Assembly: GCF_007752135.1 (NCBI RefSeq)
Contig: NZ_CP036298.1
Span: 6,262,859-6,326,858 of the forward strand
Reading direction: 5' to 3'
Length of the DNA: 64,000 nt
DNA from: Aureliella helgolandensis
GTDB taxonomy: Bacteria; Planctomycetota; Planctomycetia; Pirellulales; Pirellulaceae
This document shows, in pieces, positions 1 through 64,000 of the stretch. A model generated the notes under the pieces. It was not told where the DNA came from, searched no databases, and was given only the letters and a program-made list of their open reading frames with translations. The position numbers and the translations under genes were made by a program. Each line of letters opens with the position of its first letter. The stretch's first letter is position 1.

Positions 1-1128
1 CGATTTCCACTTCTACTGTTGGCCATCAGTGCCCTTCTACTTCTGGTCTTCTACAGTCAATGGACCCCAGAGGCGGCGCGAGTCTCGGGGTTCATCGAAG
101 CCGACGAAATCCGGCTTGGTTCTCGTGTGGGCGGACGCGTCGCAAATGTTCAAGTCACAGAGGGGCAACCCGTTCAGGCTGGCGAAGTGCTGGTTGAGTT
201 AGAACCGTTTGACCTGCTGGAGCGAGAAGCGCAACTGGAGTTTTCGCTGGCGGCTGCAGAGGCCGACTACAAGCGCTTTTCCAATGGATTCCGCGACGAG
301 GAAAAGGCTCAAGCAAAATCCAGGTTCGAACAACTGCAGGCAAGGCTTGACCTGCTGGCTGCGGGAGCGCGACAGGCGGAAATTGAGGCTGCACGTGGGC
401 GTTTATCAATGGCTCAAGTCGAAAGGAAGCTTGCCGAGCAAACGTTTAAGAGAGTCGAGCAGCTTGTCCTAGAGAATGCGGTGTCCCAACAAGAGGTTGA
501 GGCCGCTAGCGAGGCCCTGGAGGCCGCAGCGGCCAATGTTGTCGTTCGACAGCAGGAGTTGAATCTACTCGAAGCGGGTACGCGTAAAGAAGAGCTGCGC
601 GAAGCTGCAGCGCGCCTAGAGGAGGCGTATCAGGCTTGGCAATTGATGGAGCATGGTTACCGCGCCGAGGAGATAGAGCAGGCCCAAGCCGCTCGAGATG
701 CAGCACAAGCCGCATTGGAAGCAATTCGTCAACAAAAGGAAGAGCTCAACATCAAGAGTCCTATTGATGGATCAATTGAATCGCTTGATCTGCAGCCAGG
801 GGACATGGTGGCCGCGGGAGCGCCGGTGTTATCAATGTTGGACAAAGACAATCTCTGGGTGCGGGCCTATGTGCCCCAAAACCGCATTGGCATCAAAGTA
901 GGGCAGACCGTTCGCGTTACCGTCGACACCTACCCTGACGAGCCGTTTACAGGCACGGTCTCGTTTGTTGCTCGCCAAGCTGAATTCACGCCTAACAATG
1001 TTCAGACGCTGGAGGAGCGATCCAAACAAGTTTTTCGCTTCAAAGTGGCCATTGAAAATCGACGAGACCTGCTCCGCCCGGGAATGATGGCCGATGTCTG
1101 GCTGGAGCAAGCAGGGGGAGGAGAATGA
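1..1128 (+). CDS. HlyD/YbhG-type membrane fusion protein, 5'-truncated by window edge
   Basis: Periplasmic adaptor subunit that would link an inner-membrane ABC exporter to an outer-membrane channel. The reading frame is open from base 1 with hydrophobic residues (a likely N-terminal membrane anchor), so the real start is probably left of the window; the first in-window start-like codon is TTG at 19. After the anchor comes a biotinyl-lipoyl half (GSRVGGRVANVQV, then EGQPVQAGEVL), a long Ala/Glu/Gln-rich coiled-coil hairpin, the second lipoyl half (IKSPIDGSIESLDLQPGD) and a beta-barrel region ending GMMADVWLE. Its stop overlaps the start of the following ABC gene (ATGA), as expected for a coupled YbhG-YbhF-type exporter. 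The substrate cannot be read from the sequence. Confidence 0.9.
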   Translation, partial: RFPLLLLAISALLLLVFYSQWTPEAARVSGFIEADEIRLGSRVGGRVANVQVTEGQPVQAGEVLVELEPFDLLEREAQLEFSLAAAEADYKRFSNGFRDEEKAQAKSRFEQLQARLDLLAAGARQAEIEAARGRLSMAQVERKLAEQTFKRVEQLVLENAVSQQEVEAASEALEAAAANVVVRQQELNLLEAGTRKEELREAAARLEEAYQAWQLMEHGYRAEEIEQAQAARDAAQAALEAIRQQKEELNIKSPIDGSIESLDLQPGDMVAAGAPVLSMLDKDNLWVRAYVPQNRIGIKVGQTVRVTVDTYPDEPFTGTVSFVARQAEFTPNNVQTLEERSKQVFRFKVAIENRRDLLRPGMMADVWLEQAGGGE

Positions 1129-3473
1129 ACACTCCCATCATTGACGTGCGTTCCCTGTCTCGGTCGTTCGGTACGCTTGTGGCCGTGCAGGATGTTTCAT
1201 TCCAGGTACATCGAGGCTCAATCTTCGGACTATTGGGGCCCAACGGAAGCGGAAAATCGACGATCATACGCATGTTGCTGGGGATTCTTCCGCCCAGTAA
1301 GGGTGACGCCAGTGTGCTCGGACTGAATGTGCGCAGCGACGCAGAACAGATCAAACCGCGTGTCGGTTACATGTCCCAGCAATTCAGCCTCTATGGCGAT
1401 CTCTCGGTACAAGAAAATCTTGATTTCTATGGTCGGATCTACGGGCTTGATCGGGAGCGTTTGGCTGAGCGACGCGAAGACGTACTCAGCCTGACCGGCC
1501 TGAAAGACCGACTACCGCAGTTGGCAGATACGCTTTCAGGTGGTTGGAAACAACGACTGGCTTTAGCTTGCTCGTTGATCCATGAACCGGAGGTTCTATT
1601 CCTGGATGAACCGACCGCCGGAATTGATCCCGTTGCACGGCGACACCTCTGGGATTTGCTGTTCGAATTGTCGGGTCGGGGAGTCACCCTGTTCGTCACC
1701 ACGCACTACATGGACGAAGCAGAACGATGTACTGAGGTCGGCTACATCTATCAGTCTCACTTGCTTGTACTGGGTAAGCCTCACCAACTGAAACAGCTCC
1801 CCGAAGTTAATCCTGCAGGCACGCAACGGTACGAAATTCGTCTGCCAAGTCCGGCACGACATCTCGCCGCCTTGCGCCGTCTACCCGAGGTCCATGACGC
1901 GACGCTTTTCGGCGAAACGATTCACCTGCTAATGGACCAATCGCATTCACCCCGGCAGATTCTTAGCCAATTGGAGTTACCACCGTCGGCGGAGACGCGC
2001 AAGATCTCTCCGAGTTTAGAAGATGTCTTCGTAACCTTGACGAGCAACGCCGAGAAGCAAAGCATTGAACCAGGAGCTCCCCCGAGCGTTCCCGACGCCG
2101 ACCTCGCCACCAAGGATTCAACTCCTCCACCATCCCTAACTTCTTCGCCAGCCCTAGCCGCTCCACCAGCCCTAACTTCTTCGCCAACCCTAGCCGCTCC
2201 CCCTCCGCCAGCGGCTACCGCCGCAGCCCCTCCTGCGACATCCAGGGCTGCTAAGCCCTTTTCCCGAGTACGTTCCGGGGTTGTTCCCAATGCCGCATCG
2301 CCAGCAAAGCCGCACCGAAACTCATGGACGGGACTGTGGGCTGTGTTGCTCAAGGAACTGGTTCATATCCGCCGGCAACCGACGACGTTGTTTTTTATGC
2401 TGGTGATCCCAGCGATGCAGACCATAATTTTTGGATATGCGATCGATACTCAGATTGAGCACATCCCAACGGTCATGTTCAATATGGATGGCCGACAGAT
2501 ATCGCGAGAGCTAACCGCCGCATTCGAGAACACGCGTCGCTTTCGCATTGACGCACAGGTGCGGGACGAAGAATCCTTTCAGCGAGCGCTGTCATCGGGA
2601 CGGGCCAAAGTCGGAATTCGCATTCCCCCTAATTATGCCGATCAATTGCTGCGTGGCGAACAAACGAAGCTACAAGTTTTGATTGATGGCAGCGATTCTC
2701 AAGTCGCGACAACGGCGCAGAGTACCGCACAACTTCTCGGCATGAACTTGTCCATTCAGATGGCCAGAGCCAAAGGCGATGCGCTGCAATTAGCACCAGC
2801 CCGCAACGCATCTGGTCAAGGCGTCTTGCCCATCGAGGTGCGGACGCGAATGCTTTACAACCCGGATCTAGACAGCTCCCATTTCTTTGTGCCTGGTTTG
2901 GTCGGGATCATCCTGCAATTGGTCACGCTATTCCTAACTTCCTTTGCCGTCGTACGTGAGCGCGAACTTGGCACGCTCGAGCAACTGTTTGTAACTCCCG
3001 TCGGCCGCAAGGGACTGCTGCTCGGCAAGCTCTTGCCATACGCCTTGGTTGGATTTCTGTCGTTTTTAATCGTCTTGGTGGTCATGATCTACGTTTTCCA
3101 TGTCAACATCCGCGGAAGCATCACATTGTTGCTCGTATTATCGATGTTGTTCATGGTGTGTTCGCTCGCTCTGGGATTGCTGGTGTCGACCATCGCTAAG
3201 ACGCAACTCGAAGCGTTTCAGTTCGCGTTCGTCATCATGCTGCCATCGGTCTTGTTATCTGGATTTGTTTTTCCACGCAGTGAAATGCCCCTACCGATCT
3301 ACTTAATAACGTTCACCATTCCAGTGACTTACTATATTGAAATCCTGCGAGGCGTAGTCTTACGGGGCGCTGACTTCGTGGACCTGATGCCCTGGGTGCT
3401 AGGGCTGACGATTTGCGGCGTGGTCGTTCTTACCTTGAGCGTGGCCCGATTCCAAAAGCGAATCAGTGGATAG
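1125..3473 (+). CDS. ABC exporter, ATPase and ABC-2 permease fused in one chain
   Basis: A 782-aa protein. Residues about 1-305 form an ABC ATPase: Walker A GPNGSGKST, signature LSGGWKQR, Walker B VLFLDEPTAGIDP and the H-loop TTHYMDEAE. Residues about 310-400 are a Pro/Ala/Ser-rich linker holding a duplicated 12-aa unit. Residues about 405-782 form an ABC-2 type permease: one membrane segment near 420, an extracytoplasmic loop, then about five segments from residue 585 on. In E. coli YbhF and YbhS/R the ATPase and permeases are separate chains, so the fusion is notable. Start and stop overlap with the upstream adaptor indicate an operon. It is probably a drug or small-molecule exporter; the substrate is unknown. 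Confidence 0.92.
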   Translation: MNTPIIDVRSLSRSFGTLVAVQDVSFQVHRGSIFGLLGPNGSGKSTIIRMLLGILPPSKGDASVLGLNVRSDAEQIKPRVGYMSQQFSLYGDLSVQENLDFYGRIYGLDRERLAERREDVLSLTGLKDRLPQLADTLSGGWKQRLALACSLIHEPEVLFLDEPTAGIDPVARRHLWDLLFELSGRGVTLFVTTHYMDEAERCTEVGYIYQSHLLVLGKPHQLKQLPEVNPAGTQRYEIRLPSPARHLAALRRLPEVHDATLFGETIHLLMDQSHSPRQILSQLELPPSAETRKISPSLEDVFVTLTSNAEKQSIEPGAPPSVPDADLATKDSTPPPSLTSSPALAAPPALTSSPTLAAPPPPAATAAAPPATSRAAKPFSRVRSGVVPNAASPAKPHRNSWTGLWAVLLKELVHIRRQPTTLFFMLVIPAMQTIIFGYAIDTQIEHIPTVMFNMDGRQISRELTAAFENTRRFRIDAQVRDEESFQRALSSGRAKVGIRIPPNYADQLLRGEQTKLQVLIDGSDSQVATTAQSTAQLLGMNLSIQMARAKGDALQLAPARNASGQGVLPIEVRTRMLYNPDLDSSHFFVPGLVGIILQLVTLFLTSFAVVRERELGTLEQLFVTPVGRKGLLLGKLLPYALVGFLSFLIVLVVMIYVFHVNIRGSITLLLVLSMLFMVCSLALGLLVSTIAKTQLEAFQFAFVIMLPSVLLSGFVFPRSEMPLPIYLITFTIPVTYYIEILRGVVLRGADFVDLMPWVLGLTICGVVVLTLSVARFQKRISG
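2134..2205 (+). repeat. Two 36-bp in-frame tandem units in the ABC fusion linker
   Basis: Two near-identical 36-bp units starting at 2134 and 2170 encode LTSSPALAAPPA and LTSSPTLAAPPP. The unit length keeps frame, so the linker can grow or shrink by 12 residues. Confidence 0.8.
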
Positions 3474-3577
3474 ACGGGGTAACTTGGGGTGTAGCCGACG
3501 GCACCAAACAGGGAGCACTTGGCGAGCATCCGAGGTCTGACAACGCTAGCGACAAGAGTACACAGAAACGGACAATC

Positions 3578-5656
3578 ATGAATCAATGGGAACAGATTGA
3601 AGGCACGCCCTATCCGCTCGGAGCCTACTGGGTCGCCGAAGACAACGCGTACAACTTTTCGCTCTACTCCAAACACGCTGAAGCAGTTCACCTGCTCTTG
3701 TACTCGAAGCAGGACGTAGTCCATCCCGTTTTCGAATACGCGATGGACTACCTGAAAAACAAGTCGGGTCCGGTGTGGCATTGCCGGATCAGCAGGGCCG
3801 ATGCGGCGGACGCCGCGTACTACGCCTACCGGGTCGATGGACCAGCACCGCAGGGGCAATTCGAATGGCACAGCTTCGACTTCGAAAAAGTGTTGCTCGA
3901 TCCCTGTGCCCGCAGTGTCTACTTTCCCGATGCCTTCAGCCGCCAAGCTGCTTGCCGCCCGGGCTCCAATGCTGGCCAAGCACCGCTGGGCGTACTTCCA
4001 ACGCAGCTCTGCGAAATTGATTGGCAAGACGACAAGCAACCACGGCACAACAGCGAATTGGTGATCTATGAGCTGCACGTGAAGGGGTTTACGCAGCACC
4101 CAAGCTCCGGTGTGCCCGAGTCCCATCGTGGCACTTTCCTAGGCATTGTCGACAAGATCCCGTACATCGTCGACCTTGGGATCACTGCCGTTGAACTAAT
4201 GCCCGTGTTCCAGTTTGATCCGGACGACGACAACTACTGGGGGTACATGCCACTGAACTTCTATTCACCCCATCATGCCTACGCCACGGACCCAGCTGCC
4301 TGCAAAGTCCAGGCCGAATTCTGTACGATGGTCAAGGCACTGCATGCGGCTGGCATCGAAGTCATCTTGGATGTCGTCTACAACCACACTTGCGAAGGCG
4401 ATCAGACTGGACCGACCTACAGCTTCAAAGGGATCGACAACAGCTCCGCCTACATCATAACCGGCAATGCAGAGGCACCATTTGCTAACTACAGCGGTAC
4501 GGGAAACACGCTACACACCGCCAACCGAGCCGTTCGCCGACACATTGTTGACAGTCTTCGATTTTGGGACAGCGAAATGCACGTCGACGGGTTCCGCTTC
4601 GACCTCGCGTCCATTTTCACGCGCAGCAGCGATGGCTCGATCAATCTCGATGACCCACCGATTATCAGTGAGATCGGCACCAACGCCGACTTAACCAACA
4701 ATCGACTCATCGCCGAACCTTGGGATGCCGGAGGCGAATTCCAACTTGGTTCAAAATTCCCCGGGCAGCGATGGATGCAGTGGAACGCCCACTATCGCGA
4801 TACCCTGCAACGCTTCGTCCGAGGTGATCCCGGTTTGGTATCCGACTTGATGACTAGGATCTACGGTAGCGCCGACCTCTTCCCCGATGATCGTTTTCAC
4901 GCCTACCAACCTCCGCTAAGCATCAATTACATCACGTCCCACGATGGATCCACGCTGTACGATCTCGTTACCTACACCAACAAACGCAACTGGGCCAATG
5001 GCCACAACAACACCGACGGCGCGAGTGAATCGAGTTGGAATAGTGGCTGGGAGGGCGACGAAAACGTCCCTCCCGAGGTGTTCCAACTGCGGAAACAACA
5101 AATCAAGAACTTCATCTGCCTGCTGATGCTCTCCAATGGCACGCCAATGTTTCGCATGGGGGATGAATTTCTGCAAACGCAAGGCGGAAACACCAACCCC
5201 TACAACCAAGACAATGAAACGAGCTGGCTAGACTGGAGTCGCCAAGCGATCCATCAAGACGTGCACCGTTTCGTCAAACACATGATTGCCTTCCGCCGAA
5301 GCCATCCCTCGATCAGCCGATCAAGGTTTTGGCGAGAGGACATCAAGTGGTATGGAACAGATTACTTGGTCGATATGTCCCCTACTTCCCAGCAACTCGC
5401 CTACTGCCTCCACGGCGGATCCCAAAACGATACAGACCTCTACGTCATGATCAATGCCGCAGCCACACCAGCCACGTTTGGCATTCAAGCCGGTGCGCCC
5501 GGTACTTGGCACCTAGCCGTCGACACTTCCCGGCCGAGTCCAACAGATATCACACTAGAGCTCACCGCTCCAATCGAAGAGACAAACTATCAAACAGCAG
5601 CTCGAAGCGTCGTCGTCCTGCAAAGTGCAGAGGCACCTGCTCCTGGCAAGGCGTAG
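3578..5656 (+). CDS. glgX: Glycogen debranching enzyme, GH13 isoamylase type
   Basis: A 692-aa enzyme that would hydrolyse alpha-1,6 branches of (limit-)dextrins from glycogen. An N-terminal CBM48-like domain (TPYPLGAYWV...NFSLYSKHAEAVHLLLY) is followed by a GH13 barrel with all four conserved regions: DVVYNHT near residue 265, GFRFDLAS with the nucleophile Asp342, LIAEPWD with acid/base Glu380, and TSHDG with Asp456. The ATG at 3578 is preferred because the CBM48 begins right after it; an open frame extends upstream to 3413 but overlaps the ABC gene. The following oxidoreductase gene lies 536 bp away with its own promoter signal, so glgX appears to be transcribed separately. GlgX-family length fits. 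Confidence 0.92.
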   Translation: MNQWEQIEGTPYPLGAYWVAEDNAYNFSLYSKHAEAVHLLLYSKQDVVHPVFEYAMDYLKNKSGPVWHCRISRADAADAAYYAYRVDGPAPQGQFEWHSFDFEKVLLDPCARSVYFPDAFSRQAACRPGSNAGQAPLGVLPTQLCEIDWQDDKQPRHNSELVIYELHVKGFTQHPSSGVPESHRGTFLGIVDKIPYIVDLGITAVELMPVFQFDPDDDNYWGYMPLNFYSPHHAYATDPAACKVQAEFCTMVKALHAAGIEVILDVVYNHTCEGDQTGPTYSFKGIDNSSAYIITGNAEAPFANYSGTGNTLHTANRAVRRHIVDSLRFWDSEMHVDGFRFDLASIFTRSSDGSINLDDPPIISEIGTNADLTNNRLIAEPWDAGGEFQLGSKFPGQRWMQWNAHYRDTLQRFVRGDPGLVSDLMTRIYGSADLFPDDRFHAYQPPLSINYITSHDGSTLYDLVTYTNKRNWANGHNNTDGASESSWNSGWEGDENVPPEVFQLRKQQIKNFICLLMLSNGTPMFRMGDEFLQTQGGNTNPYNQDNETSWLDWSRQAIHQDVHRFVKHMIAFRRSHPSISRSRFWREDIKWYGTDYLVDMSPTSQQLAYCLHGGSQNDTDLYVMINAAATPATFGIQAGAPGTWHLAVDTSRPSPTDITLELTAPIEETNYQTAARSVVVLQSAEAPAPGKA

Positions 5657-6192
5657 CCCTAGCTACTCCCCTGCGGCAGGGATCGACTGCATGAAAGCCG
5701 GAACGCCAACACAGACGACGGCGTCACAATCTGCACGGCTTGTTGCAATAGTAACTCACCGCGTGCGCGAAGGCCGGATTCGTTGCTGACAATTCAATAT
5801 AGGGGTGCGATTTTGGCTTTGCATTAGAAGATGCAACGAAATCGACAAGCCGTTCAAGCGATCGTGCCCCCAGGCCTAAGGATTCGATGCCAGCTGACTC
5901 CTCTTCCGATGCTTCATCCACCGCGAGTTTGGTTGGGAAGCAATCAGCTCGATTGCCGGGCGATGTGCCTTCTGAGGAACCACATGAAGGTGGGCGATTC
6001 GAATCGACAACTCCCTCAATTGCGTAAGCCTCACCGTCCTCCTACGGAATGTAGCATCCATTCCATGCCAACTTGGATAAGAATCCGCCCTATCAGCCCG
6101 ATGTTTTGCGTACGCAGTTTCGCGATTGGCAATGGCATGAGCATTGCAGTCACTTCGTAGATCCAATACTCCCAACCAAAGAAAAGAGCAAC
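5657..6192. other. Intergenic region with a sigma-54 promoter near its end
   Basis: No convincing gene. A small hairpin (CCCTG-CGG-CAGGG, 5669-5681) follows glgX and could be a weak terminator. A 65-codon minus-strand frame (5724-5921) has no recognisable domain. The last 60 bp carry the -24/-12 promoter listed separately. Confidence 0.6.
6133..6148 (+). promoter_or_regulatory. Sigma-54 (-24/-12) promoter for the MDR oxidoreductase
   Basis: TGGCATG-AGCA-TTGCA fits the RpoN consensus TGGCAYG-N4-TTGCW. The GG at 6134 and the GC at 6146 are exactly 12 bp apart. The predicted transcription start is near 6159, about 34 nt before the chosen ATG. Confidence 0.7.
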
Positions 6193-7230
6193 ATGTCTCA
6201 ATCACGCCAGACCAATCGTAGGATCGTACTAAACTCCCGGCCCCATGGCGCTCCACGGCCCGACAACTTTCGAATGGAAACCTCCAGCTTGCCAGTCCCC
6301 GCCGATGGGCAGGTGTTGCTGCGAACGGTTTACCTGTCGCTTGATCCCTACATGCGGGGGCGCATGAGTGACGCAGCCTCTTACGCTCCACCGGTTGAGC
6401 TTGGCGAAGTGATGGTGGGTGGAACGGTTTGCATTGTCGAGCAATCCCAGCATTCTGACTTTGCACCGGGTGACTGGGTGTTGGCCAATTCAGGCTGGCA
6501 GGATTACGCAGTGTCGGGTGGGCAAGGTCTCATTACGTTAGGGCAAAATCTGGAACATCCATCCAGGTCTTTAGGTGTTCTGGGAATGCCCGGCTTCACG
6601 GCTTACATGGGGTTGCTCGATATTGGACGCCCACAATCCGGTGAGACGGTAGTGGTGGCTGCTGCGACCGGTGCGGTCGGCTCCGTCGTGGGGCAGATAG
6701 CCAAGCTAAAGGGATGCCGTGTCGTAGGAGTCGCAGGCGGTCCGAAGAAGTGCAAAGTCGGAGTGGAGGACTTTGGCTTGGACATGTGCTTGGATCACCA
6801 CGCGGAGGATTTCTCTCAGCAACTCGCTGACGCTTGCCCGCTGGGCATCGACGTGTACTTTGAAAGCGTCGGCGGCAAAGTCTTCGACGCAGTCCTTCCG
6901 CTCTTGAACGCCAAGGCTCGCATTCCAATCTGTGGTTTAATCGCCCACTACAACGACACCGAGCCACCTGCCGGTCCGGATCGATTGCCCATGTTGATGC
7001 AGACCTTTTTGGTTCGACGCATCAAGGCACAAGGCTTCATCATCTTTGAAGACTACGGTTCGCGGTTTGGTGAATTTCTCGAGAACATGACGCCTTGGGT
7101 CTCGGAAGGCAAAGTAAAGATTCTCGAAGATGTCGTCGATGGACTGGAGAGAGCGCCAGACGCATTCATCGGCTTGCTCGAAGGTGATAACTTTGGCAAG
7201 CTCACTGTCCGCGTTGGCGACGAACACTAG
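6193..7230 (+). CDS. NADPH-dependent MDR oxidoreductase (CurA/YncB/leukotriene B4 12-hydroxydehydrogenase type)
   Basis: A 345-aa zinc-independent medium-chain reductase expected to reduce alpha,beta-unsaturated ketones, aldehydes or quinone-like compounds with NADPH. Visible features are the N-terminal family signature (LSLDPYMRGRM), the Rossmann motif AATGAVGSVVGQIAK, the NADP-binding turn VAGGPKKCK and FESVGGKVFDAVLPLL. The ATG at 6193 follows a purine-rich AAAGAAAAGAG stretch and begins where family members begin; an in-frame start at 6073 would lie upstream of the predicted transcription start. The stop is only 14 bp from the convergent DHOD-like gene. Its sigma-54 promoter suggests stress- or oxygen-responsive expression; this is inferred. 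Confidence 0.88.
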   Translation: MSQSRQTNRRIVLNSRPHGAPRPDNFRMETSSLPVPADGQVLLRTVYLSLDPYMRGRMSDAASYAPPVELGEVMVGGTVCIVEQSQHSDFAPGDWVLANSGWQDYAVSGGQGLITLGQNLEHPSRSLGVLGMPGFTAYMGLLDIGRPQSGETVVVAAATGAVGSVVGQIAKLKGCRVVGVAGGPKKCKVGVEDFGLDMCLDHHAEDFSQQLADACPLGIDVYFESVGGKVFDAVLPLLNAKARIPICGLIAHYNDTEPPAGPDRLPMLMQTFLVRRIKAQGFIIFEDYGSRFGEFLENMTPWVSEGKVKILEDVVDGLERAPDAFIGLLEGDNFGKLTVRVGDEH

Positions 7231-7244
7231 CCACTCCGTTGCAC

Positions 7245-8294
7245 TCATTCAGTAACGTGGCCCCAACGATCGGAGTGCAGAGACGCTTTGGCCGGTTCGG
7301 CGCCGGAGCTATCGAGCCGCGACGAGAGCGCGTCGATGTAGGCGGCACGCTCTTCGTCGCCGCTGAATTCGAGCGGTCGCTGCATTTGCAGGTCGCGAAG
7401 AGATCGCATGTGGTGTTTCTCCATGAAAACGCGTAGGCCGTCCAGCATCGTGCGGATGACGTCCGGGCCCTCGCGATAAATTGCCGAGGTTACCATCGCT
7501 ACGTCGGCTCCCGCCAACAAGACTTTGATCAGATCGTCGGCTTGGGCAACTCCACCACTGGCCGCAAGCGCCATGGCTGGACAGAATCCATGGACCTGCA
7601 TGAGAGTCTCTAGAGATTCGGTCCCAACGCCGGCACGTGTGAGCTTCCACTTGGACGCTGGCTTGAGTGTGTCCAGGCAAATATCCACTTCCGGTGCTCG
7701 CCCGTAGAGCACGAGGCCCTGCGTGCCCGATAGTAGTTGCGTAGCAAGGTGTGGAATACTCGTAAAGTTGCGGCCCAGCTTCACAAACAATGGGATGCTA
7801 ATGGCTGCATTGATATCACGCACCGCATCGAGGATTGTCGTTTCAATCTCCGCTGAACTCTTGTACTCACGAGCAAGCGAGTGGTGTACGTTCAGCTCAA
7901 TCGCCGCCGCACCAACCTCTTGCAACTCGCCAGCAAAGTCCACCCAGCCGCCTGCGGTGTAGCCGTTCAAGCTTGCAATGATGGGGATGGATTGCGTCAC
8001 CGTTGCACGATTGACCATGGAAAGATACGACTGGGCGTCAGGACACGCCCAGTTGGCTTGAGTTCGACCGGCGCGGTCCAGCAGACGTTGTTCGGATTCC
8101 GTTATGGAGCGACCGTTCGCCTTAGTCCATTGAATCACCTGCTCTTCGAACAGCGATGGAAACACGATCGCGCCGGCACCGGCCGCTTGAATGGCGACGC
8201 GTGCCGGGTCCTGCATTGTCATTGCACACGCCCCCACGACAACGGGTGACGCCAATTTCAATCCGCCATAGTTGGCCTTCAAACTCATCGACAT
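7245..8294 (-). CDS. Dihydroorotate dehydrogenase-like FMN protein
   Basis: A 349-aa TIM-barrel flavoprotein of the class 1 DHOD-like family. Features seen: the N-terminal KLASPVVVGACAMT strand, the SLNGYT and IELNVHH strands, FVKLGRNF (phosphate/FMN-side lysine), and the C-terminal GGV and GADVAMVTSA FMN-phosphate loops. No pyrimidine-biosynthesis gene is adjacent, so a true PyrD role is doubtful. From general knowledge, homologues of this stand-alone type often sit near fermentative or pyruvate:ferredoxin oxidoreductase genes. I chose the ATG at 8294 because GAG lies 7 nt upstream and the barrel starts just after; the frame is open to 8336. A sigma-54 site lies about 700 bp upstream. Confidence 0.85.
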   Translation of the reverse strand: MSMSLKANYGGLKLASPVVVGACAMTMQDPARVAIQAAGAGAIVFPSLFEEQVIQWTKANGRSITESEQRLLDRAGRTQANWACPDAQSYLSMVNRATVTQSIPIIASLNGYTAGGWVDFAGELQEVGAAAIELNVHHSLAREYKSSAEIETTILDAVRDINAAISIPLFVKLGRNFTSIPHLATQLLSGTQGLVLYGRAPEVDICLDTLKPASKWKLTRAGVGTESLETLMQVHGFCPAMALAASGGVAQADDLIKVLLAGADVAMVTSAIYREGPDVIRTMLDGLRVFMEKHHMRSLRDLQMQRPLEFSGDEERAAYIDALSSRLDSSGAEPAKASLHSDRWGHVTE

Positions 8295-8985
8295 GGTAAT
8301 TCTCAAGGTTGAAAGTAAGTGGAAAAGGACCGTCAAAATCGACCGACGGCTTTGAGCAGATCGGGAACACCGGCAACGAAGTCGTATTCGGCGTGGGGCA
8401 ATGGCTGGCAGGCCATCGATTGTTGATGGATTAGTGTGTCCGCTTTGAAAGCCGCCGGATTGTGGACAATTGTTTCATCGAGTTCACTTTCCTGTTTGGA
8501 CGAGACCCTGGACCGACAGACACGTGAACAACTCGAAGGTGCAGATCTTAGGCGGTAACTATTTGCAAAATTGTTGGTGGATTTGCTGCGGCGGATTTTT
8601 CTCAGCCTGTCCAAGTGCGTTCCCCAGCAGCGGTGCCTTACCTGATCATTTCCGTGGCTGGAGCCACCAGGCCCCCCAAGGATGCGCGTCACGATGACTC
8701 CCGCCATTCGTCATTCAAAAACAGAATCCTCCATGCGCTGTGAAGTCCCCCACCAAATTCGGCTGCACTCCTAGCTCTAGCAACTGCTTCGCTAGACGTA
8801 CAAGGCAAATTGAGTTCGTCGAACCAACGTTCGCTGTGGCAGACAAAGCCCTGATCGCCCCGAACTCCGTTTACCGTATGCTGCGGGTGCTACCTCAGCC
8901 AGACTCGCCACGAGCCGCGTATTAGGGAACCTCGCCCATGTTCCGAAACGCACATGGCGTCCCTCCGTCACGAGCCACCAGTAGT

Positions 8986-9000
8986 GCAAGCGGGGTGCCA
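8986..9000 (-). promoter_or_regulatory. Candidate sigma-54 promoter pointing toward the DHOD-like gene
   Basis: Read on the minus strand the site is TGGCACC-CCGC-TTGC, with GG and GC 12 bp apart. It differs from consensus only at the base after TGGCAC. The transcript would start near 8974 and run about 680 nt before the DHOD-like ATG, through the remnant region. Confidence 0.5.
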
Positions 9001-9042
9001 ACCATAAGAAAAGCGTCTTGGGTGACAAAATGCGGTTTTGTG

Positions 9043-9060
9043 GTGTGCCGTGATGCACAC
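9043..9060. promoter_or_regulatory. Inverted repeat upstream of the leftward sigma-54 site
   Basis: GTGTGC-CGTGAT-GCACAC has perfect 6-bp arms and lies about 45 bp upstream of the -24 element. It could be an activator site, but it does not match the palindrome found near the USP gene. Confidence 0.3.
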
Positions 9061-9190
9061 TTGACGCTAATTGTCCCAGCCGGAAGTCCCCCTGGGCACA
9101 TTTCTAGACGAAAGGTACGTGGGCGGCGAATATTGAAGCATTCGACACCGAGCTTGGCTGACCGATTGCCAGCGCCCGCTAAAACGCCGC

Positions 9191-9230
9191 AGAGTCGCGG
9201 AGTCGCGGAGTCGCAGAGTCGCAGAGTCGC
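9191..9230. repeat. Five tandem copies of an 8-bp unit
   Basis: The units are RGAGTCGC with AG or GG at the first two positions, repeated five times without gaps. No function is apparent; slipped-strand expansion is likely. Confidence 0.8.
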
Positions 9231-9298
9231 TGGCCTTAATGCTAGCTGCATCGAGACGTTGTTCCTGACAAGTCGGAGTATCGCTACCGATTGGTCTC

Positions 9299-10756
9299 TT
9301 AGCCCAGGATGGATGTGGTGATGGAGTCTCGATCGCCATCGTCGGGTTGGCTGTACCGTTCTAACAATCGATAAAGCTTGCGGCGATGAATCCGCAGTTT
9401 ACGCGCGGCGCTCGCCTTGTTTCCGTTTTCGCGTCTGAGGACTTCCAAAACGTGCATGCGGGCGACTTCATCCAATGCAAATTCGGGTTCTCCCAACACA
9501 GCTTGCTTGTTCCTCAGCTCAGCCTGTTTCAAATCTTGATCCTCGGTGGCTGTATTGGGTGCCCGCCCTAACTTGGGCATTGCACCACCTTCGAAGTCGG
9601 TGAGCTCGGTTGGCAAATCGTCCAAGGTGATGTCATGGTTGTCCGCGAGGATTGTCGCACGCTGAATGACATTGATCAGCTGGCGAATATTCCCAGGCCA
9701 AGGATACCGGTTCAAACAATCGCGAACCGCCGGTTCCACATGCCAAGGCGGGGGTAAGTAGTGCTCGAGCAATCGGTCGACATCCCCCTCGCGTTCTCTG
9801 AGGGGGGGCAGCACCAATGACAGCACATTGACTCGATAGTATAAGTCTTCGCGAAAGTTGCCCGCTTTGACCTCGCTGGCCAAATCACGGTTGGTGGCGG
9901 CGATCACACGAACGCTCACTCTGCGTTCACGATGACACCCAACGCGCCGCATCGAACCATCTTCCAAAACACGCAAGAGTTTGGGCTGCAACGCGAGAGG
10001 CAACTCGCCAATTTCATCAATGAAGATGGTGCCGCCGTCCGCTATCTCGAACAGTCCTGGTTTCTCCGCCGTAGCTCCAGTAAACGAACCTTTCTGATGG
10101 CCAAATAGCTCACTCTCCACTAAATTCTCTGGCAGTGCTGCGCAGTTGATAGTCACGAACGGTTGGTCACGAAGCGGGCTTGCTTGCTGAATCAATCTCG
10201 CCACGACTTCTTTTCCGGTACCACTTTCTCCCTCGAGCAAGACCGGCTTGTCGGTCGGGGCTATCTTGTCGATCATGCGACTGAGATCGCGCATCTGTCT
10301 CGAATCCCCGATCAACTTTGCCGTGGGACGCTGTCGCGAAATGACAGCTTTCAGTTGCTTATTTTCCTTCCTCAGTTCCCCCCGTTCTCGGGCCATCAAA
10401 CAATGATTCTCCAGATCGCCCAGCGAACAAGGCTTGCTCAAGAAATCACAAGCTCCCATCTTCATTGCCGAGACGGCCGTTTCGATAGTGCCTTGACCGG
10501 TCAGCATGATGACTTCGATTTCAATCTTGTCTTGCGAAATCCGCTGTAGCAATTCCAGGCCAGACATGCCCGGCATGTTCATGTCGAACACGCCCACATC
10601 AAATGACGCCCGGTCCAACAAACTCAGCGCTTCAGCCGCGCTCGAGGCCCCCGTAGGCTCATAGCCCTTCCGTAGCATCCATCGAACACACGAGTTGCGA
10701 AAGTCGTCTTCATCCTCAACCAGCAAAATCTTCATCGGTGTTTCTGTCATAGCCAT
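9299..10756 (-). CDS. NtrC-family sigma-54-dependent response regulator
   Basis: A 485-aa transcriptional activator with three domains: receiver (about 1-125, acceptor Asp in [12 protein letters not shown]), AAA+ ATPase (about 150-380: Walker A GESGTGKE, sigma-54 contact loop GSFTGA, a Ser variant of GAFTGA, and Walker [13 protein letters not shown]), and a C-terminal Fis-type helix-turn-helix ([18 protein letters not shown]). It would bind distant sites and drive RpoN-dependent promoters. It lies downstream of and on the same strand as a four-gene kinase/receiver operon, with a 256-bp gap, so those kinases are its likely partners. An ATG at 10756 follows AAAAAGA; in-frame ATGs at 10750 and 10735 are alternatives. 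It is the only such activator here. Confidence 0.93.
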
Positions 10757-11012
10757 TCTTTTTGGGCGTTTTCAGCAGAGTTAGTGGTTATGTCCGGAGC
10801 GGGTGCACGCCTCATGTTCCGCTGACGTGATCCGCTGGAGATTTCGGGGCAAGTTGCGTTTCAACACAGGCATGGTCCGTTCTGGGAACTCCAAGCGTTT
10901 ACGTTGGCGGAGCACTGGAATATATTGCGTTGGGCGTATTATGGCACACTTGCGCGATGCTGCACGGCATGAATCACCGATTGCTGGCCACTGCCCCCCG
11001 AATGTTCGCTGA

Positions 11013-12116
11013 CTAGCCTCCGCACGGTTCGTAAGGCATGGTGATGCGGACGAGAACGCCACCAGCGGGGTGATTCTCAGCGGTGATTGTGCCATCGTGA
11101 GCTTCAACGACCCGTCGACAGACGGCTAACCCAAGTCCAGTACCGCGTTGCTTGGTGGTAAAGAACGGCTCGAACAACCGATTTGCTATGTTTTCGCAAA
11201 ATCCAGGACCATAATCGCGGATGATGATTTCAATGGATTGTCCACTGCTTGCTCCCGACGTTTGACAGGAAAACTCAATCTTCGCGCCCGTCGGGCTTGC
11301 CGCAAGTGCGTTCGACAAAACGGCTCGCAATGCTTGTCCGATCCTCGGGACATCGATGCACAGACGACCATACGATTGATCTGTCTTAATCGACAGAGAA
11401 TGCTGGATGTTTGAGGATTCGGTGAGTTCGTCGAAGACGGTCTGACAAAGTTGCCCCAGATTAATTCTGCGTGAGAGCTTCAGTTTGATCGGTGCGGCAT
11501 AGTTTTTCACCTCTTCAAAGTTCTTGTGGAGGTCCTGCAACGCCTCTCGGATCCGGTCGGTCAAATTCATCAACTCGGGATTGTGGGATAGATCCATTTG
11601 AAGCAGGTCGAGGCAGGAGCGTGCCCGTTGAAGCGCATTGTTGGTCTCGTGCGTCAAACCAGTGGTCATTTCCAGAATTCCTGCCAGTTTTTCGCCCTGA
11701 ATTCGCTTTTCTTCGTCCGGATTGGCCCCCAGATTCGTAACGTTTGCGAGTATCATTTGGTCCGCCCCAATTGTCAGCGGATGCAACGTGACTTGGACGG
11801 GAAATAGCGTACCGTCTTTACGTTTTGCCTGCACGCGGCGTCCTTCAGCCATCGGTCGAGCGCGCGTTTGTGACATAAAGCACGCTCGCTGTGACACATG
11901 GGCGCTGCGGTAGTCGTCGGGCACCAGTGTTTCCAGCGATCTGCCGACCAATTCATCTTCGAGATAGCCGAACCAGGACTCAGCAATTCGGTTGACCAGA
12001 ACGATCGTTCCCTGCGCATCGGTCATTACCATTGCAATTGGCGATGCGTCGATCAACAAATTTGCAAGGCGGTTTTGGCGAATGGGGTATGCATTGGATT
12101 GCATGGCTTGTTTCAT
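11013..12116 (-). CDS. PAS sensor histidine kinase with atypical H-box
   Basis: A soluble kinase of about 367 aa. A PAS domain (LLIDASPIAMVMTDAQGTIV through QAKRKDGTLFPVQV) precedes an H-box GLTHETNNALQR, in which the usual Pro of HExRNPL is Ala, then the N-box SNALAASP, G1 RDYGPGF and G2 GTGLGLAV. No membrane segment is seen. The start is uncertain: the frame opens at a TTG at 12263 overlapping the upstream receiver gene, but the N-terminal residues from there do not resemble a PAS lead-in, so the ATG at 12116 is used. It probably signals to the neighbouring single receiver and/or the NtrC-type regulator. Confidence 0.82.
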   Translation of the reverse strand: MKQAMQSNAYPIRQNRLANLLIDASPIAMVMTDAQGTIVLVNRIAESWFGYLEDELVGRSLETLVPDDYRSAHVSQRACFMSQTRARPMAEGRRVQAKRKDGTLFPVQVTLHPLTIGADQMILANVTNLGANPDEEKRIQGEKLAGILEMTTGLTHETNNALQRARSCLDLLQMDLSHNPELMNLTDRIREALQDLHKNFEEVKNYAAPIKLKLSRRINLGQLCQTVFDELTESSNIQHSLSIKTDQSYGRLCIDVPRIGQALRAVLSNALAASPTGAKIEFSCQTSGASSGQSIEIIIRDYGPGFCENIANRLFEPFFTTKQRGTGLGLAVCRRVVEAHDGTITAENHPAGGVLVRITMPYEPCGG

Positions 12117-12249
12117 CCTGTGGTTGCGTCTCCGGAACGCAAACATCATCGCAATCGCGGTACCATTTCGGCAATTCGCCCTGGTTTTCAGGCCTCCTTC
12201 GCCCCCCAGGCGTCGTGCTTTGCAACTGCGCCCACAGATTTTGCAAGCT

Positions 12250-12606
12250 TTAGGCTTCGGCAACCATCGGCAATAGCTCGTCGAGATTCACAGGCTTTCT
12301 CAGAATACGTCGCACTCCGAGGTCGACGGTACGTTTGGCGCCATCAGCCCCCGCAAAGGCAGTCACCATAATCGATACGATGTTCGGCTGAATTTTCAGT
12401 AGCTCGCTGTGCAAAGTTGCCCCGTCCATCCCGGGCATTTGGTAGTCCAACAGTGCGACGTCGTACTGATGATGGCCGGCTAGCCGCAGCGCTTCGGCGC
12501 CATCTTGGGCCGTATCGGTCTGAAAGCCCAGTTCGTCTAGGATATCCTTAATATTGGCTCGAATGTCGTCATCGTCGTCGACAATCAAGACACGCTTTTC
12601 AGTCAT
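12250..12606 (-). CDS. Single-domain response regulator (CheY/Spo0F-like)
   Basis: A 118-aa receiver without an output domain. It has the acidic triad (IVDDDDD), acceptor Asp54 in ALLDYQMPG, the conserved Thr in MVTAFA and Lys in LRKPV. It overlaps the start of the operon by 8 bp with the FixL-like kinase upstream, indicating translational coupling. It is probably a phosphorelay intermediate or a kinase-control subunit among the three kinases of this operon. Confidence 0.9.
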   Translation of the reverse strand: MTEKRVLIVDDDDDIRANIKDILDELGFQTDTAQDGAEALRLAGHHQYDVALLDYQMPGMDGATLHSELLKIQPNIVSIMVTAFAGADGAKRTVDLGVRRILRKPVNLDELLPMVAEA

Positions 12607-13774
12607 CGGCCGTTACCCCATATGTGGCTGTAGGTTTCGTCGTCGGACCTTCTGCAATTGGTAGAGAAACGAAGAACTGGGTCCCTTTCCCCAATTCGCT
12701 GCTAACGCGAATTGTGCCTCGATTCTTTTCCAGGATGGTTTTGGTGATTGCTAACCCGAGCCCCATACCTCTCGGTTTAGTGGAGAAAAAAGGTTCGGTA
12801 ATGCGCTCTAGATCGTCGGGAGAAATCCCAGATCCAGTGTCGCGAACCTCAATCGTCACGCCTTGCTCATCGGCGGTGCCCACGACGGTCAAAGTTCCCC
12901 CGTTAGGCATGGCATCCAACGCATTTCGGACGAGATTTCGCAGCACGATGGATAGCTGATTTCCGTCGACGAGAACTCGAGGAAAGCCGGCGGGCAATTG
13001 CTCGTCGATGACCATCCCCTGCGGTATGTTCGTGCTAGCGATCACATCCCTCACCAGGCTTTGAATCTCCCAAGGGCGCACCTCCGGATCAGGCATTCTC
13101 GATACATCCGCAAGCGCCGTGACGACGTTGTCAATCATCCCGACTTGGCGATCGATGCGTTCCAAGTGTTCACGCACCTTTTCGGGCGTTGGTGTTTTTG
13201 CATTCAGCAAATAGTAGGCGGAAGTCTTCACCACGTTTAGTGGATTGCGAATTTCATGCGCGATCCCGCCCGAGATCTGTCCGAGCGTCGCAAACTTTTC
13301 CTTGCGCACCAATTCCGCTTGGGCTGCCTGCAACTCTAACGCCTGCTGCCTGACGCGTTCGTCGAGACTCGCATTCAGTTCGGTCAACTCTCGTTGCGCT
13401 TCCTTCAAATCGGTAATATCTCGAACGATCCCTGCAAATAGCGTCCTGTCGCCCACGTTGATTTCGCTGACCGCCAAATGCAACGGAAACGTACTACCGT
13501 CCTTCCGCTGACCGGTCACCTCACGACCGCTTCCCAGAATCTTGCGTTGGCCGGTTTCGTGATAATTTTCTAAGTAGTCATCGTGTTCTTCACGATACGG
13601 TGCCGGCATCAGAATTTTGACATTCTGCCCCACCAGCTCAGCTTGGGTGAAATGAAACAGTCGCTCGGTTGCCGGATTGACGGACTCAATATTACCCCTT
13701 GCATCAATAACAATGATCCCGTCAACCGCCGTCTCAAGGATAGACTTCAGTAAGGCGTGTTCGCGTTCCATCAT
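12599..13774 (-). CDS. FixL-like PAS histidine kinase, candidate haem/oxygen sensor
   Basis: A 391-aa soluble kinase. The PAS domain (residues about 8-125) closely follows the FixL pattern: MPAPYREEHDDYLENY, then ILGSGREVTGQRKDGSTFP. His64 and Arg84 are 20 residues apart, the same spacing as the haem-ligand His200 and gate Arg220 of Bradyrhizobium FixL. A coiled coil (RVRQQALELQAAQAELVRK), a classic H-box IAHEIRNPL, N-box, G1 and G2 (GMGLGLAI) follow. The ATG at 13774 is chosen because AGGAGA lies 9 nt upstream and the upstream stop is 2 bp away; a TTG at 13795 is less likely. Haem binding is an inference: related non-haem PAS domains also keep this histidine. Confidence 0.88.
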   Translation of the reverse strand: MMEREHALLKSILETAVDGIIVIDARGNIESVNPATERLFHFTQAELVGQNVKILMPAPYREEHDDYLENYHETGQRKILGSGREVTGQRKDGSTFPLHLAVSEINVGDRTLFAGIVRDITDLKEAQRELTELNASLDERVRQQALELQAAQAELVRKEKFATLGQISGGIAHEIRNPLNVVKTSAYYLLNAKTPTPEKVREHLERIDRQVGMIDNVVTALADVSRMPDPEVRPWEIQSLVRDVIASTNIPQGMVIDEQLPAGFPRVLVDGNQLSIVLRNLVRNALDAMPNGGTLTVVGTADEQGVTIEVRDTGSGISPDDLERITEPFFSTKPRGMGLGLAITKTILEKNRGTIRVSSELGKGTQFFVSLPIAEGPTTKPTATYGVTADD

Positions 13775-13776
13775 GC

Positions 13777-15249
13777 TTATGGGTTCTCCTGGCAAGATCG
13801 CTGCGGATTGCCATCACGTTGCTTCGACAACCGAAATTCAAAGCAGGCACCGGACGTCGACTCGACGACTCGAATTTCGCCGCCGTGAGCATCGATGATC
13901 CGTTGCACAATCGACATCCCCAATCCGGTACCGGTGCTCTTGGTTGTATAGAAGGGGTCAAACAACTGGCTTTGCTGCTCAAGCGTGAGCCCAGGACCAT
14001 TGTCACGCACTTCGACCAGCATTGTTTCTGGCCCGCTGCATTGACAGCGAAGGCTGATCTTGACGGGATCACTGCAGGCGGCGAGCGAGTTCTCGAATAG
14101 GTTTCGAAACACCTGTTCCATTTTCGCCACATCGACCTCTACGACGTTCTCACAGCCACATTCACCGTCATCCAAGACTGCTTCCCGGCCGCATCGAACT
14201 CCCTCCAAATCATCCCAGACGCGGCGCCACACTTCAGGCAACTGAACAGACCTTCGGCGGAGATGAATCGGTGCAGCGTACGCGCGGACTTCTTCCAATA
14301 AGGTATGCAAATCCCCTGTAGCTCGTGCGATAGAGTTCAGATCAACGCTCGCCTCCGAGTTCCCTGGGATCTCCAGAGAAAGCATCTCCACGCTGGCTTT
14401 AATCCGTTGCAGGGCGTTGCGACTCTCGTGTGCGAGTCCTGCCATCGTCTGCCCGATCGCGGCCAGTCGTTCGGACCGCATGGCCAGCTCTTGAGCGGTG
14501 ATCAATTCGGTCACATCCACACCGACGGCCAGTACTGAGGTAACCGCGTCTCCTTGGTCTTTGAGCGTCGTGTTGGACCAGCGGATTTGACGCTCTCGAC
14601 CATCTTTGGTGCGAATGGGATTCAGGAGCCCCGCCGAATGGGCTTCGTGAGCCGTCTCGAGAAAAACGCGACGCACCCGCTCTCTGTCCCGTTCGGGAAT
14701 ACAGTTTTCAAACCAGTCGCGACCGCGCAGTTCGTCGAAATCCCACCCCGCAATCTTGGTGAAGTACGGGTTGAAACGGCGGATAAGGCCGCTGAGATCC
14801 AGCACCAGAACGATCGCCTCGGCCGTGGCCAAAATTTTGTTCGCAAACTTCTGCTCGTGATGCAATTCAGCTTCCATGTGACGCTGGCGAACAATGCGAC
14901 GGACGCTTTGACGAAGTGCATCTGGGTTGATCGGTTTCAGAATGTAGTCGGCAACTCCGCTGCGAAATGCTTCGATCGTGCTGTCCATGTCGGCGTACCC
15001 CGTCACGACGATCACTTCCGCCCCAGGCAGCAGAAGCTGCAATTCGGGCAAGAATTCTCCAGAAGTCCCATCGGGCAAGCGCCGATCTAAGATGACCAAA
15101 GACACCGGTGCGGCCTCAAGCTGTCGCTTTGCTTCAGCCAGCGAAGCTGCGAACCGGACGCGATGACCGTCTAGCTCGAGAATGTCGCAAAGATTAGCCC
15201 GCGTGGCGGCGTCGTCCTCGACGAGCAGTATGTCCAACTCGTCTGTCAT
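13777..15249 (-). CDS. Hybrid receiver-PAS-histidine kinase, first gene of the signalling operon
   Basis: A 490-aa protein whose receiver comes first (residues about 1-120; acceptor Asp in LVILDRRLPDG), followed by a short coiled coil, a PAS domain (about 145-260), an H-box GLAHESRNALQR of the same Pro-less type as the kinase at 11-12 kb, and a HATPase domain (G1 RDNGPGL, G2 GTGLGMSI). The N-terminal receiver suggests that another kinase adjusts its activity, so the operon probably forms a relay rather than a simple pair. It is divergent from the USP gene; an 18-bp palindrome lies 54 bp upstream of its ATG. Confidence 0.9.
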   Translation of the reverse strand: MTDELDILLVEDDAATRANLCDILELDGHRVRFAASLAEAKRQLEAAPVSLVILDRRLPDGTSGEFLPELQLLLPGAEVIVVTGYADMDSTIEAFRSGVADYILKPINPDALRQSVRRIVRQRHMEAELHHEQKFANKILATAEAIVLVLDLSGLIRRFNPYFTKIAGWDFDELRGRDWFENCIPERDRERVRRVFLETAHEAHSAGLLNPIRTKDGRERQIRWSNTTLKDQGDAVTSVLAVGVDVTELITAQELAMRSERLAAIGQTMAGLAHESRNALQRIKASVEMLSLEIPGNSEASVDLNSIARATGDLHTLLEEVRAYAAPIHLRRRSVQLPEVWRRVWDDLEGVRCGREAVLDDGECGCENVVEVDVAKMEQVFRNLFENSLAACSDPVKISLRCQCSGPETMLVEVRDNGPGLTLEQQSQLFDPFYTTKSTGTGLGMSIVQRIIDAHGGEIRVVESTSGACFEFRLSKQRDGNPQRSCQENP

Positions 15250-15302
15250 CCGTTATCCATCGAAAAAGTGGGAGGGATTGGCGAGATTGTGCTCTACAGG
15301 TT

Positions 15303-15320
15303 CACCTACGGTCGTAGGTG
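15303..15320. promoter_or_regulatory. 18-bp palindrome, candidate enhancer site of the NtrC-type regulator
   Basis: CACCTACG-GT-CGTAGGTG has perfect 8-bp arms. It lies in the divergent spacer, about 155 bp upstream of the sigma-54 promoter of the USP gene and 54 bp upstream of the kinase operon. That is typical placement for an NtrC-family upstream activating sequence. The assignment is inferred. Confidence 0.5.
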
Positions 15321-15474
15321 TAACGGCCGTGGCTCCGGCTGTATTGTGCGGAACTGGCGAGTCTGGAGCCTGAGTCCGTGCGAACTTGCCCACACCCAAC
15401 GATAGATTGACACCACCGCTCATGGGGGTGTGCAACTACGCTCGAAACCGCTCTACTGGCTCGATTCTATGCGA

Positions 15475-15490
15475 TGGCACGGGAACTGCC
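15475..15490 (+). promoter_or_regulatory. Sigma-54 (-24/-12) promoter for the USP gene
   Basis: TGGCACG-GGAA-CTGCC has GG at 15476 and GC at 15488, exactly 12 bp apart. The only departure is C for T at the start of the -12 block. The predicted start is near 15501, 50 nt before the USP ATG. Confidence 0.65.
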
Positions 15491-15550
15491 TACATACTGC
15501 ATTCATTCGAAAAAATTGACTCTCCCCGATGTTTGAATAGAGACGCTGAT

Positions 15551-16441
15551 ATGAAAATCTTGCTTGCGACAGATGGTTCGGAAAATTCCAAAATCGCCAC
15601 CAAGTTCGTGGGGGGGCTCGCCCAGCAAAACGAGATTGATGTGACCGTGCTAACGGTCAGCTACAATCCCACCCAGTATTCGAGCCAACCTTGGATGCCA
15701 GAATGGACGGCAGCCGAGGAGGAGCGCACGCGAGATCTCCTCGATGCAACACGCGCGCAGCTCGGCGACCGCTGCCGCTCGCTAAACGTTGTCCACAAGT
15801 GTGGTGCTACCGTGCCGTGCATTCTCGATCAAGCGGCTGAAATCGAAGCGGATTTGATCGTCGTCGGTGCCAAGGGACACTCGGCGATTCACCGCGTCCT
15901 ATTGGGTAGTGTTTCCGACAGCGTCGCCACGCACGCCAAATGCTCCGTGCTGGTTGTACGGCCAGGAACCGACGTGGAGAAAGATTCGAAGCGTATCGTC
16001 GTCGGGTTCGATCAATCCGCTGCCTCACGCGAGGCTGTCGCAGAATTTATGGATTTGAAGTGGGATCGCGCATCCGAGGTCAACGTGGTTAGCGTCGTTG
16101 AACAACCGGCTGTCTTCTTCGGTGAAGGCTATTCCGGCCCGCCCATCATTGTGGAGCCCCAACAGATCGAAGCCCTCCAACGCAATGCCGAGCGGATGGC
16201 CAGCCAAATTGCATCGATGCTCCCCAAAACAAACACGCTGGTCCCGACCTCCAGCCATGTCGGAAGCGCCATCGCCAATGTAGCGGAAGAGACCAAGGCC
16301 GATCTTGTGCTTGTCGGCGACACCGGGCACAGTCTGCTAGGTGAACTGCTACTGGGAAGCACCTCGAAATATCTTCTGCGACATGCTCCCTGCAGCGTTT
16401 GGATATCTCGCCATCATTTCAAGGCAGATGAAGCGGAATAA
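15551..16441 (+). CDS. Tandem universal stress protein
   Basis: A 296-aa cytoplasmic protein with two UspA domains. The first (about 1-145) starts MKILLATDGSENS and has the ATP-binding signature VVGAKGHSAIHRVLLGS; the second has LVGDTGHSLLGELLLGS. Both keep the G-2x-G-9x-GS pattern, so ATP binding is likely. The ATG at 15551 starts exactly at the first beta strand; the frame is open upstream to 15386, but that would include the predicted promoter. It is expected to be induced under starvation or low oxygen by the adjacent sigma-54 system. A second tandem USP lies at 38.4 kb. Confidence 0.9.
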   Translation: MKILLATDGSENSKIATKFVGGLAQQNEIDVTVLTVSYNPTQYSSQPWMPEWTAAEEERTRDLLDATRAQLGDRCRSLNVVHKCGATVPCILDQAAEIEADLIVVGAKGHSAIHRVLLGSVSDSVATHAKCSVLVVRPGTDVEKDSKRIVVGFDQSAASREAVAEFMDLKWDRASEVNVVSVVEQPAVFFGEGYSGPPIIVEPQQIEALQRNAERMASQIASMLPKTNTLVPTSSHVGSAIANVAEETKADLVLVGDTGHSLLGELLLGSTSKYLLRHAPCSVWISRHHFKADEAE

Positions 16442-16442
16442 G

Positions 16443-16465
16443 TGCAGGGTGTTGCCACTGCATTT
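16443..16465 (+). terminator. Possible terminator hairpin after the USP gene
   Basis: TGCAGGG-TGTTG-CC-A-CTGCA forms a 7-bp stem with one bulged base, directly after the stop and followed by only three T residues. It is a weak candidate. Confidence 0.35.
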
Positions 16466-16513
16466 ACCTAAATGGGGCACGTCGCCTTCTGCACTTGCGC
16501 AATAAAGCTAAGG

Positions 16514-16684
16514 CTAAAGTGATGATTTCTCGACGCCCGGCCGCTTCTTCGACTGAAACGGCCGGCTGGGTTTCTCCTGCTGCGCTCGGGCAACGAAGAT
16601 CACAGCGTAGTTCCGCCCACGAAGTGGTGGGAGCTGGAGCGTAATCGTTGTGACGCGATCGCCGGTCAAGCTGAAAGACGCCAT
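16514..16684 (-). CDS. Small unknown ORF of 56 codons, possibly part of decayed sequence
   Basis: A short frame from ATG at 16684 encodes MASFSLTGDRVTTITLQLPP and continues to VEKSSL. Composition is protein-like at the start and basic at the end. It continues the same reading frame as the HlyD remnant after that fragment's stop. I recognise no domain; it may be part of the same decayed locus. Confidence 0.2.
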   Translation of the reverse strand: MASFSLTGDRVTTITLQLPPLRGRNYAVIFVARAQQEKPSRPFQSKKRPGVEKSSL

Positions 16685-16696
16685 TGCGAAGTCGAA

Positions 16697-16880
16697 CTAG
16701 GTCGTGGCCAGGTCCAGTTTATTTTGCAGCCAATCGCGGATCGTGCGGTAGACGGTGAACCCTAGGGTTTCATTGCGGAATCCGATCATCACGCTGGCAC
16801 GCTGGCCCGTTGATAGCTTGGTTGCACGATCCTCAGGAATAGAAACTACCGCTCGAAAACAGGGTTCTACTAAAAGGGCT
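16697..16880 (-). pseudogene. C-terminal remnant of an HlyD-type adaptor
   Basis: On the minus strand the frame reads LLVEPCFRAVVSIPEDRATK, then LSTGQRASVMIGFRNETLGF and TVYRTIRDWLQNKLD before a stop. This is the pattern of the last beta-barrel and membrane-proximal end of HlyD-family adaptors. No N-terminal lipoyl or hairpin part is present; upstream the frame meets a duplicated TCTACTAAAAGGGC sequence. A fragment of a deleted exporter gene is the simplest reading. Confidence 0.45.
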
Positions 16881-17032
16881 CTACTAAAAGGGCTCTTCGG
16901 GACTTTTAGTCGCAGGTTTAGGGGCTGAGTTGTGGCTTTCCACAGTTGAAGAGGATGCGGGTGCGTTAGTTTGCAAAGTTGCGGACGCCGCGAGCGGCCG
17001 ACGTGATGGATTCAATTCGGACGTTGATTCGA

Positions 17033-17683
17033 TTAAGCAGCTGAGTTTTCGGTAGGATCTTCAGGTCGGTATTTGTAATAGAGTATGCCACCGGCTATGG
17101 CAGCACAGACGCTACCTACTACGGCAGGGGTCAAGCACAATTCTAATGCAATTGGATGTTGGGTTTGCACTTGAGTTCGGGCAAGTTTGCCCCCTACGGG
17201 TGAGTGTGGCACGAACTCAACGGAAGACGCAATATTCGCTGTGGAAAGGGGGCTACAGGCGAAGGAAAACCAAAACACAAGCAGACTTGCACCGAAAATC
17301 CCCCCGAGAATCCCGCCTGCCAATGCGCCGCCAGCAACGTGCCCTAGGAAGCTCCCCTCAGTACTTGATGCTGCACGGGATAGGCGAGCCTTACTCAAGG
17401 TGTTGCTGCGAGCGGGGACCTCGTCCGTTTCTTCCGATTGCCCTTTCGTGGACGCTCCATTGATGAAACTCAGGCGTCCGGTAAGCGCTCCCAAGAAAAA
17501 CAAAATGGTGCCTCCGTACCACCCCGCATGCAACCATGGCTGCACATCGACACTTTTCATGTCGGTGACAAGAAATAGCATTGCGACGCAGGACCCAAGA
17601 TTTGCTCCTAGAATCCCGCCCACAGCTGTCAGCCAAAGGACAGCGTAGCTTCGGAGAATGAATTTCCCGATTGGCAACCACAT
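17033..17683 (-). CDS. Small integral membrane protein of unknown function
   Basis: A 216-aa protein with four hydrophobic segments arranged in pairs: about 12-38 (VLWLTAVGGILGANLGSCVA), 55-70, a Gly-rich pair-forming segment GGALAGGILGGIFGASLLVF, and a last one near 185-205. A polar, Ser/Glu-rich loop separates the halves. The ATG at 17683 is chosen because the hydrophobic part begins soon after; the frame opens at 17773. Glycine-zipper-like segments are the only motif seen. No recognised family; neighbours are non-coding or decayed. Confidence 0.6.
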   Translation of the reverse strand: MWLPIGKFILRSYAVLWLTAVGGILGANLGSCVAMLFLVTDMKSVDVQPWLHAGWYGGTILFFLGALTGRLSFINGASTKGQSEETDEVPARSNTLSKARLSRAASSTEGSFLGHVAGGALAGGILGGIFGASLLVFWFSFACSPLSTANIASSVEFVPHSPVGGKLARTQVQTQHPIALELCLTPAVVGSVCAAIAGGILYYKYRPEDPTENSAA

Positions 17684-18518
17684 TGAACGTACTCTGCATT
17701 TCTGGGGTTGTGAATTAGTCCTCCGCGATAGAGGCTCACCGGCCAACGGAGATATCCCGTCGAGTATTGGCAACTACCTATGCAATCCAAGCTCGCAGGG
17801 ATTTGTAACAAGTAAACGAACTTGTGGACAAGCAAGTCACTTGTGTTCGCGCAGCGCAGTATTCGAAAAACGAATCACTACCTCCCTAGCAAGCCTGGAA
17901 TTGTAAGCGAATCTGCGATTGTCGCACGATACGTCAATGCGACGCAATTGGGGGTGCGACTCGATCTACCCCGCCCATCGGAGAATCGAGGAGCTGGACA
18001 GTCGCTAGGGACCCTGCAAACACTATTTCCCGCAGTAATATGAGATGCGGAAACTAAGATGCGGCAGTCACCTAGTAGGGACGGTCCACGCCGGCTGGCC
18101 GCGGTGCTGGCAAAATTCCGCAGGTTCCAAAATCTAGCCAGCGGCATCGCGCAGTGTAGAGGTGTACAACGCGTTGCTGTAGCTCTCGCGAACTGCAAGC
18201 CTGAGTTACTGGACGCGTTCCTCTCCTCCTTTACTCTTTCTCTGGGACTCAAGTCGAGTTCAATTCTTCTCGAGAAGTTGAAGTTATCGTGTTAACCATG
18301 GCGGACAGCCATTCCTAGATCATGGAGCGGTTTTGTTGAGGAGCACAGCAGCCCCATTCTGCAACAATGGCCCCAGATTCAAGAGATGCAAACCGTTGGG
18401 TTTGTGGCAGGTAGCAGGCAGATTCTGACGGCACCTTGCGCGAGGCGCTGTACATTGGTGCAATGATCGGTGCAATTCTCCAGCTCGGACCAATCGGCTC
18501 CTGCCTTAAAGACAACGT
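17684..18518. other. Gene-poor spacer, nothing recognised
   Basis: Short frames on both strands lack protein-like composition, ribosome sites or domains. The region precedes a truncated gene and looks like decayed sequence. Confidence 0.5.
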
Positions 18519-18845
18519 ATGAATGAACCAATTCGCGAGGCGCTCGAGCCCAACGTCCTCCGTCCCTTGCACTGGATTGGCGGATGGCTGCAATTGAGTT
18601 ACACGCACGCCAAACCAGTTCTGACCATTGCCATTCTCTGCTTCGCTTTCTGGTTACTGCACCATGAATTCCAGTCCACACGGTGGACGGATGTCTCCAA
18701 CTGTTTTCGATCGCTGCCAGCATGGACCGTGCTGGCCGCATTACTATTGACTGCTGTAAATTTTGCCGTGCTTACGGGCTACGACTGGCTGGGATTGCAA
18801 CTGGTCCAACACCTATCCCCCCCTTATCTCTGGAGGGCTCTTTAG
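18519..18845 (+). pseudogene. N-terminal remnant of an MprF/YbhN-type membrane protein
   Basis: A 108-codon frame with two or three membrane segments matches the beginning of the lysylphosphatidylglycerol synthase/flippase (MprF, YbhN) membrane domain: FWLLHHEFQSTRWTDV, then ALLLTAVNFAVLTGYDWLGL, and a stop just after PPYLWRAL, where family members continue with ASF. Full members have at least 300 residues (over 800 with the synthase domain). No continuation is visible in the other frames before 19.1 kb. It is therefore a truncated relic. Confidence 0.6.
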
Positions 18846-19074
18846 ACTGGTCAAGCGGTGGCGTTCCCTGGAAACACGCACGTCGATTACGGCGGAGCTC
18901 CCCGCCAGCATGGGTGGCAGATGCCTGGCGATGCCATTCGCATGCCAAGAAATGCTGGGAAGAGGCGCCCTCCTCAATCGTCAGGAGTGCCACAAGTCGC
19001 CTAGCGTTTCGAGGTCGAGCGCCTTGCGCGTCGCTACCAGGCTAAAAAATCGCAGTATTCTCACAAAGCACTAA

Positions 19075-19102
19075 TTGACATCTCGTTAGATGACGATATC
19101 AT
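19075..19102 (+). promoter_or_regulatory. Sigma-70-type promoter of the sulfur island
   Basis: TTGACA (19075-19080), a 16-bp spacer and TATCAT (19097-19102) lie before the ArsR gene. The start would fall near 19109, giving a leader of about 13 nt to the ATG at 19122. Partly symmetrical sequence around the -10 (ATGACGATATCAT) is a plausible operator for autorepression. Confidence 0.65.
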
Positions 19103-19121
19103 GAGCACAAGGAGATTTCAT

Positions 19122-19442
19122 ATGGCGACGAAAACCGAGAACAAGCCCACACCCGACGGCGATCCGGCGGCGTTTGTCCAGGCGGCGGAATGCCTCAAGA
19201 CGCTAGCGCATCCAGTGCGAATGAGGATCGTGCAGCTGCTGCTCAACGGACGTTACGCAGTTGGCGAACTGGCTGAGGACTGCGGCATTCCTGATAACGT
19301 GGCTTCCGAACATCTGCGACTGATGCAACGCTGCGGCTTTTTTACTAGTGAACGGGAAGGTCGAAGGGTCTACTACCAAGTCGCCGAGCCGCATCTGGCC
19401 AACATCATGAAGTGTGTGGAAAATCGGTTCCTGAAGAACTGA
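19122..19442 (+). CDS. ArsR/SmtB-family repressor, probable sulfane-sulfur sensor
   Basis: A 106-aa winged-helix regulator. The core is LKTLAHPVRMRIVQLLLNG, followed by the recognition helix IPDNVASEHLRLMQRCGFF and the wing EGRRVYYQV. Cysteines lie at 24, 54, 71 and 98; the Cys24/Cys98 pair falls in the first and last helical regions, resembling the two-cysteine persulfide sensors SqrR/BigR rather than a metal site, though pairing is inferred. The ATG at 19122 has AGGAG 8 nt upstream; an ATG at 19101 lies inside the -10 element and is rejected. It heads a row of sulfur genes and probably controls them. Confidence 0.9.
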   Translation: MATKTENKPTPDGDPAAFVQAAECLKTLAHPVRMRIVQLLLNGRYAVGELAEDCGIPDNVASEHLRLMQRCGFFTSEREGRRVYYQVAEPHLANIMKCVENRFLKN

Positions 19443-19521
19443 TAACGACGCCTTTTTTTAAACCAACAACTCGTCGCAACGCGACATAACGACACTACCA
19501 CAAGTCGCAAGGAAAGAACAA

Positions 19522-20073
19522 ATGTCACACAATCCAACAATTTCCGCACAGGTGCTCGCAGAACTTGATGGGCAGGGCGAAGTGGAGATCATTGACGTTC
19601 GCACCCCAATCGAGTTCCGAGAAGTCCGGGCTGCAAAGGCTAAAAATATTCCGCTGGATATCCTTGAACCGCATGCAGTAATGAAGCTGAGGAACTGCGC
19701 TGCGGATGAGCCCATTTATGTAATTTGCAAAGGCGGTACGCGAGGAGCGAAGGCACAGCAAAAGTTCATCGATGCAGGTTTCACCAGCGTCATTAACGTC
19801 GAAGGTGGAACCGAGGCTTGGGTCAAAGCTGGTTTGCCCGTGGTGCGCGGTAAGAAGGCGGTGTCGCTCGAGCGGCAGGTGCGGATCACAGCCGGTTTCC
19901 TAGTGCTCATCGGCGCGCTGCTCGGCATCTTTGTGCATCCCTACTACGCCGCAATTTCAGCTTTTGTGGGCGCCGGTCTAGTATTTGCAGGCATCACCAA
20001 TAGCTGCGTGATGGGAATGATGCTCGCAAAAATGCCGTGGAATCAGTGTAAGGATGGAGCATGTTCAGTCTAG
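19522..20073 (+). CDS. Membrane-anchored rhodanese (YgaP-like)
   Basis: A 183-aa sulfurtransferase. An N-terminal rhodanese domain (IIDVRTPIEFREV) carries the active-site loop CKGGTRG with Cys69, which would take up sulfane sulfur as a persulfide. A C-terminal pair of membrane helices (about 120-160, DUF2892-like, LVLIGALLGIFVHPYYAAIS) anchors it, as in E. coli YgaP. AAGGAAAG lies before the ATG. The next gene starts inside its 3' end, so the two are coupled. It probably passes sulfur to the downstream MBL-rhodanese. Confidence 0.92.
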   Translation: MSHNPTISAQVLAELDGQGEVEIIDVRTPIEFREVRAAKAKNIPLDILEPHAVMKLRNCAADEPIYVICKGGTRGAKAQQKFIDAGFTSVINVEGGTEAWVKAGLPVVRGKKAVSLERQVRITAGFLVLIGALLGIFVHPYYAAISAFVGAGLVFAGITNSCVMGMMLAKMPWNQCKDGACSV

Positions 20074-20885
20074 CGGTTCTATTCGGTGGCGTGGTCGGAT
20101 TTGCACTGGGCCTTACCGGTGGTGGTGGCGGGGTATTCGCCGTGCCGCTGTTGGTCTACGGACTGGCTGTCGCACCGCGAGAAGCCGTTGGCATTTCACT
20201 GGCGTCCGTCGGTGGGATTGCCCTGGCGGGTGTCTTGCCACGCTTGTGGCGAGGTGAAGTGGAACTGCGCACGGGATTGCTATTCGCTATCGCCGGGATG
20301 ATCGGCGCGCCAATCGGCACCTACCTCTCAACACTGTTTCCTGAGACCGCGCTGTTGGTGATGTTTGGCGGTTTGATGCTGGTCGTAGCCTGGCGGATGT
20401 GGGCGAAGACTCGCAATCCGGAGTTAGTGACAGGCGTTTGTAGGACCGAGGATCTGGCCACGGTGGATGCCTCGGCCTGCCAGCGTGATCGAGACGGAAC
20501 GCTCCGGTTAACCTCCAACTGTGCTCGACTGCTGGTGATGGTTGGATTGTTGACAGGAGTTTTGTCAGGAATGTTCGGAGTTGGGGGCGGCTTCGTCATC
20601 GTGCCTGCCTTGGTGTTGTTCAGCGGAATGGAGATTCACCGGGCGGTGGGAACGTCGTTGCTCGTAATCTTCCTCATCAGTATCAGCGGTGTCACGTCGT
20701 ACGTGGCGGCTGGCCGAGATCTGTCGCTGGATACGACCCTGCAGTTCCTCATCGGGGGCTTGGTCGGCATTTGGCTTGGCGGCCTGGTCGCCAAGAAACT
20801 GAAAGGCCCAACGTTGCAAAAGGTGTTCGCGTCAGCAGTGGTGTTGGTCGCGGTATTCGTCATCGTCAAAACCGTAATTCTGTAA
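20061..20885 (+). CDS. TauE/SafE-family sulfite/sulfur-compound exporter
   Basis: A 274-aa membrane protein with about eight helices and the two internal repeats of the family: GLTGGGGGVFAVPLLVYGLA near residue 20 and MFGVGGGFVIVPALVLFSGM near 170. A short hydrophilic loop with two cysteines separates the halves. The start overlaps the rhodanese gene by 13 bp, with GGATGGAG as ribosome site. In persulfide detoxification operons this family is thought to export sulfite or thiosulfate made by the dioxygenase; the next gene here encodes such an enzyme. Confidence 0.92.
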   Translation: MFSLAVLFGGVVGFALGLTGGGGGVFAVPLLVYGLAVAPREAVGISLASVGGIALAGVLPRLWRGEVELRTGLLFAIAGMIGAPIGTYLSTLFPETALLVMFGGLMLVVAWRMWAKTRNPELVTGVCRTEDLATVDASACQRDRDGTLRLTSNCARLLVMVGLLTGVLSGMFGVGGGFVIVPALVLFSGMEIHRAVGTSLLVIFLISISGVTSYVAAGRDLSLDTTLQFLIGGLVGIWLGGLVAKKLKGPTLQKVFASAVVLVAVFVIVKTVIL

Positions 20886-20902
20886 ACCCAAGGCTATCCA
20901 AG

Positions 20903-22348
20903 ATGTTACTCAAATACTTTTACGACAGATCACTGGCACATGCTTCCTACATGGTCGGCTGCCAGCGTGCCCAGGTAGCCGTGGTTGTTGACCCCGGCCG
21001 AGACATCGACCAGTACCTCGAAATGGCCGACCGCGAAGGCCTCAAGCTGATCGCGATCGCGGAAACGCACATCCATGCCGATTACGTCTCCGGCGCTCGT
21101 GAATTAGCAGAGCGGGTCGGTGCGAAGCTCTATGTTTCCGATGAAGGTCCACAGGAATGGAAGTATCTGTTCGCGGATCAATACGATCATCAACTGCTCA
21201 AGGATGGCGACTCCTTCATGATCGGCAATATCAAATTCGATGTCCTTCGAACTCCAGGGCATACACCGGAAAGCATCTCGTTTCTGCTGACCGACCAAGG
21301 CGGGGCGGCTGACAAACCAATGGGTATTTTCACCGGGGATTTCGTCTTTGTCGGTTCAATTGGACGTCCCGATTTGCTAGAAGAAGCAGCGGGTCTAGCC
21401 AACACGGCAGAACCCGGGGCCCGCGATCTATTTCAATCCGCCCAACGCTTTAAGCAGCTTCCCGACTACCTGCAAATCTGGCCTGCCCATGGTGCGGGCA
21501 GCGCGTGCGGCAAGGGCTTGGGTGCCATCCCGTCCTCGACCGTCGGCTACGAAAAACTATTCAATCCGGCCTTGCAGTTCACCGACGAAGAAGAGTTCGT
21601 CAAATACATCCTGTCCGATCAGCCAGAGGCGCCCAAGTACTTCGCAGTGATGAAGCGAGTCAACAAAGAGGGCCCCGCGGTCATCGGAGATCGGGGATTG
21701 CCCGAATCGCAGCCCCTCGACAACCTAAGTTCCGTGTTGGATTCGTCAACAATCATTGATCTATCCCCGGCGGACCAATTTGCGAATGGCCATGTGCCGC
21801 GGTCCCTGAACATCCCGCTCAGTATGCTCGCCGGCTGGGCGGGCTGGATTGTGGATTATTCTAAACCAGCTTACCTCATTGCCGATCCAAGCCAGCTTTC
21901 CGAAGCAACTCGCATCCTGCGGAAAATTGGGCTGGATGACGTCAGGGGATATTTCGACGCATCAAAGCTCCGCCAAGCAGGCCTCGCATCCGAGAGCTAC
22001 GAAACAGCCACTCCCACCGAACTCGCTTCGCGCATCGAATCGGGGGAGGTACACCTCGTGGATGTGCGTTCGAACAGCGAATGGAACTCAAGTCGCATTA
22101 AGCAGGCGGACCACAAGTTCCTTGGCAGATTGCCAGATAACGTGGCCGAGCTCGAGGAAGGCAAACCAATCGTAACGCAGTGCCAAGCCGGAGGCCGCTC
22201 GGCTATCGCGGCCAGTATTTTGCAAGCCAGTGGACTGCAAGTCATCAACATGACCGGTGGCTTTGCCGCTTGGACGGCAGCCGGTCTCTCGGTGGACACG
22301 TCAACAGCCAACGTCGCTTGCAATACCGGTTCAGCACCTTGCGCCTAA
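20903..22348 (+). CDS. MBL-fold persulfide dioxygenase-like protein fused to two rhodanese domains
   Basis: A 481-aa protein. The N-terminal metallo-beta-lactamase domain has ETHIHADYVSG (His56, His58, Asp60, with Tyr where a second His is often found), RTPGHTPES and a GDFVFVGSIGRPDL loop, as in ETHE1/CstB-type enzymes that oxidise persulfide to sulfite. The first rhodanese domain (about 285-370) has no catalytic Cys; the second (about 385-465) has QCQAGGRSA with the active Cys. The ATG at 20903 is chosen because the MBL fold starts there; the frame upstream overlaps the exporter gene. It probably handles persulfide delivered by the YgaP-like rhodanese. Confidence 0.92.
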   Translation: MLLKYFYDRSLAHASYMVGCQRAQVAVVVDPGRDIDQYLEMADREGLKLIAIAETHIHADYVSGARELAERVGAKLYVSDEGPQEWKYLFADQYDHQLLKDGDSFMIGNIKFDVLRTPGHTPESISFLLTDQGGAADKPMGIFTGDFVFVGSIGRPDLLEEAAGLANTAEPGARDLFQSAQRFKQLPDYLQIWPAHGAGSACGKGLGAIPSSTVGYEKLFNPALQFTDEEEFVKYILSDQPEAPKYFAVMKRVNKEGPAVIGDRGLPESQPLDNLSSVLDSSTIIDLSPADQFANGHVPRSLNIPLSMLAGWAGWIVDYSKPAYLIADPSQLSEATRILRKIGLDDVRGYFDASKLRQAGLASESYETATPTELASRIESGEVHLVDVRSNSEWNSSRIKQADHKFLGRLPDNVAELEEGKPIVTQCQAGGRSAIAASILQASGLQVINMTGGFAAWTAAGLSVDTSTANVACNTGSAPCA

Positions 22349-22456
22349 GCAACGCAGTTGCCACGCAATCACGGTACTTGTCGTATGCAGGGATGGACTA
22401 TGACAGTCGCGATCCGGCGGCCAGTGCAACCGCAATCGGGATGCAAGGCCTCCCAC

Positions 22457-22526
22457 AGGCCGTACACCACAGGCCGTACACCACAGGCCGTACACCACAG
22501 GCCGTACACCACAGGCCGTACACCAC
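22457..22526. repeat. Five perfect tandem copies of a 14-bp unit
   Basis: AGGCCGTACACCAC is repeated five times without mismatch or spacer. Each unit contains the palindrome GTAC. It sits between the MBL-rhodanese gene and the first DsrE gene, directly before a perfect hairpin. There are no spacers, so it is not a CRISPR. Confidence 0.9.
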
Positions 22527-22547
22527 GGGATCAACAGCGTTGATCCC
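22527..22547 (+). terminator. Perfect hairpin after the 14-bp repeats
   Basis: GGGATCAAC-AGC-GTTGATCCC forms a 9-bp stem with a 3-nt loop. No T tract follows, so it may be an attenuator, an RNA-stability element or a protein site rather than a simple terminator. Confidence 0.5.
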
Positions 22548-22597
22548 AGCGGCGGCAATCGATGAGTTTTGAAACCAAGCCCTATGAAGGACAAACA

Positions 22598-23656
22598 ATG
22601 CACACACGAACGATGTTTACCGCAAGCTCAATTTTGCTGATCACTGCCACATTGTTTGCGGGAATCGCTCAAGCGCAGCCCGGTCAGGGACGCGGTCCAG
22701 GGCAGGGCAGGGGATTCGGTCAGGGTAGGGGGCCTGGAGGTGGACCGGGTCGACACGGCCAGGACGATCGCCACGCCGCAGATCACGAAATCCTTCAGTT
22801 TCTCTTAAAAAATCACAAGCAGATTCAACGAGACGTCAAAGAGCTCCCGAACGGCGTCGAGACACTCACGGAATCCGCAGATGCAACGCTCGCGGCCAAA
22901 ATCCAAGAGCACGTGAAGTGGATGAAATATCGGGTTGAAGAAACCAAACCCATTCGGATGCGCGATCCGTTGTTCGCGGAGCTATTCCGTCACACCGACA
23001 AGATAGAGATGGTCGTCGAAAAAACGGAGAAGGGCGTGCGGGTCACGGAGACGTCCGGCGACGAGCACGTAGTGACACTCATCAAGGCTCACGCGAAGGT
23101 AGTGTCTGCCTTCGTCGCTCAGGGTTTCGACGAGGCGATGAAGAATCATCCGGTTCCCTCGACAGAGAGCAGCCAAGTTCCACAATATGTGAACCCAGCA
23201 ATCGCCAACTACGGAAAAGTAGTTCGCCTCCCCAACGCCACTCAGCAGCCGAGAGATGGCAGCAAGTTGGTGGTCGATGTGACTGGAGGTGGCGACTCGG
23301 ACAAGCTGAATCCTGCGATTGAAAAGGTGGCCCGCTTCGTCAACATCTATCAAGGTGCAGGTGAGAAGCCTGTGAAAGTCGACATTGCAGTTGTACTGCA
23401 TGGCGAGGCCACGCTGACGGTCCTGAACGCGGATGCCTATTCCCAGCGATTCAAGACACATGGAAATCCCAATCTCGATTGCCTGCATGCACTCCATGAA
23501 GCGGGTGTTGAGTTTTTCGTATGCGGTCAGACGCTGATCGGAAAAGGGGCATCCCCTGAAGAGGTCGTGGTATTTTCCGATGTAGCCGTCTCGGCACTTA
23601 CGTCGCTCGTCAACCTTCAAGCCGACGGCTACTCCTATGTTCCGCTCGGGAAATAG
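22598..23656 (+). CDS. Exported DsrE-family protein with Gly/Gln/Arg-rich N-terminus
   Basis: A 352-aa protein. A signal peptide (to about residue 27, FAGIAQAQ) is followed by a low-complexity stretch with GQGRG repeats, a helical His-containing region (about 55-200) and a C-terminal DsrE/DsrF-like domain (about 235-350) with the conserved cysteine in FFVCGQTLIGKG. DsrE proteins normally carry persulfide in the cytoplasm, so export is unusual. AAGGAC precedes the ATG at 22598; the frame opens at 22562. Neighbours are a di-haem peroxidase and a second exported DsrE-like protein. Function is inferred as extracytoplasmic sulfur binding. Confidence 0.82.
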   Translation: MHTRTMFTASSILLITATLFAGIAQAQPGQGRGPGQGRGFGQGRGPGGGPGRHGQDDRHAADHEILQFLLKNHKQIQRDVKELPNGVETLTESADATLAAKIQEHVKWMKYRVEETKPIRMRDPLFAELFRHTDKIEMVVEKTEKGVRVTETSGDEHVVTLIKAHAKVVSAFVAQGFDEAMKNHPVPSTESSQVPQYVNPAIANYGKVVRLPNATQQPRDGSKLVVDVTGGGDSDKLNPAIEKVARFVNIYQGAGEKPVKVDIAVVLHGEATLTVLNADAYSQRFKTHGNPNLDCLHALHEAGVEFFVCGQTLIGKGASPEEVVVFSDVAVSALTSLVNLQADGYSYVPLGK

Positions 23657-23741
23657 CCTCAGCGGAACCTCCAGACCTGAACCACAAACCGTCCATTCCC
23701 CTACCTAACAAGCCGCCCCCTCCAGCCCCACGAGAGACGAG

Positions 23742-24845
23742 ATGAACATTGGTCCTACCCCACAGCTGGCGTTAGTTGCTCTGGCGTTTGCAACGATTCT
23801 GATACCCTCAGTCAGCGCCCAACCTCCAATAGACAATTCTGCGACCGCTGGTGAATGGCAGGCACTTCCAGTGAAGGCCGAGTCCCCGGCGGCAAACCCC
23901 ACGACTGCCGAGAAAGTCGAATTGGGTAAGAAGTTGTTTTTCGATCCACGCCTTTCGTTGACAGGCACCGTCTCCTGCAACAGTTGCCACAACCTCATGG
24001 AAGGCGGCGACGATGGTCGGCCAAGCTCGATGGGCGTTCATGGTAGTATCGGACCGCGAAATGCGCCGACCGTCTGGAACTCCGTCTTTCAAGCATCCCA
24101 GTTTTGGGATGGGCGTTCGCCAAGTCTTGAAGACCAAGCCAAAGGACCGATCGTCGCAGCCCCGGAAATGGGAATGCCGGCTCACGAAAATGCCATCAAA
24201 CGCATTGCTGCGATCCCAGGCTATCAAACCGAGTTCCGCGATGTCTTCGATTCGGAAAACTCAGTTACGATCGATAACGTTGTCAAGGCAATCGCCGCAT
24301 TTGAGCGGACATTGGTCACTCCCAACAGCGCCTTTGACCGCTTTGTACAAGGCGATAGATCGGCATTGACCGACAAGCAAATTCGTGGCATGCAGTTGTT
24401 CAGCGATATTGGCTGCACGGAATGTCACTCAGGTCCCGCATTCAACGGCTGGGACGTGGGATCCACAACGCAGACCTTTGAAGAGTTTCCTCGCAATGCA
24501 GAAAGCCAGCTGGTTGGGCAATACGGACTCGACAGGGACCTGGGGCGGTTTGCAGCGACCAACAGAAAGTCTGACAAGCATTATTTCAAAGTTCCTACCC
24601 TACGAAACATCTCACTCACCTCTCCCTACTTTCACAATGGTGCCGTCGCCAAGCTCTCCGACGCTGTCCGAGTGATGAGCGAAACGCAGCTCGACACCGA
24701 ACTCTCCAACGAAGAGGTAGAGAGCATCGTCGACTTTTTCAGCGCACTCGACGGCGAGTTCCCGAGCATTGCGCTGCCGCGTATTCCGTCGCGACCTGGA
24801 GAGTCAGTCCTCGAAGATCAAGAGCCGGCAGCGGTCGGAGAATAG
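23742..24845 (+). CDS. Di-haem cytochrome c peroxidase (CcpA/MauG family)
   Basis: A 367-aa periplasmic protein with a signal peptide ending near VSAQ. Two c-type haem motifs are seen: CNSCH (Cys79-His83) and CTECH (Cys225-His229). It also has the family features FFDPRLS, GRNAPTVWNSVFQ-like GPRNAPTVWN, WDGRSPSLEDQAKGP and VPTLRNISLTSPYFHNGA. It would reduce hydrogen peroxide or oxidise a partner with electrons from a small cytochrome. It is set between two genes for exported DsrE-like proteins, suggesting that it acts on sulfur species in the periplasm; this is inferred. A GAGAGACGAG stretch precedes the ATG. Confidence 0.9.
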   Translation: MNIGPTPQLALVALAFATILIPSVSAQPPIDNSATAGEWQALPVKAESPAANPTTAEKVELGKKLFFDPRLSLTGTVSCNSCHNLMEGGDDGRPSSMGVHGSIGPRNAPTVWNSVFQASQFWDGRSPSLEDQAKGPIVAAPEMGMPAHENAIKRIAAIPGYQTEFRDVFDSENSVTIDNVVKAIAAFERTLVTPNSAFDRFVQGDRSALTDKQIRGMQLFSDIGCTECHSGPAFNGWDVGSTTQTFEEFPRNAESQLVGQYGLDRDLGRFAATNRKSDKHYFKVPTLRNISLTSPYFHNGAVAKLSDAVRVMSETQLDTELSNEEVESIVDFFSALDGEFPSIALPRIPSRPGESVLEDQEPAAVGE

Positions 24846-24930
24846 CACCAGTCCACTTAGTCGTTTACGGCTGCGGACGAACGTGAACTCGACCGCCTGC
24901 CTCAATTTTGTTTCCGAAGGAGAATTTTCC

Positions 24931-25401
24931 ATGCGTACCCAAGCGCCCATTTTAGCCCTGATGGTGATACTACTCTCTGGAGTCAGTATCGCGGTCGCTC
25001 AAGACAAAAGTCCCCAGCCCGACGGCGAAAATCTGAAACAGCAAACCGCCGTGATTCACCTATCGCATTTCAGCGACGATCTTCACCGCGCTTTTATGGC
25101 GTTGAAGATCGCCTCGATGATGCAGGAGGGCGGTGTCGAAACGTCGCTCTTTCTGGACATTGAGGGAGCAAGGCTCAGTGATTCCCGGCAGTCGCTGGAT
25201 GTGCATTGGGGGCCGTCGCCCACGAAACTCGGCGATCTGTTTGACGCCTTCGTCAAAAGCGGCGGAAAAGTTGCCGTCTGCCCCCATTGTGCCAAGGCCG
25301 CCGGTATCGCAGCCACCCATGTTCGTCCCGGTGCCCGCATTGCGACTGAAGATGAACTGGCTGCATTGTTGATTGGCGCTGATAAAATCATGGACTATTA
25401 A
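24931..25401 (+). CDS. Exported DsrE-family protein with a CPHC motif
   Basis: A 156-aa protein: signal peptide (ILALMVILLSGVSIAVAQ), then a DsrE-like fold starting AVIHLSHFSDDLHRAFMALK, with a two-cysteine motif CPHC near residue 113 in VAVCPHCAKAAGI. AAGGAGA lies 9 nt before the ATG at 24931, which decides the start; the open frame to 24769 overlaps the peroxidase gene. The CPHC pair resembles a redox or persulfide-carrying site. With the DsrE protein at 22.6 kb it forms an exported pair around the peroxidase. Confidence 0.85.
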   Translation: MRTQAPILALMVILLSGVSIAVAQDKSPQPDGENLKQQTAVIHLSHFSDDLHRAFMALKIASMMQEGGVETSLFLDIEGARLSDSRQSLDVHWGPSPTKLGDLFDAFVKSGGKVAVCPHCAKAAGIAATHVRPGARIATEDELAALLIGADKIMDY

Positions 25402-25516
25402 GACAGTCCCCGGTCAAGCATTTTTATGCGAAACTACACCCACCGAATAAGCGGGCTGTTCATGCAATTGCACGCAGTTTGCGATTTCCCTCAAGACCCA
25501 CACAAAGGAAGACCTG

Positions 25517-25999
25517 ATGAGTAAGGCCCGATCAATCGAAAACCTGCAGAAAGCCCTGGCGATGGAGCTTACCGCAATGCACCAATATCAACTGCATTCG
25601 GGAGTTCTCGATGACTGGGGACTAAGCCTGCTGGCCGCGAAAATGCGAGAAGAAATGGCGGAGGAGTTGGGGCACTCCAATGAGTACATGAATCGGATTC
25701 TGTTTCTAAAGGGAACGCCCCACCTAACATTGGCCAAGGCGCCGGTTCGCGCCGAGTCACTCAAGGCCATGTTCCAGTCCGACCTTGCGGATGAGCAAGA
25801 GGCAATCGAGTTCTATACGAAGGCGTCCATCCAAGCGTCCGAGGACGGCGACATTGGCACCCGCACACTCTTCGAACGGATCGCGCTCGACGAGGAGCAA
25901 CACATGAGCTGGCTGGAACTGCAACTCGATCTACTCCAACGAATGGGCGAACCAGCCTTTATCGCCAAGCACATGCCGCCCCCATCGACCGGTGAGTGA
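25517..25999 (+). CDS. Bacterioferritin-like protein without the haem-ligand methionine
   Basis: A 160-aa four-helix ferritin-like protein. Di-iron ligands are visible: Glu17 (AMELTAMHQY), the Glu50-x-x-His53 pair (EELGHSNEY), a Glu in DEQEAIEFY and a second ExxH (DEEQHMSW). The family's haem-binding Met, which lies just after the first ExxH glutamate in E. coli Bfr, is Leu51 here, so haem binding is doubtful. AAAGGAAG precedes the ATG. It would store iron and remove peroxide, which fits the neighbouring peroxidase and the iron/sulfur chemistry of the island. Confidence 0.88.
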   Translation: MSKARSIENLQKALAMELTAMHQYQLHSGVLDDWGLSLLAAKMREEMAEELGHSNEYMNRILFLKGTPHLTLAKAPVRAESLKAMFQSDLADEQEAIEFYTKASIQASEDGDIGTRTLFERIALDEEQHMSWLELQLDLLQRMGEPAFIAKHMPPPSTGE

Positions 26000-26310
26000 C
26001 GACGCGCGCACTCCAGGGAACAGCTTGTAGGTGCGGAACTTCGACAGACAGTGAACCGATATTCCGCACGCCGCAAGAATCCTCATGCGGACCGTCGCGA
26101 GGGCGTTGCCACGCCTTCCGACTCGGCCTCCAGTGTCGAAACCGTCCGCCGAGCCCACTTCTACAAATGTCCTAGGCGCCACGCGCACCATCGCCTGGAC
26201 TAAAATGCCCCGCGTGCTGGCTGCACGGCCAGCCTCGCTCCGCTTCTCGGAGTCCAAGGAACACCGAACTCGCTCAGTTATTGAATCATTCCTAGAAAGA
26301 GTTTACTGCG
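26000..26310. other. Spacer inside the sulfur island
   Basis: No gene recognised. A small hairpin (GCTGGC-TGCACG-GCCAGC, 26216-26233) lies in it. It may hold a separate promoter for the exporter genes that follow. Confidence 0.4.
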
Positions 26311-27480
26311 ATGTATGAAAAGTGGAGTGCGATCCGACCTTGGCTGATGCGGCTTCTTAAATTGGCGATTGTCGCTTCCGTAGCTGTAGGTGTTATCTAT
26401 TGGCTGAAGTTCGCACCGGTACCTGTCATTTCTCATACCGTCGAGCATGGAACAATCATCGCTGAAGTGATGGGAACCGGAACGCTGGAAGCTCGAATCG
26501 AGACAACCATCAGCCCAAAGATTTCAGGCCGCGTTGTCGAAGTCTTGGTCGATCAGGGAAGTCGAGTCGCGAAGGGCGATTTGCTGGTCCGGCTCGACGA
26601 TGAAGAACTGCAACAACAGGTAGCAATCGCTCGAGCCAATGTTGACGCGGTGTCAGCTGCCATCGCCCGACTGAATACCGATAAAGAGCGTGCGGCTGCG
26701 GTTTACAATCAGGCGAAGAAGAGTCACGACCGGGTTCAGTTACTAGTGCTTCAAAACGCCACAAGCCAAGATGACGCTGACAAGGCGGTAGAATCGCTGG
26801 CGGTCGCAGAGGCGGGGGTATCGCGAGCCGAAGCTGCGATTACCGAAGGACGGCAGGAACTCATCGCAGCCCAAAAGGCTCTGGAGTATCAAGGCGCACG
26901 ATTGAAGGACGCAAAGCTCCACGCGCCTTTTGATGGTCTAGTCGTCAAACGCGGTCGAGAGAATGGCGACGTTGTCGTCCCCGGCAGCTTGATCCTGAGC
27001 CTGATTTCTACCGAAGAATTATGGATCAGTGCTTGGGTTGACGAAACCGAGATGGCACGCCTGAAGACCGAGCAACCGGCAAGGGTTGTGTTCCGCTCGG
27101 AGCCCGAAAAAGCCTATCCCGGCAAAGTCGTCCGATTGGGACGCGAGGCGGATCGCGAAACTCGTGAGTTCATTGTCGATGTTCGCGTGCTAGAACTCCC
27201 CGAGAACTGGGCTGTTGGACAACGGGCGGAAGCCTTCATCCAAATCACTCAGAGAGATAATGCCTTGCTTCTGCCTGCCAGGCTGATTTTCAAACAAAAC
27301 GATTCCATGGGCGTATTTGTCAGCGTCGCGGGAGTTGCTCAATGGCGTCCGATTACCGTTGGCGTCCGAAATGGCGATACGGTGGAAGTCTTGGAGGGAC
27401 TAACGGAAGGAGAGACGGTTGTCACGCCCAAGACTCCGGGAAACCTGCTCTCCGACGGACGAAGGGTGGTAGCGCTATGA
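26311..27480 (+). CDS. DevB-type periplasmic adaptor of an ABC exporter
   Basis: A 389-aa HlyD-family protein. One N-terminal membrane helix (about 14-32) is followed by a lipoyl half (TISPKISGRVVEVLVDQGSR), a coiled-coil hairpin (about 95-200), the second lipoyl half (HAPFDGLVVKRGRENGDVV) and beta-barrel domains. AAAGAG precedes the ATG. Its stop overlaps the permease start by 4 bp. With the next two genes it makes a DevBCA-type tripartite exporter, which in cyanobacteria exports glycolipids; the cargo here is unknown. Confidence 0.9.
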   Translation: MYEKWSAIRPWLMRLLKLAIVASVAVGVIYWLKFAPVPVISHTVEHGTIIAEVMGTGTLEARIETTISPKISGRVVEVLVDQGSRVAKGDLLVRLDDEELQQQVAIARANVDAVSAAIARLNTDKERAAAVYNQAKKSHDRVQLLVLQNATSQDDADKAVESLAVAEAGVSRAEAAITEGRQELIAAQKALEYQGARLKDAKLHAPFDGLVVKRGRENGDVVVPGSLILSLISTEELWISAWVDETEMARLKTEQPARVVFRSEPEKAYPGKVVRLGREADRETREFIVDVRVLELPENWAVGQRAEAFIQITQRDNALLLPARLIFKQNDSMGVFVSVAGVAQWRPITVGVRNGDTVEVLEGLTEGETVVTPKTPGNLLSDGRRVVAL

Positions 27481-28688
27481 GCCTCGCCACCAAAGATATT
27501 CGGCATAATCTCGGCCGTTTCGCGCTCACGGCCGTTGGTATCGGCATGTTGTTGATGGTCGTGATGGGAATGGGTGGCATCTACCGTGGCGTGGTCGAAG
27601 ATGCAACTTTGCTGATTGACCGAGTGGGGGCGGACCTGTGGATCGTTCAGCGTGACACCCGCGGGCCGTTTGCCGAATTGTCTCGCGTCCCCTCCAACTT
27701 AGTGTATCGAGCCGCAGCCGTTCCTGGCGTGCAATCGTCGCGAGAATTTGTGTACCACACGATCCAACGACAGCGAAATGGAAAACCGCTCAGAATTGCA
27801 GTCCTGGGGCTGAGTTGGCCTAACGATAAAGGCGAATGGCTGCCGCTGACCGCCGGGCGACCACTCGGAAAATCCCATTACGAAATGATTGCCGACAAGA
27901 CACTCGGAATGCCAATCGGAGAACAGCTCAAACTCGGCAAAGAGACCTACACGGTCGTGGGCACCACTAGTAATATGATTAGCTCCGGCGGTGATGGAAT
28001 CGCCTTTTTCACGGTAGCCGATGCACAAGCCATCCAGTTCGATACACCGGGCGAAGCGGTACGACTGGAGCGCGCAGCCAGGGAGTCGCGCGGTGAAAGA
28101 TTCGAGCAAGCAGTCCAACAACCGATGATGCTGGAGAATGCCGCGAGGCCGTCGGTACAGCTCCCCGCCATTGCTCGACCACAAATCAGTGCAGTGATGC
28201 TTACCCTATCGCCAGGAGCCGACTCCAATGCAGTTGCCAGGACCATTTCTGGCTGGGGTGACGTGTCAGTCTACACCGCTGACGGACAGCGAGAATTATT
28301 GCTCAAGGGTAGTGTGGAAAAGGTTAAGCGACAGATCGGACTGTTTCGCGTTCTACTAACCGTCATTGCCGCCATTATCATGGCGCTGATTTTATACACC
28401 TTAACCCTCGACAAAATCCATTCCATTGCCCTACTGAAATTGATCGGCGCGCCCAACACGGTGATCCTGGGCCTGATCTTGCAACAGGCACTCATTCTTG
28501 GCGTTGTCGGCTTTGGCATCGCCTATTTCGTCGGACTCCAGTTGTTCCCCATGTTCCCGCGTCGTGTGATTCTTGACGAATCCGACTTGATGCAACTGGC
28601 AGGCATCGTATTGGCAATCTCAGTGCTTTCAAGCTTTCTGGGTATCTGGAAAGCAATGAAGGTTTCTCCGAATGAGGCTCTTTCGTGA
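27477..28688 (+). CDS. DevC-type FtsX-like ABC permease
   Basis: A 403-aa permease with an N-terminal helix (RFALTAVGIGMLLMVVMGMG), a large MacB-like periplasmic domain (about 45-260) and three C-terminal helices (about 295-400) typical of FtsX/MacB. The start ATG overlaps the adaptor stop and its own stop overlaps the ATPase start (GTGA), so the three genes are one translational unit. Confidence 0.9.
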   Translation: MSLATKDIRHNLGRFALTAVGIGMLLMVVMGMGGIYRGVVEDATLLIDRVGADLWIVQRDTRGPFAELSRVPSNLVYRAAAVPGVQSSREFVYHTIQRQRNGKPLRIAVLGLSWPNDKGEWLPLTAGRPLGKSHYEMIADKTLGMPIGEQLKLGKETYTVVGTTSNMISSGGDGIAFFTVADAQAIQFDTPGEAVRLERAARESRGERFEQAVQQPMMLENAARPSVQLPAIARPQISAVMLTLSPGADSNAVARTISGWGDVSVYTADGQRELLLKGSVEKVKRQIGLFRVLLTVIAAIIMALILYTLTLDKIHSIALLKLIGAPNTVILGLILQQALILGVVGFGIAYFVGLQLFPMFPRRVILDESDLMQLAGIVLAISVLSSFLGIWKAMKVSPNEALS

Positions 28689-29437
28689 CCACGGACACTA
28701 CAACGTATGCCATCGAAGCGGATGGCCTGACGAAGATTTACGGTAGCGGCAATACCGAGGTGGTAGCCATGCGGGATGCCACCATGCACGTCAAGCAAGG
28801 CGAAGTCGTGGCGCTACTCGGCCCCAGTGGCTCCGGTAAATCGACCTTTCTAACCGCGGTCGGCCTCATCAACCCACCAACCAGTGGACGAATTGTAATC
28901 GGCGGTAGACTGGTGCAGGAAGGGGAAACGCCTCACGCCAACTTGCGTTCGTTTCGTCGCCAACATATTGGCTTCATCTTTCAGAAATCGAATCTAATTC
29001 CATTCCTATCGGCAGTAGAAAATATTCAAATCGCGATGGAATTGAACGGTGAATCCAAACGCGCGGCGCGCCATCGCGCCATCGAGTTGATGGAATATCT
29101 AGGCGTTGCCGATCGAGCCGACAACCTTCCGTCAATGCTTTCAGGCGGACAGCAGCAACGCATCGCCGTTGCACGAGCCATTGCCAATCGGCCGAGCGTC
29201 ATCCTCGCTGATGAACCTACCGCGGCGCTCGATGGTCATCGAGGTCGGCAAGTCATGGAGCTGTTTGGCAAGGTAGCGCATGAACAAGGCGCAGGCGTTA
29301 TCGTGGTGACGCACGATCATCGCGCTCTCGATGTCTTCGATACGATCTACGAAATGGAAGATGGGCTCATGCACCAACAACCACATCAGCAGCAACAAAC
29401 CACACACCACAATCCTATCGCAGGAGAAACCACATGA
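28685..29437 (+). CDS. DevA/LolD-type ABC ATPase
   Basis: A 250-aa ATPase starting at GTG. Motifs: Walker A GPSGSGKST, Q-loop FIFQKSNLIP, signature LSGGQQQR, Walker B VILADEPTAALD, H-loop VVTHDHR. The last 20 residues form an unusual Gln/His-rich tail (QQPHQQQQ, then TTHHN), which could bind metal but may be neutral. The stop overlaps the first YeeE/YedE gene by 4 bp, linking this exporter physically to sulfur transport. Confidence 0.92.
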   Translation: MTTDTTTYAIEADGLTKIYGSGNTEVVAMRDATMHVKQGEVVALLGPSGSGKSTFLTAVGLINPPTSGRIVIGGRLVQEGETPHANLRSFRRQHIGFIFQKSNLIPFLSAVENIQIAMELNGESKRAARHRAIELMEYLGVADRADNLPSMLSGGQQQRIAVARAIANRPSVILADEPTAALDGHRGRQVMELFGKVAHEQGAGVIVVTHDHRALDVFDTIYEMEDGLMHQQPHQQQQTTHHNPIAGETT

Positions 29438-29931
29438 ATTGGATCATGCATCCGTGGCCCTGGTGGCTGTCGGGAATCCTAATAGGTTTGACCGTTCCAC
29501 TGCTCTACATTCTCGCCGGAAAAGCGTTCGGAATTTCGACGAGTCTGCAAGAAGCCGGTGCACTGTGTGCGCCGAACAGCAAGCTGGAATACCTCAGCCA
29601 GTTTGATCGGAAAGGGAACCTGTGGACAATCGTGTTTGCGGTCGGCATCGGTATTGGAGCATTCCTGGCAACGCAATTCGCCTCCAATACTCCAATGGCC
29701 TTCCTTCCCAACTCGTTTCACAGCGTTTCCGGTGCCGTAAAATTAGTCGTAGGGGGCTTTCTCATCGGTTTCGGAACCCGCTATGCGGGCGGATGTACAT
29801 CGGGGCATTCCATCACGGGTATCTCCAACCTTAACTGGCCAAGTCTCGTCGCCACAATCTTCTTTTTTGTGGGCGGGCTGTCCGTCACTTGGGGCCTCGG
29901 ACATTTGATTTTCCAAGCAAGCGGACAATGA
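29434..29931 (+). CDS. YeeE/YedE-family sulfur transport protein, first half
   Basis: A 165-aa membrane protein with about four helices. It carries the conserved half-site GFGTRYAGGCTSGHSITG, whose cysteine is thought to pass thiosulfate or sulfane sulfur through YeeE-type channels. Single-chain YeeE has two such sites; here they are on two adjacent genes overlapping by 4 bp. A loop cysteine (GALCAPNSK) is also present. It probably pairs with the next protein to bring reduced sulfur into the cell. Confidence 0.92.
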   Translation: MNWIMHPWPWWLSGILIGLTVPLLYILAGKAFGISTSLQEAGALCAPNSKLEYLSQFDRKGNLWTIVFAVGIGIGAFLATQFASNTPMAFLPNSFHSVSGAVKLVVGGFLIGFGTRYAGGCTSGHSITGISNLNWPSLVATIFFFVGGLSVTWGLGHLIFQASGQ

Positions 29932-30413
29932 GCATTCCCATGAATCATGAAACGAAACCGGATCAATCGACTCCCGCGAAACAATCGACCAAGACGTCCG
30001 CACTCACTTACATCAATGTACTATTGGTCGGAGCGTATCTTGGTTTCTTGTTCGTCAAATCAGAGGTTGCGAGGTGGGATCGCATTCACGACATGTTTCT
30101 TTTTCGCGAAGCCTACATGTACCTGATTATTGGCACTGCGATCGTGGTGGCAATGCTTTCGATGTTCATCATCAAACGGCTAGGCATTACGACTCTTGAA
30201 GGGCAGCCAATCCAATACAAACCCAAGCCATTCCACAGCGGCGTTGTAATTGGAGGAATGCTCTTTGGAGCTGGTTGGGCGATCACAGGAGCTTGCCCCG
30301 GTCCGATCTACGCTCAAATTGGAGCGGGTGAGTGGATGGCACTCTGCACCTTAGTGGGAGCCATGCTCGGGATGTTCAGCTACGCAGGCTTGAAATCCAA
30401 GCTTCCTCATTAA
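29928..30413 (+). CDS. YeeE/YedE-family sulfur transport protein, second half
   Basis: A 161-aa membrane protein with a hydrophilic N-terminus of about 28 residues and four helices. The conserved cysteine is in FGAGWAITGACPGPIYAQIG, the second YeeE half-site. The ATG at 29928 overlaps the stop of the partner gene; an upstream start at 29889 would lie within it. It is the last gene of the sulfur island. The 260 bp after it hold no gene but contain a GC-rich inverted repeat. Confidence 0.92.
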   Translation: MSIPMNHETKPDQSTPAKQSTKTSALTYINVLLVGAYLGFLFVKSEVARWDRIHDMFLFREAYMYLIIGTAIVVAMLSMFIIKRLGITTLEGQPIQYKPKPFHSGVVIGGMLFGAGWAITGACPGPIYAQIGAGEWMALCTLVGAMLGMFSYAGLKSKLPH

Positions 30414-30539
30414 CGCTCGACCTTAGGCCACTGTTGATGCAGTTCTGTTACTTTTCACTTTGATGATTACCCGATCTCCCCACTGTAGATTTTCCGGATG
30501 GCCAACGTTCAATCCCCGCATGGTCTTGGTTGGCCCCAG

Positions 30540-30577
30540 CCCGCGCGGTGGACTGACGTCCCCCATTTCCGCGCGGG
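30540..30577. repeat. GC-rich inverted repeat downstream of the sulfur island
   Basis: CCCGCGCGG and CCGCGCGGG form perfect 9-bp arms around a 20-nt loop, 127 bp after the last stop. It could end transcription from both sides, but no T tract is seen. Confidence 0.45.
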
Positions 30578-30673
30578 GCGTTCCCCCAAATAGGCGAACG
30601 TCCCCCAAGGCAATTGGAGCGACGCTAGCCAATTCAACGAGCGTCGATCTACGCGGCACAAGGTTGCTAGTCA

Positions 30674-31141
30674 TCAATCGTCAATCCGATCGGCAATGAC
30701 TTTGGCCGTGATGGGATCAACGTGCAGCTCGCGTTTTTGCCCATCCCTATAGACTTCAACCTCCCAGTACCGACGCTCGAAGGAGACTTCCTCGAAGTCC
30801 TGGTAACTGCCGCTTTTCGACACGGTTTGCAACAGCTTGGAGAGCGCCATCGCATCTTTTCCAGGCGTTCGCTCCGAATCGTCTCGATGTTCCGACAACA
30901 CTTTGCCGCTCGTTGGATCGACCGTCAACTCTAGCGATTCGCTTTGCTTGCGAACCTCGATTTCCCACCGTCCATCGTCCATCGACAGCTCCGAAAATGG
31001 ACCGTAGCCGTCCTTCTCTAGGTGCTGCACGATTTCGATCATTGACAGAGATTTGCTGTTCGCTGATGTCCCCGCGGCGGATGCAATGCCGACGGGGAAC
31101 AAAACCGTTGCGAGGATTCTGCAAAGTAGGAAGGCGTTCAT
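30674..31141 (-). CDS. Exported PepSY-domain protein
   Basis: A 155-aa protein with a signal peptide (ILATVLFPVGIASAA) and two PepSY-like repeats, each ending in a similar strand pair (WEIEVRKQSESLELTVDP and YWEVEVYRDGQKRELHVDP). The start at 31141 has GGAG upstream. PepSY proteins bind or inhibit periplasmic proteins or metals and are often in the operon of a two-component system; here the kinase and regulator lie just upstream on the same strand. Confidence 0.85.
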   Translation of the reverse strand: MNAFLLCRILATVLFPVGIASAAGTSANSKSLSMIEIVQHLEKDGYGPFSELSMDDGRWEIEVRKQSESLELTVDPTSGKVLSEHRDDSERTPGKDAMALSKLLQTVSKSGSYQDFEEVSFERRYWEVEVYRDGQKRELHVDPITAKVIADRIDD

Positions 31142-31214
31142 TTTGGAATCTCCAGGAAAGGGTTGAGTGCGCTGCAATCCGAGTCATTTGCGACTGCAGG
31201 TCTTGAGTCCGATG

Positions 31215-31436
31215 TTAGGCGGACTTGATAAAGTGCGGCTGAGGCGAATCTAAATTCTGATTTATCTTTCTCACTGCCGTGTCCACACGTTCAGCGGTTC
31301 GTCTTGATTCGCATTGTTGATGTTGGTCGACCAATCGAATGCAGTCGTGGAGCGTCATCGACATCGCATCCCTATTGCGTATATCCTGCACTCGGTCGAA
31401 GTGGTCCTCGAAGAATTCCTTAAGCAACTTTAGCAT
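31215..31436 (-). CDS. Small hypothetical protein in the PepSY/two-component operon
   Basis: A 73-codon frame with balanced charged composition (MLKLLKEFFEDHFDRVQDIR at the start). GAAGAG lies 7 nt before the ATG. It sits between the kinase and PepSY genes on the same strand. No family is recognised, and expression is uncertain. Confidence 0.4.
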   Translation of the reverse strand: MLKLLKEFFEDHFDRVQDIRNRDAMSMTLHDCIRLVDQHQQCESRRTAERVDTAVRKINQNLDSPQPHFIKSA

Positions 31437-31590
31437 GATTGAGCTCTTCGTTGAGATAGTTTGCGTAACCGCCTTGAGGCAGTCGACGTTAACGTTGTGT
31501 CAGCGTCTGCAAGTAATATCGCAGCGGTGGTTGAGCGCAACCTGAAGCTCGGATGAAGTCTCCTTCATCCTGCAAAGATGGAGCGAGGAT

Positions 31591-33012
31591 CTAGGAAATG
31601 ATCGGCAAACGCAACGTAAAACAGCTGCCTTGGCCGGGCTCGCTGCTGCACTCCAAATCACCTCCGAGTATCGTGGCAATTCGGCTTGCAATCGCCAATC
31701 CAAGCCCAGTTCCAGCAATTCCACGATGACGAGCTGCAGTCGAACGAAAAAACGGTTCAAAGAGTTGCGGCAAGTCCTCCGCCGCGATCCCCGGTCCAGA
31801 ATCAAATACCTGAATCAGCAACTGGCCATTCTGCTCCAGGGCGCGAACAATCACCGGTGTCCCCGCTTCACCGTACTTCATTGCATTGAATACCAGATTA
31901 TCGACGACACGGCCAAGCAGTGCTGGTGTCGAACGGACCTTCACCTGTTCCTCCAGCCTGATATCGAGCACTAAGTCAGCCGCCCTCGGTTGGACCGCCC
32001 AGGTCGATGCTTGAGTTTCTAGCCATTGCTTCAACTCGATGCTGCGTAGTTCTGGGGATGCGGCATCCGCATCACGGCGCGCCAAGAACAATAGGGATTC
32101 AACGATCTCTTGCAACACCTTAGTTTGTGTTCTCAGCAACTCCAAATTAGCTTGGTACTCCCCCTCGCTTCGTGGCCGGCGGAGCGTCACGTCGATCTGC
32201 CCTAGCAATACAGTGATCGGAGTTCTCAATTCATGAGCGGCATCCCCTGCGAATCGCCGTTGCTGCTCGAATGCCGTCTGCTGCCGATCTAGCAAGCGGT
32301 TGAATGCGACTCCCAACTCGGTCAGCTCGTCTCCCGCCTCACCGTGCGAAAGTCGTGATTGGAAGTCTACCCCCGTGATGGCTTGAGCTTGATTTGCCAT
32401 TGCCGCGACCGGGCTGAGGGCCTTACGAACGACCCATCGGCCGAGCAAGGCTGCGATCGACCAGGTGAGCAGCGGCAGCAGTGTCACCAGCGCCGTAAGA
32501 CGAAACAGAATTGCATCACGCGGTAGCGTCGAACGTCCGACGACAACCGTCAGTTGATCGAATTCATCGAGTTCACGCTGCAAGCGAACCGGTCGTGGCG
32601 CCGACACCCTTTGGCTCATCAACGCCCAGTCGCCCAATGTATCCGTGAGCACCCTCTCGCTCGTCTGCTCCATGCGGAGGTTTGCATTCGATTCAACCAA
32701 AGCAACAAGATCGACTTCGGCCGAGCGAGATCGCTCGACGACTAAATTATCATCGCCCAACACGATCCACTGAACCTCGCCGAATTCGTCATGGACTCCC
32801 ACGTCGATGGCGTGTTCTAACGGCTGCCACTTCACCTCAGTCTCTTCGACCTCAGCCGCAGCGATCAATGAATTGAGCACGCCGCGCATTTCACTGCTAA
32901 ATTGATGGACCAGGTGTTCCCGTGTGACCGTGTAAAACACTAGCGAGTAGACGGCAAGGATGATCCCTAATGCGGCAAGGAAAAACACACATACGCGATT
33001 GGTAAGGCTCAT
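31591..33012 (-). CDS. Transmembrane sensor histidine kinase
   Basis: A 473-aa kinase with two membrane segments (about 8-30 and 155-180) around a 125-aa periplasmic sensor of unknown fold, a HAMP domain, an H-box DAAHELRTPITVLL, N-box NLVFNAMKYGE, G1 VFDSGPGI and G2 GTGLGLAIASRI. The ATG at 33012 lies 4 bp after the regulator stop. With the regulator it forms an OmpR/QseB-type pair; the ligand may be a metal or antimicrobial, which the sequence does not show. Confidence 0.9.
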   Translation of the reverse strand: MSLTNRVCVFFLAALGIILAVYSLVFYTVTREHLVHQFSSEMRGVLNSLIAAAEVEETEVKWQPLEHAIDVGVHDEFGEVQWIVLGDDNLVVERSRSAEVDLVALVESNANLRMEQTSERVLTDTLGDWALMSQRVSAPRPVRLQRELDEFDQLTVVVGRSTLPRDAILFRLTALVTLLPLLTWSIAALLGRWVVRKALSPVAAMANQAQAITGVDFQSRLSHGEAGDELTELGVAFNRLLDRQQTAFEQQRRFAGDAAHELRTPITVLLGQIDVTLRRPRSEGEYQANLELLRTQTKVLQEIVESLLFLARRDADAASPELRSIELKQWLETQASTWAVQPRAADLVLDIRLEEQVKVRSTPALLGRVVDNLVFNAMKYGEAGTPVIVRALEQNGQLLIQVFDSGPGIAAEDLPQLFEPFFRSTAARHRGIAGTGLGLAIASRIATILGGDLECSSEPGQGSCFTLRLPIIS

Positions 33013-33016
33013 CAGG

Positions 33017-33694
33017 TTATCGCAGTATTTCCAAAATGTAGCCTTGACCGCGACGCGTCTGAATGACACGTGGTCCAAGTTTTTCAAGCTTGCGTCTCAG
33101 GTCTTTGACATGCACTTCGAGCGTATTGGATACCCCATCAAAGTTTTCGTCCCACACCGTTTCGTAGATTCGTGTTCGAGAAAGTACGCGTCCCGGATGT
33201 CGCAAAAACATTGCCAGCAACGAAAGTTCTTTGGCGGTTAGATCGAGCGGCATATCCGAACGCGTCGCTCGCTGCTGCGCAAGGTCAATGCGGATGTCTT
33301 GATACTCCAAGTGGAGCGAGTCCGATTGCCCCTGTCGTCTCAGAAGCGAACGTACGCGAGCTAAGAGCTCTTCGAATGCAAACGGTTTTGTGAGATAGTC
33401 ATCGGCACCTGCATCAAGCCCTGTCACTCGCTCTTTCACGCCATCGCGAGCGGTCAAAAAAAGCACGGGAGTGATTCGATTCTTTTGACGAAACCGCTGC
33501 AAAATCTGCAACCCATCATCACCCGGTAGCCACCAATCTAGTATCACTAAGTCCCATGTTTCCGACTGCATCCGCAACCAGGCATGCCGCCCGTCAGCCG
33601 CGTGCGACACTGCGTAACCTTCTTCGGTTAGCCCGCGAATCAGAAAATCCGCGATGCCAGGCTCATCTTCAACGACTAAAATCCGCACACTCAT
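33017..33694 (-). CDS. OmpR/PhoB-family response regulator
   Basis: A 225-aa regulator: receiver (1-115, acceptor Asp in LVILDWWLPG, switch Thr in FLTARD, Lys in LTKPFAF) and winged-helix DNA-binding domain (about 130-225; LTAKELSLLAMFLRHPGRVL, RRKLEKLGPRVIQTRRGQGY). It heads the leftward operon with kinase and PepSY genes. A perfect inverted repeat lies about 75 bp upstream. Confidence 0.93.
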   Translation of the reverse strand: MSVRILVVEDEPGIADFLIRGLTEEGYAVSHAADGRHAWLRMQSETWDLVILDWWLPGDDGLQILQRFRQKNRITPVLFLTARDGVKERVTGLDAGADDYLTKPFAFEELLARVRSLLRRQGQSDSLHLEYQDIRIDLAQQRATRSDMPLDLTAKELSLLAMFLRHPGRVLSRTRIYETVWDENFDGVSNTLEVHVKDLRRKLEKLGPRVIQTRRGQGYILEILR

Positions 33695-33768
33695 TGGACT
33701 GCTCGGGTAAAACGATTTCTAAAGAGTCTACTCAGTTTTACTGGGGCATGTGAGCCAACCTGAAGCCC

Positions 33769-33790
33769 TAGATAAAATCCGCTTTATCTA
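33769..33790. promoter_or_regulatory. Perfect inverted repeat upstream of the OmpR-type regulator
   Basis: TAGATAAA-ATCCGC-TTTATCTA has 8-bp arms. Its place upstream of the operon suggests an operator, possibly for autoregulation, although OmpR-type proteins more often use direct repeats. Confidence 0.4.
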
Positions 33791-33849
33791 CTTGGTGGTA
33801 AGCTGAAATTCAAGCCGAATTCGTGACGTCCGCGAGGCAGTTGCGGGGG

Positions 33850-34197
33850 ATGAAGCATCTTTCAGATTCACTTCATCCACAGATTAGAACAGCGTACGAC
33901 ACTGGTGATAGGAATATCCCATCACCTACGATATCGCTGGAGAAAATCTTGACAAGCTTAGTCACTCTGGTTCAATGCACTGCCTTAATCACCGCCGCCA
34001 TTCTATTGGGGGCCTGCATTTGTGCCTCCATTCGTTACCAAATGTTGCAGGCACGCAGATCACAAGCCATCGCAGCCGCTCGACGCGCACAAGATCGGCG
34101 ACGAAGCTCTGGCGTTGCCGAACGATGCTCTGAGGAGCCTGCGATTCGAACACCGCGGTCGCGGCTCGGTAGTCGGGATGAACAAACCGTTGTTTGA
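33850..34197 (+). CDS. Doubtful small membrane protein
   Basis: A 115-codon frame with one plausible membrane helix (LVQCTALITAAILLGACICA, about residues 41-60) followed by a basic tail. The ATG is directly preceded by GCGGGGG rather than a normally spaced ribosome site. No family is recognised. It is listed because the hydrophobic segment is coherent; it could be chance. Confidence 0.25.
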   Translation: MKHLSDSLHPQIRTAYDTGDRNIPSPTISLEKILTSLVTLVQCTALITAAILLGACICASIRYQMLQARRSQAIAAARRAQDRRRSSGVAERCSEEPAIRTPRSRLGSRDEQTVV

Positions 34198-34426
34198 CCA
34201 ATCAAAGCTTGGTGGCTCGGTTCCGAGCTTCAGCCCCCTGGTTAGGCGAATCGATTCGAATTGCGGAGCCCCCTCTCTTGATCCAGTCCATGTCAAAATC
34301 CTTGTCGATGGCAGGGGACAGTTCACTCACACCAGGCGAAGAACCCAAAGCAAAATTTTTTCTAGAAGGCTCGAAAAAGCAAAGTTTATCACCACCGTTT
34401 TGTTGCTTGGGCTGAGCCCACGTTCA

Positions 34427-35362
34427 TCACAGGTCCATTTCATTGATCATGTTTTCGTCTCCTACGCGGACGAGTCGTACCTCTTCAAGCAGGCAGCTAT
34501 ACACCAACAACGACGCATAGGCGGCTTCTGGAGGGGGGACAAAATAGGTGCGCGGCCCGTAGCGTCGGGTCGAACTTCGCATCAATTCTTGCCCCTCAGA
34601 ATCATACACGCGAACAATCACGATTGAGTTGTAGCCGTTACCAGTCGCCAGTGCGGATAATGCATAGGTTCCCGATTCCGGTAGCGGAATGGTTTGACCG
34701 GTTGATCCGTATTTGGTATCCAAAATTGTTTTGCCGTCGCGTTGAATGAACTTTCCGCCTGCGGCGATGTTCTTCCAGCCAGAATAGTTGTCTGGACCTA
34801 GATCAAACGATGGATTGACATTGAGTGTTTTTTCGTCGGCGGCAGGCTCCAACGCCAACCGCGTCAATGCCAAGCGAATGCCTTTGCCAGAGGACAGGCG
34901 GATCCGCGCGGTGACGGCATCGTCGGGGGTATAAAACACGTCCTGGTAGCTGTGCGACTGCCGATAGGGCAGGGCGAATGCTAGAGGCCGCCCGATCGGC
35001 TGGCCCGCGGCATTGAAGAACTCAATTTCACGCGCTGGCAAATGCGCACTGGTCTGCCCCGGTTGGTGAAAGAATTCGAATCGAGGATTGTCCTCCAACC
35101 ATTCGACATCGCCTGCGCCAGCCGCCAGCAGGGTCAGGCGATATTTTGTGGACGGTAGGACTGTCACATCGCGCAAGAGGGCTGTTGCATCCGCAACGAG
35201 CATGCCCTGTGCACCGCCGATTGGAAACCGCGACACGCTACTGGCCGTGTCTTCTGTGAAATAGTCTGCTGGTTGGCCGGTGGAAAAATCGATCGTTATC
35301 GGCGATGCCGCCAGAGCGGCATTCGCTGCCAGCATGACAACTAGACCATAAAACAGTTTCAT
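34427..35362 (-). CDS. Exported protein with carbohydrate-binding-like beta domains
   Basis: A 311-aa protein with a signal peptide (LVVMLAANAALAAS). Two beta-rich segments (about 25-180 and 190-305) look like jelly-roll modules; the second contains SGTYALSALATGNGYNSIVIVRVYDSEG-type strands. No catalytic motif is seen. The ATG at 35362 follows the stop of the DUF4838 gene by 16 bp, so both are probably co-transcribed and act on the same glycan. Confidence 0.7.
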   Translation of the reverse strand: MKLFYGLVVMLAANAALAASPITIDFSTGQPADYFTEDTASSVSRFPIGGAQGMLVADATALLRDVTVLPSTKYRLTLLAAGAGDVEWLEDNPRFEFFHQPGQTSAHLPAREIEFFNAAGQPIGRPLAFALPYRQSHSYQDVFYTPDDAVTARIRLSSGKGIRLALTRLALEPAADEKTLNVNPSFDLGPDNYSGWKNIAAGGKFIQRDGKTILDTKYGSTGQTIPLPESGTYALSALATGNGYNSIVIVRVYDSEGQELMRSSTRRYGPRTYFVPPPEAAYASLLVYSCLLEEVRLVRVGDENMINEMDL

Positions 35363-35378
35363 AAATGTTGCACCAAAC

Positions 35379-37691
35379 TTATTCAACAACGATTGGAAAG
35401 TTACGATAGTAAAGTGGTTTTCCCTGGTAGGAAACCTCGGTTGTCTCCTGCTCACTGAGCTGGATTTCGCGAGTGCAGAACCAACGCAAATCTGTCGGTT
35501 GTCCGGCCCCCAGCTGAAATGTCGACAGTGGAATACTGGCGATCGCTTCCCAGCCCACCGACGTCTGGCGAACTTTCAATTCCCAGTTGGAATCCCAGCT
35601 ACGGTCTAGATCCTTTGCGTCGTACTGGCTACCGCCTGCGTTGAAAGCGAACACGTAACGCGCCCCACCACCAAACAACCAAAATTCGACATGATCCCCC
35701 TTGGGCCAAGACTCTGCCTTGTCACCGGAGCGTGCCACAACCTGGGGTGGAAGATCTTCCAAGCGAAATCGCAAAAACAGAGAGTCACCGTCGTGTGCGG
35801 CTTGCAGCTTGGTGCTGGAAAATGCTTTCGGTTCATCACTATCGCGAGTAACAAGTTTGAAATCGTCGTTCACCCACGGTTTTTCCCATTGAAGTGAATC
35901 AAAGTCGTCGGCCTCGCCGCGCATCTCTGGAATATTGGCGATCATCAGCCTAGCCATATCCTTGCCGAATCCTTCGTATTGCTCACGCATGCGGCGAATC
36001 ATGGTCTTGGAATGTGGATGCTGCGCAGCCCCTTCCGCCTCGCTCAACAACCTCATACATTCTTTCTCCAAACCACGGTCCACGATCAACCCCTGGTACA
36101 CACCAGCAATGCTCGCGTGGCATGAGCTGAACGTATCGTTGTCTGGCGCCAACCAACTCGTTTTGATCAAATCGTAATAGGCCAGCATCTGTGGAGCTGC
36201 TTCGCGATACGTCCGCTGGATGTAGTAGTGGTACAGCGAATCAACATCTTGAGTGGGGTCCCAAAAAAGGCGAGTGTGAACCCACAAGTTCATTTGGCCG
36301 ACATCCCAGCCGAACTGCCCATTACCGATTCCGTCGGTCCCAAAATCGTTGCTAATTTCTGCGTAGATCAATGAATTGGAATGGTCAGGTCGTTCCATCA
36401 CCGCCCTCAAATTGGCCGCCGCATAGAAAGCTTGAGGCGAAGGTTTCGATTCAAAGTATTCGTAGAATCCCAGACGATCGGTCATGGTCAGCCATTTTTC
36501 GAACCGCCTCCCCCAAGGTTTCGGTTGTCGCGCGTCGAGCAGCGGGTAATGCAAGTTGCTGGTTGGATACGGCGCAAACCAAATGCCCAGATCTGGATGA
36601 GGAGTCACGCGGGGCGGCTCAGCGAAATGGATGTAGGCTAGAACATGAATCGGGACCTCTGGCCGCACTTTCTGCCATGTTTCCATCGCTTCGTTGATGA
36701 ACATCATGATCTGCGTGGAGCGAAACAGCGGATCCTTGATCGAATCGGGATCCTGGCACTCCAGTTGAGTTCCATCTGGCAAGGCCAATGGAGCAGTGCA
36801 TCGATCACATTGACAACAGAACCAATTGTCTCCCGGCCCCAAGCGAACATGATCAACCTTGCGACCGAACCTAGCCTCATGCTTGGCAATGTCTTCAGCC
36901 AGCCCTTCCGCCCAGATAGCTGGCAACCCGGGAACGCTCAGGCACATTGTTCCCTCGCCATGCTTGACAAAGCGACGAGATTTTTTGATTGGGTCGTATC
37001 CAAAATACTCTGGATGCAGCTCCTGGTGGCTAGCGATCGGCACAGCGAAATTTGTACCATAGGGTTCGATCAGATCAAGGTTCAAAAATCCGTCGTAGTT
37101 AGCACGCACATCGCGGGTGTTGTCGCGGTTGCGTAGTAACCACTCCCCTGTAGCGCGATGCGCCGGCCAGTTTGGGCCGAACCGACGGTTTAGAAATACA
37201 GGAATATCGATGAAGTCCGTGTCCGTCAGCTCAAAGTCCGGCGACTGCCCATGGACGGTACCAAAGTCTTCGTGGGGACGGGCAAAGATCAGGTCGCTGT
37301 TTCTTTCGAGAAGCGCGTACATCCCATACAACGTTCCACGCGGTCGACTGCCAAAGACATAGACGTTGTTGCCCTTGCGACGGACCGCGAACCCGTCGTT
37401 ACCTCGCAGTGTTTCCAAATCCGTAGGAAAGGCCTTGCCGAAGGCGGTGCCCACAAAGACCTTGGTAGCTGTGCTGGCGTTAGGCTCGGTAACGATCGGT
37501 ACCTCCGCGCCGGTAATCTTCTGAATCCAATCGCGGACATCCTTGGTCGCATACGCCTCAGCCGCGGCCGTATTCGGCGGCAGCACGAACTCTCCCACCG
37601 CCACCCTGGCCGTGACCAGAGATGCCGCTCCAACAGGGCATGCCCAAATGGCGGCAATCCCAAAGATCAACAACTTCAATTTCATGCTCAT
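35379..37691 (-). CDS. Exported DUF4838 glycosidase-like protein with CBM9-like C-terminus
   Basis: A 770-aa protein. A signal peptide (to about residue 23) is followed by a GH67-N-like domain (AAAEAYATKDVRDWIQKITG, then TLYGMYALLER), the DUF4838 barrel-like core (about 170-560, with a cysteine cluster CCQCDRC and YIHFAEPP) and a CBM9-like domain (about 610-770). DUF4838 is related to alpha-glucuronidase-type glycosidases, so cleavage of uronic-acid-containing glycans is plausible but not shown. Two near ATGs (37691, 37685) are possible starts. It is followed in the same operon by the beta-domain protein. Confidence 0.85.
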   Translation of the reverse strand: MSMKLKLLIFGIAAIWACPVGAASLVTARVAVGEFVLPPNTAAAEAYATKDVRDWIQKITGAEVPIVTEPNASTATKVFVGTAFGKAFPTDLETLRGNDGFAVRRKGNNVYVFGSRPRGTLYGMYALLERNSDLIFARPHEDFGTVHGQSPDFELTDTDFIDIPVFLNRRFGPNWPAHRATGEWLLRNRDNTRDVRANYDGFLNLDLIEPYGTNFAVPIASHQELHPEYFGYDPIKKSRRFVKHGEGTMCLSVPGLPAIWAEGLAEDIAKHEARFGRKVDHVRLGPGDNWFCCQCDRCTAPLALPDGTQLECQDPDSIKDPLFRSTQIMMFINEAMETWQKVRPEVPIHVLAYIHFAEPPRVTPHPDLGIWFAPYPTSNLHYPLLDARQPKPWGRRFEKWLTMTDRLGFYEYFESKPSPQAFYAAANLRAVMERPDHSNSLIYAEISNDFGTDGIGNGQFGWDVGQMNLWVHTRLFWDPTQDVDSLYHYYIQRTYREAAPQMLAYYDLIKTSWLAPDNDTFSSCHASIAGVYQGLIVDRGLEKECMRLLSEAEGAAQHPHSKTMIRRMREQYEGFGKDMARLMIANIPEMRGEADDFDSLQWEKPWVNDDFKLVTRDSDEPKAFSSTKLQAAHDGDSLFLRFRLEDLPPQVVARSGDKAESWPKGDHVEFWLFGGGARYVFAFNAGGSQYDAKDLDRSWDSNWELKVRQTSVGWEAIASIPLSTFQLGAGQPTDLRWFCTREIQLSEQETTEVSYQGKPLYYRNFPIVVE

Positions 37692-38358
37692 GCCATCCCG
37701 ATAGTGCAGTTGCGTTCACCAACGCCTCGATCAACGCCTTCAGCCACATTGTAATAAAACCAACCCACGAGTTCTGCAGAGGCTATTCGATTTTGCTGCT
37801 ACCGCTTTGGCGATGTACTCTTGCTTCGGAGCGGCGTCAAAGCCATTTGGTAATGCCTGCAACGCCACTTGCATTCTCACTAAGCCGATTCTGTCATTGC
37901 TGCAAAACGATCGATCGAGCGTTGCATGGACGTTTCACGCCAGCTCAAGGCGTGTAGAGTGCGACTCCATGAAGTCAGCAGGACCGATAAACGCAACGTC
38001 GCGATTGAGGTGTATCCAGATCGCACACCCGCGTGCGCCAACAGGAGTTCGGGCAGGCCTGCGCAGAACAATGGCGCGGTGGCGAGTTCCAGTTGGTACG
38101 TTATCTGAAGAACAAGAAAGAAATCTATCTATCCCCACCGGTTGAACAGTGACGAAGTTCTCGGCCCAAAGAATTTCCGGGCCAGAAACCGGCTAGATTG
38201 GGAGCGGCCGGAAGTGATCCGATGATGGCTGAGAAGGTGGGCGTTCCACCGCGCACCCCGCCCCTAGCCAGCCCATCGAAGGCCAGCTATCTGAGCTCCT
38301 TACTAAATCGCCCGTAGCGTTCAACGCGCGGATTGCGCAAGCAGAGTGGCAATGGCTG
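37692..38358. other. Spacer with a possible PAS-domain fragment
   Basis: No complete gene. A plus-strand frame (about 38036-38152) reads RQQEFGQACAEQWRGGEFQL, then VRYLKNKKEIYLSPPVEQ and a stop. It resembles the middle of the PAS domain of chemotaxis receptors, but is too short to be sure. Confidence 0.3.
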
Positions 38359-39213
38359 CTATTTCCACTGTTTCTCTCTAGCAATCCAAGTTGAGGCCTG
38401 GACGTGATGCAGGAGATGCCTCGAAATGCTGCCCAGGAAAAACCTCGCCAGGGCCGATTTCCCCGTATCGCCAAGAAAGAGAAGGTTGGTCTCTTTTTCG
38501 ATAGACAAGTCTCGTAGACCGTCGCCGATATGCTTAGCCTCACGGACAATTTGATCAGTCGAACACTTAACTTTTGCCTTGCCCCGAATTTCAGCTAATG
38601 TCTTACTCGCTTCCGAAAGGGTTTCGGCATCGTAGACGTCTTCTTCGTCGATCAGTTGCGGCTTTTCAAAGAAGGTGGCCAGTGTAAGCGTTGCATCGGC
38701 TGGCCAATCAAACGCCAGCATTTGTTGGAGGGCAACTTTGGCTTGAGCGGACATGTCGTAGGCGAGTAGCACTTTGAATTTTTCTGCGTCAGCATCGGGT
38801 GATTCATGCGGCCGGACAACCAGGACGGGACATCTTGCATGATTAGCAACGAAGTTTGCTGTGCTGCCAAGAATGATTCGATACGCGGCAGAGTGTCCGT
38901 GCGCTCCAAGTACGATTAAATCGACATCCAGCTCCTTGCCTTTGTCCAAAATGATCTTCGATGCATGCCCGTATTCAATAACGTGCTCACATTGGAATCC
39001 TGCCGACTCTAAAAATGCCTTCGCCTCGGCAGCAGTCTCACTAGCGGCGTTTTCTTCCGCTTCTCCGAGTGGAAGTCCAACGTCATCGGTAAAACTGCCC
39101 ACCAATGCGGTCACCAGCGTGACTTTGGGTTTGGCCGCAAATGGGAGGCGTGCCAAATAGTGCAACGCGGCCGCAGAAGCCTGAGATCCGTCAATCGCTA
39201 AGAGCAAGTGCAT
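38359..39213 (-). CDS. Tandem universal stress protein
   Basis: A 284-aa cytoplasmic protein with two UspA domains. The first starts MHLLLAIDGSQASAA and has VLGAHGHSAAYRIILGS plus VLVVRP; the second has FLGDTGKSALARFFLGS. The first keeps the full ATP-binding pattern, while the second has Lys for the usual His. AAGGA precedes the ATG, and a perfect sigma-54 promoter lies 44 bp upstream. It is a likely co-regulated counterpart of the USP at 15.5 kb, though the two differ clearly in sequence. Confidence 0.92.
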   Translation of the reverse strand: MHLLLAIDGSQASAAALHYLARLPFAAKPKVTLVTALVGSFTDDVGLPLGEAEENAASETAAEAKAFLESAGFQCEHVIEYGHASKIILDKGKELDVDLIVLGAHGHSAAYRIILGSTANFVANHARCPVLVVRPHESPDADAEKFKVLLAYDMSAQAKVALQQMLAFDWPADATLTLATFFEKPQLIDEEDVYDAETLSEASKTLAEIRGKAKVKCSTDQIVREAKHIGDGLRDLSIEKETNLLFLGDTGKSALARFFLGSISRHLLHHVQASTWIAREKQWK

Positions 39214-39256
39214 ATATTATCCTTTTCGGTGTTAGTTCATAGACAACATTTGTGAC

Positions 39257-39271
39257 GCAATATTCGTGCCA
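39257..39271 (-). promoter_or_regulatory. Sigma-54 promoter with full consensus match
   Basis: Read on the minus strand: TGGCACG-AATA-TTGC, identical to the RpoN consensus core. The predicted start is near 39245, about 32 nt before the USP ATG. The -24 block is also one arm of a palindrome (CGTGCCA-AC-TGGCACG, 39265-39280). Confidence 0.8.
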
Positions 39272-39501
39272 ACTGGCACGTGGTACCCAATAGTGCGAAA
39301 AGTGATGTAGTTTGAGAATCCCTTAGCTGCTTGCAGCCCCGTTTGGTGCTGGCTACTGTGCGGAATCGCCCACTTTCAAACCGCGCGCAGTGCGAATGGT
39401 TCCACAATGCAGGCTCGCGTGCATGTTGGCAATTTTTTCCGCACGACTGTTTGCCGTAGGGGCGATGCCTGGGGGCACTCCACTTTCAATCAAATTGCTG
39501 A

Positions 39502-41226
39502 TTACGAGCTCTGTACTTGGCTGGCTTCCATTTTGCGGTTTTCCACTACAATTTCCGCGTTCCCCGTTTCCGTTGACACGGCATGAGCGATCCGCCGTGT
39601 CAACGTGTTAATTCGTTTTAGATTTTCAAGAATGTCCGTTTCGACCTTAAAGGCTGCTAGTCGGTTGGGTTCGTACGCAACCAGACGTTTGAACAAATGA
39701 GAGGTTGCTTTGTCAGCTAGCTCGTTAACGCTGGTTTTACTTCCCACAGCATTTTGAGCCGCGGTCGGATCTTCGGTGCGCAGTGCTGCCAGCGCTTGAT
39801 CGAATGCCCAGCAAACCTTCGCATGCACGGTTCGCAGCACAGCCACCGTAGACGGACTAACCTGAACACCGAGTCGCATTCGCTTGACTGCGTCGGTCAG
39901 CACATTGTTCTCGATGACATCGCCGACATTCTCCAAGTAGTTGGCGATTCCAATATACTGGTGAAGCTGCGTCTGCTGGGGCTCAAGCAATTTCTTTTGT
40001 GACAGCTTTCCTAAATACGTAATGATCACACCATGCAGCGTATCAACGTCCTCCTCGGCGCGTCGCAGGTTCTCGATATCCCTGGGCGTTCCGGCTGTGG
40101 CAACTCCGAGGGTCAACTCCAGCATTTTCTGATCCAATTCGGCTAAACGGGTCAACTCTCGACGCACCTGGTCGAGTGCCAATGCGGGCTGCTCTAAAAA
40201 CATTTCGTCGAGAAACATGGGACGGATATCCTCGGGCTCCTCCCTCGCCGGAACGATCCAGTCCACCAGTTTCGACAACGGTCCAGTAAACCAAATGAAC
40301 AGCAGTGTATTGCCAACATTGAATAACGTGTGCGCGTTTGCTATTTGTCGCGGAGTATCGATGGCAAGCCTAGCAGCACCAGAAAGATGCTCCGCGGCCG
40401 GTGAAATATGTCGCACCAGCTGTGCTAGCTGCGGAATAAAGAACATCCACAACAAGACGCCACCTAGATTGAAGAGAACGTGAATCCACGCTGCTTGGAT
40501 AGCTCCGCGCGGTCGACCGAACGCTGCGATACTTGCCGTGATGCACGTACCGATATTCGCTCCGAAGATCAGCCCAATGCCTGATTCGAGGGAGATCAGC
40601 CCCTGACTCCCCAGCACAATGACAATGCCCGTCGTGGCAGATGAACTCTGAACGATGGCAGTAAACAGGAGTCCCACCAAAATACCCAACAGAGGATTTC
40701 GCATATTCTGAAGCATGTCGACGAATGGTGGCCAATCCCGTAGCGGGCCAGTCGCATTGCTCATCAATTCCATCCCGAAAAAGATCAGCCCTAGCCCCAT
40801 CAGAACCATGCCCCAATGCTTGATCTTTTCCGACTTAGCCAGCACATCGACAAGAAAGCCGATTGCAATCATCATTAGGCCGTACTGATAGACTTTGAAC
40901 GCGATAATCTGAGCGGTGAGCGTTGTTCCAACGTTGGCACCAATGATCACCCCGATGGACTGGCTAAATGTCAACAGTCCCGCCGAGATGAATCCGACCA
41001 CGAGTACCGTCGTGACGGAAGACGACTGAATCACGGCTGTGACGATGGCCCCTGCAAATGCAGCGGTAAAGCGATTCGCCGTCATTTTCGCCAGCAGATT
41101 TTTCATACTGTCGCCAGCGACGGTCTGCAGACTGTCCGTCATCTGCCGCATGCCAAGCAAGAATAGCGCCAAGCCTCCACCGAGACCGGATATCAAAACG
41201 CCGACTTCCAGCGATGAAGAACTCAC
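39502..41226 (-). CDS. Na+/phosphate cotransporter family protein with PhoU-like domain
   Basis: A 574-aa protein. The membrane part (about 1-345) has two inverted repeats with the signature QSSS (TAVIQSSSVTT and TAIVQSSSATT), as in NptA/YjbB. The cytoplasmic C-terminal part (about 365-560) is helical and PhoU-like. The start is GTG at 41226, with AAGGTG upstream. It would move phosphate using the sodium gradient; E. coli YjbB exports phosphate. It lies upstream of the USP gene on the same strand, but the sigma-54 promoter between them suggests separate control. Confidence 0.92.
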   Translation of the reverse strand: MSSSSLEVGVLISGLGGGLALFLLGMRQMTDSLQTVAGDSMKNLLAKMTANRFTAAFAGAIVTAVIQSSSVTTVLVVGFISAGLLTFSQSIGVIIGANVGTTLTAQIIAFKVYQYGLMMIAIGFLVDVLAKSEKIKHWGMVLMGLGLIFFGMELMSNATGPLRDWPPFVDMLQNMRNPLLGILVGLLFTAIVQSSSATTGIVIVLGSQGLISLESGIGLIFGANIGTCITASIAAFGRPRGAIQAAWIHVLFNLGGVLLWMFFIPQLAQLVRHISPAAEHLSGAARLAIDTPRQIANAHTLFNVGNTLLFIWFTGPLSKLVDWIVPAREEPEDIRPMFLDEMFLEQPALALDQVRRELTRLAELDQKMLELTLGVATAGTPRDIENLRRAEEDVDTLHGVIITYLGKLSQKKLLEPQQTQLHQYIGIANYLENVGDVIENNVLTDAVKRMRLGVQVSPSTVAVLRTVHAKVCWAFDQALAALRTEDPTAAQNAVGSKTSVNELADKATSHLFKRLVAYEPNRLAAFKVETDILENLKRINTLTRRIAHAVSTETGNAEIVVENRKMEASQVQSS

Positions 41227-42625
41227 TTGAAAACACCTTAATGCACGATGCTCGGTAGCGGACCTTTCTAGTCAGCTAACCCGATCGTGCGTTCACCGCC
41301 GATTCGGCATTCGATAACTTGATGCGATCCTAGAAGGTTTAAATGCCGTTGGGCATCGAGGCACAATTCTTAGCGTGGACAAGGCACTTGCGATCACCGC
41401 ACAGTTTCGATTCGTTTCAAGGGACTGCCCGCAATACACGCGCTCCCGTGCGGTGCGTTCCAGCGTCCGCCTAGTCACTGCAATCCCTCCTGCAATCCCT
41501 CCTGTAAGCCCTCCTGTAAGCCCTCCTGTAAGCCCCCACCTGCAAGCCCCTCTCGCAGCTCTCGATCAGCCCAACCGCCGACTTCCGCCGGGAACCGCCT
41601 GTTGCTTGAGGCATGGGGCGTTCTCGAGATCGAGGCTTACTTTCGGCACACTGGCCTCCTCGATCTCACGCCGAACATCCTAGAGACGAGGTGGAGAATC
41701 CTTAATAGCCTGCGGTGGACTTAGTCTGTCCACTCGTCAGTGCTGCGTTGGTTGTCAAACGACTTCGAGCGGTCTCAGTAGCTCACCACGAGCGGCCTAC
41801 GGTAGGACTGGTCGATTTCGAGAACAGTTTCAATCCAGCACTTTTCGTTAAAATCGGCTCGCCAATAGGCAAAGTTGAGGAACACCTTGCACTCTTCCCA
41901 CCACACAGCGACAAGAGCCGCCTAAGTTGACACTCGATGGATGCCATTTTAATCGAATAGTCGACTCTTGCGAGGGGCGACGACCTCAAGTAGTAAGCCG
42001 ATGGAAATCCTCAGGACACAGGGCTGATTGTTCGCCGATAGGTTGGTGCGCGTTGTCGACCCCACGCCGAAGGCCCCACAGCTCCACCCCAGCGGTTGGC
42101 CAACAGTCCGTCTTGAACCTCGACTTGATTCCTGAGTGGTCATTGTGCATGGCAGAACAGACCTACGATTGAATTGTCGTGAACGTCGCAATCGGTTCCT
42201 GCCTAGCATCCCACGTGTACTGCGACGAGTCCGAGCATGCTCAGTTTGGCAGATTTCCCCTAGAGCGACGGCAAATCCCATAGTCCACTGACTGCGATTT
42301 CCAGGACCACCACAGCCAAAGAACACGACTCTCTCCTATAGCAATTCCTGCAGAATGAGGACTCGGTTCGGCAGCACGAAGATGCGAAAACTCAAGATCG
42401 CCAGCGCTGAGGAATGGCATTGCGGTAGGGTAGACGCAATTGTGTTCACGCAGGTGGGCACCTCGGCCCTGCCCATCCTTATCAACGAATTTTCATTTCC
42501 TCGCTTCAGACAATACAGGCTGTATGCGAAAGACCTCAATCGCTTTAAACTGAACAGAGTCTTTGCGGGGCAGAGCAAACCAGTCCCTCCACGGCCTGAG
42601 TTCCCGATGCAGGGTAGGAGAGAAC
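41227..42625. other. Long gene-poor spacer
   Basis: No gene is supported in 1.4 kb. Short frames are of low complexity or lack ribosome sites. It holds a 12-bp tandem repeat and a short palindrome (CCTAC-G-GTAGG near 41798). Confidence 0.5.
41479..41538. repeat. Degenerate 12-bp tandem repeat, five units
   Basis: Units are TGCAATCCCTCC twice, TGTAAGCCCTCC twice and TGTAAGCCCCCA once. Being a multiple of three, it creates a Pro-Val-Ser-Pro frame by chance. Confidence 0.75.
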
Positions 42626-44173
42626 ATGACGGCGAATAAGACGAACAACTCTATTTCGAGCGACGATCTGATCCGGGCATTGAGTGAGTCGTCCGCGTAT
42701 CCGCATGCCGCCCAATCGCCAGTCACAGTGCATGAGACCCATATTTCATGGGTGTTTCTCGTTGGTGAGTTTGCCTACAAGGTCAAGAAACCAATAAAGA
42801 CCAGCTTTCTCGACTATGGAACGCTGGAAAAGCGACACAAATTCTGCGAAGAAGAGCTGCGGCTCGATGCACGCTATTCAGAGGGACTTTACTTAGAGGT
42901 TGTTCCCATCACGCTTGTCGACGGAACACCACGCATGGATGGACCGGGGGAACCATTTGAATATGCCGTCAAGATGTCTCGTTTTCCCGAAAATGCATTG
43001 TTAAGCCAGCGCCTTGAATTGGGCGCCCTCCCCAGTACCGAGATTCAACAACTAGCATCCACTGTCGCGAAATTCCACCAAGGCGCGTTCAAGATCGACA
43101 GCAACAGTCCATGGGGCAGGCCCGATTCAGTGCTTCGCAATGCCCTTGATAATTTCCAAGACCTGGAAGCAGCGGTCACTGGGGATGAGTTAACGACTTT
43201 GCAAGTCTTGAAGGCCTGGACTCTCGAGTACTTCGCGGAACATCAGCATGAGTTCCAACGGCGAATTGCGAACGGGTTCATACGCGAATGTCACGGCGAC
43301 TTACATCTCGCCAATATTGTCTATTGGAACGGTCACCTGATGCCGTTTGATGGTATCGAGTTCAATGAGGACTTTCGCTGGATCGACGTCCTGAGCGATG
43401 CCGCATTTCTCGCGATGGACTTTGCGGCGCGTGGGCACCTGGAATTGTGCCGCAGCTTCATTAACGCCTACTTAGAACAGACTGGCGACTACGCGTCACT
43501 CACCTCACTACGGTGGTACTTGGTGTACCGCGCCCTGGTGCGAGCTAAGGTCGCAGCATTGAGAGCCGACCAGGCTGGGCAGAGCGAAAGCGATCGACAA
43601 AGGGCCCGGGAAGACTGCGCGCAGCACATCGACTTGGCGCATCGATTTTCAGTGCGTGAGGAGCCCTGCTTGTGGATTACGCATGGGTTCAGCGGAAGCG
43701 GCAAAACGACACAAAGCGAGATTTTGGTTCAACGGCGAGACGCAATACGCGTGCGAAGCGATGTCGAGCGGAAGCGTTATTCGGGGCTAGAAAGGAATGA
43801 GCGTCCGGATCAAAAAACGCAGCAAGAACTGTATTGCGAGTCAGCCACGCATGCTACCTACGAACGCCTTCGCCAACTGGCAATCGGGATTCTTCGCGCA
43901 GGTTATTCAGTGGTGGTGGATGCCACGTTCCTAAAGCGTAACGACCGTCAGCTGTTCAAAAGTACGGCGGATAGTGAGGGCGTGCGTTTTGCGATTCTTG
44001 ATTGCCATGCCGACGAACAAACACTTCGGCAGCGCGTCGCCGACCGCGTGGCGAAAAACAACGATGCCTCCGATGCGAACATTCGAGTACTAGAGGAACA
44101 ACTGGCTTCGCACGATCCATTGTCGGAACGTGAACTCAAGTATATTTGCGGTATACCAAGTAAGTGTCCCTAG
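42626..44173 (+). CDS. Two-part kinase: aminoglycoside-phosphotransferase-like domain fused to AAA/zeta-type ATPase
   Basis: A 515-aa cytoplasmic protein. The N-terminal part (about 20-330) is APH-like: nucleotide lysine region GEFAYKVKKPIKTSF, catalytic HGDLHLANI near residue 225 and DGIEF as metal-binding acidic motif. The C-terminal part (about 345-510) is a P-loop kinase with GFSGSGKTT near 353, as in zeta-toxin or polynucleotide-kinase-like proteins. AGGAG before the ATG at 42626 decides the start; the open frame reaches 42563. The family is widespread and its substrate unknown. Neighbours are the Na/Pi transporter and D-lactate dehydrogenase. Confidence 0.88.
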   Translation: MTANKTNNSISSDDLIRALSESSAYPHAAQSPVTVHETHISWVFLVGEFAYKVKKPIKTSFLDYGTLEKRHKFCEEELRLDARYSEGLYLEVVPITLVDGTPRMDGPGEPFEYAVKMSRFPENALLSQRLELGALPSTEIQQLASTVAKFHQGAFKIDSNSPWGRPDSVLRNALDNFQDLEAAVTGDELTTLQVLKAWTLEYFAEHQHEFQRRIANGFIRECHGDLHLANIVYWNGHLMPFDGIEFNEDFRWIDVLSDAAFLAMDFAARGHLELCRSFINAYLEQTGDYASLTSLRWYLVYRALVRAKVAALRADQAGQSESDRQRAREDCAQHIDLAHRFSVREEPCLWITHGFSGSGKTTQSEILVQRRDAIRVRSDVERKRYSGLERNERPDQKTQQELYCESATHATYERLRQLAIGILRAGYSVVVDATFLKRNDRQLFKSTADSEGVRFAILDCHADEQTLRQRVADRVAKNNDASDANIRVLEEQLASHDPLSERELKYICGIPSKCP

Positions 44174-44465
44174 AGGAATGACGGCACGCACCTTCACCTG
44201 CCAGTGGTGTGCGGATGCGGATCAACGGCGATCTCCATGCCACCGCCCGAAACGTGGGGCTCTGACAATGGTGGGAACAGCTACGGAAGCACAAGTATTC
44301 GAAAAAGCTGTGAACTCGAAAAAGCAGTGAACTTACAATTCCCAGAAAAGATCGCAGTCACCAAGGCGTGGTGGAAGCGGCTTGAATCAAACGAGATACT
44401 CCACCTCGATCACAGTATCCACAGTGATCGTGGGGCCCCCATTGTGGATCAAGGTAGTTTGAAGA

Positions 44466-45458
44466 ATGAGAGTTATCGTTTTCAGCACAAAGCCCTATGA
44501 TCGTCAATTCCTAGAATCTGCGAACACTTCATTCAATCACGATCTAACCTTCCTGGAAGCTAGATTGACGTTGGAGACAGTCGAACTCGTCAAGGGTTAT
44601 GATTGTGTTTGCGCTTTCGTCAACGACCAGTTGAACTCCGAGGTGTTAGAGATCTTGGCCAACTACGGCGTGCAAACTATTGCCTTGCGCTGCGCTGGTT
44701 TTAACAATGTCGATCTCGCGGTAGCACAACAACGTGGCCTCAAAGTCGTCCGCGTTCCCGCCTACTCACCGTACGCAGTTGCCGAACATACCGCCGGCTT
44801 GGTATTGATGCTGAACCGCAATCTCCATCGGGCCTACTCACGGGTGCGTGACGGGAACTTTGCGCTCAGCGGGTTGCTTGGTTTCGATCTTCACGGTCGC
44901 ACCGTAGGCGTTATTGGGATGGGGCAAATCGGTCAGGTCTTCGCCAAGATCATGTCTGGGTTTGGGTGCCGCGTGATCGCCTACGACAAATACCCCAACC
45001 AGCAATGTCGTGAACATGGGATAGAGTTTGTCGACCTCCCCAAGCTGTTCGCAGAGTCGGATATTATTTCGCTTCATTGCCCCTTGACGCCAGACACGCA
45101 ACACATGATCAACGCTGCAACCATTGCCCAAATGAAGAGAGGTGTGATGATCATCAACACCAGCCGCGGTGCCGTGATTGACACTCAAGCTGTGATTCGC
45201 GGATTAAAGAGTGGGCAAATTGGCCATCTCGGATTGGACGTGTATGAAGAAGAAGCGGACGTCTTTTTTGAAGATCTATCCAATGAAGTCATCCCCGATG
45301 ATGCGTTGTCCCGTTTGCTGACATTTCCCAACGTCGTCGTCACCGGACACCAAGCTTTTTTCACGAAAGACGCGCTGACCTGCATCGCGGAAACCACGCT
45401 TCAGAACATCACCTCGATCGAACAATTGGGGACGTGCAAAAACGAAATTAAGCGCTGA
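44466..45458 (+). CDS. ldhA: D-lactate dehydrogenase, fermentative type
   Basis: A 330-aa NAD-dependent D-2-hydroxyacid dehydrogenase that would reduce pyruvate to D-lactate. The NAD-binding motif is [14 protein letters not shown]; catalytic residues are Arg234 (NTSRGAVID), a Glu after GLDVYEEE, and His295 (VTGHQAFFT). The N-terminus [15 protein letters not shown] matches LdhA closely, better than the general hydroxyacid family. The start has only a weak GAAG site. It fits the low-oxygen theme of the region. The 292 bp before it hold no gene and no clear sigma-54 site. Confidence 0.9.
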
Positions 45459-45481
45459 AGCCCTATCCCTAAATGATGCCT

Positions 45482-45575
45482 CCAGATGGCTCCGCCGATC
45501 GGCATTTTCCCGAACGGACCGGCAGAGCGGTTCGGCGACTATCCGCCAATAATTGTTCCAGTGGTCCTTAGTGAG
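45482..45575. repeat. 94-bp dispersed repeat, copy 1
   Basis: The sequence matches 59414-59507 in the same orientation with 8 differences. It contains internal inverted repeats (GCTCCGCC with GGCAGAGC, one mismatch; CCGAAC with GTTCGG). It occupies most of the spacer between ldhA and the giant kinase gene. Confidence 0.85.
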
Positions 45576-45762
45576 ATCGACCGGCCCGCTCCCAGGTGTG
45601 TCGAGTATCTATTGCCCTGAGCCGGCAAAACGCCAATCTGAGCACTCGAGCGCGGTAACCCGAACTGCTGATCTCGAAGGGCTAGGGGAGGTTGCTCGGT
45701 AGTGGAGGTTCCGTCTTAACGTCGCTTTTTTGTTCCCACCGGACGTCGTACCTTTTCCGTCG

Positions 45763-48700
45763 TCACTTTTTCGTCATTTCATGTACCAAACTGAGCATTG
45801 CTTGTGCATCGATGGGCTTGGAGAGATAGTCGTTGCAGCCCGCTTCCAGACATTTGCTCATATCGCCTTGCATGGCGTCTGCGGTCAACGCAATGATCGG
45901 ACCGGTAAAGCCGAGCGCCCGCATTTGTCGGGCCGTTGAATAACCATCCAGAATCGGCATCTGCATGTCAAGCAGAACCAGGTCGGGGCACGTCGCACTA
46001 TCAAAACAGGCGGTAATATGATCAATAGCATGCTGCCCGTCTTCGCATTCTTCCACCGTAGCGCCGGCTCCGGTGAGAATGCGTTTGCTCAGAAAGCGAA
46101 TGTCGCGTCGATCATCAACAATCAGCACATGACAGGATAATTTCGATGGCGGAGCCAGCTTTAAAAACTCTTCTACATCAGAATTGGATTCATCGTATTC
46201 CACCAGCTCGGAATCGGCGATCTCCCCGGTCGCGATGTCAATCGTGAACGTGCTGCCAACGCCCGCAGTGCTACTGACTGAGATACGTCCGCCCAGTGTT
46301 TCTGCTAGTCGCTGACTGATGGCAAGTCCTAAGCCAGTTCCCCCAAAATTTCGGGTGACACTCGCGTCCCCCTGCGAGAAGGGCTTGAACAAGCGTGGCA
46401 GCTGCTCGTCCGAAATGCCGATACCTGTGTCAACTACATCGAACTGCAGCTGTTGAGTCTGGCGATTGAAGCGAACACGGATCTGGATGCGTCCCTTAGG
46501 CGTGAACTTGATCGCATTGCCAATGAGGTTGATGAGGATCTGCTTGAGTCGCTTGGCATCCGAATGGATCGTTTTGGGTAGTTTTCCATCGTACTCAACA
46601 TCTAACGTCAATCCTCCTTCCTTAGCGCGGACCTCCATGATGCTACGCACATCTTCAACCAAACGATGCGGCTCAAAGCGTTCGCAATCCACATCCAGTT
46701 TATCGGCTTCGATTTTGGAGAGGTCCAAAATATCGTTAATAATCTGGAGCAGGTAGTGGCCGTTACGACGAATGGTTTGCAAGTGCTGGGCAGCTTCCTC
46801 CTGCTCGACCAAACCCTTCAACAGCTCCGCATAGCCTAAGATTGCGGTCATTGGTGTTCGAATTTCATGCGACATGTTCGCTAAGAACGCGCTCTTGGCT
46901 TCATTGGCAGCCTCGGCAACCGCACGTGCTTTCTTCAATTCCACTTGCGACTCATGTCGTTCGTGGGCATCGATGACTGACCCCACGTACCCGAGGAACT
47001 TGCCATCCGCATCAAAGCGAGGGCGTCCAGCATCGATAACCCATCGATAGTGGCCATCCGCGGTACGCAGTCGAAAATCAATTTCGTATGCGTCCCTTCG
47101 ATCGGCCGCTTCCAAGAATGAATTTCGCGCCATTTCCCGATCTTCAGGATGAATCGCATCAGTCCAACCTAAGCCCAACCCTTCGCCCTCTGTTTGGCCA
47201 GTGAAGTCATACCATCTTTGCGAATGAAAATTGCAGTCGTAGTTCTCGTCGGTAACCCAAATCATCGCCGGCGCGGTATTGGCCATATTGCGAAAACGCT
47301 CTTCGCTTTGCGCCACCGCCAACTGCATTTCCCGTAGTCGCGTGATGTCCATCACGATCCCCGAACAGGTCTTGGTCCCATCGTTGAGGATGACTACCGA
47401 CCCCCGTCCCTGGAAATATCTGGTTGAACCGTCTGGTAATTCCACGGTGTAGTCCTCACTGAACGTCCCGCCTCCTTCCAGCAACTCAGTAATCGATTTT
47501 CGAACTCGCTCTCGGTCTTCATCCACCATGCGTGAGGTAAAGTCGTCGTAAGCGATGGGGACTCCAACGTCGAAACCAAACATCCGCGTCAGGCTCTCAT
47601 CCGCCGTAAACGCGCCCGTATGTAAATCAAAACTCCATGACCCGACACGACTGACAGACATGCTCAATTCGAGCAAACGCTTCGCCTGCGTCAATTCGGT
47701 GGCTGCGGCATATCGCTCTGAGATATCGACCCCGGAAGGAATCAGGTATTCGACGTTACCTTCATCATCGAACACCGGCGCGATCATGAAGTCAATCATC
47801 ACTCCTTCGTCGCCGTGGGCGAACAGCGACACGTCGTAGCGCACGACTTCGCCCCGCAACGCTTGCTGCATTGCATCACGCGTCTTTGCAGCGACTGCGG
47901 GATCATAGCTCCACCAAGGTGCTTCCGCAAAATGCTTTCCAATAACGTCCTCGCGCCGAGTATGCGCGATTTCCAGCGAACTATCGTCGACTTCCAAGAG
48001 CATTCCATCGCGATCGATAACGCCGACCAGCCCCAATTGGTTGTTGATCACGCGCCGTAGATGAGCTTCGCGATTTGCCAATTCCTCTTCGGACCGGGCT
48101 CGTTCGATTCGAATGCCGACGCGATCGGCAACTTCCTGCAACAGCTTGCACTCTTCGGCGGTCCATGCGTGAGGCTCAGCAGCCAACGCAGAAACAACGA
48201 ATTTAGTACCACGATCGGTGACATAGGCTGAGTTACAAAAGGCGCCGATATTGAACTGGCGAAAGCTCTCAACGATGCGTTCGTCTCGCCCCAGAACCTG
48301 CGTATCATTTGAAATCACTTGCTTTCCCGCAATCAATGCCTTGCGTTCGGTTTCGTCATGGAAGTTCCGAACTGGGTGTTTTCCAAGCAAGCTTGGTTCA
48401 TCGCGTTGGTGATAGTCGCACAAGATGTTCGCAATTTCCCCTCCCTCGTCGAACTCGACCAACAGGCAGCGCGATAACCCCAGGAAGTTAGCCGTCAGCC
48501 TGGTGGAAACATCCATCAAACTGTCGACCGATGCCAATTGAACAAGTTCAGTTTGCAAATCGGAAATAAACGCAAGATTTAGTTCTTCCGCCTTACGCTC
48601 CGAAATATCTTGCACCAAACCGGTCACTTGCAAAGGAACACGATCCCGATCACGGTGAATGACGCCGCGTTCTTCCACCCAAATCATGCGGCCGTTGTGC

Positions 48701-51700
48701 GGTTGCATCAGTCTGAATTCAACACAATGGCTATCGGTATCGCTGGCGAATTCCTCCTCGATCCGTGCCGCAACCGACTCCCGGTCGTCCGGATGAACAA
48801 GCTGTCTATAACTAGCTAGAGTGCCGTCGAACTCTCCCTGGCGACAACCAAACATGGAATACAGCATCTCGGACCAATCCACACTTCCCGAGCTGACATC
48901 CCATTTAAATGTCCCCATCTTGCCAGCGTCGAGTGCCAACATTAGGAACTGCTCTCGCTCGATCACGGCTGCTTTCGCGGCATTGCGTTCGCTAATATCG
49001 ACGGCAGATGGAATCAGGTGGGTAATCGTACCATCGCTCGAGCGAACGGGGCTGATCATGAAGTCAATGGTGATTCGCGCTTCGTCGGCCATGCGAGCCA
49101 TCACATCGTAGCGCACCGTCTCTCCCGCCGCGGCTCTTCGCACCGCATCCTGCAATCGACTGATGGATACCTGGTCAAAGTTCCACCAATACGAGTCCCA
49201 AAACTTTTTCCCAATGACTTCGCTGCGATCGAGTTTGGCGGAGTTCATTGCAGCGGCATTAGCTTCCAAGAGCGTACCATCGACGTCCAAAACTCCGATC
49301 ATGAAGAGCGTGTTGTCTATTACGCTACGCAAATGCGACTCGCGGTCGACGAGCTCCAATTCCCATTGCTTGCGTTCAGTGATATCTGTAGCCACGGCCG
49401 TAATGCTGAGCGGATAATGGGACTCATCCCGCCGAATGACTCCCCGTCCGGAAGTCCAGACGATACGATGGTCATCTCCGCGAATGATTCTGAAATCCAT
49501 TTCATAGGAGAGACAGCTTCCGGTGAAGACCGCCTCAAGTCGCTCTGTAACGCGAGCACGATCATCGGGATGAATCAGTCTGAGAAAACCATCCCGCGTA
49601 TTAGGGAACTGCTCTTCGGTATAGCCGAAAATCTTATACAGCTGGTCTGACCAAGTCACTCGATCGGTACTAACATTCCAGTGCCAAGTCCCGAGGCGGC
49701 CCGTATCCAGTGCCATCTCCAATCGCTGCTCGCGATCTAGCAGGCGTTGCTCCGACTCCTTGCGGGCGATGCATTGTGCCATTGCGTCGGCCATTGGAAG
49801 CAGTTGCTCAAACACCTCCGGTTCGATGCGATGTTTAGCGATCAAGGCGACAACACCGACGACGCGGTGCTCGACAATCAGCGGATAGCCGGCGAACGCC
49901 ACGATCTCATTTTGCAAAGCCCACTGGGAATCGCCGATCTTCGGTTCATGGGGCGCATCGTTAGACAGCAGAGCTTGCCGTGTGGCGGCAATTTCACCGA
50001 TTTTAAATTTACCCACAGAAACGCGACGGTCCGCTCCGCCGTGTTGTAGCGCCATGCCTGCAGTAGCGGTTGCCTCTAAGACTTGCTCCGCTCCATTCAA
50101 CAGCCAAACGCGAGCGGAGACCGCATCCAGTCCGTCGACAATCTTCTGGCAGCAGATATCAAGAATCTCATTCAACGGTGCTTCCCCCGCCAGTGATAAC
50201 GCTATGGAAGCATGCAGGGCCGCCAATTCTGCGCGCTGCAGCAGGTTGGCTTCGGCCTGTTTCCGCTCGGTGATATCGCGTAGATAGCCGGTGAAGAACG
50301 GCAAATGATCACGACCGCGTGAGACACTGATGGCCAACTCAATAGGAAACAAACTGCCATCGGCGCGCTGGGCCGTCAGTTCAACGCGCTGCCCAATAAT
50401 ACTTGAGCTACCTTCCCTCAGAAACCGAATCAATCCTTGCCGGTGTGAGTCGCGATAGTCCTCAGGAACGATCGTATCGGCTAACGATTTCCCGACAACG
50501 TCTGCAGCAGCATAACCGAAGGTCCGCTCCGCGGCAGGATTGAAGTCTACAATCTGTCCATCGGTGTCCATCGTAATAATGCTATCGAGCGCAGATTCTA
50601 GAATTGCTGTCTTGCGAGCTTCTTCATTTTGCAGAGTTGCGTGCAAGCGGCGCTGACGGATAAACTGCCCAATTTCACTACCAACAGACGCCAGCAATTG
50701 AATCAACTCAGGCTCGTGCACAAGCCGGCGAGTGGTGAAGATCTCGATCACACCTTTGAACTTATTTCCAACTACGATTGGTGTTCCAACACCACTAAAC
50801 AAGTCGCTTTCGCTTGCCGCGGCAGAGCGGAGAAAAACGCCAGTCTCCTGCACATCACCAAACCAGACCGGCTTTCTACGCTTCCACACCCGTCCGGGTA
50901 AACCTTCACCGATCGCCAGACGGGTCTCACGACTGAGGTCAATGAACGGCCGACGCAAGTCATCAATTGCATCCGTCTCGACACAGTTCAAGAATTCCCC
51001 ACGACTGTCGATCCTCCAGAGGAGGCAAACTTCCGCGGACAGCGATACACGCAGTGCGTTGAGGACACGCGGAATGACCGTTTCGAATGAATCGGCATCC
51101 GCCAAAAGTTGAGTTACCGCATGCGCCGCCGCCAGTCGCATGCGCAGCTTTTTTTGTTCGGTGATATCGTAGAACGTGACGACTAACCCGTCACGTTGCT
51201 TCCTTTCATTCACGTACGGCTGAATCCGTCGCATGTACCAAAGCCCATCCTGAGTCTCTACTTCATCTTCGACGACCAAGTCACCGACCAGCGACAGGTC
51301 GTCGGGAAAGGGGGGCATCTCGACCGAGGTGTGTGTGATGTGTCGCAGTGGGCGCCCAATATCAGTTGAAATCAGGTTGTAAAGCGATGTAACACCCGGC
51401 GTAAAGCTGCGAATGTGCATCTCATTGTCGAGAAACAGCGTGGCAATCTTCGTGCTGTCCAACAAATTCCTTTGATCGGACTCCGACTGCGCAATTCTAC
51501 CGAGTACAACTTGAATCTCTTCTTTTGAGGTCTCCAGCTCTTCATTGGCCGATTGGAGTTCCTCGTTCATCGACAAAAGCTCTTCGTTCGAAGATTTCAG
51601 CTCCTCATTGGCTGCTTCCATGTCCTGCAGCGTACGTTCTAGATCGCTCCGCGTGGTCTCAAGTTCGCGCTCCATGTGGGCGATGATCGAGTCAGCATCC

Positions 51701-53640
51701 TGATTGCCCGTCGCGGTCGACTCCGGCAACAAGTCGTCGTCGCGGCGGACGGGTTCACCAGAATCGTGAAAGACGACCATCAGAATTTCATCGTGCTCCC
51801 CCAATTGCGGCATCGGCTGCACGGTCAACATCACTCGCTGGATTGAATCACCATCGTGAAGCGAAAGGTTATCGTGCGTAACCTTCTCACGTTTCTTGAC
51901 CGCTTCAGCGATGGCCGCGCGCAGACCAATCCGCAGGCCAGGCTTGGCCATCTTGACGATACTGTTGTGGAAATCGCCTCCCGAAATCGACAGATATTTC
52001 TCAATACCGTTGGACGCATTCAGGATTTGGCCTGATTGGTCAATGATCACTGCTTTCGGTGCGAACTCATCCAGCAAGATCCGCTGCCGGATACCATTGA
52101 GGTCGGTCGCCGCATCGGGTTGGAGCCCGCCCGGCTGAATGACTTTCACTTCACCATGACGTAGCGCCATGATACTGGACGAACTGACAGCAGTTCCCTT
52201 TCGCTGCGAGATGCGAAATTTGGTATCGATGGGACGAAAAAGCTCTCCGTGTGAGGAGATCGTTTCGCTCGGGCCAAGAAACAAGTACCCGGAAGGACGT
52301 AGCGCATAGTGAAAAAGCGGAATCAGTTTTTCTTGCAGATGGGTCCCTAAATAGATCAGCAGATTGCGGCAGGCAACTAAGTCTTGCCGCGAAAAAGGCG
52401 GATCACTAATCAAATTATGCTTGGAAAACAGCACGATATCGCGAATCGGTTTTGCGACTTGGTACCGTTTGCCCCGTTTGACAAAAAACTTTTTGAGCCG
52501 TTCGGGACTGACGTGGTCTTCAATGCCCATGGGGTAGAGTCCCGCTCGCGCAATTTGCAGCGCGCGCTCATCAATATCGGTCGCAAAGATTTGCACACTG
52601 GGAGCTTGGTCCAAGCTCTCGGCGTATTCGCGACAAAGAATTGCCAACGAAAAGGCCTCTTCCCCGGTGCTGCATCCGGCCACCCAGATGCGGACGATTT
52701 CGCCAGTTGCCTTGCTTTCAAAAATTTTCGGCAACACGGTGGTCACCAGCGACTCAAACGCCTCGGGGTCCCGAAAAAAGGCCGTCACGCCAATCAGCAG
52801 CTCTCGGAAAAGGGCGTGCGTCTCTTCTTCGCTAGCTTGCAAACGCACCAAATAATCGGCAGCCGTTACAATGCGTGCAATTTGCATCCGCCGCTGGATA
52901 CGGCGTACCAATGAGTTGATTTTGTAGTGCTGAAAATTGTGCCCGGTGATGGACAGCAAGTGTTCGGCAATGCGGGGGATCGCTTCGCCAATCTGCTTCT
53001 GCAGGCGCCGCACATGGGACGCATCACCAAACTCATCAATATGGCAAACATATCGCAACAACTCACTCGCAATTTCGCTTGGCCGACACACATGATCGGC
53101 AACGCCAGTCGTCGCAGCGCTGCGTGGCATGCTATCGTATTTGGCCGACGTGGCATCCTGAGCAAAGGTCAAACCACCTGTATCGCTGATCGCCTTCAGC
53201 CCGATCGCACCATCGCTGCCCGCGCCCGACAACACAATACCGACCGAAAGGTCTCCCTGATCTTCGGCCAGCGAAAGGAAAAAGTGGTCGACCGCCGACA
53301 ACGGACTCTCATCAACGGCCGGCACCACCGGACGGATCGTGCCGTTCTTGATCTCCACAAATTGATCGGGGGGCGCGACGTAGACACACCCCGGCTTCAG
53401 CTTCTTGCGTCCGCTGATCTCGACGACTTTCATCTCCGTCGCCCCGGATAGCAATTCAGCCAACAGCGATTGACTGGACGGGTCATGGTGTTGCACGAAT
53501 ACGACCGCCAGGTGCGATGGCATGCCCAAATGGGCAAGCAGTTCTGTAAAAGCTTCGAATCCGCCAGCCGATGCCCCCACACCTACCGTGATAAGCCGTC
53601 CCGCAGTTTGAGAAGAAAATCTAGGATCGCCCTGCTTCAT
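45763..53640 (-). CDS. Giant CheB-CheR-multi-PAS/GAF hybrid histidine kinase with receiver
   Basis: A 2625-aa soluble protein. Order: CheB methylesterase (about 15-205; triad Ser24, His51, Asp143 intact), CheR methyltransferase (about 215-490, IRIWVAGCSTGEEAFSLAIL-type SAM motif), PAS, a long coiled coil (about 650-720, repeated NEEL units), PAS, then GAF, PAS, GAF, three PAS, GAF and three PAS domains, HisKA (SHEIRTPMTAIL near 2257), HATPase (GTGLGLAI) and a C-terminal receiver (acceptor Asp in LVLLDMQMP). No membrane segment. The ATG at 53640 is chosen near the CheB start; a TTG at 53679 is possible. Several PAS modules are pairwise similar, indicating internal duplication. Partners and signals are unknown. 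Confidence 0.9.
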   Translation of the reverse strand: MKQGDPRFSSQTAGRLITVGVGASAGGFEAFTELLAHLGMPSHLAVVFVQHHDPSSQSLLAELLSGATEMKVVEISGRKKLKPGCVYVAPPDQFVEIKNGTIRPVVPAVDESPLSAVDHFFLSLAEDQGDLSVGIVLSGAGSDGAIGLKAISDTGGLTFAQDATSAKYDSMPRSAATTGVADHVCRPSEIASELLRYVCHIDEFGDASHVRRLQKQIGEAIPRIAEHLLSITGHNFQHYKINSLVRRIQRRMQIARIVTAADYLVRLQASEEETHALFRELLIGVTAFFRDPEAFESLVTTVLPKIFESKATGEIVRIWVAGCSTGEEAFSLAILCREYAESLDQAPSVQIFATDIDERALQIARAGLYPMGIEDHVSPERLKKFFVKRGKRYQVAKPIRDIVLFSKHNLISDPPFSRQDLVACRNLLIYLGTHLQEKLIPLFHYALRPSGYLFLGPSETISSHGELFRPIDTKFRISQRKGTAVSSSSIMALRHGEVKVIQPGGLQPDAATDLNGIRQRILLDEFAPKAVIIDQSGQILNASNGIEKYLSISGGDFHNSIVKMAKPGLRIGLRAAIAEAVKKREKVTHDNLSLHDGDSIQRVMLTVQPMPQLGEHDEILMVVFHDSGEPVRRDDDLLPESTATGNQDADSIIAHMERELETTRSDLERTLQDMEAANEELKSSNEELLSMNEELQSANEELETSKEEIQVVLGRIAQSESDQRNLLDSTKIATLFLDNEMHIRSFTPGVTSLYNLISTDIGRPLRHITHTSVEMPPFPDDLSLVGDLVVEDEVETQDGLWYMRRIQPYVNERKQRDGLVVTFYDITEQKKLRMRLAAAHAVTQLLADADSFETVIPRVLNALRVSLSAEVCLLWRIDSRGEFLNCVETDAIDDLRRPFIDLSRETRLAIGEGLPGRVWKRRKPVWFGDVQETGVFLRSAAASESDLFSGVGTPIVVGNKFKGVIEIFTTRRLVHEPELIQLLASVGSEIGQFIRQRRLHATLQNEEARKTAILESALDSIITMDTDGQIVDFNPAAERTFGYAAADVVGKSLADTIVPEDYRDSHRQGLIRFLREGSSSIIGQRVELTAQRADGSLFPIELAISVSRGRDHLPFFTGYLRDITERKQAEANLLQRAELAALHASIALSLAGEAPLNEILDICCQKIVDGLDAVSARVWLLNGAEQVLEATATAGMALQHGGADRRVSVGKFKIGEIAATRQALLSNDAPHEPKIGDSQWALQNEIVAFAGYPLIVEHRVVGVVALIAKHRIEPEVFEQLLPMADAMAQCIARKESEQRLLDREQRLEMALDTGRLGTWHWNVSTDRVTWSDQLYKIFGYTEEQFPNTRDGFLRLIHPDDRARVTERLEAVFTGSCLSYEMDFRIIRGDDHRIVWTSGRGVIRRDESHYPLSITAVATDITERKQWELELVDRESHLRSVIDNTLFMIGVLDVDGTLLEANAAAMNSAKLDRSEVIGKKFWDSYWWNFDQVSISRLQDAVRRAAAGETVRYDVMARMADEARITIDFMISPVRSSDGTITHLIPSAVDISERNAAKAAVIEREQFLMLALDAGKMGTFKWDVSSGSVDWSEMLYSMFGCRQGEFDGTLASYRQLVHPDDRESVAARIEEEFASDTDSHCVEFRLMQPHNGRMIWVEERGVIHRDRDRVPLQVTGLVQDISERKAEELNLAFISDLQTELVQLASVDSLMDVSTRLTANFLGLSRCLLVEFDEGGEIANILCDYHQRDEPSLLGKHPVRNFHDETERKALIAGKQVISNDTQVLGRDERIVESFRQFNIGAFCNSAYVTDRGTKFVVSALAAEPHAWTAEECKLLQEVADRVGIRIERARSEEELANREAHLRRVINNQLGLVGVIDRDGMLLEVDDSSLEIAHTRREDVIGKHFAEAPWWSYDPAVAAKTRDAMQQALRGEVVRYDVSLFAHGDEGVMIDFMIAPVFDDEGNVEYLIPSGVDISERYAAATELTQAKRLLELSMSVSRVGSWSFDLHTGAFTADESLTRMFGFDVGVPIAYDDFTSRMVDEDRERVRKSITELLEGGGTFSEDYTVELPDGSTRYFQGRGSVVILNDGTKTCSGIVMDITRLREMQLAVAQSEERFRNMANTAPAMIWVTDENYDCNFHSQRWYDFTGQTEGEGLGLGWTDAIHPEDREMARNSFLEAADRRDAYEIDFRLRTADGHYRWVIDAGRPRFDADGKFLGYVGSVIDAHERHESQVELKKARAVAEAANEAKSAFLANMSHEIRTPMTAILGYAELLKGLVEQEEAAQHLQTIRRNGHYLLQIINDILDLSKIEADKLDVDCERFEPHRLVEDVRSIMEVRAKEGGLTLDVEYDGKLPKTIHSDAKRLKQILINLIGNAIKFTPKGRIQIRVRFNRQTQQLQFDVVDTGIGISDEQLPRLFKPFSQGDASVTRNFGGTGLGLAISQRLAETLGGRISVSSTAGVGSTFTIDIATGEIADSELVEYDESNSDVEEFLKLAPPSKLSCHVLIVDDRRDIRFLSKRILTGAGATVEECEDGQHAIDHITACFDSATCPDLVLLDMQMPILDGYSTARQMRALGFTGPIIALTADAMQGDMSKCLEAGCNDYLSKPIDAQAMLSLVHEMTKK

Positions 53641-55073
53641 GGGTCGCTCAGTTAGGGTGTTTCGGTTGGTAAGGAACAATCAGTCCTAAGGTACCGTCCT
53701 CGATTTCCCCGGAAATCTTGTACGAACGGGATTCTGTCGAACTCTGTTGCAGAATATGGCTAGAACTGATTGAGCGATCCCACGTGAGGATCTAGCTTTG
53801 CTGCATCGCCTCGCTGGGGCGTCCGCAATTCTATCGTCTGACCACACCCTCGAATATCCTGCAGTTGTTGGACCGCGACCAAGCCAAACGGTCATTTCAC
53901 TCTAACCATTGTTTCGCACGCGCCGGTTCGGTGAAAGTCCGCAGTAGGCGAGAGCGGCAATTTACCCGGAAGTTACCGTCGTTACGGCGGCGGAACATTC
54001 GCCTTATACGAATCGCTCTGCCAGCCCCCGCGGGGACATTCCTACACCCCAGGAGTTTCGCAGAATCGACCAACTTTAGACCTCTCTGCCTACCATTTCT
54101 GCGGTTGCCAGTGATACGCGGCAACGCGGACCGCTACGGCACTACCGGTTGGTTGCCAAGCTTCCCTAGCACCGACTGGAAGAATTGGTGCGTTCGCTGC
54201 GTGTGCCCCATCGTTAACCGAGTATGGACTCCAGCTCGATGCACGAGGGACGCGACTGCGTTTCCTGCCATCATTTTTCTCGCTGGCGGATTCGTGTTAA
54301 CAGGTCGCGGACTGACCACCCTGGTCGCTGGCCCACCAATCGCAAGCTCAATTTGAGGAGTGGGGCGCGATCCGTGATTCACACGACTGGCTGCGTCCAC
54401 ATCGTCACTCGCTGAGGAAATTCTTGCAAACGTCGTACACCAGTAACTCAAGGCCCCAGATACGGCGGATCACGTAAGCCTAGCCAGGCCCAACCTTACT
54501 AATATCGCCCAAGCCAACATCGCCCAAGCGTGACCGGCCAAGCGTGACCGGCCAGAAAAAGCAATTGCTGCCCACTCTGGCGATAAAAACTTGCGCAGAG
54601 CGTTCGCCCCTTGCAATGAGCCGTCCCTAGCGATCCACTCCGCGGGGGCGGCCACGGTTACCCTAGACTCCACCTGCCGCCCTCCAGCCTTGCAGCTCCC
54701 ATCCCTGCCGAACTGAGAAGCCGATTGCTCTGGTTCAGCAGCCTACTGCAGGCATCCGTCGGGTGTTGGGCATTGCTTCCAAACTTATAGTGCTCCCAAA
54801 CTAATAGATTTGGCCTGAGAATGAGGAGCCCACTGCCGACTCTGAGAAATTTCGTCGTTGCCAGCCCCCAATGCCTTGCACTCGCAGCCAACACCGCATT
54901 TCCCTCTCAGAGTTTGGTATAAGGTTTGCATAGCCCAATGATTTGAGTCAGAACTTCAGGATAGGCATTGGATCCCAAGCCGCCTTGGCGGCGAACGCCT
55001 CCACCAACCTTTCAAGGTGATACTGGCGGACGAAATCTGACGAACCCTACTAACAGAAGCTATCCCGTACAGC
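53641..55073. other. Divergent spacer between the two CheB-CheR kinases
   Basis: No gene is supported in 1.4 kb; the longest frames (for example 53865-54356, plus) have random composition. It must hold the promoters of both kinase genes, but I see no clear -35/-10 or -24/-12 pair. Confidence 0.5.
54527..54554. repeat. Two tandem copies of a 14-bp unit
   Basis: AGCGTGACCGGCCA occurs twice without a gap, preceded by two ATCGCCCAAGC copies 15 bp apart. Confidence 0.7.
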
Positions 55074-58000
55074 ATGGATTTGCCACACGACAATTCGACC
55101 AATACGGCAGCAGGCTGCCGGGAGCTGCATGTTGTTGGAGTCGGTGCATCGGCAGGCGGGTTGGAGGCTCTCGAAGCATTCTTTCGCGCCATACCAGCTG
55201 ATAGCGGGATGGCGTTTGTCGTGGTCCAGCACTTGTCTCCAGATTTTAAAAGCCACATGGAGGAATTGCTAGCCCGGCAGACCAACATCCCAGTCTACCG
55301 AGTCGACCATGGCGTGAAGGTCGAACGAAATTGTATTTACCTCATTCCAGCCAAGATGGAGATGGTCATTGACGACGGCAAGTTGTTGTTGACCGAAAGG
55401 AGTTCGGACCGCTCGCTGGTCCACCCCATCGACACCTTCTTCCAGTCGTTGGCGACCGACATCGGGCGTCACGCGATTGGCGTCATTTTGTCGGGCACCG
55501 GCAGCGATGGGTCTCGTGGAGTGAAGTCGATCCACGCAGCGGGCGGTTTGGTAATCGTCCAAGATGAAGTGTCTGCCAAATTCGACGGAATGCCACTTAG
55601 CGCGCGTGAGACAGGTGCCGTCGACCTCGTTTTGACGCCATCCGCCATTGCCGAAGCGTTGGTCCGCTATACGCAGGAAGGAATTTCACGCGAGAAGCTG
55701 GCCGAGGAAGATCTGGCTTTTGGCAGCATGGAAGAAGAAGCTCAAATCTTACATCTACTGCATCGTAAAAGTTCCCTCGATTTCGCCCAATACAAATCCA
55801 GCACCGTGGGTAGGCGGATTTATCGTCGCTTGCAACTCTCAGGTCTGCAGCACATGGCCGAGTACGTGGAACGGTTGATGGTCGATGATCACGAGTTGAA
55901 CGAACTTTACAAGGATTTGTTGATTGGAGTCACCAAGTTCTTTCGTGACAGCGAGGCTTTCGAAGCGCTACGTGCACACGCGCTGACCAAGTGGTTATCT
56001 CGGCCCGCCCCCAGGGACATGTTGCGAATCTGGGTAGCCGCATGTGCCAGTGGCGAAGAGGCCTATTCAATCGCGATTCTACTCGACGAGGAAATGCGCA
56101 GGCAAAAAATCCACCTGGACTTCAAAATCTTCGCCACGGACGCTCACAGTGGTTCTCTAAATCTTGCTGGCAAGGGCATCTACTCCGTGGATGCGGTGGC
56201 CGAGTTGTCTCCCGAGCGAATTGAACGCTACTTTTCTCAAACGTCCAATGGTTATCAGATCAGCCGTGACATTCGCAACAGGGTGGTATTTGCTACGCAC
56301 AATATTCTCAACGACGCGCCCTTCACGCAGATGGATTTGGTCACCTGTCGCAACATGCTGATCTATCTCCAGCCGGCGGCACAGAAAAAAGCGTTGTCCA
56401 TGTTCCACTTCGCGCTTAAGGCCGACGGATTTTTGTTTCTGGGCCCTAGTGAAACCTGCGGAGAATTAGCGGGTGAATTTCAATCGATCGACCAACGGTG
56501 GCGGATCTTTACCAAGCGACGCGACGTTCGATTGCCGGTCACTACTGGAGTGCTCGTCAAGCGTCGTAGTGAAAAGCTGCCTTATGCCTCGCTCACTCCG
56601 CCAACACCCAAGAGCAATCGCGTTGACGCGGAGTTGTTGAGCGTCTACGAAGAACTGCATGCCTTGAAAATGGGCTGCAGCATCTTAGTCGGCGAAAATG
56701 GCGAGATGCTGCATCTCTTCGGAGATGCCGAGCGATTCCTGCGACCACGCCGAGGTAGACCCTCCAATCTGCTGCTTGAGATGATCCACGAATCCCTCAA
56801 ATCATCCATAGCCTCAGCTTGGCATCAAGCCGTCACGAAGCGAAAGACGGTTCGATACGCATCGACGGCCTTCACCGGTGCGGCTTCCCCCGAGTCGATT
56901 CGCATCACCATGCAACCACTCAATGACAATCTGAGTCGACCTTGCAATGTCTTGGTCGAGTTCGAACCGGCCTTAGAAACGGCACCACCGGAGGCCCCCA
57001 TCCCAGACCAGTCGCAGCAGGAACATGATCAATCGCGAATGGAATCGCTGGAGTCGCAATTGCAATCTTCGCAAGAGAACTTGCAGGCCACAATCGAGGA
57101 GATGGAAACCTCCAACGAAGAGTTGCAAGCTTCCAATGAAGAGTTGATCGCATCCAACGAGGAGCTGCAGAGCACCAACGAAGAGCTGCACAGCGTCAAC
57201 GAGGAGCTTTACACCGTTAACGCTGAACATCAACGACGCGTCGAAGAGTTGGCTCTGGCCAATGACGACATGGACAACCTGCTGGCAACCACGCGCGTCG
57301 GAGTTATCTTCCTCGATGACGGACTTTACATTCGAAGATTTACGCCAGAGATCGCCCGTGTGTTCCGTTTGGAACAGCACGATACTGGTCGGTCCATGGA
57401 GCAATTTGCTCATGTTTTGAACCATCCCAGCTTGCTGGAGGATTTGCAGGCCGTCCTCCAGCAACAGGAAGAACGTGAGCTTACCGTCCGCGATCGAAAC
57501 GGCACCCCCTACCTACTTCGAATATTGCCTTATCAGAGTGGCGACGCTACTCGCGGCGTGGTGTTGACCTTGATTGACATCTCGTCACTAACCGCCGCTC
57601 AATCGGAGAGCAATCTGCGGCAGCTCGCGATCGAATCGGCCGTCAACGGCATCATCATCTCGGACCCGTTGCAATCTGGAAATCCAATCACCTATGCCAA
57701 CCAGGGATTCCTCGCCCTGACCGGTTATGAGCGTGATGAAGTCTTGGGACGCAATTGCAAATTTCTGCAAGGTGCGAAAACCGATCCAGAAACGATTCAG
57801 ACCATTCGCGCTGCTCTCGATCGTGGTGAACCTGTCCGCGTTACGCTGCTCAATTATCGCAAGGATGGCAGCGAATTTTGGAACGACCTCCAAATCACTC
57901 CCGTGTTTGACTTGGATGGAGAAGTTCGCCATTTCGTCGGTGTGCAACACGACATCACCAACCAAATGACGGCCCAGAAGGCGCTGCAAGAGGCCAACGC

Positions 58001-59183
58001 GGCAAGTCTGCGCGCTAACGAAGCCAAGAACTCGTTTCTTGCCACCATGTCTCATGAACTGCGCACGCCACTGACCGCCGTTCTCGGATTTGCTGATATC
58101 TTGCGAAGCGAATCGGAGGAACCCGACTATCTCGAAAAAGTCGACACGATCAAACGGAACGGAACGTACTTGTTGGCTTTGCTCAACGACATTTTGGATC
58201 TGTCCAAAGTCGAAGCTGGCAAGATGCGATTCGAACGACAACGTGTCGACATTCGACGCGTGATGGCAGATATCGAAAACTTGATGTCCAATCGCTCCCA
58301 AGACGCGCAAGTTGCACTGCAATTCGAATACGCAACGCAGCTGCCCGCAGAGATCACCGCTGACGAAGTCCGTGTTCGCCAAATCCTCGTCAATCTGATT
58401 AGCAATGCGTTGAAATTCACGGAAGCCGGCCACGTCACCGTCAGTACTGTCGTCAATCACGACGCCCGAGGCAGAAGATTGGAAATTTCGGTAGAGGATA
58501 CAGGGATTGGAATCACCCCCAAGCAGATGGAACGACTGTTCCAACCGTTCAGTCAAGCGAACAAGCAAACAACGCGAAAATTTGGGGGCACGGGTCTCGG
58601 GCTAAGCATTAGCAAGCGGCTCGCCGAGGGCATGGGGGGCACGATCCTTGCCGCAAGTCGACTCGGCAAAGGGAGCCGGTTCACATTGCTACTCCCACTG
58701 TCTCAATCCGACAGCGAGATCACCAGCGAGGCGAAGGCCCCTGGCAGTACGCCGCCGCACTCAGGGCACGTGCACACCAAATATCCTCAGATTAATTCAC
58801 GCGTTCTGCTGGCAGACGACCGCCGGGATGTCTGGCAGGTCGGCAAGTACTTCTTGGAAAAATGTGGCGCAGATGTCACGATTGTCGAAAATGGCCAGCA
58901 AGCAGTCACAGCGGTGAAACGATCCGTTGATGAGGGAACCCCCTTCCAACTTATTCTGATGGATATGCAAATGCCGGTGATGTCAGGCCGAGAAGCTGTC
59001 GCCGTGATTCGAGAACAAGGTATTGCCACCCCCATCATTGCCCTGACCGCCGATGCAATGGAAGGAGAGCGCGAAGCCTGCATTGCAATGGGCTGCAACG
59101 AATATTTCCCGAAACCCATTGACGGTCCACGCTTGATGAAAATGGTCGCCACACTAATCTCGGCAGATTCGAATTCGTCGTAA
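55074..59183 (+). CDS. CheB-CheR-PAS-LOV hybrid histidine kinase with receiver, putative blue-light sensor
   Basis: A 1369-aa soluble protein. CheB (about 15-205; Ser26, His53, Asp145), CheR (about 225-495; [17 protein letters not shown]), a PAS-like segment, a coiled coil of NEEL repeats (about 655-745), a PAS domain (about 745-840), a LOV domain (about 845-965), HisKA ([12 protein letters not shown], His994), HATPase (GTGLGLSI) and a receiver (Asp1297 in LMDMQMP). The LOV domain has GRNCKFLQG with the photoreactive Cys895, then [13 protein letters not shown] and HFVGVQHD, which hold the flavin-contacting Asn residues and the signalling Gln. The start has no strong ribosome site. It is divergent from and partly paralogous to the giant kinase. 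Confidence 0.93.
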
Positions 59184-59413
59184 ACTCCTCGAACATAACC
59201 GCTTTCGTAGCATTTTCCGAACTCGACCGAACACCCTTTAACCACTCAGAGGACTTAGCCTGTGCGCAGGAAATTCCTGTTCCGAAAAAACGGTGCGCCA
59301 ACTCGTGACGGTACGGCCAACTTGTGATGGTGCTCCGTGGGCGGCGTGCAGATAAAAATCCGAAACTCAAGCTCCCATCCAAGGCTTTAGGACCATCGGA
59401 ACGATAAGTATCG

Positions 59414-59507
59414 CCAGATCGCTCCGCCGATCGGCATTTTCCCGAACGAACCGGCGGAGCGGTTCGGCGACTGTTCGCCAATAATTGTTCCAACGGTCCT
59501 TAGCGAG
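59414..59507. repeat. 94-bp dispersed repeat, copy 2
   Basis: It matches 45482-45575 with 8 differences. Here the internal arms GCTCCGCC and GGCGGAGC are perfect, and CCGAAC pairs with GTTCGG, so it can fold into alternative hairpins like REP elements. It lies in the 402-bp spacer before the YihY-family gene. Confidence 0.85.
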
Positions 59508-59585
59508 CGATGGCGATCTACCGAGTTTCGTCGCGTCGGGCTTTTACCATGAACTGTCAATTCCAAAATTCAAGCGTCACCTGCA

Positions 59586-60473
59586 ATGCTCTCTACTGTC
59601 CGTAAAGCGATCGAGCAATTCTCGCGAGACGACTGCCCAACGCTGGCAGCATCGTTAGCCTACTACACACTCTTCGCGATGCCTCCGCTCTTGTACCTAT
59701 TGGTATCGATTGTCTCGCTCGGAATGTCGATCACCTACGAGCACGATCAGGCAGTGGATCGAGCGAGAGCTTTTATGGAGCAACAAGCGGCACAACTAAT
59801 TGGCAACCAAGCGGCTGCCCAAGAAATCGGCACGATTATTCGGAACAGTAGCAATCCGAACGGGACTTGGTGGAAGTCATTCTTGAGCCTGGCGGGAGTC
59901 CTCGTGGGAGCAACAGGTTTGCTCACAGTGCTGCAAAGTTCCCTAAACCGAGTTTGGCGCGTCCAACCACGCGAGGGTGCCTTCACCAAACGATTTTTGT
60001 TGAAACGGCTGTTATCACTGGCGATGATCCTAGTCTTCGGCCTACTTCTCCTAATTTCGTTTGTGGTGGCAACAGTACTCAACCTGCTGACGGAGTATTT
60101 GACGCAGCAAATGGGGGTTGAAGGCAACTGGCCTGCACTCGTCAATCAGCTGGTGAGCTTCGCATCGACTTGGCTATTCTTCGCTGCGGTCTTTCGCTGG
60201 ATGCCGGATGCACTGGTTAGCTGGCACAGTGCGCTGGTGGGCGGTCTCTTCACGGTGGTGCTCTTCACCCTGGGCCGCTGGGCACTATTCACCTACTTAT
60301 CCTATTCGAATCCCGGACAAGAACTCGGTTCTGCAGCAGCTTCCCTGGTAGTGATTTTGCTGTGGGTCTACTATTCCTCGCTCATTTTGCTCTTCGGCGC
60401 GGAGTTCACGTTCAACTTGAATTCGCAGCTGGCTACGCCGGAAAACGGTGCTGAACGCACCACCCCGAAATAG
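59586..60473 (+). CDS. YihY/BrkB-family inner membrane protein
   Basis: A 295-aa protein with six membrane helices. Family features: DDCPTLAASLAYYTLFAMPP at the N-terminus, the middle signature QSSLNRVWRVQPR, and the C-terminal SAAASLVVILLWVYYSSLILLFGAEFT split by a short turn. The molecular role of the family is unsettled; it was once mistaken for ribonuclease BN. The ribosome site is weak. It is isolated: no operon partner is seen on either side. Confidence 0.92.
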   Translation: MLSTVRKAIEQFSRDDCPTLAASLAYYTLFAMPPLLYLLVSIVSLGMSITYEHDQAVDRARAFMEQQAAQLIGNQAAAQEIGTIIRNSSNPNGTWWKSFLSLAGVLVGATGLLTVLQSSLNRVWRVQPREGAFTKRFLLKRLLSLAMILVFGLLLLISFVVATVLNLLTEYLTQQMGVEGNWPALVNQLVSFASTWLFFAAVFRWMPDALVSWHSALVGGLFTVVLFTLGRWALFTYLSYSNPGQELGSAAASLVVILLWVYYSSLILLFGAEFTFNLNSQLATPENGAERTTPK

Positions 60474-60596
60474 GATGGCGGCAAGATGTACCGTTGCCTC
60501 TCAATTCAGCGATGCTCAGTGACACCTTAACAGTTGGACCGCTTGGCTGCAGTTCTGTGGAGCACTGTCGCGTTTGAATTCAGAGGTATCTCGTAC

Positions 60597-61205
60597 TCAT
60601 TGAGTGAACCTAGTCGCGCAACGAGTGGTGCCCCAAGATAGCACCCGGGACATCGCACTAACGTCGATCCACTCCATCAAGTTCTGCGCCAATGACGAGT
60701 TGCGAGATGCCGATGTCCCCACTCCCATCACCTTTGCAGCAGTGACGACAGGCAGGGTCCGGACGGCGAGACTCTCACCGGATAGTGAATCTGCGATTGC
60801 CAGCTCCAGCCGACCATCACGCGTCACTGAAAATCCTATTTGCAATTCACGCCCAACTGCGTCAATCTCGTAAACTCCCAGCAATTCATTGTTCGCCGCG
60901 ACAGGGTCCGTACCACGATACACCTTCAATTGACGGTCCTCCAGAACGATCGGTTCAACGGAACCACCTCGAGGAACAGGCTTGCACAGCGCCACGACCG
61001 GATAAAACGATCCGTCCGATGCCTCAAAACCCACCGCAGGCAAGGTGTGTTGCGTTCCATCTGGAATGTATCGCGGGAGCGACACAGCATCGACATGCTC
61101 CTCACTGAGGGGAACCGATTCGACGACCAATACCGACAAGGAGGGATGCTGCCTGCCGCACCCTACCAGCAGAGTCAACATGCAGAGAGAAACAATACGT
61201 TTCAT
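60597..61205 (-). CDS. Predicted lipoprotein with Hsp70 substrate-binding-like beta domain
   Basis: A 202-aa protein with a signal peptide and lipobox LLVGCGR, so it is expected to be lipid-anchored outside the inner membrane. Residues about 65-150 resemble the Hsp70 (DnaK) beta-sandwich substrate-binding domain: LKVYRGTDPVAANNELLGVY, then IGFSVTRDGRLELAIADSLSGE, matching the 'LG.F.L....G...I.VTFDID.DGIL.VSAKD..TG' pattern. No ATPase domain is present. Function is unknown; binding of unfolded exported proteins is an attractive guess. Confidence 0.7.
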   Translation of the reverse strand: MKRIVSLCMLTLLVGCGRQHPSLSVLVVESVPLSEEHVDAVSLPRYIPDGTQHTLPAVGFEASDGSFYPVVALCKPVPRGGSVEPIVLEDRQLKVYRGTDPVAANNELLGVYEIDAVGRELQIGFSVTRDGRLELAIADSLSGESLAVRTLPVVTAAKVMGVGTSASRNSSLAQNLMEWIDVSAMSRVLSWGTTRCATRFTQ

Positions 61206-61778
61206 TGGATACTGCCTTTACGAAGAAGAAGCCAACTTGACGAAGAAGTTGTAGGAGCTAAGCCAATCGCCATCAAAAACGGATCGCCAACATCCGCGAA
61301 GAGGAAGTTCGGCGTTCGCTGTATTGTAACTGCTTACCTGCGAGAAATTTGTAGCACACGGCGTTCTTGCAGAAAAGGCGTTCTGGCGGGAGGAGATTTT
61401 TGAGAATTGGTCAAACTCCTGTAGTGGCCACAGGATCGACAGCGAGATAAAGGGATAGGGGGGGCGGGTGGCATGCCCGTGAACGCAATTCACGCGTTAG
61501 CGTTGAAGCCTCGCAAGCACGGCTGCGAGTAAAAACGCTTTGGTTCCAGTGGCGGGCAAGCCCCCTTCGTAGCTCCTTCACACACTTGCACCCATCAGGA
61601 GATGGTTCAAGCGCCAGCAAGGCAGGTGAGCCTTGGACGTTGAACGCCTCCTTGGTTGCTGAGCCAATGCAGCCAGTTTCCATGAATCCGCAGGGCTACT
61701 GTATCGGCAGAGCTACTGCACGCAGAGCGAATCACGTGAACTCGGGAGGTCGCGCAGGCTGTCGTCGGCTCTTCAAGT
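61206..61778. other. Spacer, nothing recognised
   Basis: No supported gene. A small hairpin CGTGAA-CGCAA-TTCACG (near 61480-61496) is the only structure noted. Confidence 0.5.
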
Positions 61779-63203
61779 TCATTCCCAAAGACCGTTCAAA
61801 TACATCTCAAGATTGGTATATCCCGCCGTGCTGCTAAGGTCCAATCCATTGCGATCCGCTGCGTCGGAGGAGTTCAACCCGTGTTCGACTTCCCATGCGT
61901 CGGGCATGCCATCGTGGTCGATGTCGGCAGCGGGACGCCCCTCATCGATCAAGGGCCAGCCCCCCACCTCCGATGGATCGTCAATGCACTTGCCAGTCCT
62001 GTTTCGCACATCAAGAATGATCCGTTCGTCCACGGTATCCCGCCGAGGTAAGATTGCCCCCGCAGCGGCCAACACAAGTTGGCTCGCCTGCTCGGATGGC
62101 TGAACCGTGATAGGAATCGGTGAGTCCGGCCAGGGTTCTGCTCGCTGGATCTGACTATTCGCAGGGACGCGCATCCAGTCGGCCCCAAGACCAGAGGACC
62201 CATCTCCTACCAACGACCATTCCCTTTCATCATCTTCCTGCCGATGGTGACCTCGATTGTCGCGTGCATAGAACGTCGGCTCCATCGGGTAGTCTTTCAA
62301 GGAGACTTCATACCTTACCTGGCGTGTATCAGGGCCAGGCTGATAAGTGTTTCCAATCAGATTCACTCGTGGCGGATGCTCGCCAACGTGGCTAAATTCC
62401 GCACCAAAATACTTCCAGTTGTAGACCAGATTGTTGACCACATGATTGGGTCCGTCGTTATTCGAGATCAACGGATTGCGGGCAACATTGTGGGCCAGCA
62501 GATTGTGGTGATAGGAGACCCGGCGAACCTCTGCCCCGATGATGGTACCCTTGCTGTGCGGGCCCTTCTCGTGACTACTATCGTCGAGTGCTTCCGAGAT
62601 AATGCACCACTGAATGGTGATATCATTGGCGGCGTACCAAGATTCAACATTCTCATCAGTCGACCAGCTGATCGAACAATGATCGACAATTACATCATGG
62701 GGTGGAGTGCTTGCACTGGTAATGCTCAACCCGTCTCCGCAGCAGCCTTTCTCCGCAGTGGGCCCCCGGCGAATGCGCAGCCCGCGCACCGTGGCATCAT
62801 GTGTACCGACATTCAGGACAGGTCCATCGAACCGTGGGTCAGCCTTCAGCAATATTCCGCCGCCAGGAGCCGTCTGTCCCGCGATCGTTATATAGGGCTC
62901 GCGAATTTGAACCGTTGACTTCAGGGTGATGGTGCCGCCAGTGCGAAAGACCACTGTCCTTGGATTTGCCGCTTCGCAGGCAGCGCGAAAACTCCCTGGG
63001 CCACGATCATTCAAATTGGTGACTTCAATGACTTCCCCTCCACGCCCGCCACGCGATTCAGCACCAAACCCTTCCGCACCGGGAAATGCGGGCAGTGCTC
63101 GGGTTGAGGGCGGCTGTCCCCACACGACTGGACCGAACGCCGCGACAACACCAAGGCTCAAGAGAGCTTGATGAAGAACTAAGCTGAAAGTGTTGGAATT
63201 CAA
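61779..63203 (-). CDS. Exported pectate-lyase-like protein (PL1 type)
   Basis: A protein of about 474 aa. A signal peptide (LSLGVVAAFGPVVWGQ) is followed by a right-handed beta-helix typical of PL1-type lyases: FPGAEGFGAESRGGRGGEVI, TNLNDRGPGSFRAA, DHCSISWSTDENV and a region with RVSYHHNLLAHNVARNPL. The C-terminus has a calcium-binding-like DIDHDGMPDAWEVEHGL segment. It probably cleaves pectate or another uronic-acid polymer, but catalytic Arg/Asp residues were not verified. The start is uncertain: the frame is open to 63458, but TTG at 63203 with AGGTG upstream sits just before the signal peptide. Confidence 0.8.
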   Translation of the reverse strand: MNSNTFSLVLHQALLSLGVVAAFGPVVWGQPPSTRALPAFPGAEGFGAESRGGRGGEVIEVTNLNDRGPGSFRAACEAANPRTVVFRTGGTITLKSTVQIREPYITIAGQTAPGGGILLKADPRFDGPVLNVGTHDATVRGLRIRRGPTAEKGCCGDGLSITSASTPPHDVIVDHCSISWSTDENVESWYAANDITIQWCIISEALDDSSHEKGPHSKGTIIGAEVRRVSYHHNLLAHNVARNPLISNNDGPNHVVNNLVYNWKYFGAEFSHVGEHPPRVNLIGNTYQPGPDTRQVRYEVSLKDYPMEPTFYARDNRGHHRQEDDEREWSLVGDGSSGLGADWMRVPANSQIQRAEPWPDSPIPITVQPSEQASQLVLAAAGAILPRRDTVDERIILDVRNRTGKCIDDPSEVGGWPLIDEGRPAADIDHDGMPDAWEVEHGLNSSDAADRNGLDLSSTAGYTNLEMYLNGLWE

Positions 63204-63906
63204 GACGCACCTATCGTTGAAAAAACGGGAGCTCTCCGCAGGGGACAGCTGCTCCCATTTATGATACCCCAACGGAACAGACTCTGCCGCGGTGAGACAA
63301 TGCGTTGAAAGAAGCACTCCAGAACCACCACGCTCTAGCCATTGCACAATCGACCTCTCATGACACCAGCTCATCCTCTGGGACAGCAATGCATGCAGCA
63401 ACCGGCTTGGCGCGACCAAAGGGAACCTTGGTAAGACAATGCTGGCGGCAAGTGCCAATGGAGTATGGGGGGCGGCAACTCAACTGACAGCAGAATGCAA
63501 TTGGGGCAATAGCAAACCATCGCAATCAATATATCGCAAAAATTGAGTTCGACCGCCTAGCTCTTGAGCGATGTGCAGTCCCGAATTGAATGCATACCAC
63601 TCGAGACGCCTGCGACTCTGAAACTTCGGCTATCCTATTAGCAAGCGATGATTGTGATTGGTTTCCAGCCGGTTTCCGAAAACGTCTGGAGTAAGATGGG
63701 AACCGACGAGTCCCCGGGTTGCTCCCATTGAAGGATGGATGCGGTTCGCGTCTTGATATGTGCACTCTGCGAAGTGGTGCCGTAGAATTTAATCAGCCAT
63801 GGGTTTCGATCGATGGATCGAAAGCTGGCAATTGCTGATTTTCTCGTCCTCCCTACGGCGGATCGCAATGGAGTTGGATAAATACTATGAAAGTAAAACC
63901 GTGATC
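63204..63906. other. Spacer, nothing recognised
   Basis: Short frames on both strands only. The extension of the lyase frame into this region lacks protein-like features. Confidence 0.45.
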
Positions 63907-64000
63907 ATGAGTCCAGTAAGAAGCGAGCTGTCTGCAGTCGGGCGAGGGTTATTCGTGGCAATCGGATTGCTGCTGCTCGTCGCGAGCGGCAGCCTCGCTT
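63907..64000 (+). CDS. Start of an exported or membrane protein, cut by the window edge
   Basis: The ATG at 63907 opens a frame to the end of the window with a typical signal sequence (GRGLFVAIGLLLLVASGSLA). GAAAG lies upstream; an in-frame GTG two codons earlier is an alternative. Identity cannot be told. Confidence 0.5.
   Translation, partial: MSPVRSELSAVGRGLFVAIGLLLLVASGSLA

Follow-up and report, generated by a model that had tools for sequence, protein, structure and literature searches.

In bacterial chemotaxis, memory resides in the reversible methylation of glutamates, a mechanism established, to our knowledge, for chemoreceptors only. An open reading frame in the window, the 64,000-nucleotide stretch of the Aureliella helgolandensis genome that was analysed (contig NZ_CP036298.1), raises the question of whether the two enzymes of this memory, a CheR methyltransferase and a CheB methylesterase, can also be built into a photoreceptor. 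We consider it likely that this frame encodes a hybrid histidine kinase that serves as a blue-light photoreceptor, probably resides in the cytosol and has the adaptation enzymes built in. Judged from the sequence, predicted control of the kinase by light is well supported; methylation and demethylation, perhaps of partner proteins, may come under the control of light as well.

Domain architecture of the hybrid protein

On re-reading, the frame showed the coordinates, strand and Cys895 of the original prediction, with an ATG start and a length of 1369 amino acids. The CheB, CheR, LOV, kinase and receiver domains listed in that prediction were recovered using Pfam, but it had left out a PAS_10 domain and the coil that precedes it. 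All eight Pfam domain matches in the protein lie above their own cut-offs. The features are as follows.

55074..59183, + strand, predicted CheB-CheR-coil-PAS_10-LOV-HisKA-HATPase-REC hybrid photoreceptor kinase (1369 aa, ATG start)
55134..55661, + strand, CheB methylesterase domain, aa 21-196 (Pfam; fold match 1chd, 3sft)
55743..55883, + strand, CheR N-terminal helical domain, aa 224-270 (Pfam CheR_N)
55929..56504, + strand, CheR SAM-binding methyltransferase domain, aa 286-477 (Pfam; fold match 5ftw)
57036..57278, + strand, coiled coil between CheR and PAS_10, aa 655-735 (five tandem NEEL heptads)
57270..57581, + strand, PAS_10 domain, aa 733-836 (Pfam)
57615..57959, + strand, LOV domain, aa 848-962 (Pfam PAS_9 match 859-962)
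57756..57758, + strand, Cys895, predicted FMN photoadduct cysteine (motif)
58023..58220, + strand, HisKA dimerisation/phosphoacceptor domain, aa 984-1049 (Pfam; His994 at 58053-58055)
58362..58703, + strand, HATPase_c kinase domain, aa 1097-1210 (Pfam)
58803..59147, + strand, receiver domain (Response_reg), aa 1244-1358 (Pfam; Asp1297 at 58962-58964)

An AlphaFold model of residues 14-500 (CheB-CheR; mean pLDDT 87.7, pTM 0.64) resembles 5ftw in its CheR part and 1chd and 3sft in its CheB part. The model of residues 845-1369 (LOV-HK-REC; mean pLDDT 75.4, pTM 0.45) has YF1 as its top PDB match; it aligns to the two YF1 chains with low TM-scores (0.27-0.46), and the orientation of its domains is therefore unreliable. 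Promoter and terminator scans gave a signal no better than that of shuffled sequences.

The LOV domain

The motif GRNCKFLQ, of the GxNCRFLQ type, carries the photoadduct-type Cys895. The closest solved LOV relative is 9vf7 (E-value=6.6e-40), a chain named 'histidine kinase' with the motif GRNCRFLQG, and YF1 (4gcz), which has the same Cys, Asn and Gln positions, matches at E-value=3.9e-39. Residues 852-975 match the NCBIfam YtvA family (E-value=4.6e-46), though under the whole-protein cut-off of that family. The flavin-site positions, assigned by YtvA numbering, are as expected in eight of nine cases, Cys895 included, the exception being Lys896 in place of Arg. These positions and the YF1 and 9vf7 matches bear out the complete LOV signature that had been claimed, with its photoadduct cysteine and signalling glutamine, and because of them the domain is predicted to bind flavin, which we regard as likely.

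Lys896, beside the active cysteine, is a deviation that the original prediction had not flagged. In 123 distinct LOV domains from the fetched loci, the Cys having been required for entry, the next residue is Arg in 114, Ser in four, Lys in two, Asp in two and Gly in one. A tree of the LOV domains had few supported branches.

Kinase, receiver and connecting helix

The HisKA histidine, the N, G1, F and G2 boxes, and the D-D, D, T and K positions of the receiver are all present, so that the kinase and receiver claimed at the outset have their key residues as well as Pfam matches. The helix from the DIT motif of the LOV domain to His994 spans 34 residues, Cys895 and His994 lie 99 residues apart, and in the LOV-HK-REC model a single helix (962-1013) runs through His994. 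The planctomycete family described below has four direct LOV-HisKA fusions, each with the same Cys-to-His spacing of 99, and of the eight LOV-HisKA fusions measured by motif scan in the fetched set seven share it; the eighth has 106, a step of one heptad. Discrete, heptad-wise spacing like that of the fusions here is described for coiled-coil signal helices in a part of PMC6798134. When aligned with YF1, the LOV-HK linker of the hybrid is two residues shorter and the LOV loop two residues longer. Linker length was rejected as a guide to light polarity, since the offset is two residues and not a heptad; because of this shorter linker the polarity rule of YF1 is not transferable to the hybrid.

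Together these features support a LOV sensor, apparently complete, joined through a helix of standard length to a predicted intact histidine kinase and receiver. Blue light would produce an FMN-Cys895 adduct and re-orient Gln958, as the complete LOV chemistry suggests. The change would travel down the 34-residue helix, the spacing of which is observed, from DIT to His994 and shift the balance between kinase and phosphatase. His994 could then hand its phosphate to Asp1297 in the attached receiver, both residues being present, and a further partner could receive it in turn.

CheB and CheR domains

Motif and alignment to relatives place the CheB triad at Ser26, His53 and Asp145, which we take to be the catalytic residues; Arg291, Glu328, Asp356 and Asn427 hold the CheR motif positions and are presumably those of the SAM site. 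Both domains match solved CheB and CheR in sequence and in fold. The intact CheB triad and CheR domain of the original prediction are thus in place, and intact catalytic positions in both putative enzymes are supported.

Canonical chemotaxis CheB has an N-terminal regulatory receiver, whereas the CheB domain of the hybrid begins at aa 21 with no receiver before it, the sole receiver being C-terminal. This C-terminal receiver may govern CheB, standing in for the canonical one. CheR would write and CheB erase methyl esters on glutamates, which could provide memory or gain control; this is the weakest step of the proposed mechanism.

Relatives in other genomes

At least 12 of 397 genomes of the class, the source genome included (G000, G638, G307, G648, G266, G701, G674, G714, G647, G689, G728 and G514), have a single ORF that combines CheB, CheR, Cys-LOV and kinase; this is a lower bound from listed loci, fetched stretches and the part of the LOV rows that was opened. 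A PAS_10-LOV query matches 68 of the 397 genomes at an E-value of 1e-32 or better. Among the loci and stretches opened for the phylum, a LOV-bearing CheB-CheR kinase is present in at least three of 392 genomes (the source genome, G307 and G266). The planctomycete family of such proteins is sparse, and the hybrid is no singleton.

The original prediction knew of no characterised protein with this exact domain order and suggested a domain-order search. No study of any CheB-CheR-LOV protein was found in the open-access literature; an earlier listing of such architectures elsewhere is possible. The order itself is not unique, however. G638, alone among the 11 family relatives, has the identical minimal order, for which reason uniqueness was rejected, and ten more genomes of the class have the same domains with extra sensor domains or sequence around LOV. 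Pfam scans covered seven of the 11 relatives (G307, G266, G638, G701, G647, G689 and G648) and revealed further PAS domains beside LOV in all of these except G638, with GAF as well in G266. The other four (G674, G714, G728 and G514) were placed by BLAST domain positions and spacing, leaving room for extra sensor domains.

Two gammaproteobacterial proteins show the same CheB-CheR-PAS_10-LOV order with GGDEF-EAL in place of kinase and receiver. L076, from a metagenome-assembled genome, has CheB, CheR and LOV, judged by motif, in one ORF with a GGDEF-EAL end and was the one such case among 80 loci listed. The second, WP_140906637.1, is from a plasmid of Shewanella sp. LC6, was among 40 listed of the 204 matching records of a plasmid search, and is annotated just as an EAL protein.

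None of the 12 family proteins departs from the CheB triad, from the five kinase-box positions or from the receiver positions that can be read (L205, from G648, ends at a contig edge ahead of the last two receiver positions). The four CheR positions are likewise kept except for a change of Glu to Gln in G701, G674 and G714, and the LOV positions except for three replacements: Arg by Lys in the hybrid, Arg by His in G638 and the signalling Gln by Leu in G648. The LOV cysteine is kept in 12 of 12, a count that is not independent because this residue was the selection criterion for the set.

Descent and sensor exchange

Two trees were built by a quick method with no bootstrap. In the CheB-CheR tree (60 proteins) all 12 family proteins fall in a 15-row set with three LOV-free proteins (SH-aLRT 95), and in the kinase-receiver tree (44 proteins) the 11 usable LOV rows fall in one 16-row set with five LOV-free proteins (support 100). 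Since both trees group the LOV proteins, the two halves of the protein agree broadly. On the CheB-CheR tree, which does not include the Shewanella protein, L076 is placed away from the planctomycete family.

For the enzyme and kinase domains, G754, from the same genus, ranks with the nearest relatives. It is identical to the hybrid at 68% of positions in CheB, 56% in CheR, 56% in the kinase and 69% in the receiver, the corresponding values for G152 being 64, 51, 57 and 64%. In neither protein was a LOV match found between PAS_10 and the kinase. A search of the genus gave matches in 12 of 15 genomes at an E-value of 1e-90 or better, and in the four of these genus genomes that were checked (G754, G543, G751 and G752) no LOV domain was found in the gene family of the hybrid. 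The enzymes and kinase stay in G754 and G152 in the absence of a LOV match, and therefore the sensor seems to have been swapped or lost; by the same token the lineage can do without light.

Such a readiness to swap sensors would suit a LOV domain that works as a non-photochemical PAS or redox-only sensor, perhaps still binding flavin, in a kinase that answers some other signal, as in close kin with ordinary PAS domains at this position. The rarity of Lys896 and the Leu that replaces the signalling Gln in G648 point the same way, and these two features and the LOV-free G754 and G152 were counted against light regulation of the kinase. However, Cys895, the flavin-site Asn, the Gln and the second Arg are all kept, and the best matches in sequence and fold are working LOV photoreceptors. 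We regard a non-photochemical sensor as improbable and retain the light-regulated kinase.

Genome context

CheR domains occur at three places in the source genome: beside a stand-alone CheB, in the hybrid, and in its divergent neighbour. Full CheB domains are found at the same three places, and there is also a CheB fragment with two stops. The genome encodes two methyl-accepting chemotaxis proteins (MCPs). Neither gene lies in the window; one is located less than 6 kb from the stand-alone CheB and CheR. Given this separate CheR, separate CheB and pair of MCPs, methyl-ester signalling is probably present in the cell. A 931-aa ORF near the stand-alone CheB and CheR appears CheA-like by eye. A second LOV protein (LOV-SpoIIE, 409 aa) is encoded about 97 kb off.

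Both MCPs have candidate methylation sites, and the CheB and CheR domains of the hybrid might act on them in trans, feeding light into chemotaxis adaptation, that is, phototaxis. One MCP gene lies near the stand-alone enzymes, but these in all likelihood already serve the MCPs, and both MCP genes are megabases away from the gene of the hybrid. We therefore hold action in trans to be possible but doubtful.

The genes flanking the hybrid gene are the following.

45763..53679, - strand, divergent neighbour, a 2638-aa CheB-CheR-PAS_10-GAF/PAS-HisKA-HATPase-REC hybrid kinase (Pfam)
59586..60473, + strand, BrkB/YihY-family membrane protein, downstream (in G647 a homolog is found some 3 kb past the LOV gene)

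BLAST gave no LOV match in the 2638-aa neighbour, which is a possible partner of the hybrid. Its origin as a recent tandem copy was rejected: the CheB-CheR tree places it with the gene downstream in G701, far from the LOV family. Its kinase half falls within the 16-row kinase set that holds the LOV rows. The next gene downstream of the LOV gene in G701 codes for a protein of this kind, and the LOV genes of G674 and G647 each stand head to head with the gene of a shorter PAS hybrid kinase. A conserved pairing with a second PAS hybrid kinase was rejected as only partial, being confined to these three among the ten relatives with flanks examined (G648 is on a short contig; G728 was left out). A functional tie of the BrkB/YihY-family protein to the hybrid is conjectural.

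The glutamate-pair coil

The predicted coil ahead of PAS_10 has heptads of the form [AS][ST]NEEL, with glutamate pairs at 682/683, 689/690, 696/697, 703/704 and 710/711. The five pairs are nearly invariant, and the preceding residues 636-658 variable, in 59 of 60 CheB-CheR hybrids (the sixtieth, L093, is without two NEEL words and was left out of the coil set). Across 95 CheR-bearing proteins, one of them blank over the coil core, the ten core columns contain 932 Glu and eight Gln in 940 cells. After the addition of 18 proteins (113 in all) the count is 1,099 Glu in 1,112 cells, the other 13 being eight Gln, two Asp, one Lys, one Ala and one Gly. Strict conservation of the pairs holds.

This coil could be a methyl-accepting helix for the attached CheR and CheB, in cis or across the dimer. 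Exclusive replacement of Glu by Gln, considered as a mark of methylation sites, was strong in the 95 proteins and failed in the 113. In the smaller set Gln accounts for 71 of 113 non-Glu coil cells vs 15 of 58 outside the coil (columns that are at least 75% Glu, 17 in the coil and seven elsewhere; Fisher p 5e-6, a value that ignores relatedness), and in the larger set for 46 of 93 vs 14 of 41 (p 0.13). The preference for Gln is not clear. Because it did not hold in the 113 proteins, our estimate for the coil as substrate was lowered slightly, from doubtful to unlikely.

The published MCP consensus [ASTG][ASTG]xx[EQ][EQ]xx[ASTG][ASTG] has no match in the hybrid protein, and a strict MCP methylation consensus in its coil was accordingly rejected; the 59 proteins contain 10 matches in the coil and three elsewhere. 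A relaxed motif with one x before the pair (2 small, 1 x, 2 E/Q, 2 x, 2 small) has four matches in the hybrid. In the 59 proteins it is found 211 times within the 4,658 residues of the coils vs five times within the remaining 78,467 (200 shuffles that preserve composition: mean 1, maximum 5), a contrast that is partly built in, since the motif was picked after viewing the coil and EE words had been used to delimit it, and that is inflated also by the repetitive nature of the coil. With the heptad register set by eye (Asn = a, Leu = d) the Glu pair occupies positions b and c. A part of PMC6829392 places known methylation sites at heptad position c.

One clear PAS_10 paralog lacking CheB-CheR was detected in the source genome, and it keeps five of the ten core Glu. 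A further search for paralogs of this kind gave no clear second case, only L302, where CheB-CheR is split into the preceding ORF (10 of 10 core Glu), and L305, where the upstream part is cut by the contig (nine Glu and one Gln). A parallel, a chemoreceptor devoid of methylation sites in a pathway devoid of CheB and CheR, is described in a part of PMC6391922. These findings lend some support to the coil as a substrate of the attached enzymes.

The retention of the pairs in L302 and L305, with no CheR in the same readable ORF, is what would be seen if the glutamates were purely structural or formed a docking surface, CheB-CheR having another target or just a scaffold role. Homogenisation can keep tandem repeats alike, the MCP consensus is sparse in these coils and missing from that of the hybrid, the non-Glu core residues are mixed, and the share of Gln inside the coil is not clearly higher than outside. 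On the other hand, we judge the conservation of the core Glu to be stricter than a surface coil needs, the enzyme active sites are conserved, and the one clear paralog that is free of CheB-CheR has lost half of its core Glu. We lean slightly towards the structural or docking role.

Comparison with known systems and significance

YF1, a chimera of the YtvA LOV domain and the FixL kinase, is like the hybrid in that LOV is joined by a helix to a HisKA kinase; unlike the hybrid it is engineered and contains no CheB, CheR, PAS_10 or receiver. The class of LOV hybrid histidine kinases that carry a receiver shares the LOV-HisKA-HATPase-REC half, but not the CheB-CheR and coil-PAS_10 half. Conversely, the LOV-free CheB-CheR-PAS_10 hybrid kinases of many Planctomycetota share CheB-CheR, the NEEL coil, PAS_10 and the kinase, whereas in place of LOV they have other PAS domains or no sensor, and many are of a different kinase lineage.

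A light-driven kinase that carries both enzymes would offer a clean, switchable input with which to probe the function of CheB-CheR hybrids, and with the strictly conserved Glu-pair coil in that chain one specific answer can be put to the test. The close relatives, some with LOV and some lacking it on one enzyme-kinase scaffold, form a natural sensor-exchange set. The coil is the point of greatest interest in the protein. Should it prove to be methyl-accepting, the hybrid would be a non-MCP photoreceptor kinase with a chemotaxis-style memory in its own chain, and CheB-CheR hybrid kinases would be self-contained adaptation machines.

Genes adjoining the LOV gene

The gene for the LOV-bearing CheB-CheR hybrid kinase lies head to head with that of a second, larger hybrid kinase, the two being 1.4 kb apart:
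window 45763-53679, minus strand, CheB-CheR hybrid kinase of 2638 aa with numerous PAS and GAF domains
window 53680-55073, 1.4-kb gap separating both hybrid kinase genes
Two ORFs of this gap were scanned and neither gave a Pfam match. Elsewhere in the window, three PAS histidine kinases are clustered with a sigma-54-type response regulator (9299-15249, minus strand), and the product of 42563-44173 (plus strand) is an AAA_33 protein which also shows a weaker match to the zeta-toxin family.

Separate CheB and PAS_10 sequences

In the related genome G689, the LOV-CheB-CheR gene is adjoined at its 3' end by a stand-alone CheB ORF of 201 aa (L251:14680-15282, plus strand), which runs in the opposite direction. 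A CheB fragment of A. helgolandensis itself (C1:1929543-1929782, minus strand) contains two in-frame stops. This genome also specifies a PAS_10 protein of another make-up:
L067:2823-7031, plus strand, ORF of 1403 aa retaining PAS_10, without CheB-CheR
Its coil, counterpart of the candidate methyl-accepting helix of the LOV-bearing hybrid kinase, has lost five of the ten core glutamates. A natural split occurs at L302:1042-5190 (minus strand), where a coil-PAS_10 ORF comes immediately after a CheB-CheR ORF.

Other LOV proteins

The first LOV protein listed here is the second of A. helgolandensis, and the other is plasmid-borne:
L066:5377-6603, plus strand, LOV-SpoIIE phosphatase of 409 aa
L255:1862-6412, plus strand, CheB-CheR-PAS_10-LOV-GGDEF-EAL protein of a Shewanella sp. 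LC6 plasmid
The latter is annotated only as an EAL protein, and the plasmid which bears it was typed as conjugative.
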